From Plumapathes pennacea (taxonomy: Eukaryota; Cnidaria; Anthozoa; Antipatharia; Myriopathidae), in the NCBI GenBank assembly GCA_964036295.1, contig OZ038470.1, positions 13,707,578 through 13,771,577 on the forward strand: a stretch of 64,000 nt of DNA, written 5' to 3'. Under the pieces are notes generated by a model, which had not been told where the DNA came from, did no database searches, and saw only the letters and a list, made by a program, of their open reading frames with translations. Positions 1-64,000 of this stretch are shown here, one piece after another (positions within the stretch are counted from its first letter, which is position 1; each line of letters begins with the position of its first letter). Position numbers and translations under genes: made by a program.

Positions 1-504
1 CTTTTAGGTAGTATATACTCGACCAGTCTATTGACATCTCACTCAGTGGAGAAAAGCATTTGGACCTATGCAGATCAATTATGTGTTTCATAACTTCAAT
101 CAGTTACAGACCTCTTGGCCCATCACAGCGAGGATACTCAAAACCTAAATATTTGCATTTTGAAAATCATATTATTCCACGAATTCTACACTTTCTATAA
201 CATACAGTGTTTTCCAGATGACTTTAACTTCAAATCAAAATCAAAGTGAGCACAGCGCCAATCAGAAGCCAATGTAACTTGCGTTTGGCTTTAATTTGAA
301 GAAGAGATCAATCAGCAGTCCGCGAAAAGTCCATCGTCTTGCTTTGCTTGCGAGAGCAAATCGAAATACCATTTTTTTTGATTGGCCGATAATGCTACAG
401 TAACAAAATCGTTTGAATCAATCCCAAAACGTAGCCAACTCAAAACCAAAGCAATGATAATAAATAAATTATGTATTAAGGTCAATTGTTATATTTCTTT
501 TCAG

Positions 505-588
505 ATGAAGTATCACAACCCTGCAATTGAAGGAGAAAAACACCAACCTGTTGACCTGGACCAAGCTTTAGATTTCAGTGGAGAATAA
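505..588 (+). CDS. Terminal exon of a gene whose 5' part lies left of the window (possible fifth member of the peptide array)
   Basis: A strong acceptor (pyrimidine tract ending TTTTCAG at 498-504) opens a 27-codon exon in phase 0, ending with TAA at 586-588. A poly(A) signal AATAAA follows at 711-716, with a T/G-rich stretch just after it. The encoded tail is acidic (PVDLDQALDF, SGE end). No signal peptide or cysteine-loop exon is visible upstream in the window, so the gene would begin beyond the left edge. Exon length, phase 0 acceptor, acidic composition and strand resemble the second exons of the peptide genes at 7.7-9.8 and 10.7-11.4 kb, which supports membership of the array. This is inference: the diagnostic exon 1 is not seen. 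Confidence 0.45.
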   Translation: MKYHNPAIEGEKHQPVDLDQALDFSGE

Positions 589-1914
589 GAAAACCTCGAA
601 ACCAGTGACTGAGAATTTTCTCCCAAATAATGTGGAGGAGAAGCATCTGCCTATGAACGATTGTTACATAAATGACCTAGATAGAGACTGGTTATCAAAC
701 TAACACTAACAATAAATGCTATATCTTTGTTCCTGCTCTGTTCTATGTGTTCTTACTGAGATAAAAAACGTAGAATAGTACACGTGATCTGACTGATAGC
801 ACAGTCTTATCATATGACTTTGTCTTATCATATGACAAATTTAACCGCTGGTGCAATTTGGTACAATTTTCAAACATCACGAGTAGTGTAAGTCATTAAT
901 TGCACGAACAATTCATGTGATTATCTACGCTAATTGCTGTTTATCTTGTAAATTGCACGCGCAAAATTAATGGTATCGAATTGACTCCTAGAAGAAAGAA
1001 TGTCATTCTCATTATTAATCCATAAACGCTGCGAAACAGCAATCAAGTGATTAGTTCAGAAGTTGCAACTTTTACACTCAATGAGTTACACAAACAATAA
1101 ACTAGATGACCCATTGCAGCTACGCTTGCAATTTTAAGGAGCATTACACTAACGTTTGTGCTGAGCTCACGGCTGAACCGTGTGCGCTCATCAAATAATT
1201 ACAAGAACTGTCTCTTTTAAATGCATATTAACACATGAAAGAATTACACAGTTTTCGCTCTTTTCTTTTACTTTTGTCAATAATTTCTGGACTTGGAACA
1301 TTCCTCTGGGTAACTTAAACCACCACAGAAAATGTAGTTGAAATTAAATGAGCCGTTTTTATAGTCAACACACGGATATTTGTCAGTGCTTTATACAAAC
1401 AAAGGCAACGGCTGTGGGTTTTTTCCTCCAGTTCGATTTGCTTGCGTGGAAGGAAAACTAAGCCGCTGTAATTGACAAGGTTAATGTTATTTATTTATTT
1501 ATGTATTTACTATTTAATATCTTTGTCCCAATGGACATCAGAAGTATTATAATTGTGCCTTTCCTCATTTTACTACCTATTTTTGGTATAATTGTTTATA
1601 ATTTACATTTTGTGGCCGGGTCGTATTTCGTCTTTCAGCAGCATGTGACTTTTCTTTTGTTCTTATTATAAAAGAGTGCGTGATTGTTGTAATGTATTGT
1701 AAAATAATTCATAATTATATTATTTGCCGACTTGAGTGAAAATTTAAGCTTCAGTAATTTGCAGGTGTTTGACGCCAAAAAATATATAATGAACAAGGGA
1801 CTCATTACTTTAGCTGTAAAATCAATGGTTTTTAGTTTGTGTACAGGATTTTTTTCCTCCCGAATAATTCTTCTTAGGTTATCAAATGTCTTCTCAAATT
1901 TGTGCCTTGAAAAT

Positions 1915-2400
1915 ACAGTGGAACCTCACTGAAAGACCACCTCCCGTAAGCGACCACTTCTTTTAAGCGACCACTTAACAAATGACCGTCATTGGCCGGT
2001 CCGTCAGTCAAATTACTATTAGCGAAACCTCTCGTAAGCGACCGCGACCACCATTAAGGCTCACCGTTTGAGTTTTTTTATTGTTTTTTACCTGCGGTAA
2101 GCGATCACTCTATGCTCTCAAGGGCAAGTTTCTGAGTAAGGACTAATTTCCTTGCAGAAACTGGACCGGACAAAACACTAACATATGTATAAATAACGTG
2201 CAACTGTACACAAGGTTGATTTCTTAGAATACAAGTTGTTTTTCACTCACTAAAACTGCATCATTTGACACTGGTTGTGGCTCAAAGCTGAATCTCACTT
2301 AGGCCTCCTAGGATGAGAAATTTCCATGAGCGACCACCTCCCGTAAGCGACCACTTAAAGACGAACGAAGGATGGTCGCTCACGGGAGGTTCCGCTGTAG
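1915..2400. mobile_element. MITE with TACAGTGGAACCTC-type inverted ends
   Basis: Left end reads TACAGTGGAACCTC and right end GAGGTTCCGCTGTA, near-perfect inverted repeats with TA at the outer edges, as in Tc1/mariner-derived MITEs. Subterminal copies of GTAAGCGACCAC recur in both arms. There is no transposase ORF. A partial relative lies at about 44835-44985. Confidence 0.6.
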
Positions 2401-3057
2401 AATTTACTAGCTTTTGTCTTTTGTATTGAAGTTTATTATAAGCTAGTTCGCAAGAAGGCAACACGCAACGATAAATGTATGGCAATTAACAAAGTTTATT
2501 TTTACCTTTTTAGGTATTTAAAAATGGAATAGAAAAGAAGCCACAGGAACCACACTGTAATGAAGTAAGGAGCCAAGATTTTTATTGTCAATTTGAAAAT
2601 AGGGTTTGCGGTTCTTTACAAATACGATATGGGGGAAGATGGGTAGTTTCCTAATAAGAATACTTAATTGAAACGTAGGAACTTTAATGTTTATTAGCAC
2701 TACCAATCTAAGCTTGATTTTATGGCGTCGGACTATAACGAATTTATTGCGTCAAAATTTACGCAAATTTATTTAAAGCATTAATGCAAAATGGTAAATG
2801 CCACATCGATTCTATTTAATAAATAAATCGTCAATAAATGGAATACTTGAAAGGTAACCAATCAAACCCAGCAAGTGAAAGATGATCTTCACTGTCAGGT
2901 TCAAGCAGTTGCAAAGAAAATTTGAAAAGAAAAATGTTTCACGTTGCTATCACACTGCGAAATTTACGAGTTATGAGCTTCTACATTAGCAAATTATTTA
3001 TTTGAACTTTACATCCCACACGAATTAAATTTTAAACATTCATTCAATTGATTTCTT

Positions 3058-3470
3058 CGCCCCCCGGGGGGGCGGGTACTCCCATATATAAGCCATTTCG
3101 GTATGTGCCGCCCCAAAGGGTATCGTTTTCAAGCATTTTTAGTCTGAAATAGGGTATCGATTTTGTCTTTTTGGTCTGGGATAGGTATGATTTTAACAGA
3201 AATATGTCGCCGCGGACATTGCACGGCAAATGGAAGAAAACACAGAGCGGAAATCGTTGCAAAAGAACAAAAAATCTCTAAACAAAGGTCTGAAATAGGG
3301 TATACATTTTGAAGTCAGGTCTGAAATAGGGTATACATTTTTGGAGTCAGGTCTGAAATAGGGTATAGAAAATCAAGTATTTTGATCCGAAATAGGGTAA
3401 GGGTTTTCAGGACCGGGCGGCACACCCCCACCCCAAATTATAATGGGTGCCCCCCCCCCCCCCCCGGGTT
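3058..3470 (+). repeat. Dispersed repeat with internal 'TCTGAAATAGGGTAT' units, copy 1
   Basis: Starts with a C/G homopolymer run, then GGTACTCCCATATA and GCCGCCCCAAAGGGTATCG, contains several diverged units of TCTGAAATAGGGTAT, and ends GGCACACCCCCACCCC followed by a C run. Other copies: 30973-31465, 33911-34228, and a remnant at 17232-17345. No coding capacity seen. Confidence 0.7.
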
Positions 3471-3537
3471 CTTCGCACGTGCGGAGTTAAGCTCTGATTA
3501 GAAAATTAAATTCAGTATTTTATGAATTTTCTAATTT

Positions 3538-3546
3538 CTATATAAG
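3538..3546 (+). promoter_or_regulatory. TATA box of the first complete peptide gene
   Basis: CTATATAAGG lies about 155 bp upstream of the chosen ATG at 3698. This gives a short 5' leader with no intron needed. TATA-like motifs are also found before the other array members: TATAAAAG at 7468-7475, TATAAAAA at 10268-10275 and TATATAAAG at 12725-12733. Confidence 0.45.
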
Positions 3547-3697
3547 GTTAATGAAATATTGTGAGGTATCCAGGGTGTTATGATGTCCATAAATAACCTA
3601 TTAGCTGATGGGAAAATGTAGCTTTGAGTTACCCGAAGAACAGTATTATCCACGTGCAGAGCAGAAGTTCATCGTTCAAACAGACCGAGAAATCGCT

Positions 3698-3892
3698 ATG
3701 GATTTGAGGATTTTTGCCCTCGGTTTCGTGATATGCCTCGCTCTTGGATTAATCCAGGGTCTTCCTGAAGCAGCAGAATGGTCTGAAACACAGGGAGCCG
3801 AAAAAGAAGGAATCCGCAAAGAACAAAATTATGCCAGAGGAGGTTGTTTATTTGGTAGATGTCGTCGGCGTAAAAGTAGAAGTTTAAGAAAG
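3698..3892 (+). CDS. Secreted short-cysteine-loop peptide precursor 1 (C-x-F-G-R-C family), exon 1
   Basis: Start chosen at 3698 (Met-Asp-Leu-Arg) rather than the upstream Met at 3608, because it places a hydrophobic signal peptide (about residues 4-21) at the N terminus. Then come an acidic spacer (residues about 23-36) and the core GGCLFGRC near residues 48-55, followed by RRRKSRSLRK. The two Cys can form a six-residue ring. A donor AG|GTGAGC follows at 3893 in phase 0. The last exon is uncertain. Candidates are 4742-4813 (acceptor TGTTTTCAG, 23 residues then stop) and 5810-5848 (acceptor TTTTTACAG, 12 residues then stop). Without splicing the frame stops at 3934. Family unrecognised; secretion is predicted from the sequence, function is unknown. 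Confidence 0.7.
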
Positions 3893-3934
3893 GTGAGCCA
3901 CTCAAATCTTCCTAGAGGTTGTAACGAACGTTAA

Positions 3935-6900
3935 CTTAAAAGTACTATTGACACTTTCACTGCACCACAGTAAACCTCACTGCTAGAAGAATTGACTTCT
4001 GTATTTGGTTTGGTTGGCCCAGAACAGGATGATCAAAGTAAATTATAGTTTTTTTGTTGTGAACATTTGTTAAGACAAATCAATAGATTTACTGGCCTGA
4101 TAGATGAATTTTTGTCAGAGTGGTCCAATTTGAAACTAAAGCCTGCACACGTTGTGAGGAAAACTACGTATGACTCGAGTTCGTGAAGATACAACAAGTC
4201 AAGGTTCTAAAAGCAGCGGGTTACTGATAACTTCTTATCTTCTTGTCGCAATATGTAAACGGTCTAGTCACTACTTCTTTTTTAAGTATATTATCCACTC
4301 TGAAGCTTTATCAAGGAATGTAAACGATCGCCTCGGAAGCCAACTACTGTACCGTGAGATTTTGGTTATATTCTCCCCCCGAATACAAGTCAAACTCGCT
4401 TTTGCACGTTTTGAAACACAGCCAAAGAGCAACTCGGAATTGGCCTGTTAAAACCTAAACGAGTCAAAGGAAATGTCAGTACAGTATTCAGCTTATGTTT
4501 AATTTATATAATCTGACATTTTGCAAGAACTTAATTTTATGGTTCACGGCCAAAGGCTGAGACCTAAATAATAAATTATGCGAAGTTAATTATGCATGAC
4601 GTTGTAGCGGAAGCATTTGGCCGTAAAGCGGTCGATATTTTCACGCTAAATAGCGTCACGGAGACAAATTAAAGCATCGTTTGGATTGATGATATGTAAA
4701 GTAAGTCTTGTTTGAAAGAAAGTTATCGTTTCTGTTTTCAGAATTTTGGTTTGAAAAGGTGCAAAATGAAGTATCGTGTTGTTAAAGGCAACATTTTAGT
4801 GGCAAACTTTTGAATTTTGTAATTATGGAACGACAATGTCTTGATAAATTTATCCAGTTTGCTTCTGGTGGTGAAAGTAACACAGTGAATAGTTTCCTCT
4901 ACCTTCCATTTCGATTTACGTTCAACTGGTTCGTGCGTTTCTTCGACGTGAATCCGAACCATGCAGCATCGAAAGATGACAAGAAGAATCGAAACCACAA
5001 CACCACACAAGATATTATTGAAAAGTTTACTTTTTATATTTCGCGCGGAGCAATTTGCCATAGTTATTATACTGGCAGCCGCGGCCAAATCGCGGGCGCG
5101 AACTTTCATGACGTCATGTACAAATTCAAGACTGCATCCGATTTGCCGACAGGCCGTGAACCATAAATTTGGTCACAGAAACATGACAACAACATGTCTG
5201 GGAACAACAATCAACTGAGCGAAGCATATAGATAAAAAGATTCAAGTAAGATACACAAGCAATCGGCAACCTGCCAACAATGTTTTCTGTCTGGCTCATT
5301 AGACCTCAACAGGCAACGGACCAGTCTCACAAGTTGCGCCATAAAAGCTAAAATATGAATTAAAGGGGTCCTCTCGACCACAATTCCTTGCGAGCCGAAA
5401 CCCTTGATCAGCCATTTTTTCAGAAACCTGGGTATAAAAAACCGCTTTCACAATCATACGCAGTTCGTAAAGCGCAGATGTTCTAATAGGCCACCTGACA
5501 ATAAAGGTTCGCGGGAATAGTGGATAACTGATTGTTTTGGTGCAATTATGCATATTTTAGAAACAAGACCAAGCTCTACAGAGAGATTTACTTCACAGAA
5601 ACTTGCTTATGTGTGGGGGAGTAAAAAGTGCTATTTGCTACTACGCATGGTTGTGAAGGTGGCTTATAGAACGCAAGGTTTGGCAATCCATTTCCATCAG
5701 ACTTGTTCGATGGTAAAATTGGTTTCTCGTTTGGTGTTATAAGAGTGTGTTATTTATTTATTTATTTCATACTAAGAAGCATACGTAACGTGCACTCGAG
5801 TTTTTACAGAACTTTCTCCACAATATGCAAAGAAAATCATCGGACTAGCTGTGAGAGAACACCTTGCAAATCCTATTGCGCGCACTATTATTTATCATTT
5901 ATCATGTATTCGCAACGTACCTAAAACGATGTCTCTTTATCTGTACTCACATTTGAATTTTGAGCAACAGTTTTGAGCCCTCAATACGTATCATTATGAA
6001 TATATAAACAATAAACTACTTTTAGCGAGGAAATATGCACGGATAATTGTCCGAGGATATTATCTGTTCCGAGAAACGAACAGTTGCCCGAGAGCGAAGC
6101 TCGAGGGCAACTGTGAGCTTCGAGGAACAGATAATGTCCAAGGACAATTATTATCCGTGCATATTTCCGAAGCCAAAAGTAGTTTATTGTCTTTATTATC
6201 CTTCAAATATTTCCTCTCGCAGCGCAAATAACGGCGCGGAAACTGTGAAACTTTTTAGTGTTTTCTGGAACTGCATTTTTGACCAACAAACTGATGTCCT
6301 CCTCAGTAGTCGTCTTGTAATGATTTTTGTGACTAAATAAATAGGACTGTGTTCGGATATTGTCAATAAACAGCGTTAGTTCGCCAGGCGGGGGTTATTC
6401 GCTGATAACGTCCGCTCACGAGCGGACGTTATTCGGTCACGTGTCACGATTCTACCAATCACGCGTGAGGGGGGGGGGGGAATATTTGATGGTTCATAAA
6501 CACATATCAAGTACAAGGAAGGAGTTCAACTGTTTCCTTCCCAAGCCAAATAACGCAGAGAAAATATAATACGTAGAATATTCACAGTTTGAGCTAGCAT
6601 GTATAAGGTTTCCGTTTCAAACAGAGTGCAAAATTTTGAGCAAGGAATTAGGTCATCTCAAATCCAATTGTAGGAGGATTGACTTTTTGGTGACTATATA
6701 CCTATATTTAGTGAGTGCCTGTGTGTCTGTCTCCGTTTACACTTCAGAAAATATAATGGCAATAACTCCAATGTAGCCGCGATTAATGCCATACTCCAAG
6801 GACATGTTTACCATTTGCGAACTTTGAAATGAATGTTCCTTCGTAAACAGCTGCATTTTCGTATTTGATGTTATGCGACAGAAACTCAGTTCACTTTATT

Positions 6901-7460
6901 GCGAGCCGGATTGTATAAATATTATGCTATTGTCGTTAGGGAAGTAGATACCCCACGGTCGCCAGAAAAGGGACGAAGAACGTTCATGCTCGGCAAATCC
7001 GTGTCGGACGAAATGCGTCTAAACACTCCGCCTACGTCAGAGCCTTCAAACTTGTTTCCCGCCTTATCCAGCGTGGGGACAATTTTCAACAGAGCACACC
7101 TTACTCTGTTTCTCAAGCTCTAGCGCACAATATTTTCTACTTTTAGAAATTTTGTTTCATGTGATGATAATTTACCATCGAAAATGTCGGGCGCCTTTAA
7201 AATGGAACATGAATATTCTGAGGCGCAAATTTAGACCTGTTAAGTCTCGATCTGCAATTAATATTAAGTGGGCATTTACACCCGCCTATTAACTTATTCA
7301 AACCTCTGTCTGAAAGGGCAACTAATTTTGCTGAAAGACAAATAGATATTATGTGAATAGGATCTTTTGTTAAGAGTTTGTTAACAGTATACCATTGGAA
7401 AAGGATCAAGGAAAATCGTTTCAATACTCATTTATATGTGAGAGATTATATAGAGTAAGC
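3935..7460. other. Region between peptide genes 1 and 2
   Basis: Should contain the 3' exon of peptide gene 1 (candidates 4742-4813 and 5810-5848) and a foldback element at 6006-6195. Otherwise AT-rich, with a G run at 6470-6480. I found no further cysteine-loop exon and no conserved coding exon. Confidence 0.5.
6006..6195. mobile_element. Foldback (palindromic) element of about 190 bp
   Basis: The left arm begins AACAATAAACTACTTTTAGC and the right arm ends as its complement (CCAAAAGTAGTTTATTGT). The arms pair almost throughout, including ATATGCACGGATAAT against ATTATCCGTGCATAT, around the centre GAGCGAAGCTC. It is non-coding and MITE-like. The AATAAA at 6010-6015 lies inside its arm. Confidence 0.7.
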
Positions 7461-7697
7461 AACATGTTATAAAAGTCATAAATTGGAAATTTACTGAACA
7501 TCGACTTTCATGAACATTTATTGAATTTCAGTACACCTGCTTGAACACACGGCGCGCTTCTATTGATTTGTTTCCCGCCCAGTGAGAATCATTTAATATC
7601 CAGTGCAAATTTTAAATATTCTAAAGCAGTTAAATGACGACAAGTTGAAAGTAAATTTTACTCCACTGAGGAAGCTCTTTCAAACTAATCATCGATC

Positions 7698-9325
7698 ATG
7701 CAAGTCAAGAAAATTGCCCTTCTTCTCGCAGCATCTGCGCTTGTTCAGTTCTTTGGGAAGTATCATTCTGCCGATGCACTTGAAAAAAGCGACGACGAAA
7801 GTCTAGAGTTTAAGCGATCGAAGCTCAGGCCTCCTTGCATTTTCGGCCGATGCCAGCCGACGCGAAAACCTCGCAGATCATTGAGGGTAGGTCCAGAAAA
7901 AGTATTCAAGAATTATTTGTACTTCAGTGTACATTATTTTTTGCTATATCAATGAAGAGTTTAGTTTTGGCCATTAAACCAAGATTAATTTGTGAGCCAC
8001 AGACCATGTATACAAATTTACTTGGTGTAAAGCTTCTACAAAGTTCCCCCAAATCACTAAGTAGTTAGCTTTTTTTAGATATAGACATAGATGAACTGTT
8101 TTGTATTATTCGGTCAGTTGGCGCGGTTGAAATGTTATATTTTTTTAGTGACATCACATTTAGAGAAAAGTAGGCGGAAAAACATTGATGGACAACAAAG
8201 AAAATTTTCGAACAGATGTAAAGTAGTAATTATTGTTTTCTGATGAAATAGTAATGCGCATAAAATTTTTATCGCACATCTTTTAGTGTTCGTTTCGCAA
8301 TTCTTACAGCGATTTCAGATAAAGGTGTAGAATATCACTGAAAACTAACGCAAAATCGGAACTGAGTTCAAGAAACGTTTGCAAAAATTTTACATGGGAA
8401 ATATTGGACTATTCAACGGGTCATAATATAGGTCTGTTTTACTGACCTTGCATTTAATAGAAATTGTCGATCTGTATTCAATTTCTTTTCGTACATTTTA
8501 CTATAAGTTCTGGACCACAGCGTTTGTTAAAATTTAATGCCGTATTTGCTGGTCAAACTATTTATAGTTAGTTTTTTCGCTGGTGCTCTATCGGCGACTC
8601 GTTTACGTTATTTCTTTAAGAAAAAAAATTGTGGGGAAGAGTCATGATTAAACGAACAGCTTTTACACGGCTTTTTCTATTACCGGCTGGACTTCATTTT
8701 GTTTAGCAATTTGACATATTGTTTTCCATACCAAAAGGACCGCATTAAAAGCTAGTTGTGATAACTTTCCATGATTGGGTATTATATTTTACCTTCTGCA
8801 CATCGAAAATGAAAGAAAATTGAATATCACGCTTGTAAAACAACGCTGCAGGCGATTTGTTTGATGCTAAAACTGAATGCAAAATTGTTCGTTCACAGCA
8901 AGAAAATTGTAAAGAAAGCTGCTGAAACCACCATTCAGTCAAACGGAAACATGGCTAGAGCATATCAATTCATTTGCTTCAAGAATGATGATCTCTTAAT
9001 TCCTTTAAATAAATAATGGTTCTGCCTTACTGTGTTGTGTAAAGTGGTCTACAGAACTAAGGCAATGTGCATATTTTGTAGGACAAAGTATTTTGCCTTT
9101 GTTTTTCATTCCGCTTTACGAGCCGAGAATATCGGGCAATTTGCCCGTTTTGTGCGTTGCTTTCCGTGAAACAAATGTAATTTATGTCAGAGAACTTAGA
9201 CTGGCAATAATATGGAAGCTTTTTAAACTTTAATCGATGTCTTAACTTTCACCATAGAAAGGAAACGGCATCGAAACGTGGTTTTGAATGCGTGTATCGT
9301 GTGACTTTTTGACGCAATTTTAACT

Positions 9326-9372
<47 letters not shown>

Positions 9373-9756
9373 CCGGTATTCCCCATAGTTTAACCAGTTT
9401 AGTAAAGTCCTTGCCTGTCCAAATAAAACTTAGAAAGTTAAAAATCCATTAACAATGCTAAACAACAACGTGAATGAACGCAGCCTTTATAACGTTGTGA
9501 CAGCGCCCGAGTGACTTTAGGTTGTCTTGTAGGTTCAACCACATCGTCTTTGGCAGTGAGATCATTAAATCATTTTTGTCTCTGTTTTTCTTCTTTTACA
9601 ATCTTCTTTTCATCATTTTGTTATCTTTGCCTTTCTTAGGCTTCTTGTTTCTAACTATCTAACTATCTTACGTTTCTCGAACAGGAAAGGGTTCCATTTG
9701 AAGACCCCAAGTTCTTTGAGAGCCCTGTCGACATGAGAGATCCCGCTTATCGCTAA
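7698..9756 (+). CDS. Secreted short-cysteine-loop peptide precursor 2 (two exons)
   Basis: Coding exons 7698-7886 and 9685-9756, total 86 residues. Donor AGG|GTAGGT and acceptor CTCGAACAG join in phase 0. Residues 1 to about 20 form a signal peptide (KKIALLLAASALVQFF). An acidic stretch (EKSDDESLEF) follows, then a dibasic KR, the core LRPPCIFGRC, and a basic tail QPTRKPRR. KR before and RK/RR after the loop are typical prohormone-convertase sites, so a short cyclic peptide may be released. Exon 2 adds an acidic tail containing VPFEDP. The poly(A) signal AATAAA is at 9874-9879. This is the clearest family member. It could be a neuropeptide, antimicrobial or venom-type peptide; the sequence does not decide. 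Confidence 0.75.
9329..9371. repeat. (GT)n microsatellite
   Basis: About 21 uninterrupted GT units inside the intron of peptide gene 2. Confidence 0.95.
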
Positions 9757-10664
9757 CTTTTGACGAATCACAAAGACTACAGTATAGCACTGCAAATGCA
9801 AAAGAAAGTCCACTTTTATGTCAGATTGTCACACATCAGTTAATGACCCAACTAAACTAAAGTGTATAAGGTGAATAAAACTGGAGAAAACTGCTATGGA
9901 GGGCGTCATTTACTTATTTGTTGATATATATACATGTCCGGCTTGTAGCCGCTAAAACGTTTTCCGTTTAAAATTTGGTTTCAGTTTCGACAGCCGGGTT
10001 TTTTGGTCTGAGTGAAATTAATCTTTTTAACTTATTGCTTTTCTAGTTTCAATAACACAATCAAATATGTACTGGAGGAAACTAATTATAAATATTATTT
10101 ATACTGGTATATAGAAATATATATATAGTTGATCAGTACTGCAGCAATCATGGCTAATGAGCATGATTGTTTCCAACCAGTTTAACTGTTTTTAAGATTT
10201 GAAAATATGAAAGACATGAAGGTGTTTCCACCTGTTTCCATGTACGTTGGTAAAGGCATGAGATTGCTATAAAAATGGGGGCTGTCGATTATTTGTGATA
10301 ATACATATAACACGTTCATTTGCAAGAAGAATAACCTTTAATGAGCTAAACCTTGGATGCTAAACTATTCTGACTGATATCACCTGCACTTATAGACCAC
10401 TCGTTATAGCGCTTTGTGTTACTGTCATCATTTTGTAGAAAGATAATTTTCTTTTTTTTTTTTTCCTAACTCGTATTTGGCTGCTAATTTAATCTTATTT
10501 TGTTCAAGTGTTTTCCTCTACTTCCTAGCATTGCCGGTATATGAAAGGGGTCGGTGAATGCCCAAATTGTCTAACCCGACATCGGTTAGGGGAACTATTG
10601 AATCTGACTAATTTTTCCACAGGAAACGATTTCAAGAACTGACTGTAAGAATTAGCAATTCCTG

Positions 10665-11391
10665 ATGAAGCAAGCGAGGCTAATGATGATTCTACTCCTG
10701 TTGGAATATTTTATAACAACTATGAGTGAAAACGACATATCTGTCCAAGAAAGCGACAGCGAGAAAATATTAGTTCATACAAGGACTATCAGGCCGTTGT
10801 GTTCCTTTGGAAGATGCCGGCGTCGACGAAGTAGCCCAAAATCGAAAAAGGTACGTGAGTCGTCCTATAAAGAGGGCAACGCCATACTACGTTTAACGGC
10901 TGTAATTAAATCTGGGGCCCCGTCCAAACGAATCCGTTTTCGTTTGAAGACGCATACTTTTATGCGTTTTTACTTTCCGTCCACACTGAAAGTGGAGGTT
11001 TTCAAAAACGGTTCCCAAAGTGCCGAAAACTTTTTCAACGGTTTGAAATAAAGGCGTTGGCGCAAGCACTTGGAAATTCTTGTTCGAAGTAATTCTGCAA
11101 CTAACGAAGTCCGCGGTGAGACTTCTAAAAGTTTCCATTGCTAAAATAAAATTACAGTGCAAGGTGTAGATGTGACAACACAGTCAGTTGCTGGAAGAGA
11201 TATATGACGGGTTCAGAAAAAAAAATGTTAAAACTAGTTTCAATCACACGAAATTATAGACCTTGGTTTGATCGCGATCACGTCATTCAAACCTAGAAAT
11301 ATATAACTATATCGCAAATACAAACTTAACTAAAAATCGTTTTCTTTGTTCACAGGTTAAAGTGACATTTGAAGATAAAGCCGTTGCATAA
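10665..11391 (+). CDS. Secreted short-cysteine-loop peptide precursor 3 (two exons)
   Basis: Coding exons 10665-10850 and 11356-11391, total 73 residues, joined in phase 0 (donor AAAAAG|GTACGT, acceptor TTGTTCACAG). The signal peptide covers about residues 5-20 (rich in Leu, Met, Ile). An acidic spacer (SENDISVQESDSEK) precedes the core RPLCSFGRC and RRRRSSPKSKK. The second-exon tail VKVTFEDKAVA shares V-x-F-E-D with gene 2, which supports both splice calls. The poly(A) signal AATAAA is at 11423-11428. A good acceptor (TTTTTCCACAG, ending 10622) lies just upstream of the ATG, so the leader probably contains an intron. Function unknown. Confidence 0.72.
10905..11170. mobile_element. Probable MITE remnant in the intron of peptide gene 3
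   Basis: Begins GGGGCCCCGTCCAAACGAAT and holds paired motifs such as CGTTTTCG and CGAAAAC, typical of hAT-like non-autonomous elements. The right end is not clear, so the boundary is approximate. Confidence 0.35.
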
Positions 11392-11629
11392 CTGTCAGGA
11401 CTTCGACGGAGAAAGAGCGATTAATAAAGTAATACAAATCAAAAATGGGGAAAAAGTAGTTTCTATTAACTATTAGTAAGATGCATGGAAATGGTTGCGG
11501 TTTTCTTTCGAGTTCGAGCTCATGAAAATGGCAGTAGAGAGAGTTTGGCAAGTTGAAGCAAATTGCATCTGAGCTTTTCAGTTAGGGAAATTGCAAGAAT
11601 TTCTTGCAATAAGTTGTGGTCGACATGGC

Positions 11630-11882
11630 TCGGCCAGGGCAAAACGAGGACACATCGGGGCGGCTACAGTGTGCCCTTTGATGTTTCCAGGATGGCAAAA
11701 AGTGCGGCAACATTGCTGCGCTCAGCGAGAACACAAAAAATGTTTCTGAATTTTTACAGAAACTTTTTTTTTTTTTTTTTTTTGGCGTCCAGAACACAGA
11801 TTTGTGTCCGCAACAAATGTTTCGCGCGCGGCAAAACGGGGCAGCATTTAGGAAATGTCCTCGTTTTGCCAGGTCTAATGTC
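11630..11882. mobile_element. Dispersed foldback repeat, copy 1 (pairs with 62650-62908)
   Basis: Shares long stretches with 62650-62908: GGCAAAACGAGGACACAT, GATGTTTCCAGG, CAGAACACA and GTCCGCAACAAATGTTTCGCG. Its ends are inverted (GGGCAAAACGAGGACA and TGTCCTCGTTTTGCC). No coding capacity. Confidence 0.7.
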
Positions 11883-11889
11883 CGCTTAA

Positions 11890-12720
11890 TTTGGGGGAAA
11901 CTTGAATTACTTTATTAGGGGTCGGTTTGCCCAGATATTAAATATTCAACTGCGCTCACATTTACGTGCGTCTTTACAATTTGCCGGGAAGCTTTTGAGC
12001 CGAAAATGGCCAGATGCTAAGATGGGAAATTAGATAAAAAGAGAAGTCAAAAATAGGGACCAGAATAAGAAAAGAAAAGAAACCTTAAAATAATTAACTG
12101 ACGTTATTTTGAGACGTTCCAAACCGCCGTATTATTGACTTTAATTAATTAATTATAGATGGGGCGCAACACAAGAGGGATTAATTCCTTATAACTGACG
12201 TCATTGCTATGACGTCAAAGGAATTAATATGTTTAATCAGCTTACTAAATCATTTTGATGCCACACCCTGCGATTATAATCACTCTTGATGTGTGAATAT
12301 GCATGGAGGCTGAGCTAAAGATAGCCGAAAGTTAAAATTCTGAAGAAGACTGTTTGTTTTTCTACCCCTTAACAATTGCGGAAAACACCGACCGCAACTG
12401 CTTGAAAGCCGAAAGTCGGTAAAATGCTCGTTGTTTGCTATCAATAAATTTGCCCAGAGCCATCTTTTCCTATATTCGCACAAAGGAAAGTTATAATAAG
12501 AACTTGTTTTGCCGAGGAAATGCACGCGGATCAGTTGAATGTGAATCAGTTCCGAAAGCAGAAGTTGTTTGCTCTACAGTTTTGTCCTTCAAGTAGTTTC
12601 TCTGCATTGTCTGATTTGCGTCACTTGTCATGATTTCTCCAATCCCATGCGATTGAAAACATGGTGGATATCAGTCATTTGTGGGCGTTAAACATCCATT
12701 TTCCGGAGAAAGTTTCAAAG
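11890..12720. other. Intergenic region between peptide genes 3 and 4
   Basis: No gene recognised. Contains a short inverted motif TGACGTCATTGC / ATGACGTCA near 12195-12216. An antisense C-G-R-C string occurs here, but it lacks a signal peptide and splice sites (see rejected items). Confidence 0.5.
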
Positions 12721-13597
12721 TAGTTATATAAAGCATACTAACCGAAAGCGAGTTCATTACCTCGATAAATTCAGAAAGGGTGTTTGTCAAGTACAATCTG
12801 TACTATCATTTAATTTGCAAGTGAGTCCTTTAAAATGTCATTGTTGGGAGTTTGACCACAAACAGTTCAAATAAAGAACGATTTATTCTTACTTTTCAAC
12901 CCCGGGAAAGGCAGGCGGCTGTGTAATGAAGTTTAAGCTTATAGTAAACTGCTGGTCAAACCAGTAATTCAGTGAGATTCTAATTGGAATTACTCTGAAC
13001 ATTCGTTAGTGAAACCTCAGTACAACTCAAATGAAAGCTTTCTACGAGTGCACGATGTTCAGTGTTATTTCGGAAACTTTCCCATTTCCCAACTCTGGTG
13101 GAACACGGAAGTGGAAGGAGCTAGTTGCAGCAAACCACAGCCATATTTTAAGTACTATTCAAACGTACAAAGCTGAAATTAAAATGTAAATGCAAATTCG
13201 AACAACTTTCAACTGGTAACAAAACTCAAAACGCATAATATAATATCATATCTAAAAACAGGTCTGAGAGGGAAAGCGGTAATAAATTCAAATACTCAAT
13301 GGAGCCGCAGGTACCCACGAAAGCCTCTTGAGACCTTACCATAAATTGCGGCCGTTAAATAGAAGAAACACCGCCTGCTAAGTTTAGTTCATTCAACAGG
13401 AAATTGCGTTTAGACATCGCCATCTTTAAAGGGAACTTAACGCGGACTACAAACATTGTAATGAGATTGGCATTGGAAATTCTCAATAAAAAAGACTAGC
13501 AAATAACCCAAACTTCACATGTGTATGGCAGCAGCCAGTAGTCACTTGCGCAGAGTTTTGAAAGAGCCCGCTGAGTACTAGCTACCTATCGCCAAGG

Positions 13598-14270
13598 ATG
13601 AACCATTTGAAGCCGTCAATCTTGATTGTGTTTGCTTTACTTTTCTCCGAAATCGTACTCTGTTACATGATCAACGCTGAAGAACCGGACACGAGTCGCC
13701 AGGTTCTTCGAAAACGCGCTGACAGACCGCCCTGCGGCTACGGCCGCTGCTGGAATAGACGAAGACGTAGACGACAGACAAAGGGTAAGTTCTCAGCTCG
13801 AGCTAATGTATAGGTTACAATGAATTTCAGTTTGGAAAATTTCTTTGAAGTTCTATATGTAATGTTTCGAATCAAGTGATAAACTGCAGTGATGCCAACA
13901 ACAAGTTTTGTTAGGTTGAATTAATGAGTGCACGTGCATTTTATTCAATTCAAAACGTTTTAGAGGCCAATCCCCTCACTTGCCTTTCTCCTTCCTTTTG
14001 GGGCGGGCGAAGGGGGTACTTTTAAATTAAGGACACTTTATTTGTAGTAACTGAGTTGTCGTTGTCATAATCCCACAGCAGCTTTGCTGTAATTTTACAC
14101 TATAAATAAATGATGCTATTCTTGTATTTATTATTAATTAAAAGTCCTTGTCGGTTATACTCGTTTAACTTAATTTGTATCATAAAAACTGACTAATTTA
14201 TTACTTTTTTTCAGACCCTTCAGGCCAACATCTTTTTTCTAAAGGATTCTTCACAACTAATAAGTTTTGA
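13598..14270 (+). CDS. Secreted short-cysteine-loop peptide precursor 4 (two exons)
   Basis: Coding exons 13598-13784 and 14215-14270, total 80 residues. The signal peptide covers about residues 7-22. The spacer ends LRKR, a good processing site, followed at once by ADRPPCGYGRCWN and a run of six Arg. The loop carries Tyr where its paralogues have Phe. Unlike genes 2 and 3, the intron must be in phase 1 (donor AAGG|GTAAGT, acceptor TTTTTTTCAG). The second exon (starting within DPSGQHLF) lacks the F-E-D motif, so it may be diverged or replaced. A poly(A)-like ATTAAA is at 14357-14362. A TATA box at 12725-12733 and a donor-like GCAA|GTGAGT at 12822 suggest a spliced leader exon. Confidence 0.7.
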
Positions 14271-15084
14271 TGAGATGAACAGCATGGGCTGGTCCACTTG
14301 CTGCTTGGAATAGATTACAAAAATCAAGAAGAAAATAACAAATGTAAAACGACTGAATTAAAACACGTTTATTTGTCAACCCACAGACCTGATCAGCGTT
14401 CACAACACGTTACAATATTACACCATTTAGAATGGTTTACCTGACCCAGTCCTCCACGTACCCTTCTTACCTAGCAGATTCAGAAACGTCCACGTCTTTA
14501 TCACTTTGTCTTGTCTTCGTCATTCTTGCCTTTAATACGTAACACGTTCTTTTTGGATAACTGCATGCTATTCAATTTATCGAGAGGAGAATTTTCTTGT
14601 TGCTACTGATCGCTTATCCTCATCCTGACAAGTTAGGAGAGTCTGGACGCGCAACATAACCTTTTCCCTCCCAAGAGTGATCAACTTCCATTTCAGTTCG
14701 CCAACTATAGTAACTAAGGCTGGTAAAACACTTTCAATCAACCAGAATTCAAAGCAATTTGCACGGTATACATGATTTTACTTTGAAGAACAGCTGACCA
14801 ATCGGCAGCCGTGCAATAAATCTGTAATTGATTTGCCGCCGTTGAAAGAGCTGCAGTTATCGAGCGGTTCATTTTAATAGCACGCATGGACGTTTTTTAA
14901 ACAAGGCGCCAATCTCACTGCAAAGCCGCGGACGTAAGAATTGCACCGAGATCGCAACAATGTATGCCCCCATGTGAGCCCCTAGCTTCTGTTGTACCCA
15001 GCTGTACCTCATCAATTCAAAAACGTGATAATAGGGTTATAAGACACCTTGCTTTTTGGCGTGATGAGTTATTAATTTTCGTCA

Positions 15085-15345
15085 GCCTACCACTACAGGA
15101 TATGATAAATACTTGGGCATCAAGAAAGTGATAAAAACGTTGTAAGGCACCTAGCTGTGCCACTTCCTTGTTTGTTCAACCTTCCACTATAGGATATGTT
15201 AAGTGCTTGGGCATCAAGAACGTGATAAAAGCGCCTTATAAGACACATGCGCCTGACTTTCTTGCTTGCGTGTCCTTTAATGACTGGTGAATTAACTTTC
15301 TTCAACCTCCCACTACAGGACATGATAATTAAATTGGGCATGGCA
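15085..15345. repeat. Three imperfect tandem copies, about 95-125 bp apart
   Basis: CCACTACAGGATATGATAA, CCACTATAGGATATGTTAA and CCACTACAGGACATGATAA occur in order, each followed by a TTGGGCAT box and flanked by similar sequence (GTGATAAAA, AAGGCAC or AAGACAC). Confidence 0.6.
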
Positions 15346-16046
15346 ACTTGACCTTGTATGTTATATGTCTGGTTCACCTTGAGTGAATATAATCTGATAC
15401 TATAACATTTAGTCAGAATATTATGACTCTTTTTTTGTTGCCTGATTTCGCAGTATGCCGTGTACATGCTATGCACCATATTCACGTACATGTACTACAC
15501 TCTAGTTCAGCGAGTTCCCACTGAATAACAAGCTTTATCAGGCCAGCAATGATAGTGGATAAAGAGCCTTCTATCTCAGTAAAAGGCACCGCAGTTATTT
15601 TAATATTACGGCGTTCTATGTTGACAGATTCCCGCAGTCTCTCTCACAGTGAAGGAAATACGCACAGTAAGTCGGTGTGCTACGCGTTTTAAAATGACCT
15701 TTATTCGTGCTCTGGTAAATCACGGGGATCTTTTCTGGGCTCTTCTGACGCGTGGGCGGGCTGTTAATCCGTTTCTGATTTGATGCCCAAAGTGTGCAGT
15801 GCTACTAGACATGTACTTCGAAGTGATTCACTGACACGAAATAGCTTCAGGGCCAACGTTATAAACGTTGCTACTATGCATCCACAGGAAGAGCGGCATA
15901 TAAACGAACCCCTTATGCTCCAATGGACTACAGCGAAGAGACCGCCTTCCTAGCCAACTTACACCACCTCGTCCGGATTTGTTTTTTTTTTTTTTAGCAA
16001 AATCAAGCTTTTTAGTTATCTTTAATCAAACCGTTCCAGTTTCACC

Positions 16047-16323
16047 GGCTAGGGTAAAGATAACGTTTTGCGCGAGTAGAATGTTTATGGCGTGTCAGTA
16101 ACAATCTTATAGTTATTAGCACAGAGAATTGAGACGGATCGGCTAGGGTAAAGATAACGTTTCGCGTGAGTAGAATGTTTATGGCGTGTCAGTAACAACC
16201 TTACAGTTATATTAGCACAGAGAATTGAGTGATCGGCTAGTGTAAAGATAACGTTTTGCGTGAGTAGAATGTTTATGGCGTGTCAGTAACAATCTTAGTT
16301 ATATTAGCACAGAGAATTGAGAC
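16047..16323. repeat. Three tandem copies of a 94-bp unit
   Basis: Units start with GGCTAGGGTAAAGATAACG at 16047, 16141 and 16235 and contain GAATGTTTATGGCGTGTCAG and AGCACAGAGAATTGAG. Differences are few, so the duplication looks recent. Confidence 0.9.
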
Positions 16324-17656
16324 GTCTTAATACTCGAGCTGCAAAATGTAGCTCAACAAAATATGGTGTCACCGGCAAGAAGTGCTATTTTCGGTGTTTC
16401 GGTTGTGGAAGCCATGACTACATGATAAAAGAACACAGATATCGATAACGTATCTATCAACACAGTGCACATAACATCACGCTGTGCAGTTCTAACGTTC
16501 ATTTACGAGAACATAGGTTGAACTCCTGGAGCTTCGCACTCTTGGAAAGTTCAAGTCACTGCGCGCAACACAGTAAACAAGAGTGAATGATCCTTTTGTT
16601 TGTTCTGTATGACAATTGCAGAGTCGGCAATAAGACTGAAATCCATACTTTGATAATGACAGATGATTTAATGTGATTATTTCGGGACTGTATTTTTTGC
16701 TTCTTATCAGCTCAACAAAGCCGTTTCTGATTTTACCAGCTACGCTGCCGCTTCTCGACAGTTATTAGTGACTTGCCGAAATGCGTCTATTTTAGTGAAC
16801 GTGATGGTCCTGTTACACGAGGCGACACGGCCCACATAACTGACCCACGCAAATTAAATTGTGTAATGCGACTAACATGCCACACTCTGTAATGTTTCAG
16901 TGCTGTTCGATGTATTATTTCTACATCAGGAGGAGAATTTCAAGTAAGCTGACTAAGGTCGATGCTTTTTCCTGAACTCGGCTTCACTCTTTGCGGACTG
17001 GAATGGGAAGCTAGGTCTGCCAATGAAAACAGATTTAGCAAGGTCCAATAACAATGTAATGCCCATTTCGCGACTGGGCCGACGTGGGTGTGTATGCAGC
17101 TGATTTCTATAAGGTCGGCCAGCCAACTCAAACGGTGGGTTTCCCTCTACGTGTGGCTATGGAAAACATCTTGATCCGATAGCTGATTGAGTACGAATCT
17201 CAGTTTGATCGTGTTGGGTGAAGAGAACTGAGGGGGGAGGGTGGCAGGACTCCCATACATAAGCGATCCAGATATTTGCCGCCCCTCAGTTAGACGAGCC
17301 TTCACATTTTGGGGGCAGGTCTAAACAGGGTATGGAAAATCGAAAATATTGGTGTGACCCAGCGGATACGTATAGCGCGGCTTCATAATGGGCGCACCGG
17401 ATTACGCATTCAACCCGACGACACCCGGTGTGAAGTGGCTGTATTCCGCAGGGTAGCAAAGAAGAGTCCATCCGATGCTGAAGGGAGACAGGAAATTGAT
17501 AATTGTCTGAGAAATAAGGCCTTTCGAAATAACTGATGCCGGCGAGAGTAGCATATCTTTCAGTTTCGTTTTCATGTTTCAATCATCGTCGACTCACATA
17601 AAAAAAACATGATTAAAACCGTGATTTAAAAACCCCTCTAAAAGCGCACGATTTAC

Positions 17657-17874
17657 CTTCTGGCACGGGTCAGCATGACGTCACAGATTTGATAAGCCTC
17701 TGGCGAATCACCAAACTTGGACTGACAGCTCGTGGAAGTGGGAGTTGCCCAAAACTCGACCTGAGCCGACCTTGCCTGCTGTGGACAATTACGAACGCGT
17801 CGGTGTATGTAGGCGAGTGTTTGACGGTTTACTCTATCAAAATCAATTTTATCAAGAGGACACTCTCGGTCCAC
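17657..17874 (-). CDS. Possible orphan exon, unrecognised
   Basis: On the minus strand an open frame of about 72 codons runs into a good donor (AGAAGG|TAAATC region at 17656). Its composition (CPQQARSAQVEFWATPTS, then SCQSKFGDSPEAYQ) looks protein-like rather than random. No partner exon, signal peptide or start context could be fixed, and the family is not recognised. It may be part of a lineage-specific gene, a decayed gene, or chance. Confidence 0.2.
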
Positions 17875-18143
17875 GCTTTGGCTGCATTTTAAGGCGGCAA
17901 ATCCGATACGCTCTTCCTTTGTTTCCTTAGAAGGTTCGTTTTTCTTCTCGAACCTTGGCGAAGTGCCCGGAACCGATCGGAACGTGTACCTCCCTCTATC
18001 ACGTATTCAGTGTACGATTACACGTCTCGCTTGTCACTCTGCGTTATCCGAATGATATTTAAGGCCGCAATTTGAAGGTCGGAGAGTCATTCATCGACAC
18101 AAGATCCACAGCTACCACATCTCAGGAGAGAACATCGAGCACA

Positions 18144-21100
18144 ATGAAGGACGTCTTGCCTATTTTATTTATTCTCCTTCTGGGAGCTGTGGATTTTTTC
18201 AGTTGTTCAGCCGCAACACTTGGAGGTGAGTCTTCAAACTCATAAATATTTGTAAATTAGACAAAAACTATACTCCATCGCACAACTACTTTAATGTGTG
18301 CTTTTTGTTCCGAGGCTACAGACTGTTATCTAATTTTCGCTTAAACAGTCATCTACCTGTGTACACAAGCAGCAATTTATAGCTTAAAAGTTCAATTAAG
18401 CCACTGGTTATCTCATATTTCAGTTGCACGAAAGGACATAAAACTGGATGTATAGTTTTCGCAGTCTTTTTCTTTTCATAGCTCGTTTGCCATTTCCCCG
18501 TGGCATTTCAGATGTGATTTTAGACAAGATGCTTTGTTCCATACAAACAGCATTCATATGTCCCGCTGCTTACTTGTCTAGACTTTTATTTGTCCTCAGT
18601 AAAAGATACGTAGCGAAAACACTGATGCACGAAATTGTAAGACCCTAACACAAATGCATCGTTTTCTCTCAACAGAACGCAGCGATTTGATCGAAGGAGA
18701 CATTTATATCGGAGACAAAAACACCAGGTCGATTTTGCGCACTTTGAGTCACCGCCGAATTACCAGGAATGCACTGTTGAATCCCCTTCTGCTATGGCCT
18801 AACGCAAAAGTCCCGTATCGGTTCGGGGTAGGACTGAGTAAGTGCGGACTCGCATTTTTTACGTTGTTTTTTTCTGATCTTTTCGTCACATTCATTCCGC
18901 GACATCCATTTCCTTTCAAGCCTGTACAATACGTCACTGTGTAAATCCTCTTCTGGCCTTATTGTTTACTTTGAATATGCAGTATGAAGAGGAATTTGTA
19001 CAAGAAATTTTCATTCTGAGAACCGTGTAACTGGAGGGGCCTTAGTCCTAATCCAATTTGAGTTGTGTTTTCAAATCGCAAAAAAACCGTTCCCGGCCCG
19101 GATTCCCTGGAGGTCCGGTCAGTGTTTTTACCCTGGAAATGTGTAAACCTGAAAGTTGATTGTCAGATTGGTTACAAATTGCTTTCGGGGCCGAGCATGG
19201 TGAGCAAATTAAGGGCCTGCACACAAAGGACTGATGTTGTCAAGAGGCGGCACCAGTGAGTTCATATACCGACTGTGGGATACTCCTATATGCTGTTGTC
19301 TTATCTGGTTCCGTTCCCATCGCAGGTAAGAAGACAAAATATATTTTCAAACAGGCTATCGATGATCTCGAAAAATACACGTGCGTGAGATTCGTGCCAA
19401 GGACGAATGAAGTGGACTATGTCTACATTGTAAGCGACGGAAAAACGTAAGTTGAAGTTGTTGTAAATTCCATGGTAATTTCATTGTCGTCCTTTTTCTG
19501 GTCTTTGCTACTTGCTCTCTTTTTCCTTTTCTCATTTTCATTCTTACCTGTTATTTTTCTCCTTCTCCTCTGCCCTTCTTTTTTATTTTCTATTTTTTAC
19601 TCTTGCCCCAAACATTGATGATAATACAGTCGAACCCCGCACGGCACATGAAAAAAGTTCGAAATAGCGAGGTTTCAAAATAGCCGATAGTAAATGACTG
19701 AAAAATATATCCACAGGGATTCGGCTTGACTTCGAAATAACGGGGATTTCGAATTATCCGAGTTCAAAATAGCGAATTTACTGTATTTATATTTTGCTAC
19801 GATTTCAATCTCTAATCCATTCCTCATGCTCATAAATTTTATGCGTTGATAAGCGAGTTCAATTTCTTGTCTAACCAGTTTGCTTATATCATCTAATGCA
19901 GGTGCTACTCAGCCATTGGTCGAAGCCGAGGAATTCAGCAATTGTCTCTTGGATCTGGATGTGCAGTGAAGGGAATAGCCATTCACGAGCTCATGCACTC
20001 TATTGGATTCTTTCATGAACAGTCCCGCCGTGACAGGGATGATTATGTGACCATCCAATGGAGCAACATCGATAAAAGTAGGTCACTTGACACATATTTA
20101 ACCAATAGGTGATATATATTCAAACTTATCCAGGAATGAAAGGGTTAAATGGCATCCTAGTTTGGCCTAAGCTTCCTTTGAACAACTGGGCAGCAATTTA
20201 CTTCAGTTCAACACAGTACAACATTTGATCAAATTGTGTTTGTCCTTAATTCCTACAGCTCAATATCGGAACTTCCAAAAGTACAAACACGGCCAAGCAG
20301 ACGGACAAGGCCAGAAGTACGATTACTCGTCTCTCATGCACTATCACAAGTACGCGTTCTCTAAAAACCGTCGTGCTACGATCGTCCCTAAACAGTCAGG
20401 TGTTTACATCGGGCAGCGACAAAGACTGAGCAGCATTGACATAAAGAAAATTAACAAGCTGTACAAATGTGGCGCCGAGTCGACGACAATGCAAACAACA
20501 ACAGAAGCAACAACAACAGCCGAACCGACCACGGTAGAAACCACCACTGTGGCACCAACAACGGAAAATGCACCTACTACAAAAGGTACTAATAGCTCGT
20601 TTCTTCCCTAAATCAGATGAGAGTCATAGTCTTCAGAAAGAATGTTGTTTGCTTGGCCGGAAGTTATGTTTTGCTGTTTAGCACACAACCACAGATATTC
20701 TGTCGTCGGAGGTTGGCTGTGACGGCAATGGAGATATAATCAATTGATATCAATGTCATGGAAAATAATGCTTACATTGACGTGTTAGTGACATTGGCGT
20801 CGTTGATAGCGTGCAGGAAATCATGTGACGTCATTTGACGGTGACGGCTGTTAATGACGTAAAAGTATTATCATTGACTTGGTTTTTTATAACAATTATT
20901 TATTTATTTATTTTTTTTTTTTCAGGACAATGCGCCAACCGGCACCGTTACTGTCAATTTTATGCCTTGTTCGGATACTGCAGACACCGAAACTCGTATT
21001 ATAAATTGTTCATGTATCACTACTGCAAGTTGACTTGTGGCTACTGTAAAAAAGGTTAGCACAATACAATTCAATTCTGAAACTCTTATCTGCCAAGTAA

Positions 21101-21154
21101 ATTTGATTATTATAATAAATTATACGTATTGGCTACACAGGTCAGTTCAGTTGA
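18144..21154 (+). CDS. Astacin-family zinc metalloprotease with C-terminal ShKT domain (nematocyst-protein-like)
   Basis: Seven coding exons: 18144-18225, 18676-18837, 19326-19446, 19902-20077, 20259-20585, 20926-21054, 21141-21154. All junctions are GT-AG with matching phases; total 336 residues. A signal peptide (about residues 4-24) leads into a propeptide and the catalytic domain. The zinc site HELMHSIGFFHEQ in exon 4 matches the astacin signature HExxHxxGFxHE, and SLMHYHKYAFS in exon 5 is the Met-turn with its zinc-ligand Tyr nearby. A Thr-rich linker (end of exon 5) joins a six-Cys ShKT domain (exon 6, CANRHRYC to CGYC). Astacins of this layout are known from cnidarian nematocysts and other secretions. 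Here it is predicted to be a secreted, zymogen-activated endopeptidase. A TATA-like TATTTAAG is at 18056. A venom role is inferred only. Confidence 0.88.
19626..19790. mobile_element. MITE in intron 3 of the first astacin gene
   Basis: Starts TACAGTCGAACCCCGC and ends with GCGAATTTACTGTA. Repeated GTTCGAAATAGCG-type strings occur in both halves. TA-bounded ends suggest a Tc1/mariner-derived MITE. Confidence 0.5.
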
Positions 21155-22790
21155 CGTCTGACCGAACCATCACTCGGAACAGATGTGGACTTGTAGAACG
21201 GTGGAGATTGAAGAGCGCGACAAAGGAAGAAAATGAGGAAGAGGGAATATTAGGATTAGGATTGACAAAACAACAATTACTAGAATAATTGTCACAACCC
21301 AATAACGACAAATCGCTCAATGGCAACGCCAACTTAAGTATGATTGAAAAATTAATCTTGTGATATTGCTTTGTGCGTGCAGTGTCGGAGGCTATTTTCA
21401 TATCATACAAAAATGATGGACCTCGAGTATTTTAGTGTTTTGTCAGTCTTCTTGTGAAAGGAAAGTGTATTGAATATGACCAGTAATGACAACCAGCAAG
21501 CGCAACATGACACGAACCATAACTGTACATGAAAAGACGCGTTTTGCATGATTGTGATATGGTCGCTTTTCTTAAAACCTATATAGGTCTTTGGGTAGTT
21601 ATTTATCAGTTTTTAGGGATAATACTAATATACTTATATTTATCATTATATATTTAAGTGAAATACGGTAGTGTAATTGGTTGGTTTTCCTGTTGCGTGT
21701 AAACGGCATCTTATTGGCCGTAAGTCGCTATAATGTTGTTTGATATGCAAAAACACAGCAACTCTGAGTGATCACATACTATAATTGTAAAACAATTTTT
21801 ATTTCTAAATATAAAATGTCACTAGTTTGAAAAAAATCAACGGTAGTTAGTGCTTTTAGAAGAGTATGGCGTTTCGCCGTTGCAGACAAAACTATATGAA
21901 ACCGTACAAAAGTCGAAATTTGCGAAACACGAGTCTTGATGTGTAAACATTAGTCCAGATTTGCAAAACATGAGTCTGAGATGTGTAAACATTAGTCCAG
22001 ATTTGCAAAGCATGAGTCGAGGTGTGTAAAAAATGAGTCAGTCAAGATTTTCAAAACACTAGTCCAGATTTACAAAACACGAGTCCAGCTCAATGGTATA
22101 GGAAATCACCCACGTTTGGCAGCCAGCGCGTCGCCATCTTTTTTTTTTTTTTTTTTTTTTTTGCACAGTTCTCGTACGCATGCATATAAAACAGCGTTAA
22201 ACGTGGTCAGCTTACCTCGACTCACACACCGTGCAAAATTGTCGACTCAAATTTCACTAATCTGGACTCGTGTTTTGCAAATCTCGACTCAATTTTTACA
22301 CACTTCGGCTCGTGTCTTGCAAATCTGGACTAATGTTTACACATCTGGATGGCTTGCACTTTTATCCTTGCACGTTTTGTGTATCTTCATTGAGGCTTAA
22401 TCAAAATACGGATGCTCCTCAGTACATGGCTTTATCAGTTCGTTTGACACTCAGGCAGTCTGATGTGTCACTGCACTGTGTCGTGATAAACACAATCACC
22501 TTCCCTCGCACGTCACACCATACATATATCAATGATCAATTTAACTAACTGCAGACTAAAATTGCCCAGAGACTGACTTATGCATAATCGTAAACCCTTT
22601 CCCTATCAATTTTCTTTCAGTGAACTTTTAAACTGAATTAAGAAAAACGACAAGGCACTAAATAAACCTGACTTGCTGTTCGTCACGTTGTTGGTGCTCG
22701 AATAAAAGCCCAATTTTAAAAGTCCACAAAGCTGAACAAAGTTATTGCACCTAAAGTGATCAGTACATGACTCCACATTGACAGATGATA
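21155..22790. other. Intergenic region between the two astacin genes
   Basis: Includes the 3' flank of the first astacin and a large foldback element (21895-22360). No additional exon recognised. Confidence 0.5.
21895..22360. mobile_element. Foldback element with minisatellite arms
   Basis: The left arm repeats ACATTAGTCCAGATTTGCAA and related strings (GATGTGTAAACATTAG, AAACACGAGTC). The right arm carries the complements (TTTGCAAATCTGGACTAATG, GTTTACACATC). The arms consist of diverged units of about 35-45 bp around a centre with a poly-T run at 22138-22162. Confidence 0.7.
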
Positions 22791-22979
22791 CCGGCGTATA
22801 TACATAGCTGTTTCTCGGCCGGTCCCCGCCATTGTTAGAAGCTGCCTAATAACTATCATTCTGGCAACAAATCCATTGATTTAGGTATTTTATTGGCTCA
22901 GCTTTTCCCTCAGGCTTTCATACATTTCAGATTCAACATCAAACACTATCACAATCATACTGCCCTTTACAGCAGCAAG

Positions 22980-27663
<4,684 letters not shown>

Positions 27664-28315
27664 AGATCTGCCAAAAGGTAAATAAATGCTATAGCAAGAA
27701 ATAAAGCACATACTTCAATACCAATATCAACACCAGAAACAGTGACACCATCACCATCAACACATCACTAACAACACCAGTACAACAGCGACACTAATAT
27801 ATAAAGCTATGCAGCACAACGGAGACCTATAAACTGCATTCAATTGTTTGCACATCAAGTAACAAGAGTAAATACCACCCGCCACAATTAGCTTTGCTAA
27901 ATGCGGGTTAGGTAAAAATTGACATGTAATTATTCAGACCTGAAATAACTTTGAAGTTGAAGTTGAAGTAGATTACCCCGAAGTTTTTTTAACCTGTTAT
28001 TATTTTCCTTTAGGTCGTGATGCCGTGGTTACCACTGAATGCTTATCAGTCTTTGGAAGTTCAACGGAAGAATAAAATATCTAACCAGTAGAAGCATACT
28101 GGATTGTGATTTGATTGACTTGTCATTAAAGAGAGAGTGAGTGTGTGTGATTGTTGGTTGTATTATCGATATCTTCGCCTGATTGTTTGTCACAATAGAC
28201 TCACAGTGGTAAACTGCTAAATTAATTAAGGGCATCGAACTTCCCGGCCAATTAAAACGCCACGACCCCAATAGGCCACTTCCGAGATGCTCGTTATCCC
28301 TGTTTTAAATCGAGG

Positions 28316-28650
28316 CCTGATTTGCATGAGAATATCAAAGCAGCAAGGCAGCTGTAAGCTCGCGAATTTGTAAAAAGTTCTTTTGCGGGAGTGGGTATTT
28401 AATAGAACTGGCTCAAGGTCACATCGTAAAAATTGCTCAATTTTAGGTATGTGGAAGGTCGCATCCATTTCCGCGGGCCTCCACTTTTGCTGAACCGCGT
28501 ATTCGATTTAGTCTCAGTTTTGAAAACCCTCATTTACGAGGCGGTAGAGGGTGAAAATTATAAAACTTGGACGCTCGAAATGGGAGAATTTAAAATTCTT
28601 CACCGAGTCCAAATCTTTGAACCGGAAGGAGACCTTCCGGAGTCGCACTG
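28316..28650. repeat. Dispersed repeat of about 330 bp, copy 1
   Basis: Almost identical to 38484-38790 (shared: ATCAAAGCAGCAAGGCAGCT, GAACTGGCTCAAGG, GAACCGGAAGGAGACCTTCC). A third, reversed partial copy lies at about 42690-42775. It ends in the palindrome CCGGAAGGAGACCTTCCGG. No coding frame is shared between copies. Confidence 0.8.
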
Positions 28651-28774
28651 AAAGGGCAATCAGATAAACACAAACTATGTGAACAACTTTATTCTGTAGT
28701 TAAAATTTCACGGGGCGTGAAACTTTATTCTTGTATAAAATAAACACAGAACAAAAATTTTATAGAATAAAAAC

Positions 28775-29208
28775 GCTCGGGGAGTGTTACCAATTGGGTT
28801 TCACGCCCCGACTCGTCGCCTCTATATAAAAATATATAGAATAAAAATGCTCGGGGCGTGTTACCAATTGTGTTTCACGCCCCGACTCGTCGCCTCTATA
28901 TAAAGATATATAGAATAAAAATGCTCGGGGCGTGTTACCAGTTGGGTTTCACGCCCCGACTCGTCGCCTCTATATAAAAATATATAGAATAAAAATGCTC
29001 GGGGCGTGTTACCAATTGTGTTTCACGCCCCGACTCGTCGCCTCTATATAAAGATATATAGAATAAAAATGCTCGGGGCGTGTTACCAGTTGGGTTTCAC
29101 GCCCCGACTCGTCGCCTCTATATAAAAATATATAGAATAAAAATGCTCGGGGCGTGTTACCAATTGTGTTTCACGCCCCGACTCGTCGCCTCTATATAAA
29201 AATATATA
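28775..29208. repeat. 74-bp satellite, six copies, with a dimeric pattern
   Basis: Units start at GCTCGGGG: 28775, 28849, 28923, 28997, 29071, 29145, exactly 74 bp apart. Each contains TCGGGGCGTG and its complement CACGCCCCGA about 14 bp apart, forming a hairpin, then CTATATAAA. Variants (CCAATTGTG with AAAGATAT, then CCAGTTGGG with AAAAATAT) alternate, giving a 148-bp higher-order period. Confidence 0.95.
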
Positions 29209-30972
29209 ACTTGCAATGCAACATAAAATTGTGAGATTAGCTGCAGGAAAAGTTGAGCAGTCTCTACTTTTTGCAACAATGTGTGGTTTTGTTGCACCGT
29301 GTGACGTGTACTTTGCAACTTGTCTCTTTGCGATGCTGTCGTCAGCTTTGCAAGACAAGTTGCAGGGAAAATTGCTTTGTGTGACATGGCCGTAAAAGGA
29401 TGTCTCAATTATTAAAATTATCTCTAATTTTAATTGGTTTGCAGGATCTCGGTGAGAGCGATGAGTTGTTTGTAACAGAAGTATTTTCTGGCTGTGTACA
29501 GCATCATAAAATTCTAAAGGTTTGTGTCTGTCAGATAAAAAGTCTGACATGTATTTTACAAAAACTTGAATGTGATACTGTGTCATCATTTAATTATAGT
29601 GAAAGGCCAAGGTATTAAATAATTATGGCTGGTAGTTATTTTACATAATTATTCTCTAAATGAGTGCAAACAATTTACTTTATTTTCTTAGGTTGTCGTG
29701 GAAGCTTATTACTCAGGAGGCAGCAGAAATTGTTTGAGAGTTGACAAAAATGTTTACACAGGTATGGTGGAAAAGTGTGCAATGAGATATCAAGAGTAAT
29801 ACATGGGCATGCAGAGATATGAATTTATCTTTGAGTGTTCATCTAAATACAAGAAGATCAATTTCATATTTCCAAGCGTCCATGTATTATTCTGTTTACT
29901 TTGATAAGCTCTGGTGTGAGACAGAGATTTCTGCCACTAAGAAACACAAAACAACCTCAGGCATCTGAGGGACTGGGTACAACTAAGTTACGGCATTGGG
30001 AGAATGGGGACCAGCAACCTCAGGCATTTGCAAGACTGGGTACAACTACACCATCAGCGAGTGTCGCCTCGTTCTCCTGACGAGGCCGAACACGGCATCA
30101 TGGGTAGTGATTGGCGGGAATTTTCACGACTTCGCTGAAGAGACGTCCATCTTGGATGGAAGAGCGGGGGTTCGCTGTTGCTTCACAAGATTTTTAAGGT
30201 TCCCCAAGTTCGGAATGATTTCCAGCAGAAAAGAAACCTCCAGAGTCCCAAACGCCTCTGCTCTCCAGACTCCCCCCGACTAGGACATCCACCTCGCTCG
30301 CAACTGAAGGTCGGCTGAAGCGGCCCAAAGCGTCCGGTCCGGCTCTACGCCTAAACGAAGCCCCATTTCACATGTAAGTTAGTTTTAGGTTCTGTCATTG
30401 TTGTTTGTTATTTCTCCCCGTAACCAACTCGCCTTCTCAGGCCATGTGTGCGCTCAAGTTTCCTTCTCGTGTAACTTATGCAAAACGCATTTGCCACCTC
30501 ACACCTCGTGTTAATTTGTTTGTCCTTCGTTTCTACCTTGTCGCACACTCGTGTCCCTTCGTTTTTAGTTTTTCTATGTACTGGTCTAGCTTATTTTCCC
30601 CATATATTTTGTTTCCTTTTGCCTTTCACAATACTTTTTACATACTTTTCTGGCGGCACAACTTCCCTGTTTTATGGTCGCTTTGTAGCAGTAGTTTGCA
30701 TCATTTCGTTTTTCCCTTCGTATCCTCAATCTTCTATAAATATTTTTCCCCCAGTTTTCTTGTTTTCTTGTTCTCTTAGTCACAGATGTTATTTTTTTCT
30801 TCTTCTGCCGTGTTTTCACTTCCGTTCCTTCCTTCGGAACGACGAGATAAAACGTATATCTGAGAAACGAATTAAAGCAAACATACCATTACATTTAGAG
30901 TTGCATTTTATAATACATTTATTTTGAGTCATAATAAACGGACAATGTATTTCAAAAACGAGGCCGCAGTAC

Positions 30973-31465
30973 CGGGGGGGGGGGGGGGGGGGGGTACTCC
31001 TATGAAAAGCCATATGGGTATGTGCTGCCCCAAAAGGTATCGTTTTCAAGCATTTTTAGTCTGAAATAGGGTATCGATTTTGCCTTTTTGGTCTGAAATA
31101 GGGTATCGATTTTGTCTTTTTGGTCTGAAATAGGGTATCGATTTTGTCTTTTTGATCTGGGATAGGTATGATTTTAACAGAAATATGTCGCTGCGGACAT
31201 TGCACAGCAAATGGAAGAAAACACAGGGCAGAAATCGTTGCAAAAGAACAAAAAATCTCTAAACAAAAGTCTGAAATAGGATATACATTTTGGGGTCAGG
31301 TCTGAAATAGGGTATACATTTTTGGAGTCAGGTCTGAAATAGGGTATAGAAAATCAGGTATTTTGGTCTAAAATATGGGGTAAGGGTTTTCAGGACCAAG
31401 TGGCACACCCCCACCCCAAATTATAACAAGTGCCCCGCCCCACCCCCCCCCCCCCCCCCCCCGGC
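30973..31465 (+). repeat. Dispersed repeat with 'TCTGAAATAGGGTAT' units, copy 2
   Basis: Same order of motifs as 3058-3470, with extra tandem GGTATCGATTTTG units at 31040-31160 and long G and C runs at its ends. Confidence 0.75.
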
Positions 31466-32429
31466 CACAGTAGCACTGTCATGAACAAAGTTCATAGTAA
31501 CATCTTAAATTCTTAAAGTCAACTGCAATGGGGGGGGGGGGGGGGGTGTGGTGGGGGGTCTTATATCCGGAATAATATATTTGTTGCCAAATGGATGGGC
31601 TTATATCCCGGAGGCCTTTAACGTGGGATTTTACGGTATTTGTTTACCTATTGATGTAGGTTTTTTTTTAGTCATGCTTTATATTTCCTTACACTTTTTA
31701 GTTGTTTTATTGGTATCCATGTGTCTGTTGGTTATGCACCCCATTGGGGCTTTTACAATGTCCCCTATCCCGCCCGACACTGGGCAGGCAGTATCCTTGC
31801 GATTCACTGCCGTGGAAGTTCGAACTCCTTGAAATTCAAAACTGCGTTTTTTTATAATTATTTTTGTGATACAGTGCATTTCTTTTTTTTTTTTCTGGTG
31901 ATTGAAACTTTTCCAATTCAGATGAGCTATTTGGTAAACTTGTTTATGTGTAGGTTCTAAATATTACTATAGCATGATGTGTATAAAAAGTTTAAGGTCA
32001 CCTAATTAGCATCTTTTCACTATCAATGATGTTGTGCTTTATTATAGACAGCAAAAAATATGTAATGTAATTATCCCCTATTATATACTATTTTTGTAAG
32101 TACCCATGCTCAATTTTCATCCATTACAATATTATTATTTTACACTGTTTTCTTACCTCGTGTTTCCTGTTCTCCCTACTATAGTCAGATGTTCTCCTGA
32201 GCCAGCTGCTGCAGAGTGTTCCAGGCTGACTTCCTCCAGACTGTTGCGGACAGACTCTTCTGGGCTGACTTCCTGCAGACTGTTGTGGACATTCCTCCAG
32301 CATGCTGTTCCAGGCTCTCTTATTATCATCCATTTTTCTCTTTTCTTCTGAGTCCCCTCAAGTCCCTCGTCCCCTGTATGATCATTGTGTGCCTTCCATC
32401 AACCTGATGATGACCATCATTCAACTCTG

Positions 32430-33003
32430 CTGAAGGAGGAAGGGTGCAGATGAATGTTAGCAAAGGGATAGGCAGGAAGAGGTTTGAAACAGGACTCTAA
32501 GGAGACCGTGGGCGCATTGTTTTCCCTCTGGTGAGTTGTAGGAGTTAGGTGGGAGAGTTAGGACTAGAATGGGGAGAATTGGCCAAAGCAGTGGTACGCA
32601 TTTCAATCCTCAAAATGAGAAGAATGGGCAGGTGACTCGAGACTGGTCGGCTTACAGGCAACATAGACCTCAACGACATTGATGGCACCTCTGTACGGGC
32701 GGGTCTCTGCCGCCAAGTCGCATTTGCATGTACTCCGGATGGAGGGTGCCATCCTCTACAAAGGACTACTTGCAGCTCCAGATCTCGTCGCCGAGGGGTG
32801 GTCCACCCATTTAACTTGTCGAGAGGGTTGTTATGCGTACCACTGCTTTGGCCAATTCTCCCCATTCTAGCCCTAACTTTCTCATCTTACTCCTACAACT
32901 CATCAGAGGGGAGGCAATGCACCCACGGCCCCCTCAGGGCCCTGTTTTGACTCTCTTCCTGTCTATCTCCTCGCTGATATTCATCTGCATTCTTCCTCCT
33001 TCA
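32430..33003. mobile_element. Foldback element with arms of about 170 bp
   Basis: The left arm (32430-32600) and right arm (about 32825-33003) are inverted: GGCCAAAGCAGTGGTACGCA against TGCGTACCACTGCTTTGGCC, and GAGTTGTAGGAG against CTCCTACAACTC. The outer parts also pair (CTGAAGGAGGAAG and CTTCCTCCTTCAG). There is no transposase. Confidence 0.8.
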
Positions 33004-33910
33004 GTGGGGTTGGCTGTTGGTCGGAGGGTAGGTGGATAGGGACTGGATTGTACAGGTGATTTGGGAGGGATGGGATTTGAGGGGAGGGGTGGGAGAGGGG
33101 GCCTGGGATGACCGTGAACGTGGTTGTGCAACCGTCACCTCCCTTGGTGTACTTCCACCATCCCAGGCCCCCTCCCCCGACAGGATGCCCCATTCCTAAC
33201 CCATAACCCATAACCCTAAGTAACCGTAACGCTGACCCTAACACTACTTGACCCTAACCATGGCGCCATAACCTAACCCAACACACCCAATGATTAAAAT
33301 TTATTTATTTTGTTTTATTTCATTTATTTTATTTATTTATTTTATTATTTTATGTATGAATAAAGGAATAAAGAATAACAAGTAAAGAAATGAACAAAAG
33401 AATAAACGATAAAATAAACAAAAGAAAAAATGAATAATTAAATAATGTATAAGTGAATGAATTGATTTATTCAAATCCAAATTTCAAATTACCATACACC
33501 CATAATTCCATTGGGCCAGTCAGAATTGATTTATTCATTCATGCATGCAGTTATTTAATTATTCATTTATTCATATAATGAATAAATGAATTGATTAAAT
33601 GAATTGATTAATTATTCATATAATGAATAATTTAATTTATTAAATGAATTGATTAATTATTCATATAATGAATAAATGAATTACTAAATTCAATAAATTG
33701 AAGGAATGAATAAATAAGGGACAAGTTCCCAAAAGAGAGAATTTCTATTTAAACAGACGCTGTTGAAAGCTGTGTTGGCCTTGCCCTTCAGATGATGGTT
33801 GAAGTAAGGAAAGGAACTTGTGGAAGGAAGGTAAGTCTAAATTTCAAACTACCGTCACCCAAAATTCGCATCTTCAGCATGCTTCGGGGCCACGCAGAAT
33901 ATTGGGCATG

Positions 33911-34228
33911 GCCCAAGGGTGAGGGGGGAGGTGATACTCCCATATAGGTATGTGCCACCCCAAAGGGTATCATTTTCAGCATTTTAGTCTGAAATAGGGT
34001 ATCAATTTTAACCTTCAGTCTGGAATAGGTTGGAGACTTGTTATTTGGTCTGAAATAGGGATGAAAATTGCAAATTTTGGTCTGAAATAGGGCTGAAAAT
34101 CGCATTTTTTGGTCTAAAATATGGTCAAAAATTACAAATTATGATCTGAAATAGGGTAAGGGTTTTCAGTCCCAGGCGGCACACCCCCACCCAAAATTTT
34201 GAGGAGTATCCCCTCCCCCCCCCCCCAG
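33911..34228 (+). repeat. Dispersed repeat with 'TCTGAAATAGGGTAT' units, copy 3
   Basis: More diverged than the copies at 3.1 and 31 kb but with the same order: ACTCCCATATAGG, CACCCCAAAGGGTATC, several CTGAAATAGG units, GGCACACCCCCACCC, then a C run. Confidence 0.7.
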
Positions 34229-34464
34229 TGAATAAAAAAGCAAAAAATCAGGGGGGGTTGAGTTGTGAACTAAGTCACTTTCAAAGTTGGTAGGCCTGTT
34301 TGCTGAGGACTGTAATGGATCTCTGATAGATTTGATAGATTGTTAATGCATGCTGAGAAGGGTGGTACCCATGGGGCTGTTAAATTTCTGTTGAGGTCTT
34401 TGCACGTACCCCACATAGTTTGAATACCAATGTATCCATAAAATCCACTTGACTAGTCCATTAT

Positions 34465-34860
34465 TTTATTCCACAGCCTTCAGAGTTTTTCAAGCAGTAA
34501 TTTCCTGAGCACAAGGCTGCAGTGACTTCCTACTTTCCTGGAGTTTTGTATCAGGTGGGTGATGCTAATCATGAAAATATCTCATGTGCCAAATTTTGAA
34601 GTTGTACATAGTTTGTTATATACCAAGACGTACCTTACAAAAATTCACTTGACTTAGTCTACTATGTTATTCCACAGACTTCAGAGTGTTTAAACAGTTG
34701 TTTACTTAGCATAATTTATTTGACAAGGCTGCAGTGATGTCCTACTTAACTAGTCCATTATTTTATTCCACAGACTTCAAAGTTTTTCGAACAGTAATTT
34801 CCTGAGCACAAGGCTGCAATGACTTCCTACTTTCCTGGAGTTTTGTATCAGGTGGGTGAT
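34465..34860. repeat. Local tandem duplication
   Basis: Three related blocks begin with TTATTCCACAG(A/C)CTTCA(A/G)AG; two continue with ATTTCCTGAGCACAAGGCTG and GGAGTTTTGTATCAGGTGGG. The middle block is partly deleted. Confidence 0.65.
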
Positions 34861-35360
34861 ATGTATAGTTGAAACAAAATTAACTACAAGATCACATCTG
34901 GTAGAAAAAAAAATTAAATTGCTAACATTCAGTGATCTGTCCATATGTCCCAAATCTCATTTTTGAAAGTTTAAGTGAGTTCTTCAGGTTTTTATTACTG
35001 TTAATGTATTTTGTTTTTGTTTTTGTTTTGTTTGTTTTTTTGTTTTGTTTGTTTTTTTGTTTTGTTTGTTGTTGTTGTTGAAAGGCAGATCCCAGGATTT
35101 GCACTGGGCTTTTGAGGTGGAACAAGGCTGGCTCACCTTCCAGTACTTCTTGGTGAAGAGCAAGTACAAAATGCATCTATTTTAAGTCGGACATTATAGG
35201 GCCAAGCTTGGAAGTGTGTGGACAAGTGTATATTTACCCCTCTGCATTCTACTAGCTGGGATTGTCATACTATGCACTGTGATCATGTTTCCAGGTAAAT
35301 TAGACTTTGTTAGTTTGTAATATTCACTTTTGCATAAACTGTACAGTTCAGTTAGTTATA

Positions 35361-35572
35361 TTTATTATATACATACTGAGACATACTCACGAAAAAGCCA
35401 TATCGTAAAATTTCGTACGCAAATGAGTTCTAGCCAATGAGAGGCCGCGAACGACGCTTTTCACACGTGAAAAAAATCGTTCGTCCAATCACAAGCTGCG
35501 AACGACGATTTTTCACTACTTTTAAAGGGTTTCCCGGTCCCATCATAAATGTCTCAGTATGTATATAATAAA
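35361..35572. mobile_element. MITE with ATATACATACTGAGACA inverted ends
   Basis: The left end ATATACATACTGAGACA and right end TGTCTCAGTATGTATAT are perfect inverted repeats. The centre holds paired AACGACG strings. Confidence 0.75.
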
Positions 35573-35575
35573 CAG

Positions 35576-35722
35576 AAAACATCATGGAAAGTGCTTCGTA
35601 CAGTTTTTATTCACTCGTTGTTTCGTATCATAAAACTCACTCGCTCGCAAAGCCTCGCTCGTTCGTTTTATGATACTTCACAACTCGTGAATAAAAACCG
35701 TACGCGCGCACTTTCCATGAAG
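35576..35722. mobile_element. Foldback element
   Basis: CATGGAAAGTGC on the left pairs with GCACTTTCCATG on the right, and TTTTTATTCAC with GTGAATAAAAA. The core is CGCTCGCAAAGCCTCGCTCG. It abuts the preceding MITE. Confidence 0.7.
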
Positions 35723-36356
35723 TAATCTCTATATATTAGAGAAGCAACAAACAGATAAAAAAAACATGGGAAAAAGTTATAAATATTGTAAAAATAATTC
35801 AAAAACCAGAGGGAGGCAATTCTTTGATATTTTGCAAATCATAGCCATAGATTTTGATATTTGGTTGCAATGTATACTATTTCTGCATAAACAACATAGC
35901 TAATGTGAGTAATAATGTTATGTACAAAGAGTTGTTTGACGTACACTAACATAATAAGGAAAACTTTAGAAGTTAACTGTTAGCACGAGAAAGTTTAGTT
36001 TCAGTTTCATTTGCCAAAAATGCATTTTTTTTTTACATTTGATGTTTGTGTCTTAATGCAATGTCTGTCATCCCCTATTTAGGGAGCTTTGTACAAGAAT
36101 GGAAAGACAATGCATTTACACTGTCAATTGAACAACCAGAAGATAAGAACTACTTCTGATTACCAACTCAAGTTATAAAGTCAAGTCAATCAATATATAT
36201 TCATGGATGTCATACAGTATCAGCAAATGCAGGTTTATTTATTGCAAATTGTTATGCAGCAGTTTAATAATTTTTTGATGACTGTCAAAAAAACCAAAAC
36301 CAAAGCAAGTACCCAACCGATCACAGAGGCTTAACCATGTTTTTTAACTAATCAGA

Positions 36357-36655
36357 ATTAGTATATACCACACAAGTGAATCGTGCTTTTCGCGCGCTCT
36401 GGTTGGCTCCGCAATCTCGGAATATCAAGTACTATTCACCTCCTGGCGGCTTCCGGTAAAACAAAATGGCGCACGAACCCAATTTTTGTCCACTTTTGTC
36501 GGAAAAAAAAGCTATTTGGGAGTTTGCTATTAAACTTGTGTGGTATATACTAAAACAATTATTCGCCTCAGTGTTGGTGAATAGTGGTGGATATTTACCT
36601 CGCCGAAATGGCTCGGTAAATATCCACTGCTATTCACCCCCACTTCGGCGAATAA
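36357..36655. repeat. Dispersed repeat (AGTATATACCACACAAGTGA type), longer copy
   Basis: Starts AGTATATACCACACAAGTGA as at 26190. It also contains inverted copies of the same start (TGTGTGGTATATACT at 36536-36550) and repeated GGATATTTACC / GGTAAATATCC, so it is a nested foldback. Confidence 0.6.
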
Positions 36656-37110
36656 AATTGTTACTTATCTTATGATGAAGCCTTATGAAACCAATCAGCA
36701 ATGTGAAAAGGCTGAAAACAATATTGCTTTCTTGTGTGGAGAATAATGCAATCAATGTTTTTGCTCTTGATTGACCAAGATTGTTGCTGTTTAGTGAACT
36801 TGTTTTTGACCATTTTTTTGGAAAGCGTAGCAAATGCAAAGCCAATGTAAGCAATCACTTGGTTATTTGTACTGTCATCCGAAAACAGCTCTATGCTGAT
36901 GATCATTTAGATGAATAATTCTTGTTGCTTTGTTTTACGTTTTTAGATAATTTTACATTTAGAGATTTTTTAGATATAATGCAATTATCGACCTAGATTT
37001 TGTGAAATTGGCAGCAATATTGCTGTATTGTATCTAAATTCCTGCAAATGTTGGCAATTTACATGTATATAAGAAGTCTTGTTCCAGGTTAAAAAATATA
37101 CAAAAATTAA

Positions 37111-37217
<107 letters not shown>

Positions 37218-37675
37218 CCAATGATGGTGAATAATAAAGCAGTGAATGCATGTGGCTGGTTATGGTGAATGATGCCTTGTGATGCTAGTTTCTGTTTAAC
37301 ATTTCAAAACACTCGTACTCTGAGAATATCGAGTGACATCCCCTTTCTGTTTGCAGGGGTCGGGGCAGATAATTATAGGCTTGACTTCCCCCCCCCAACC
37401 TACAGTATTTTAAAATTGCTGCCACCATTTTACTGATCCTGCAAATTCATGCCTGTGTTTTTTTAACGCTGATTGTTTGCGGCTGCAAAATGCGTTTGAA
37501 TGTTGCGGAATTTTCACCTCCCACCAGCTTTTTCCTTGCCGGGAAAGTCCACCGGAACTGAAAACACCAACACATGTGCAGACGTTTTGCTGCGGTGTTG
37601 TTGCCAATGTCGCACCCAGACCCTCCTCGATGTCTTAGGCGCATGCCCGAAAGACGAGTCTAGCAAGGGACTAAA

Positions 37676-38482
37676 CTAACTCCAACTTTGACCGTTAATT
37701 TCTCCAAGATTAAAACTTATTTTCCAATTCAAAGAGCAGATTACTATCAGTTACTACCTCAAGATCCTACTTTCTGCATTTAAGTGGGATTCACAGACCA
37801 AAAAAATTTTGGTTTAAAACCCTAGGAGCCTGGGACTAACCCTAACTAACTCCAACTTTGACCGTTAATTTCTCCAAGATTGAAACTTATTTTCAAATTC
37901 AAAGGGCAGATTACTATCAGTTACTACCTCAGGATCCTACTTTCTGCATTTAAGTTGGATTCAGAGACCAAAAAATTTTTGGTTTAAAACCCCAGGAGCC
38001 TGGGACTTAACCTTAACTAACTCCAACTTTGACCGTTAATTTCTCCAAGATTGTAACTTATTTTCAAATTCAAATGGCAGATTACTATCAGTTACTACCT
38101 CAAGATCCTACTTTCTGCATTTAAGTTGGATTCACAGACCAAAAAATTTTTGGTTTAAAACCCTAGGAGCCTGGGACTAACCTTAACTAACTCCAACTTT
38201 GACCGTTAATTTCTCCAAGATTGAAACTTATTTTCAAATTCAAAGGGCAGATTACTATCAGTTACTACCTCAAGATCCTACTTTCTGCATTTAAGTTGGA
38301 TTCAGAGACCAAAAAAATTTGGTTTAAAACCCTAGGAGCCTGGGACTAACCTTAACTAACTCCAACTTTGACCGTTAATTTCTTCAAGATTAAAACTTAT
38401 TTTCAAATTCAAAGGGCAGATTACTATCAGTTACTACCTCAAGATCCTACTTTCTGCATTTAAGTTGGATTCAGAGACCAAA
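37676..38482. repeat. 170-bp satellite, five copies, last one truncated
   Basis: TCCAACTTTGACCGTTAATT starts units at 37681, 37851, 38022, 38192 and 38361. Units end CCTAGGAGCCTGGGAC. The fifth stops at GAGACCAAA and is joined directly to the dispersed repeat at 38484. Copies differ at few positions. Confidence 0.95.
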
Positions 38483-38483
38483 T

Positions 38484-38790
38484 CAAAGCAGCAAGGCAGC
38501 TGTAGGCTCGCGAATTTGTAAAAAGTGCTTTTGCGGTAGTGGGTATTTAATAGAACTGGCTCAAGGCCACATCGTAAAAATTGCTCAATTTTAGGTATGT
38601 GGAAGGTCGCATCCATTTCCGCGGGCCTCCACTTTTGCTGAACCGCGTATTCGATTTAGTCTTACTTTTGAAAATCCTCATTTACGAGGCGGTAGATTAT
38701 AAAACTTAGACGCTCGAAATGGGAGAATTTAAAATTCTTCACCGAGTCCAAAGCTATGAACCGGAAGGAGACCTTCCGGAGTCGCACTGA
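38484..38790. repeat. Dispersed repeat of about 330 bp, copy 2
   Basis: See 28316-28650. Here it is fused to the truncated end of the 170-bp satellite and has an internal deletion near 38690. Confidence 0.8.
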
Positions 38791-39539
38791 AAAAAGTCTA
38801 TCCGTGACTTCATTACTCATGTCATGCACAGTTTATGTTCAACATCTACATATTCATCAGAGGCCATGATACTCCAGCCTGGGCTGCATTCAAGCTAAAA
38901 ACACGCCTTTCTTCTTTTGGCTGAGTTTCAAGTCGAATAAGTTTAAATGAAATCTGATAACTTGTTGACATTACTTGCGGTTTTGGTCAAATTCATTTTC
39001 GAATTCTTCTTCCCTCAGTTCTCTACAGTATTTTTCATTGCTGGCGAAAACTATGCGAAGCAAAGCAAATATAATCAAACGATAGAAATGTTTCGACAAG
39101 CTGAAGTCGCTCGATCGCGATCAGGGCTGTCAGTGGTCACGGGTCTTTCAACTTTGACTTACGCTTGTCAAACCGAGAATTTACTCAAACCTCTGTGATA
39201 ATGGTTCTGAAGTGCAACAGATCTACTGGTAATTCAGGAATACAATGATAACAATCAAAATTACTCCAGAAAACGTCTTCCCATCTCTTCGTTTCTTCAT
39301 GCGTATTCGCTGATGCTCAAATTTCAAAGGCAATTGTTGACAAAGCATGACGGACTGACTGACTGACACAGTCTTAACTGCAATAGGTTTGGAAGCTTAA
39401 AAATGCCACAGAAAAAACTACTTCGACGATCGCGTTCTCGATTTTGTTGCGTTGTCGGTAATATCGATACTGCCCAAATTGGGAACAGAACGACTTCCAT
39501 ATTTGGAATCCATTGTTGACAGCACCGGGACACATTCCA

Positions 39540-39670
39540 GTTGACTGGATCGCATGAAGCTTCGCTTTTCAGCACTTCGTGCTGAACGCGAGCTTAAAAA
39601 ACTAATTTTCATACGAAAGGATTTGACTAGACCTCGTTTAAAAACAGAGGCAACATGCATCTCGGAAGTG
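39540..39670. repeat. Fragment of the repeat also found at 48920-49100
   Basis: Shares ACTAATTTTCATACGAAAGG-like and CTAGACCTCG / CTAGGCCTCG strings and the CATCTCGGAA(G/A)TGGC end with 48920-49100. Confidence 0.45.
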
Positions 39671-40247
39671 GCTACAGTTATCCTGTAGATTGATTTTTTG
39701 CTCAGTAAATGCCGCGTCTATCAGTTATAAGGGTTTATATTTCGACATGACTGCTAATGACACAATCTTTTAATGTGCGAAAGCGTGTTGGTGCAGAAAT
39801 ATGATTGCTTTCCTGAATCCAAAAACAAATTTAATCACGGAGAGAGGAATAACAGGAAATTTCGCAGTTGACTTAACGGTGTTAGCTTATTTGCGAGAGA
39901 AATTCTCCACCAGGTTTTGCTCCTGATTGGCCGAGAATGCTATTATTGTCAGGACCAATCCGAAAGCGTAGAAAACGCACGGGCAATCACACAATTACTT
40001 TCGACGACTTTCGACAGTTCGCCCCAAACATCAACGCTTGGGTTACCTGTGCTGAACTCCCAGACCCTTTATCCTATTTCTAGTAAAACGTCATCATAGA
40101 GCAGCAAAAACAAAAACAACAACAAACATACAAACATACAAAAAAAGAAAGACCGGAACCCAGTCCGGTTCCCAAACCCTCACACGGCCGACACGGCCTG
40201 ATTTGGTCAATTGGCCCCAGACTTTTTGTGGCCAACGCGACACAAAC

Positions 40248-43200
40248 ATGGCGTCCTGTTTGGGTTTTGTTCATGTCTGTCTGGTGTTGACTCTATCGGG
40301 AGGGATCCATTCCAAATCAGTAAAACTCCAAACTGACGATTTGTCATCGGTGAAGCACAAGGAGTTTCTCCCTCCAGATCACATCAAAGGCTTAAAATTG
40401 GAACGAGACGGTCACGTAAATGCAGACTTTCATCACGAGGCCTTCCTCGGCGAAATGATAACCGAAGGGCATCTTATCTTTGAGAACATGGACGGCTACA
40501 AAAAGCTTATCGAGATATTTCACAAGGTCGACAAAGACGATGACCACATGGTCAACAGAGCTGAACTTGCAGTGTGGATTCACGCAAGAATTAGCGAGCA
40601 TCTGCAGGAATCGAAAAAGAAAAACGAAAAATTGTTCAAGGAGGCAGATATGAACGAGGACGGGCAAGTCCACTGGAAAGAGTATCTCATGAAAGTGATG
40701 GACAGAACTTATGGGCAAAACTCAACTACAGAAAACACAACCTTGGAAGGTACTGTACAGTATGCGAAGTATTTCTCTACCTGTATTGTGTATGACGAGT
40801 ATGATGATTTACCGTAGCGTAAAGTCTATTTACTATATATAGTTTCAAGGTGGTGTTACACTGGTCGATTCGCAACGACGATTTGCAACGACGATTTGCT
40901 CCAAATCCACGCAACGGCGTTGCAAGTTTTTGAATCGCTTTCAAAAATTTGCAACGCGTTGCAGCACTGCAAACATCGCAAAAAATCGTTCGCAATGGGG
41001 TGTTACACCTCGACGATTTTTAGCGCAACATCGCATCGTTGCAAATCGTCGTTGCAAATCGACCAGTGTAACACCACCTTAAAACTATATAGTAAATAGA
41101 CTTCCATGCGAAAGAGAACGTCCCGTTATGCAAATTATAGGTATTCTAGGTATGAGAAATGCTGCATATTTTCTGCAGAGCTTAACAAGTTTTCAATTGC
41201 CATGCCGAATTTATTCGACTTGGTTTTAAACATCCTGCTATAAAATGAATTTTGCATAGCAGTGGTGTGGTGTTTGAAACGGTCTATTAACATATACCCT
41301 TATGATTGTACAGTTGAGCACACATTGTACCACTGCAGCTGCTTGGATTGAAATATTGGTTTGAGACTGAATTTTACTTTTTATTTTTTCACAATTTTAC
41401 TTAAAATCCTATCATGTTCAAAATTATGTTTTTGAAAAGTATAATATACGGTTTTTCTAAATTGCCAATTGGGTGGATACACTGTATTATGTTTTTCAAA
41501 AAATCAGCCACAATAAAGAAAAAAAAAACAAACAAAATACAATGAAATCAAATGGAATAAAATTACTAGGTTACCATATAGCGGTGTACAAGTGGTGTAA
41601 ATCATTTATTGCACAAGCAACTCATATGATCTTGTTTTATCATGTAACTATCAAAAAGTTCGCTGGGACTCAAAATTTAGACAAAATTCTCTCATTTAAG
41701 CACATGCTCTAATGTCACAGTTGACAACTTGTTTTCAAACACTGAAATCTACCTCTTGTTGGCTAAAATCATGGAAAGGTTACAGGGAGTACAGAAAACT
41801 GAACAAACTATCGGTTGCTACGGTAATATTAATTACACTTAGTGCATTTAGATTTTAAATCAGATCAGATTGCCCCCTGCCCAATTACAGCATTTTACGA
41901 TATTGCAGCGGTTTCACTTTACAGGTACTCTAGAGTTTACAGTATCTTACTGGGGGAGTATATTTTTGGGACTTCCATAAAATGTTTAAGGACAGTGTCA
42001 TGTGTATAATACAGAGCTCATTAATACAGGTTTGACAGCACACTGTACATAATTTTATTCTGGGTACAGAACTTAATTACAGTGCTATACCTTTTTCAGA
42101 AGAGACCGGGGGTCTGGAAAAGCACTATGAAGCATATGAACGAGGGGATCTGAATCAAGACGGAGCTCTGAGTATCAATGAGTTCCTTTACTTTCTTCAC
42201 CCTGAACACAATCCCAAAACTATCAAGGACATGGCAGAGGACATGATTGCTAGTTTTGATAAAAATGAAGACAAGGTAGGTTACCAAGGATATAGAGGAT
42301 GTTACACGGCGGCGTGAAGATACGAATATTATATTTTTGAGTGGTAAAAGCAATGTTTTATAAACGAGCGCTGCAGGGGGAGTAAAAATATTGTTTTTAC
42401 CATGAGAAAATATAATCCATATCTTTAAGCCACCATGTAGTTTTTGTTTTTTATCTCGCGAATTAGTATGCTTTAAATACTTAAAGCAAAATTCTGGGTC
42501 AATCCAAAGTATCTATCAGGAGCTATGGATACTGCAACAACAAAGCTGTGTGACATGCCCATGGCCAACTAAAATCGGTGCTTGCGTCTGAATTATAAAG
42601 TTTTCCTTCATGAAACATTTTAAAATTGGCACTGTGAAAGATGTGAAGTAACATAACATCAAGCTGAGTCATACATCAGCTTCATTTTGCCTTGAGCCAG
42701 TCCTATTAAATACCTACTCCCGCAAAAATAGTACTTTTTACAAATTTGCGAGATTACGGCTGCCTTGCTGCTTTGATATTATATACAGTAGACATGAGTG
42801 TTTTTTGAGAAAATGCACAAACAACCGTGCAAAGGTGGGAAATGATATCATCAATATCCACTAGTGAGGATGGGGAATACGTAGAGGATATTACACGGTG
42901 ACGCAAAGATATGAATTTTATTTTCGAGTGGTAAAGAGAATATTTTACGAACGAGCGCTTCGCGAGTGAGTAAAATATTGTTTTTACCACGAGAAAATAA
43001 AATCCATATCTTCAAGCCACCATGTAATTTTCTTTTTATTATATTAGACACGAGTGTTGTACGAGAAATTGCACAAACAACCGTAGAAAAGCGGGAAATG
43101 ATGCCAACGATATCCTCACTAGTGAAAAGAAAGTGAGGATATGGAAAATACGCCACTTGGGTCCCAGATGCAGTTTTGTATGGATTTTACGCACGGTATA

Positions 43201-46200
43201 TATTCCAGTAAAACACTTGTGTCTCATATAATGAACGCCACTCAGGTACCGGATGTAGTTTTGTATGGATTTTACACACATTATATTTTCAATAAAACAG
43301 TTGTGTCTATAAATATCTTTACTGTGAATTGTCCTTCATTTAATAAATGGGTCATGGTTTTTATTACTTTTATATAAGAGTGAAATGCCATTCATGAAGT
43401 TATGAACTAAACTGAGTGTTTCGTGGATATGCATGTAAGATATTACTAGAGTTGCACAAAAGTTATTGTAATTTTATAACATTTTTTAGAATTCCCATCA
43501 ACTGAATGTGAAGTGGTACTGTAACCACAGACTGAGTAAAATGAAAAAAGTAAAAAACACCATATCAGAGAAACAGTAGAGTTCCAGATAGTATACTTTA
43601 TTCACGTTGTGTGGTATTGGTGGTCTACAGGTTATGACAGCTAAAGAATTTGCCAGTTTGCCGGAAGGAGAGGTGGATGAATCTGAAAAGGAAGCAGAAA
43701 AGAAATATCTGGATGAGTGAGTACATGTACTTGTGTGCCATTCATTTTAGGCCATGTTTTGTATGATTTGTTGTGATCTTGTAAATTAATAGGCCTTTTT
43801 CAACAATGGCTCATGTGTCCCAAAATTAACTGACTATATGTAATTCGTTTTTGAGTACCATCAATGGATATAGCATAAAAAATATGTAGACTTGCAAAAT
43901 TTCAGGTCTATACAGTCTGTAGCAACCTTTTGAAGTTCAGAAGTATCAAGGCTGCACTCGATTAGGTATATTCCAGAATAGGACAAAAGCTTAAGTGACC
44001 CAAAGTGTTGCTTTTTCCGGGAATCATTTTTCCGAAATTGTTTTAAAAACCTTCACACTGGCACTTCGAACAGCTCCCGATGCATCTCTACCCAAGTCAG
44101 CTGCAAACCAAAGTAATTTTACCGATCAACATCGCTATTCCAGTATTCCAGAATATATGCAATCGAACGCGCCCTAAGAATATTTGTGTGGGAAAAGTCG
44201 CTGGAGGGCACTTGAGTTGTTAGGGGTTTATAAGAGGAAAACTTCCAAATGAGTGGCTCCAATGAATTCCGAAAAGCTCGGAAAGAGGAAAACTTCTAAA
44301 TGAATGGCTTCAATGAATTCGCAGAGCACCGTCATTTTGTCTCCTTAATTTGTAACTCCAATGGCCCCTGTTCATTATTGGTAGTTCTGTCAGTCAAATG
44401 AGTGAACCTTTATCATGAGGAGGAGCGTTTAACTTAGTATTGGCAGCTCAGAAACTAGAAGATAAATTTTCAAAATACGATGAAAAATGCTAGTTCCTGT
44501 GCGAACTCCTACAGTGGCGTAAAGGTAAACCTTATAACGTATCAACGTGATGTGTATAACTTAGTCCGGATAGGTTTAATGTCGATTCTCCCAACCTTTT
44601 AAGAGGAGATTGTATGAGTGATGTAGTGAGAATTCATAGTTTAATCAGCTATCATGTGAGCAAGGTACAGTATCAAAAGCCAAGTTCTCTTTACTGTATG
44701 ATATATATTTGTGCTGCCAAACCTGAAGGAGAAAATTGAACTTGATCACTCTTGGGAGTGAAAGGGTTAAGCAGATGTTTCAAGCGTTACCCTTTGTCGG
44801 AGCGAGTAGTGTAGATCTTCGAGTTGTTCTATTTCACTAAAACTGCATCATTTGACACTGGTTGTGTCTCAAAGCTGGATCTCACTTAGGCCTCTCGTGG
44901 CGAGAAATTCTCGTAAGCGACCACTTAAAGACGAACGAAGGGTGGTCGCTTAAGGGAGGTTTCATGCACTGTAGTTAAAATCTCACTTCCATGTGTCGGT
45001 TTTATACTTGTATAAAACTGGTTTGTGATTGGGTTAACTTGTTACGATTGGACCAATCTTGCACGGCAGTGGCCATGACGGACACATTACGGTATATAAC
45101 CAGTCAGAGATACCCTTCGCTCTTATAGCAATTTGAATTAATTTAAGACGGGCTCATATTTAATATTTCTATACAGGTGCATTCATACGTTATACTTTAT
45201 TTATTATTTATAGCCACGTTGTCTCTATCTACAAACTTTGAGCGTCTAATGTGTTTTAAAGATTGAACCGTTCAATGGCAAAGGTGTTTAGTGTTGAGCG
45301 ACTTGTGAAAGGGTCTTTGCGTCGCGAGATGTTATAGCGTTTCAATTATGACACTATGCCATCGCATAGCAGTTTGCCTTAGGCAAGTGTAAAGTATATG
45401 TATTTATTAAGCCTTGCACTGCCGAATGCGAATTTAACTAAACCACAAAACCACAAGTATCTTGAAAATGAAACCAAAATGTGTGACCAAATACTCTCTC
45501 AATGAGTACATTTCTGGTAGCACTTTTCACGTTATTGTTATAGGCGGACGTTTTTTATTTTTATTTTATTTTTATTTCTGCTTAATTTGGACAAAAATTT
45601 GCAAACGAAATGCTAACAGAGCCTATAAAAAGAACGACATTTTACGACATTTATTTTTTAACTGCATAATTGGAAATGAAGTCGACTCTTTTGTTAGTAA
45701 GCTCTTCTCAAGTACAATCGCGCAGTAGTTCACACGAATTCCAAATTTCGTAGGTTTTCGTGCTTCTTTTCCCTTCATGTTACTATCACGTCTTATTACT
45801 GATCCTCTGTTTTCCGTTGGAACTTGACCATGTTTGATTTGCATTAATCCACTCTAAAAGAGTCGTTTTGGCTATTGCTTGTGCGCCACTATGATTGGCT
45901 GCGTCAACTCATCACTCTGTGAAGGAAAAGAGGCAACAGGAAACATACTAGTATGATGTTGACATTCAGTTCATGATAAAGCATTGTGTCCGGAAGAATT
46001 GCTATTACATCGAAATGGAACTGAAAATTGCTTTGGCAAGGTTCAAGTTTTGCAAGGGGCCCACAAGGTCTGAACTAGTATGTGAGGGCTGGTTACCATA
46101 ATGTTTCTCATCTTCGTTTGTTGTTGGCAATTAAGATCTGCGATTTTGTTGCCCGGAATTATGTCTTGGATATGTTATTCTTGTGTGTTATTAAACTCTG

Positions 46201-49200
46201 TCCCGTCCATTTCTATCTCTTGAACCTTGCGATTAAGTCCTAAAATACGATAGAAAGCGCTTCGGAACTCCTGGCTTCTAATCGCGTAAACCCAGGGGTT
46301 GCACGCAGAACAAGCGAACGCCACCAGAACGGTCCAAGACCAATAACGGATTAACTGGTACTTGAAGCACTCGCTAGATGTGAACGTTTGAATTGACGCT
46401 AGGATCATCGATGGAGAAGCGAAAATAATGAAGAGCCCGATGACAATAGCGATAGTGCAAGCTGTTTTCCGTTCTCGGATCCGTTTCTTGTTAGCTCGTG
46501 TCGCTTCCATCGACAAGTTGCTGTGTGTTTCTATTCTCTTCGAGTGATGTCGGGCGATCTTGTAGATACGGAAATAGCAGAAGGCGATTATGTTGAATGG
46601 GATGCAGAAGCTTATCACGGAGCCGGTGATCCACAGTTTCGGAAGCTCGAGCGGATTAGTGACGAACAGTCTTGGAATTGGTACGATGAAGGATGCCAGC
46701 CATATCAAACCGATAGAAATGAAACATCGCCTTGAAGTCATATACTGACCATACAAGTAAACGTGCGCAATCGCCAAATATCGATCCAAAGACACTGCGC
46801 AGAGGCTCAGAGTTGTCGCACAGATCGTTTGCATGCTCATAAACTCAGTAGCTTGAGTCAACGAGTGTTGGTTTTTCCATATGTTTAACGCACTTTTGAC
46901 AGCCCAGACTGGGTTTATGATTAAACCCACTGAAAAATCTGCGACTGCCAGCGAAGCAACGTAGAAGTTGGAGAACTTTCGTAAGCGCGGGGTACGGGCA
47001 ATGGCGAGAAGAACGAGAGCATTCCCTCCGACTGAAAACATCCCAGAGATTACATTCATCGTGGTCAGAATCACCGATGAAACCATGTCTAGGGAACCGC
47101 TACAGTGGTCTGTGTTGCTCTCATCAGATGCATTCATCTCGCTTCTTGTTGTACGAAGTTCTGACAGAAGCGCTTTGGTCTCGCTAAATGTCTTCTTTGT
47201 GTCACTATTGGCTTATTGGGATCTGTTCGTTGGCAACTCTTTATTATGGGGTAACAGTCAGGTGTTACTTGTTAGTTGAAGTTCAGCTGAATAGCCAATT
47301 GACGGGTGAGTTTTATAATTATAGTTTTTAAATATCTTATGGTAACTGTCAAAAATTGTCGCGGGGGTTGCGATCCTTAAATGCATGCTGATTCAATTTG
47401 AAAAACTTGAGGTTACCTGTCGTATTTTATTAAATTTGTGCTTTCGATCAGGTTTTTCCGTTATCTAAAAATACAGTTTTTTTTTTTCTTTTTGTGTGTC
47501 GGGTATACTCCAGCGGTGTCTTCTGCCGGATGAGAAGCAATTCTCAAAACAATCGTTTAGATTGAGGAGTGTTTTTTTAACCTTATCCATTAGATCGCTG
47601 AAAAAGCAAAAAGCACTTTGTAGATTTGATGTTTGAGAACTCCACCATTTTTCTCGACAAACTGATGGATACAGTTTTCGTGTCTCATTTTTCATTTGGT
47701 TTCCTGTTCAATATCTTCGCGCGCATGCAGTGCGATCATCACCTGTATTCCCCGCCATTTGCATAAGATAGATCGGACATGATATATTAGTGCCGCTGGA
47801 GGCGTTACAGGAATGACTGCAGACGAGTCACCCTGTGGGAAAGAAGAGCCACAAAAAGCCACAGTTTGGCCTCTCTTTCTATAGCGACGTAGTATTCGCC
47901 AGATGACAAATATTCATGATTGTACGCGCTGTGCAATGCATAATTGGGCTTGCCTTGACGACGTGGACTGTTTCAAACAAAACAAAACAAATGTATTTAT
48001 ACATAAAACCCATATAATAGCCGACCTCAATTAACAAATTTACGAATTATATTACTTTTCTCTGCAATGGTCGACTTGATGAGATAGCGCATCGTTTTGG
48101 ACTTTGACAATATCTAAAAGGTGTTTACACTATAACTGTTTTTTGTTTTCTTACCTCACCAATGTTTTGGAAGAATCAGCACACAACTTCATTTTTGGAG
48201 ACGTTTGGGTAGTGAACCCTTATCAGTTGAATACAAAATAGTCGCAGGCAATAATTACTTGCTTTCTTTCGAAATCATCCCAAAGATAACGAATATCTCA
48301 GAGTACTTGAGTGTTTTACTTATCATTTTACTTCGAGCACTGATCGTAACAATTTTATACCGGAATACGAGCTCGGCTAGCTGGCGTCAGACTTTCTGTC
48401 TCATCTTGCGACAGCAATTTCCCACATGAGAGATTGATCCTGAAAACGACGAATGTAGCAAAATAATAGAAAACAAAGCTAAAAGAAATGTCAAGAAAGC
48501 GAGGAATTTTCGGTGCTTATACATTTTATTCTTTATTGAAAATATAGTTAACTTTTTCTGTTTTATTTGCCTGAGGGAAAGAAAAACAAAAAAATTGTGT
48601 CGTTTATAGTTTTAGACCATTGTTTTTATTTCGATGGTGATTGGCTCTCGGGCAGGTGATCGGGAAATTGTAGATCCTCTGTATATACAATAAAGTACCC
48701 TCTGTACAAACTATTATAGTACCTATCAATATCCACCTACCACCTGCCTATCACTTTGCAAATATTTCTTCCTTTGGTTGACAGCATTTTAAGGTGAATG
48801 CTTTTTAAATTTAGTTGTAAAATATAGTTGCCTAACAAACGTATGTTATGAAATTCATTAAATCCATTTTCCCCGTGTTAATTTATCGACGCATGGATCC
48901 CATATTGGTCAAAGGACGACCTCACGCAATATGCATTTTCCGAGATGCCTGCTGCCTCTGTTTTAGGACAGGCCTAATGCGAAACCTTTCTTACAGAAAT
49001 TAGTTTTCATTTTCATACAAATAAAATTATTTTCATAAGAAAGGTTTCGAACTAGGCCTCGGTTTGAAACAGATGCCTCAGGAATCTCGGAAATGGCCTT
49101 TTAGGAAATTCCCAAATTAGTGCATTTACCGACGTAGCCCTTTCTTTTACGGCCGCGCGGAGTCTAGGAGAGAGGAGAGAGAGAGAGGCTGTTCACAGGC

Positions 49201-50241
49201 TATTACCGACGTGGTGATGGCCTCAAGTTTGGAAGATTAACAAATTGACGTCAGTTTTTTATCTGTCTGTCCTCTTATTGATCATGAAACGCGTCATAAC
49301 ATTGTCAAAAAGTTGTGGATCCACGAGGCGCTTCGCCTTTTTGACAATGTTATGACGCGTTTTATGATCAATAAGAGGACAGACACATAAAAAACTGACG
49401 TCAATTTGTTTTTTACAATAACAAAACTAAAGCGACGACGCGGGGAAAACACGCAAGAAAACTGGATTTTGTTCGATTTGACCGAAATGTTGTCAACAAC
49501 TTTTCCCGCTTTCTAATTGGTCGAGGTTGAAATTCAAGACATTTCATTGGCCAAAAAGTGACAGTTTGACGTGAGAATTTCGCGCGTGCAAAATAAAATT
49601 TTGTCAAAGAAGTTGGAAAGAAATGAAACTAGACGCTTTTCTGCTGCGGTTTTCTCGACAATTTCAAGACAAAGCTCAAGGAAATTTGCCTCTGAACACT
49701 TCTGGTTCTCTACTTCAAATGCCGAATGTCGCTTTTGCAAGAACTGAGGTAAAATTGAAGCTGAATTCACCTTCTTCGTCCAAATCACTGTCGTCAGCAC
49801 TCGATTTTATGTCTGTCCTCTTATTGATAATGAAAATTAGCCAATCACAAAGCGAGAAACTGATGTGTTATTGTAAAAAAAGAATTTGATAGCAATATGC
49901 AGTGTAGTAGCTGCAGCAGTAGTGGTAATAGTTATTTGAAATAGAATTATGTGCAGTAGACATTTCAATTGACTAAATCTTTCTTGTTCCCTCATAGGCG
50001 CGAGGAAGAATTTAAGCGAATGGATGAAAACCATGATGGTATTGTAAACCTGGATGAACTGTACCGGTACTTGGACCCAAGTCACGAACAGCACTCGGTC
50101 AACGAAGCCAAGTATCTCATCTCGGTGTCGGATCGAAATCACGACGGAAAGTTGTCGGAACGAGAGATGCTCATGAATTATCAGCTCTTCACTGGCAGCA
50201 GTATGTCTAACTACGCTGGTGCTCTGCATGATGAATTTTGA
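40248..50241 (+). CDS. SDF4: Cab45/SDF4-like EF-hand protein of the secretory pathway (CREC family)
   Basis: Four coding exons: 40248-40749, 42100-42275, 43631-43716, 49998-50241; phases agree and the product has 335 residues. The start at 40248 (AACATGG context) gives a signal peptide at residues 1-22; the in-frame Met at 40203 does not. Six EF-hand loops begin near residues 95 (DKDDDHMVNRAE), 134 (DMNEDGQVHWKE), 184 (DLNQDGALSINE), 221 (DKNEDK, split by intron 2), 264 (DENHDGIVNLDE) and 300 (DRNHDGKLSERE). The C terminus FTGSSMSNYAGALHDEF resembles Cab45/SDF4 more than calumenin or reticulocalbin. HDEF is a variant ER/Golgi retention signal. Known role of the family: Ca2+ binding in the Golgi lumen and sorting of secreted proteins. 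Intron 3 (6.3 kb) contains a GPCR gene on the other strand. Confidence 0.88.
40825..41100. mobile_element. MITE with long inverted ends in SDF4 intron 1
   Basis: TCTATTTACTATATATAGTTT at the left pairs with AACTATATAGTAAATAGA at the right. The inversion continues through AAGGTGGTGTTACACTGGTC / GACCAGTGTAACACCACCTT, giving arms of about 60 bp. The interior repeats CAACGACGATTTGC. Confidence 0.9.
42285..43320. repeat. Foldback repeat family in SDF4 intron 2, two adjacent copies
   Basis: GAGGATATTACACGG / ATGTAATTTTC arms with TAAAATATTGTTTTTACC(A/T)C centres occur at about 42285-42440 (diverged) and 42885-43050, followed by ACACGAGTGTT...TTGCACAAACAACCG. A third copy is at 55695-56030. The partial reversed dispersed repeat (42690-42775) lies between the two copies. 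Confidence 0.7.
44575..44770. mobile_element. TTAA-bounded MITE, copy 1 (piggyBac-like ends)
   Basis: Ends CTTGGGAGTGAAAGGGTTAA, as does the intact copy at 63071-63281. Shares TGTATGAGTGATGTAGTGAG and AGTTTAATCAGCTATCAT with it. The left inverted end is degraded here. Confidence 0.65.
44835..44985. mobile_element. Partial Tc1/mariner-like MITE related to 1915-2400
   Basis: Shares ACTAAAACTGCATCATTTGA, GATCTCACTTAGGCCTC and GACCACTTAAAGACGAACGA with the right half of 1915-2400, ending GGGAGGTTTCA...CTGTA. Confidence 0.7.
46175..47137 (-). CDS. Class A (rhodopsin-like) G-protein-coupled receptor, intronless
   Basis: One uninterrupted frame of 320 residues with seven hydrophobic segments. Landmarks: N-glycosylation site at the N terminus (NAS); GNALVLLAI in TM1; LAVADFSVGL with the conserved Asp in TM2; Cys before TM3; DRYLAI at the end of TM3; a basic third loop (KKRIRERK); IIFASPSM in TM6, where the usual CWxP has no Cys-Trp; NPWVYAI in TM7 (NPxxY); then a short tail with helix-8-like SQEFRSAFYRILG. 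Predicted plasma-membrane receptor. The ligand cannot be told. It resembles the large cnidarian sets of amine-, melanocortin- or adenosine-like orphan receptors. The gene lies entirely within intron 3 of the SDF4-like gene, on the opposite strand. Confidence 0.9.
   Translation of the reverse strand: MNASDESNTDHCSGSLDMVSSVILTTMNVISGMFSVGGNALVLLAIARTPRLRKFSNFYVASLAVADFSVGLIINPVWAVKSALNIWKNQHSLTQATEFMSMQTICATTLSLCAVSLDRYLAIAHVYLYGQYMTSRRCFISIGLIWLASFIVPIPRLFVTNPLELPKLWITGSVISFCIPFNIIAFCYFRIYKIARHHSKRIETHSNLSMEATRANKKRIRERKTACTIAIVIGLFIIFASPSMILASIQTFTSSECFKYQLIRYWSWTVLVAFACSACNPWVYAIRSQEFRSAFYRILGLNRKVQEIEMDGTEFNNTQE
48920..49100. mobile_element. Foldback repeat in SDF4 intron 3
   Basis: Inverted pairs CGAGATGCCTG / CAGGAATCTCG, CGAAACCTTTCTTA / TAAGAAAGGTTTCG and AGTTTTCATTTTCATA. 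A fragment occurs at 39540-39670. Confidence 0.55.
49237..49411. mobile_element. Near-perfect hairpin element in SDF4 intron 3
   Basis: AAATTGACGTCAGTTTTTTA on the left pairs with AAAAAACTGACGTCAATTTG on the right, and GTCCTCTTATTGATCATGAA with its complement. The arms are about 80 bp around GGATCCACGAGGCGCTTCG. Confidence 0.9.
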
Positions 50242-51776
50242 GTCGATGTATTCCTGTGCTGTGTTTTCGATATGAGTTGAAGTGAAATTAGTCTTTAGAA
50301 TCTTTTTCGGATGACTGTGGAAAGTAATCGTGCGATTGCTGGGGGAGGGGAGGCAAGGGGCGGTAACACGAAAGCAGAGGAAGCGGGACGTCTGCGGGAG
50401 AAGGTGCGACAGGATACGGGACAGGAACCGGGAACAAAGGGCACGGAGACACCAGGGCTCGGTTGTTCAAGGAGTGCATAGCGCTATTCGCCGGATAAAT
50501 CGCTATCCAGTGGATAGTATTAACTATTAAGCTTAAATCAGTGAACTGAATAAGGATTTATCCTGTGGATAGATTTTTAGACAACCGGGCCCAGGTATGT
50601 TAAATTCGCCGGCCAAGCCCAATTCGGTACACTGAAAGTTTCTTCTCTAATTCAGCTATTATTTTTAAAATGGGCAGCATCTAGATATAGAGCGCCTGGG
50701 CCCGTTTGTTCAAATCGCGGATAGCGCTTTTCACTGAATAAATCTTTATCCTGTTGACTGAATTAGGCTTAATCTGGATAGCAATTTATCTGGGCCTGGT
50801 TGTTCAAAGAGTGGATAGCGCTATTCGTCTGATGAATCGCTATGCAGCAGATAGTATTAACCATTAAGCATAATTCAGTCAACTGGATAAGTATTCATCC
50901 AGTGGATAGCGCTATCCGCGCTTCGAACAACCGGGTCCAGGATCCGGTGTCCTAACAGATCAAAGCTCGATTAAGTTAACCCATGAGTAACTTTTTTTTT
51001 TTTTTTTCTTCTATCGACCCGATTGACTAACAAAGCAGGTGTCAATCAAAGACCAACTAAGGTTCTTCTGGCTCAGTATCAAGGAAAAACTGACAAGCCA
51101 TTAAACGCTAGGTTAGCTTGATCGAGCTTTCGATGAACTGTTATGGTAACTGTTATTTTATGATCTTAGCTCTTATGAAGTAGCGACAGCCAGAGAGGGA
51201 ACACCAGTATTGCGAAAAGAACCAATCAAAAATCAGTCTGCCCCGGCGCCACTTTGTACTTCCTCTGCCAAAAATACAAAATGTCGTCCGCACCATTTCA
51301 TGAGGCCTAAGGAAGTTTTAAGCTGATGTTTTCGAGCCGTTAGCCTTTCGTCGGGATAAGCTTGCTTCGACAAATGACTAAGCTTCTGATGAAGGGCTAA
51401 TGCTCCCGATAAAGGGACAATGCTCGAAATGTCAGCTTTAAACTTCTTTAGCGGCGTTTAACTTTCTCTCGTCAAATTTGAGTTGCTTTGACCCCGAGTT
51501 ATGGTTATGATTAGTGTTAGTGTGAATTTGACATGCCGGGTATGTCGTAGAGATCAAGGCAGTCCACTCTCTTCTAGTCATGAACTTGTTTTCCCAGAGT
51601 CTAATTTCTATTTGTAGTTCAATTTGTAGATATTTCAATAGCTACTAGCTAAATAAAGACGGGATTAGCAAGAACACAGCATGAGAGAAGCTCGAACAGA
51701 AGACGTGATGCGGCATCGCCACTTTACACTATAATAGACGCGAAACTACGCCAGACATAATCGTTGTTGAATTGGT
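50242..51776. other. Region between the convergent SDF4 and SPCS1 genes
   Basis: Contains the GGTTGTTCAA repeat cluster (50457-50940), a G-rich tract (50339-50360) and a poly-T at 50990-51008. No exon recognised. Confidence 0.5.
50457..50940. repeat. Cluster of three CGGTTGTTCAA-type foldback repeats
   Basis: CGGTTGTTCAAGGAGTGCAT, CGTTTGTTCAAATCGCGGAT and TGGTTGTTCAAAGAGTGGAT start successive units carrying GGATAGCGCTAT and AATCGCTAT motifs. The first and third end with GACAACCGGGCCCA and GAACAACCGGGTCCA, the inverted starts. Non-coding. Confidence 0.75.
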
Positions 51777-51782
51777 TTATTT
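51777..51782 (-). terminator. Poly(A) signal of SPCS1
   Basis: AATAAA on the minus strand, seven bases after the SPCS1 stop codon. If used, the 3' UTR is very short. Confidence 0.5.
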
Positions 51783-51788
51783 TGTAAA

Positions 51789-54304
51789 TCAGTTGGACTT
51801 CTGTTTCTTTTTGTTCTTAGATTCCGTTCTCTCAGTGGACTTCTCAGGGTTTCGAGGTTTCTGCCATTCCAAAGGGTTGCGTCTGTATATAGGCCATGGC
51901 GGCAGAACAAGCTGAAAGTTAAAGCGTAGCCAAACAATCACGCACGAATTATGGTAATAGAAATTGTGAACAAGTTGAACTTTTGGTCTGTAATCAGAAT
52001 CATCAAAAATCTTACAGACCACGTTACCTACCACCGACCACATTGCCGATCACCTACCGTCCACGTTACCGACCACATACCGACCGCATACCGACCACCT
52101 GCCGACCACGTTACCGACCACATAACCGACCACATTACCGACCACATACCGACCACATTACCGATCACCTACCGTCCACGTTACCGACCACATACCGACC
52201 GCATACCGACCATCTGCCGACCACGTTACCGACCACATAACCGACCACATTACCGACCACATACCGACCACATTACCGACCCCATTACAGACCACCTGCC
52301 GACCACGTAGTTAAAAAAAAAGTTTAACTTGTTCACAATTGCCGTAGTAGTTAGTAGCAGTAGTAGAAGTATAAAAGTTGTGCAGGGCCCAGTTTTTCAA
52401 AGCAAGATTAGGCTAATCCTGGATTAGGTCTAAACTTTCTTGTCATTTATATGCCTGAAAACGAAGTTTCGTCCACAACGACTTTCTTGATAATGTTTTA
52501 AGCTGGAACAAGCTTTCTAATCCATCTTCGAACAAAACCAAGCAGTTTAATGACAGAGAGGTTGAGAGAAAGAACTTTGTTAATCTTGGATTAGCTTAAT
52601 CGACCTTCGAAAAACCGGGCCCAGTAGCATAAGTAGGTAGTCGTAGTGTCAGGCTATCAGTAGTATAGATCTGTAGTATATGTAGTGGTAGTTCTGGATA
52701 GCAGTAGGACAACACACACAGTTGGGAAATGTCCGAGTAACTGTATTTGCCAAAGTGATGATGGTGACAGCATAGCTGGTGTTCCCATTCGTTCTTCAGT
52801 GTATGACTGGGGCGAATACAAAAGCTTTGGAAGGGGGAGGGGTCAGCTCCCCCACCCCCTCCCCCTTCGATTTGTATTTGCCCCAGTCTTATACTCGGAT
52901 TGAACTTAGCCTGACCTTATGCTGGCCAGTAGTGCAGTAGAGGGGCAACAGTAGACATAGTTGGTAAAAAGCAGTTTATGGGCAGTGGTAATACTCTATT
53001 TAAAACAACAATATCAATTTCAAACCCCATTCACATGTGCTAAAAAAGTGGCACAGCATCCCAAAAAGTTCACATCATGCTGATTTTTGCTTTGGCACAT
53101 CACCTTGTGTCATATAAACAGGGCAGACCAAACTATACCGAGGTATGTTGCTTGAAATTTTAGAGGTACTGAAACTACCTAGATGAAATGTAGTTTTGGC
53201 AGCCCTAAAATTTCAGGCACAGTATCTCATTCAAGTTTGGTGCCAACTTTTTGGGTGCCATTCCACTCTTTTAGTGTTACTGCGTAACACTAAAAGACAC
53301 TCACCAGTGAGCTGACTATGCATCCGGCAAATAGAATGATCACCACAGCACCAAATTGTTGGATGTAGTAACCCCAGGCAAACCCAGCAATCTACAGGAA
53401 AGAACAGTTGATTCAGTAATGTGAAGCAGCTCTTTATTACTTACTCCAAGCTGTACACAACACTTTGAAATTCAACATAAAAGATAATTAATAAAATAAA
53501 TACTGTACAACTTCGATTCCTTGGAACATTAAAACAAGACTGTAACTCCCAATGTGCCCACCAAAAAAATGAATTCTTACTACTAATGACTGCAAATTGA
53601 ATAAAGATAAAAGAAAAATCGTAATCTGAAAGAAAGATAATGCAGAATCAGAAAATAGGTAAGAGAGCAGTTTGTATATAAATAATCTTTGGTATAATAA
53701 ATGATGAGGGTACAGTATCACTGAATTACCTTGAGTATAAACTCTACAGTATATTAAACACAATCATTTAAGAAACACAATGACTGTTCATACAGTAACT
53801 TACCCCAAATAACAAAATGATAGCGTGAAAAATTCTTTCTGCAAGTTTCTGTCCCTCATAATCCTAGCAGAGAAAAAAATAAAATAAAATGCCAGAGGTT
53901 GGGGTAAATGTTGCATGTAATTGGGTAGATACACAGTACAATTTTTGCATTAAAACATTTCCATTTCCGGTAAAATGGCATATAACTTATATACTTCACA
54001 TCGGGTATACATGCACATTTTGCTCTACCAAGCGCTTTTCATCATGCCAACCTTCATATGCCTCCCTCTGATAGCTTCTAGTAGTTGCTCTCAAGTAAAC
54101 AAATGACAATTTGCAAGATCAGGGTTTATAATACATGTGGCATGGAATATAAAGTCGGATCAATACAATCATAGTAAAGTGACGCAGTAGCCCTGGTAAA
54201 ACATCGTACAACATAATTAATCAAACTACAGACAAATTCACCTATAATCCACATACCGCGTGTGTCTGTATATCCAGCCATTTCTGAAATATACCCAGAT
54301 TCAT
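51789..54304 (-). CDS. SPCS1: Signal peptidase complex subunit 1 (SPC12)
   Basis: Four minus-strand exons in order: 54257-54304, 53804-53863, 53305-53391, 51789-51911. All introns are GT-AG in phase 0, total 105 residues (human protein about 102). Diagnostic motifs: DYEGQKLAERIFHAIILLFG in exon 2, two hydrophobic membrane segments (exons 2-3), and LPPWPIYRRNPLEW in exon 4, followed by a Lys-rich cytosolic tail. SPCS1 is a small ER-membrane subunit of the signal peptidase complex that assists cleavage of signal peptides. Its start codon lies 185 bp from that of WRAP73 on the other strand, so a shared promoter is likely. Intron 3 contains two foldback elements. Confidence 0.93.
51954..52345. 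mobile_element. Foldback element with an internal minisatellite
   Basis: Flanks ATTGTGAACAAGTTGAACTT (about 51963-51982) and AAGTTTAACTTGTTCACAAT (about 52320-52339) are inverted repeats. Between them, 52015-52310 is a run of ACCGACCAC(A/G)T(A/T) units of 11-13 bp, arranged in a larger repeat of about 125 bp. Confidence 0.85.
52385..52623. mobile_element. MITE with GGGCCCAGTTTTTC inverted ends
   Basis: Left end GGGCCCAGTTTTTCAAAGC, right end GAAAAACCGGGCCCAG. Inner inverted pairs are TAGGCTAATCCTGGATTAG and AATCTTGGATTAGCTTAAT. Located in SPCS1 intron 3. Confidence 0.85.
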
Positions 54305-54489
54305 CTCGTCTATTTTCAAGTTGTTCTGAAAAGTACACGTCTCTTTGTCTGAGTTGCCTGCGGATTTACAGCCAGCGGTCTTCTGGACGACCATGCGCAA
54401 TGTGGCACAAAGCTTGGTTACACAGTTGTAATGGCGGTTCCTTCGAAAATGTTTCTGAAGTTCACCTGGCTCCTTTGAGAATTCAAAAG
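54305..54489. promoter_or_regulatory. Putative bidirectional promoter between SPCS1 and WRAP73
   Basis: The 185 bp between the two ATGs must hold both 5' UTRs and both start sites. No TATA box is seen. GC content is higher than in the flanks and it contains GCCTGCGGATT and GACCATGCGCAATGTGGC (TGCGCA, an NRF1-like core), common in housekeeping promoters. Confidence 0.5.
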
Positions 54490-57400
54490 ATGAACTTTTC
54501 GGAGGTTTTCAAGCACACGAATCAGCTCTGCATATTTTCCCCAAATGGGAAGTACATGGTATGTTAAATTATCATAGTTTAGTGGCGCTAAAGTTTATTA
54601 CTGTCTATAAAAGTGTTCGTTGCTTCTAGCGTCCGGTGACATCATGTTTTAGCGGTTTTGATGGAGATTAGAAGTGTGCAAATTCGAACATGACGTGTTA
54701 TTACTGGCATTGGATGTGTACTGTGTTTTTTCGTCTGAATAATAAACTTCTACATAATTTACATAATGCTGCCAAAGCTGGAATGGTAAAATGTTTGTTT
54801 GTTTGTTTATTTGTTTACAGTAATTAGGTTTAATGTATTATTTACAATCATAGAATGGAATCAAGGAGGCAGCGTGGTCGAGTGGTTAGGGCGCCGGACT
54901 TGATATCCGGAGGTCCCAGGTTCAAGTCCCGCTCTGAGCACTAACTGAATTTGTAACACGGTAGCCCCGCGTTCAAATCCTCGGCCACGTTATGTAAATA
55001 GCCAACTGGTTAGCCTTCGACCAGTTGGGATTTTTAACAGATTTACGTTGAGTTTAAAACACGGCCCCACCAGCTCTGCTGAATTACTTACCGTGTATAA
55101 ATAACGATACTTTACTTTTTTTTTTTTTATAGAATGTACATGACATGACACTACAATAGATCCAAAAGTTGTTACAACAAAAGAGATAATCAGCTGGGAT
55201 AGTTTTATCATTGAAATATGATGTTACATGTATCATAGACTATTGTTGACAAATTCTCTTCATGCAGTCATACTGCAGAATGTTTGCAGTCCCTTTTTCA
55301 TATATCATATGTATTTCATTTGGTACTTCCAGGCTAACTGTGTCCAGTATCGGCTAATCATTAGAGATGTGAGAACACTCCAGATTGTCCAACTCTACAC
55401 TTGTCTGGATAATGTTCAGTGCATTGAGGTAGGGAGCCACGTAATGGTTATAAAAGTTATATGCAATCATTCTTTTTTATCTCAAAATGCATCATTCCAA
55501 ACTGTGTGAGGGTTAAATAATCATGCCACCATCCATCTGGTTTTCACAGTGGTCATCAGATTCAAAATATGTTGTGTGTGGAATGTTCAAACGAGGACTC
55601 ATTCAGGTAATTAAAAACATTGTTATTTAGTATAATTATATGCTAATTAAATCTAGTAGATAGATAGATAGATAAATATAGGTGTACTGTATATAGAGGA
55701 TATTACACGACAGCGCGAAGATATGAATTTTATTTTTGAGTGGTAAAAACAATATTTTACGAATGAGCGCTTCGGGAGTGAGTAAAATATTGTTTTTACC
55801 ACAAGAAAATAAAATCCATATCTTCAAGTCGCTGTGTAATTTTCTTTTTATTATATTAGACACGAGTGTTTTACGAGAAATTGCACAAACAACCGTGAAA
55901 AAGCAGGAAATGATGCCAATGATATCCTCACTAGTAAGGATATGGAAAATATGCCACTCGGGTCCCGGATGTAGTTTCGTATGGATTTACGCATGGTGTA
56001 TTTTCCAGTAAAACACTCGTGTCTATATAATAAAAATAGTTAGATGACCTTTACATGTTATTATACTGCAAAAAGCATTCCAGGCTGCTTTTCAAACATG
56101 CAGCAGCATCAGAAAATAGTTATATTCATTGCATAGTGAGTAGCATATTATATTAAAATTTCTTGAATGTTAAAGTTGAATGAAGATCAACATTTTGCAG
56201 ATAAAGGTTCTAGGGACATTTCAATAATATTGAATTATCTTTAATAATTATGTTAAAGTATTCTTTTTATGGGGTTGTAGATGTTTGGATGATTGGGTGG
56301 CCTTAAAATACTGTATTGCAATTTCATGTGGAAGTGAATATTTTGTGTGAAACGTGATGTATGAGGTGCAGATATACAAATCAGATAATCCGGGCACCAG
56401 AGTGAATAATAGTTACATTATTGTACTGGTACTTGTATATTAAGAGTCATTATGTACCAAAGGTTTGGTCCCTGGAGAAACCAGACTGGACATGTAAAAT
56501 TGATGAGGGCTCTGCAGGTTTGGTGTATGTGCGATGGAGCCCGGATGGAAGACACGTTCTCTCTACGGCAGACTTCCAGGTAAAACAGCTTTGTGCTCAA
56601 TCATTGTTTGATTCAATATTTTATAGCTGGGTGAGACATTACCATAAAATGCAAAAAAATTATTGGCAGGTATTCCATTGTTTTTGTTTGTTTGGCCATC
56701 CTATAGAATATAGAATATAGAATATAGAATGTAGAATATAGAATATAGAATATAGAATATAGAATGTAGAATATAGAATATAGAATATAGAATGTAGAAC
56801 ATAGAACATAGAACATAGAACATAGAACATAGAACATAGAACATAGAACATAGAACATAGAACATAGAACATAGAACATAGAACATAGAACATAGAACAT
56901 AGAACATAGAACATAGAACATAGAACATAGAACATAGAACATAGCACATAGCACATAGCACATAGCACATAGCACATAGCACATAGCACATAGCACATAG
57001 CACATAGCACATAGCACATAGCACATAGCACATAGCACATAGCACATAGCACATAGCACATAGCACATAGCACATAGCACATAGCACATAGAACATAGAA
57101 CATAGAACATAGAACATAGAATATAGAATATTCTGTAAAGATTGGATAATCACTTTGGAACTCATTAAAAAGCAACCGCTGGTCTGGATCAGGTGGTCAA
57201 ACGAATGCAGGTTGCTTTATGTAATGTCCCCCACCAAAAACAACAACAACAAACAAACAAACAAATAAACAGACAGACAGTCAAGAAAGATGTGTTTGTT
57301 TATATAGTGTTTCCTCTTTTAGCTCAGGATTACAGTTTGGTCCCTGGTTAATAAATCCGTGAGTTACATCAAGTATCCAAAACATCCCATTGATGGTAAG

Positions 57401-58535
57401 ATTTCTGAGCTTTGGTAAAGATACTTCAACTGTACATACAGTAGTGGTATGGTTACGTACAGGTTCTGCAGATACGGGTAAAAATGTCTGGATGCCATTT
57501 TGTATACTGCAGACTTCTCTTCCTGCAAGACACTTTCAATAAGAATAACTATTATCCAACTCCCTTAGTACAGCACTCAACATTAACGGTTGCCCGTTTG
57601 CCCGGGGCGGCCAAAACTTTTGGTCGGGCAGGTAGACTTTGGGCCGGGCAACCAGAAATTATGAAACTTTCTATTGCTTGAAGTCAATCTACAGTCTGAA
57701 GGGCAACCAACCTAAAGCCTTAATGTCGAGTACAGTGTAGTAACATGCAAATATCACATAGTAACATGCAAATAATCCATTAGTGACATGCCAGATGACC
57801 AGAAAAAACTGATTGCACCAATTTAATCAACATTTTACAAGTGCTGTACTGCATGTGTTTTCGACAGGCCTTGACTTCAGTAAAGATGGAAAATTCATGG
57901 CGTTAGCTGAGAGACGAAACTGTAAAGACTTCATCAGCATTTTCTCCTGTGAGTCTTGGCAGCTATTAAAGGTAAGCTTTCATTGTTATGGTTATAGCTG
58001 ATTGGTTGAAAGTGTTTCTTACAGCCTCTGTGATTGGTGGTGTACTTACTTTTGTTTTGGTTCACGACAGTCATCCAAAAGCTGTTTAAATTTTTTTGTT
58101 ATGTTGATCGTTCTTGTGCTACATTGTATCGTGTTAATGGTTTATGGTGGTTGGTGTTAGTGGTTGATAAGAAGTTGCATCTTATGTGTCTACTCGCGTT
58201 TCTTCTTTGTGATTGCCGTCACTGTTTTATCGTCTTTGCTTTGTAAGTGTGTTTGTTTGTAGAATGATGTTGTTTTTACTGTACAACAAAACTTTGCTTC
58301 TTTCTAACAAAGTACATTGACGGTGTTTCACAGAATTTTGAAGTTGAAACGAAAGATTTGGCGAACTTGTCCTGGTCCCCGGACGGTCGTGTGCTGTGTG
58401 TGTGGGATGCTATGCTCTATGTATGTTGCATTATTATTGTTTGAATATATTGTCTGTAATTTATAAAACAACTTACCGTGCGGTTGTCTCTGGATTGGTT
58501 TTTTAATTAGTGTTTTTTTTGTTTGTTTGTTTTTG

Positions 58536-58566
<31 letters not shown>

Positions 58567-61500
58567 TTGTTTGTTTGTTTGTTTTTGTTTTGTTTTTGTT
58601 TTGTTTTTGTTTTGTTTTTTTTGCATTTTTTTGGTTTAGTGAGAGTCAGTTTTACCAAAGGAACTTTTTTTTGCGATTTGAGGAAGTGCGCTTGCATTCT
58701 AAATAAAGTTAATGTTAACGTACAGTAGAAAAGCCGCAATTTGCGAGAAATTTCCTACGGCACATCATCCGGCCAACAGTTGACAAAGCTGCACTCGCAT
58801 GCGAACATTAGATGGGCTTTTTTTGAGAAGAACTTTGCATTTTTTTTTTTTTTTTTTTTTTTTTTTTCTGTTTTAGTACAAGTTGTTCCTGTACTCAGTC
58901 GACGGTCGCTGCCTCTCGTCCTACAGTCCGTACGAGTTTGCTCTGGGGATCAAGTATGTTACTTGGTCTCCATCCAGTCAGTTTTTGGCTATCGGAAGTT
59001 TTGACCAGAAGGTAAATGACGTGACAGAAAACAAAGAAATACTGGTTTGACGAAGCCATATTTGTTGTGATTGTTGCACGCACAAAATAGAGTCCCGAAG
59101 TCATAACATCAAGAAACTAAAATAAACTGGGATAACAAATGAAAGTTGTAAGCAGAAATACGTTGGAAAGAGGGCCCCCAAATTTGCAAACTTGTCAGGG
59201 CAAAAATGATTAGCAGAGCATTAACTTAGAGATCAAGGATTGCCCATCCTCACGCATTTTATCTTAGTTTAGCCAATCAAAAACGAAAGTAAAATATAAA
59301 TTGTACATGCAATCTCTTCTCAGTGCCGGGTGTTAAACCACGTGACATGGAAAACGGTGGCGGAACACTCTCATCCCCGCACACTGGAATCACCGTCAGT
59401 GGTAAGTATGCGCAGGTGTAGTCATGTGACCTGAATATCACGTGGGCTCTCTCTCCAAATGGACAGTTTGGATAAAAGTGATGGTCATGGGGTTTGTTAT
59501 TGGTGTGATGGCGTTTGTGTTGATAATGACGGGGATGGTGACGGTGATGATGTGATTTTGATGTAGTGTTTCTTTTGGAGATGCTGTGATTATGATGATG
59601 GTGTGGTGGTGATAGGTAATGCTGATGATTATTCTACTCAATCTGTGCTCTCATCGCGTTCTAGGTCGTATACAAGGAAATCGAAATGAAGCCGCCCTTA
59701 CTCCGTGGTGAACTGATGCCTCCGGGTGGCTTCTCTGTACAAAGCAAATGTAAGTCGTTTCTTGTTTTGTTGACATAATGCGAGCACTCTCTCCTCTGCA
59801 GAGACTTCTCAGTGTACGCTAGCGTGGTTTTATAGCGTTTAGCGTGGGGAATGGCAAGCGCACGGAGGCCTGGGAGAGAGAAAATCAAGCGCGGGCTCTT
59901 CCCATCGTCCCCCGTGCGCCCTCTTTCTTCCTTTTCCACCCTGCCCCCTTCCCTAGGGAGCCTCTGCAGAGAGAGAGAGAGAGAGACCAACTTCAATTTC
60001 CTTTCTTCAGACCTCCAGATAGTCATCCCGCACGACGCGGCATCCGAGAACGTAGCGTTTGATTGCTCGCTAGGGCCACATACTTCTTTAGTGGTTCGAA
60101 GGACCACTGTTAAAAGACCGAAGTAAAGAGTTCCAAAACTAGTTCTTTGTAATCCTTCGTAGAAAAGAAAAAGAAACCGAATTTTGAAAAACTTTCGCTA
60201 TTTCATCACAAATCACTCCACTCTGTTTATATTCAGTGATTTTAGTGAAGACATTCGAGTTCTTTTACTAGCTTGTCTGCCTATTTTTATGTTTGTTTGT
60301 CTGTTTTTTGTAGACGAAGTGGAGCAACTGCCTGTCCAGATTCCCACCATCAAAGCGGATCCAGAAAAATCTAATCCAAAAATTGGCGTTGGACACATCT
60401 CATTTAGTCCTGACAACGCATACATGGCAACAAAAAACGGTAATTATCCCGTTTTTTGTTACTTGAAGTCCATTTGGGAATATCTTGAAAAATACATTTG
60501 AAGTGATATAATTTTGCTGGGGATTCTTATATCCATGTTATGGAAGGACTCCACATTTTGCAGTCTATACTCACAATCCTTCGTGCGCTGAAACTCGATC
60601 CGCCATATTTCAGTGCCCCGGAAATCGAAAGCAAATTTGGAATTCCATCCGACTTGTTTGAGAAGGATATTAGCTTAAGTACGCCTAACGTATCTTATTT
60701 GTCGTTTTCCCCCTTCGAGGTGTTTCAGATTTCCAGATGTGAACGAAAACATTGGATTGGTGCGAGGGCCCCCTTTTATCTTTTAAGCAATTGTATTTTG
60801 TATTTAGATAATATGCCAAATGCACTGTGGATCTGGGACGTAGCAAAGCTCTGTCTTGCTGTCGTGCTTCTACAGCTTGGCCCCATCAGAGGTAACAATA
60901 CCATTCTGTTGTTCAACTGTAGTTCTTTCCTCTTTCCTTTTGTTTCTGTAGCTAGCTGGCTGTTTTGTTATAGACTTTCCTGTTTTTTTTTTGTTTTTGT
61001 TTTTTTTTTTTTCCGTTTATTCATGTTAGTTTAGTCTTCCAGCATTCTGCTCTTATTCGACGTCTACAGACATTTCCCAGTGTGATCTTCCAGTCTATCA
61101 TCTTAACCAAATAACGAAATATTGTGGTGTACAGATTGTGTGGTCGGCTGTTGTTTTACTATTCAACTGCTGTTGCTGCTTTTGTTGCTTCTTGTTAAAA
61201 CCATTCGAAGTCTTTTGGAAGTACCACATTTAATTGTCTGCTGTCAAAACTTGCCCTTACCTGAGATGCAAATATATTGTGAAGAGTACAGTTGGCTATC
61301 TGCTGCACATGCTGTTTGCATGATGTAAACTGACAGATCCTACTGTACTACCTGACTCGCACATTTCCTGTTCGTAAAGTGGACTGATAATCGGTATTAC
61401 TGGCTCAGGCATGAAAGAGTTAACACAAATAGTGAACACTACCGTCTTGAAAAAAAATTGGTTGATACAAATCGCCTTTAAAACAATGGACATTTCAGAC

Positions 61501-61931
61501 TTTTATTTGTCAATCATTGTGTAGCCATCCAATGGGACCCCAAGCAATCGAGGTTGGCTATAGCTACGAACAACAACAAACTGTACATGTGGTCGCCGGC
61601 CGGCTGTGTGTCTGTCGTCGTCCCCACTGAAGGTATGTCTTATAAGTTACTTGCTGGTTTGCCGTTTTATCCTTAGTTTAAGCAGAGAAAAGAATACTTA
61701 GAGAGTTTGCTTAGAATGAGTTTAACTTCTTTAATGTGGGCATAGCAAAATGTACAACAAAGCAAAATTTGTTGGGCTTTTTTTCTGTTGTTAATTACAC
61801 GTTTTGTTATCTATTATTCCTCAGCGTTGTTTCATATTACGTCATTGCACTGGCATCCAGAAGGAAACATCCTTGTTTTGCTAGGCAAGGACAACATGTG
61901 TCTTTGTTTTCTAACGGACCCGAGCACATGA
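54490..61931 (+). CDS. WRAP73: WD repeat protein WRAP73 (WDR8)
   Basis: Fourteen coding exons: 54490-54558, 55333-55428, 55550-55606, 56463-56579, 57323-57395, 57868-57971, 58334-58420, 58877-59011, 59324-59401, 59665-59749, 60314-60439, 60808-60891, 61525-61632, 61825-61931. All are GT-AG with consistent phases, giving 441 residues, close to the usual family length (about 460). Typical family strings: start [112 protein letters not shown]-type blades fill the protein. WRAP73 works at centrosomes and spindle poles with SSX2IP/Msd1 in microtubule anchoring and ciliogenesis. Introns carry a SINE, a heptamer satellite and a foldback repeat. Confidence 0.93.
54866..55118 (+). mobile_element. tRNA-derived SINE in WRAP73 intron 1
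   Basis: The 5' head is tRNA-like: A box GTGGTCGAGTGG at 54874-54885, B box GGTTCAAGTCC at 54919-54929, and an anticodon-like stem CCGGA / TCCGG around CTTGATA. A tRNA-unrelated body follows (AACTGGTTAGCCTTCGACCAG hairpin), with a T-rich 3' end. It cannot be a functional tRNA, because no matching acceptor stem closes the head. Confidence 0.75.
55695..56030. mobile_element. Foldback repeat in WRAP73 intron 3 (relative of 42885-43320)
   Basis: GAGGATATTACACGACAGCG, GAGTGGTAAAAACAATATTT and its complement, then ACACGAGTGTTTTACGAG and TTGCACAAACAACCG, as in SDF4 intron 2. It ends ACACTCGTGTCTATATAAT, inverted to the internal ATTAGACACGAGTGTT. Confidence 0.75.
56704..57130. repeat. Heptanucleotide satellite (ATAGAAT / ATAGAAC / ATAGCAC)n in WRAP73 intron 4
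   Basis: About 60 seven-base units in ordered blocks: ATAGAAT (56704-56796), ATAGAAC (to about 56940), ATAGCAC (to about 57088), then ATAGAAC and ATAGAAT again. Because 7 is not a multiple of 3, all three minus-strand frames read as the same heptapeptide repeat (MCYVLCA-like). These are artefacts of the repeat. Confidence 0.95.
58508..58625. repeat. (TTTTG)n / (TTTG)n low-complexity tract
   Basis: Imperfect T/G repeats in WRAP73 intron 7. A similar tract is at 35008-35080 outside any gene. Confidence 0.9.
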
Positions 61932-62246
61932 CACATGTAGCTAAGAACAGCAAGAACACATGGAGTGTATCAACTGGACGTAAGGTCCATTTTGCACTGA
62001 CGAAAGGTCTAACGCTCCGTAGGTTAGCCAGCACTCTTATATAGCTACCCTTTTTTGCCAACTTTAACAGCTTCATAGACACTTAAATTAAGTTGCATGT
62101 GAGCAGTTGTTACTCTGGTAGAATGCAAGGCGGATCTTCTTAGAGACACGAGAAAAAGGGAAAAAAAAAACTTAAGAATTACCAAAACACAGGTCTTAAA
62201 GTTCATATCAGTGAGAATTTCACTCTTACACCCTTTAGTTTTGACG

Positions 62247-63496
62247 TTAGACGCCGGCCTCTTTCGTCTCCTCGGCTGCATTTTGCATCTGTTTATGATG
62301 TGCTTTGACCAGTTCCAGACACGCTGCCTTGTGCTCACGGAAGATTTCTGAAAAGCACACGTAGAACTCCTCTACAATCTCGTTCATTTCTGCTTTCCTT
62401 GACTGGTACTCGTCGATCCTTCTCCGCAGCTTATCTACCACGTTTGTAAAGAAACAGATGTACATTAACTACATCCGTGATGCTTTGCGGCCACAGTCGT
62501 CCTTATCCGCCAGTGGTTTCATGTTACACCACAACGACCATATTAAGTGCTGCGATAACTTGTGGTTAATTCATAAAATGCAACACATACTCGTTTCAGT
62601 TCCGATCCTCGAAATCGAAAACACGTTTGTTTGTTTGTTTATTTCTCTGATGGCCTGGCAAAACGAGGACACATTAGTGTGGCGGCAGCAATGTCTCCTT
62701 CGATGTTTCCAGGTTGGCAAAACGTGCAGCAACGTTGTTGTGCTCAGTGCGGACACAACACATGTTTCTGAAGTTTTTCAGAAACATATTTTGTGTCCAG
62801 AACACAAATTTGTGTCCGCAACAAATGTTTCGCGTGCGTATAACGGGGCAACATTTGGGGAACATGCTCGCGCTAGCAATGTTGCCGGCACAATGTGTGC
62901 CAGGCCTTAAGATATCTAAGTCGACCTAGAAAGCCAATAGATAGAAAATATAAAGAATAATAGATAGAAACTCAGCCTTAGTTGACGCGACATAAATTAG
63001 CTGCCTAGTCTAACCAAAACGTTTCTGTCGCTCTGAGTGTCACATCTAAACCACGTCTTGAGTATAAATTTTAACCCTTTCACTCCCAAGTTCAAAATGC
63101 AGATTCTCCCAACTTTATAAGAGAAAATTGTATGAGTGATGTAGTGAGAATTGATAGTTTAATCAGCTATCATTTGAGCAAGGTATCAAAAGCCAAGTTC
63201 TCCCTACTGCATGATATATTTGTGCTGCCAAAACTGAAGGAGAAAATTGAATTTGATCACTCTTGGGAGTGAAAGGGTTAAACCACCTATCACAGAACTA
63301 ACGGCCACTTACTGCAAGATAATCGAGACGTCCGTCGCCTTTGAAAGCACTCGAACACTAATCCACAACAGCACGCGAAGAACAACATGACGCTGCAGGT
63401 CTGAAGGGTCAACTGGAAGTACTTGTTACTCGGGTCGAAAAAATTTATCGTCTCAGTTTCCTTCTCTTTCATCGCTGTGTCGATTTCTTGCTTTTC
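62247..63496 (-). CDS. Small predicted single-pass membrane protein, unrecognised; 5' end uncertain
   Basis: Two minus-strand exons: about 63313-63496 and 62247-62434, joined in phase 1 (donor TTGCA|GTAAGT, acceptor GTGGTAG). The likely start is Met at 63472, which gives 115 residues. The same exon is open upstream to an acceptor at 63497 (TTCTTCAAG), so earlier exons may lie beyond the window. Layout: charged N terminus (KEKETETINFFDP), one hydrophobic segment (LQTCSVMLFFACCCGLVF), a basic stop-transfer stretch (FQRRRTSRL), then a charged helical region (KAEMNEIVEEFYVCFSEIF) and tail HHKQMQNAAEE. Its 3' end faces that of WRAP73, about 315 bp away. Family unknown. Confidence 0.5.
62650..62908. 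mobile_element. Dispersed foldback repeat, copy 2 (pairs with 11630-11882)
   Basis: TGGCCTGGCAAAACGAGGAC on the left and TGTGTGCCAGGCC on the right are partly inverted. The interior matches 11630-11882. It lies in the intron of the small membrane-protein gene. Confidence 0.7.
63071..63281. mobile_element. TTAA-bounded MITE, copy 2 (piggyBac-like ends), intact
   Basis: Left end TTAACCCTTTCACTCCCAAG and right end CTTGGGAGTGAAAGGGTTAA are perfect 20-bp inverted repeats, with TTAA as the likely target duplication, as for piggyBac-type elements. It is 211 bp long and carries no ORF. Confidence 0.85.
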
Positions 63497-63499
63497 CTT

Positions 63500-64000
63500 G
63501 AAGAATCATTTCCAAAATGATCACGTTTATACAAATGTATGATGCACGGTGAAGAAAATGGTGATGACCACGATGTTGATATAATGCTGGTGGAGTGGGT
63601 GATCGGTGACGATACTGGGAATAGGGGTATGTGGTTGATATGGGATGGTGATGGTAATAGCCATGGCGTCTGTGGAGTTAGGCGTGGTGATGGTGACAGT
63701 AGTGACAGTGATATAAACTCAAAGGGCCAATTTTTTAAACAAAGTCTAACTTAGACCTCCTGGTTTATCGCTAAATTGAAGTTTGTACAGACTCCGTAAA
63801 CTACTTTTTTTAGAACATATATCGACGTTGGCTCATAAAAACGACGTTTAGCCGTGGTCCAGCATGGCTATTGTTTGAACTATGTTTAGACCAGAGTTTT
63901 CTTAACCGTGGTGTAAACCTTGTTTAGAAAATCGACTTAAAGTCTTGGATCTGCCAAAAAAGCAAGGGGCATTTAAAGAATCCTCTGTCTGGAAAGCTGG
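63500..64000. other. Right edge, no gene recognised
   Basis: Contains a GATGGTGATG-rich low-complexity stretch (63548-63715) and part of a repeat starting GGGCCAATTTTTTAAACAAA near 63723, whose other end lies beyond the window. Confidence 0.5.

What the first reader, a model, noticed from the sequence alone, without database searches (positions are those of the whole stretch)
3698..14270. Tandem array of an unrecognised secreted peptide family with a C-x-[FY]-G-R-C ring
Four same-strand genes, 3-4 kb apart, share signal peptide, acidic spacer, a single two-Cys ring (GCLFGRC, PCIFGRC, LCSFGRC, PCGYGRC), Arg/Lys clusters around it and an intron at the same place. Ring residues G-R-C and the aromatic position are kept while the rest has diverged, which suggests selection on the ring. 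Dibasic sites beside the loop in copies 2 and 4 suggest release of a short cyclic peptide. The six-residue ring matches hormone-like peptides in size only. Possible roles: neuropeptide, antimicrobial or venom component.
Basis: partly seen in the sequence, partly recalled or inferred. Interest (0 to 1): 0.9.

Follow-up and report, generated by a model that had tools for sequence, protein, structure and literature searches.

The report
Cluster of small ring-peptide precursor genes
A row of at least five small genes, probably from a coral or sea anemone relative, encodes secreted precursors that share a tiny two-cysteine ring and little else; they may release short ring-shaped peptides for signalling or defence, and no described relatives were found.

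Summary
The window holds four same-strand genes with a signal-like N-terminus, spacer, single C-x-[FY]-G-R-C ring, Arg-rich flank and a splice donor after the ring; chance gives 0.05 ring motifs per window. A scan blind to the ring letters re-found all four plus a fifth copy 0.8 kb upstream of the window, ring CAFSRC. A probable sixth lies 8.75 Mb away on the same contig, ring CGFSMRC. Across the six, the core R-x-x-C-x-[FY]-[GS]-(x)-R-C is 62% identical, signal regions 22%, spacers 10%, and conserved residues often use different codons. Pfam, NCBIfam, PDB and a 5.8-billion-protein set gave no credible match. Best reading (0.45): precursors cut at basic sites to release short, non-amidated cyclic ligands. 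Main rival (0.30): cationic host-defence peptides in a fast-evolving cluster. Expression, processing, disulfide and function are untested. A new family of a known general kind.

The parts
3698..3892 (+). copy 1 (c1) exon 1: signal-like region, spacer, ring CLFGRC, RRRKSRSLRK; donor GTGAGC
4742..4813 (+). c1 exon 2, one candidate only, not settled
   Evidence: acceptor scan; no similarity to other second exons
7698..7886 (+). copy 2 (c2) exon 1: ring CIFGRC; donor GTAGGT
9685..9756 (+). c2 exon 2, preferred model (ERVPFED...)
   Evidence: best of 9789 start-anchored pairs, with c3 exon 2
10665..10850 (+). copy 3 (c3) exon 1: ring CSFGRC, RRRR; donor GTACGT
11356..11391 (+). c3 exon 2 (VKVTFEDKAVA, stop); AATAAA at 11423
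13598..13784 (+). copy 4 (c4) exon 1: ring CGYGRC, WNRRRRRR; donor GTAAGT, phase 1
14215..14270 (+). c4 exon 2, predicted; ATTAAA at 14357
505..588 (+). predicted exon 2 of the fifth copy (c0), whose exon 1 (L035:9190-9402, ring CAFSRC) lies just upstream of the window; AATAAA near 711

Best explanation
At least five tandem two-exon genes (four in the window, one just upstream) and a probable dispersed sixth encode secretory precursors of about 73-98 residues (predicted splicing). Shown from sequence: a signal-like N-terminus, a fast-diverging spacer, a kept core R-x-x-C-x-[FY]-[GS]-(x)-R-C, a basic run at or within three residues of the second Cys, and a splice donor 10-17 codons after the ring. 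Inferred: the two Cys form a six- or seven-residue disulfide ring; furin-like or prohormone convertases cut at the basic residue or residues lying 5-8 residues before the first Cys and at the basic run after the ring; carboxypeptidase trims the basic ends. This frees a cyclic peptide of roughly 11-15 residues with a free C-terminus, ending at the ring Cys in four members and two or three residues later in c4 and c2, which acts outside the cell as a ligand, neural or paracrine, through a specific receptor.
For: Six members share the core while signal region and spacer have diverged: 62% against 22% and 10% mean pairwise identity. Kept residues are encoded by different codons in 6-9 of 7-15 residue-sharing pairs per column, so protein, not DNA, is held. 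c0 was found without using ring letters and still has R(-3), F3, R5 and the six-residue ring. Kept leader with variable mature part is the usual pattern of venoms and many defence peptides (recalled); here it is the reverse. AlphaFold predicts only an N-terminal helix, as expected of an unfolded precursor.
Against: No amidation Gly, against the cnidarian norm of amidated peptides. The basic site before the ring is di- or tribasic in only 3 of 6 (c1, c2, c4) and a single R or K in c0, c3 and d1. Runs of up to six Arg exceed what processing needs. The GS/ring-size variation and free position 2 loosen a strict pharmacophore. No expression, peptide or receptor data. d1 was found through similarity to c0, so its core match is partly due to how it was found.
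Confidence: 0.45

Rival explanations
1. Cationic host-defence (antimicrobial) peptides: an acidic or neutral propiece precedes a highly basic ring-plus-Arg region that, once released, binds and damages microbes or shapes the microbiome.
For: Ring-to-exon-end net charge +7 to +10 in 6 of 6, propiece -3 to 0. Hydra AMP families are described as small, secreted, bipartite in charge, fast evolving, taxonomically restricted and clustered with similar exon-intron structure (PMC10945409 passages).
Against: Leader diverged and ring kept; few hydrophobic residues beside the ring; the same paper describes a complex cysteine pattern for most Hydra AMPs, here only one pair; propiece neutral in 2 of 6.
Confidence: 0.3
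2. Venom or secreted toxin-like peptides made by nematocytes or gland cells.
For: Small secreted Cys peptides in a tandem array in a likely anthozoan.
Against: Only one disulfide, conserved ring rather than conserved leader, no match to any Pfam or NCBIfam model.
Confidence: 0.08
3. Secreted cationic peptide that works whole and unprocessed, for example binding mucus, matrix or polyanions through the Arg run.
For: Arg is kept in the tail through mixed AGR and CGN codons.
Against: Does not explain the kept aromatic, Gly/Ser and ring Arg; tail 34% identical against 62% for the core.
Confidence: 0.07
4. Chance open frames or dead genes.
For: No transcripts or homologues available here; the bare ring motif is at chance level genome-wide; tblastn links among members are weak (best non-self E 0.08).
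Against: Ring-blind scan: 5 hits in 94 kb, all in the array on one strand; 0 of 31 loci chosen for the ring pattern pass; 100 window shuffles give mean 0.19, maximum 2. Exon-1 frames are open in 6 of 6.
Confidence: 0.05

Closest known systems
Hydra antimicrobial peptide families (periculin, arminin, Hym-357-like)
   Same: Small secreted precursors, bipartite charge in 4 of 6 members, clustered paralogues with similar gene structure
   Different: Here one Cys pair only, and no sequence match was found; Hydra sequences were not compared directly
Anthozoan single-copy neuropeptide precursors (Antho-RWamides)
   Same: One peptide per small precursor and several paralogous genes per species (PMC7523074 passages)
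   Different: Those peptides are amidated, linear and directly follow the signal sequence
Oxytocin/vasopressin
   Same: Cys1-Cys6 six-residue ring size in 5 of 6 members
   Different: No Pro-x-Gly-amide tail, no Cys-rich neurophysin in exon 1 or in the predicted second exons, ring not next to the signal peptide
Urotensin II and somatostatin-type peptides
   Same: Small disulfide ring with an aromatic residue, non-amidated end (recalled)
   Different: No Trp-Lys core in 6 of 6 rings

Membership tests
Oxytocin/vasopressin | six-residue Cys1-Cys6 ring (passage) | tested here: met
   5 of 6 members; d1 has seven residues. Size only; disulfide not shown
Oxytocin/vasopressin | amidated tail after Cys6 (PRGamide-like; passage, rest recalled) | tested here: not met
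   residues after Cys6 are RRR, RRR, QPT, RRR, WNR, RRR
Oxytocin/vasopressin | Cys-rich neurophysin downstream (recalled) | tested here: not met
   no further Cys after the ring in exon 1 in 6 of 6; predicted second exons have none except one Cys in c1's unsettled candidate
Urotensin II / somatostatin | Trp-Lys in the ring (recalled) | tested here: not met
   0 of 6 rings
Cnidarian amidated neuropeptides | Gly followed by basic residue as amidation site at the peptide end | tested here: not met
   the only Gly followed by Arg near the core lie inside the ring or before it; none follows the second Cys before the basic run
Cnidarian amidated neuropeptides | often several copies per precursor | tested here: not met
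   one ring per precursor in 6 of 6; single-copy precursors also exist in this group
Hydra-type antimicrobial peptides | bipartite charge | tested here: inconclusive
   propiece negative in 4 of 6, neutral in 2 of 6; ring-to-end +7 to +10 in 6 of 6
Hydra-type antimicrobial peptides | antimicrobial activity | not testable with these tools
   needs synthetic peptide assays
EGF-like or other Cys-rich domain fragment | further Cys around the ring-like piece | tested here: not met
   only the two ring Cys after the signal region in 6 of 6; no Pfam domain above cut-off in the five given

The most novel reading that the evidence does not exclude
An anthozoan class of non-amidated cyclic signalling peptides, R-x-x-C-x-[FY]-[GS]-(x)-R-C, encoded one per precursor in a tandem array and easily missed by screens built on amidation sites or repeated cleavage sites. 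Its ring would have converged on oxytocin-like size and be read by its own, still orphan, receptors.
Probability: 0.3. Interest if true: 0.75.

Novelty: new variant of a known kind. Interest (0 to 1): 0.5.

Why it matters
Cnidarian neuropeptide screens lean on amidation sites, repeated cleavage sites or known precursors (PMC11087051 and PMC7523074 passages), and one states that non-amidated peptides were outside its reduced database (PMC6756747 passage). Single-copy, non-amidated ring peptides could be missed. If real, the family offers candidate ligands for orphan cnidarian receptors, or a new host-defence family relevant to anthozoan microbiomes. The ring, not the leader, appears to be what selection holds, so short synthetic peptides give a direct test.

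Tried and rejected
Protein-set searches with an alignment of four exon-1 translations (59 candidates, none at E <= 10) and with a ring-centred alignment of six (no candidate sharing three words) found nothing. The method needs shared exact 5-residue words, so this does not show absence.

Pfam (five members given), NCBIfam (six) and PDB (profile of six) gave no credible match: Pfam's best was a signal-region hit on c1 below cut-off, NCBIfam one hit at E 0.096, PDB three at E 3 to cellobiohydrolases/glucanase. A paper search for six ring hexapeptides listed one paper, on cyclotides in Viola (listing only).

The bare ring pattern was rejected as a genome-wide family finder (213 against 233 control; a C-x-[FY]-[GS/R]-R-C-R-R version gave 16 matches against 14 control). 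The 31 loci fetched around ring motifs elsewhere (one, 30) held no such architecture; the translated contexts printed there cover 19 of 31, the other 12 printed 'none' because the match was not found at the centre on the fetched strand. The scan itself covers both strands.

tblastn against the own genome: c1 found only itself; c2 and c4 found only c3 besides themselves, E 0.22 and 0.08; c0 found c3 (E 1.1) and d1 (E 1.6); d1 found c0 (E 2.8); c3 found c4 (0.11), c2 (0.25) and seven C11 hits at E 1.6-4.4. The C11 hits were rejected: printed frames show no ring or signal peptide. d1's E-value is thus no better than noise; it is accepted as probable on architecture only (signal-like N-terminus, ring, CRRRRS, donor GTAAGT, acceptor with a short exon 2). 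A consensus-like core query found c3, c4 and c2 only, missing c0, c1 and d1.

Local alignment of candidate second exons is dominated by noise; only the start-anchored comparison singled out c2/c3, and d1 against c2 ranks 122 of 9789 there. My first c2 exon 2 (8310-8330) was dropped.

Script slips: c4 donor one base off (so its c4 tails are in the wrong frame); c0 exon 1 six bases too long (with four more bases' worth of frame, 73 aa); d1 exon 1 three bases short; corrected. The shuffle keeps dinucleotides only approximately (walks of at least 99% length were accepted).
Full report
What is there. The window is C9:13707578-13771577 of a 290 Mb, 24-contig genome. A GPCR frame at 46175-47212 (-) has its nearest named relatives in Actinia tenebrosa (53% identity), then Oculina, Acropora and Montipora (43, 42, 41%), with an unnamed relative at 81%. 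The host is therefore probably an anthozoan; this rests on that one gene.

The four copies. Exon-1 frames at 3698-3892, 7698-7886, 10665-10850 and 13598-13784 encode signal-like N-termini, a spacer, one two-Cys ring and an Arg-rich flank. The ring DNA motif occurs four times against 0.05 expected. In the whole genome it is at background (213 against 233 for the reversed control), but with a preceding R-P-[P/L] and one mismatch allowed it is found three times on the + strand and never on the other, all three in this array; the reversed control gives 0 and 2.

More copies. A scan that asks only for a hydrophobic N-terminus, one small Cys ring of any sequence and at least seven Lys/Arg around it found five frames in 94 kb (window plus 30 kb upstream): the four, and a fifth, c0, at L035:9190, which starts 811 bases upstream of the window and 4.5 kb upstream of c1. 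Controls: 0 of 31 loci that carry the ring motif elsewhere, and 100 shuffles of the window with mean 0.19 and maximum 2. A looser scan (six Lys/Arg, larger rings) over the window, 30 kb upstream and 20 kb around d1 gave nine frames: the six members and three unrelated ones, of which one is a piece of the GPCR and one looks collagen-like. c0's ring is CAFSRC. tblastn with c0 pointed to d1 at C9:4956859-4957050, ring CGFSMRC followed by RRRRSGRSK. Its E-value is not significant; I accept it as probable on architecture, including donor GTAAGT and a following acceptor.

Gene structure. All six have a GT donor 10-17 codons after the ring; phase 0 in five, phase 1 in c4. Second exons are short. Those of c2 (9685-9756) and c3 (11356-11391) begin alike (ERVPFED / VKVTFED), the best of 9789 start-anchored candidate pairs, which supports a shared two-exon gene. 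Other second exons are not recognisably related, and that of c1 is unsettled. Intron lengths in the preferred models are 1102 (c0: the 1096 plus the six bases of my exon slip), 1798 (c2), 505 (c3), 430 (c4) and 255 (d1) bases (coordinates).

Selection. Mean pairwise identity over the six is 22% in the signal region, 10% in the spacer, 62% in the ten-column core and 34% in the tail. Invariant in the core: R(-3), C, R and C. The third ring residue is F in five and Y in one; the fourth is G in four and S in two; the second is free. Where two members share the residue, codons differ in 8 of 15, 9 of 15, 6 of 10, 6 of 7, 9 of 15 and 8 of 15 pairs for R(-3), C1, F3, G4, R5 and C6. The five array units share only two very short DNA matches, 18 and 26 bases (units ended at the first exon-2 models). 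So the duplications look old and the ring appears held by selection on protein. c0 is the unbiased case, since its ring letters were not used to find it; d1 was found by similarity to c0.

Mechanism. Shown: precursor architecture, ring conservation, a basic run at or within three residues after the ring, basic residues 5-8 residues before it (di- or tribasic in c1, c2, c4; single in c0, c3, d1). Inferred: disulfide, cleavage, trimming, receptor. AlphaFold on c3 with the six-sequence alignment gives a confident N-terminal helix 2-27 and nothing else (mean pLDDT 67.8, pTM 0.32); this fits a precursor without a folded domain but proves little. I favour a released non-amidated cyclic ligand (0.45) because the ring is kept and the leader is not. 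A host-defence peptide is close behind (0.30): the charge layout and gene clustering resemble what is described for Hydra AMP families (PMC10945409 passages). The two are not exclusive: Hydra's Hym-357-like family is described there as neuropeptides with antimicrobial activity.

Against known families. Not oxytocin/vasopressin (amidated tail and neurophysin absent), not an amidated cnidarian neuropeptide, not an EGF fragment. No credible match in the protein, family, structure and ring-letter paper searches; these are weak for small, fast-evolving peptides. Papers: PMC7523074 abstract and passages; PMC9545775, PMC6756747, PMC11087051 and PMC10945409 passages; the searches were seen as listings with starts of abstracts. 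Neurophysin, urotensin and somatostatin features, convertase and carboxypeptidase processing, and the usual kept-leader pattern of venom and many defence peptides are recalled.

Verdict. A real and intact gene family in this genome, probably functional, new as a family as far as these searches reach, but of a known general kind. Its role is undecided.

Noticed in passing
window 46175-47212 (-): Intact single-frame class-A GPCR (7tm_1), 104 relatives at E <= 1e-5, nearest named Actinia tenebrosa. No evidence that it is the receptor for the ring peptides.
   Followed up: partly
window 20171-20611 (+): Astacin metalloprotease exon with a Thr/Glu-rich tail (Pfam Astacin, E 2.5e-21).
   Followed up: partly
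window 42036-42317 (+): EF-hand-like exon, just under the Pfam cut-off; with similar frames at 40056-40817 and 49960-50241 it may be one calcium-binding protein gene with the GPCR inside it (my reading).
   Followed up: partly
window 6002-6196: Palindromic element between c1 and c2: arms 6043-6095 and 6099-6151 (81% complementary) and outer arms 6002-6026 and 6172-6196 (88%), like a short inverted-repeat transposon.
   Followed up: no
window 3140-3407, 31053-31348, 34044-34156: A dispersed tandem repeat of about 32 bases, 'GTCTGAAATAGGGTAT...', occurs at three places, once directly upstream of c1.
   Followed up: no
window 56703-57128: A 7-base tandem repeat (ATAGAAC, about 61 copies, 97% matches) leaves long open frames in three - strand frames that are not genes.
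   Followed up: no
L067-L073 (C11:11050605-11122367): Seven near-identical tandem copies of an unrelated charged, Ser-rich frame within 72 kb, found only by composition match to c3.
   Followed up: partly
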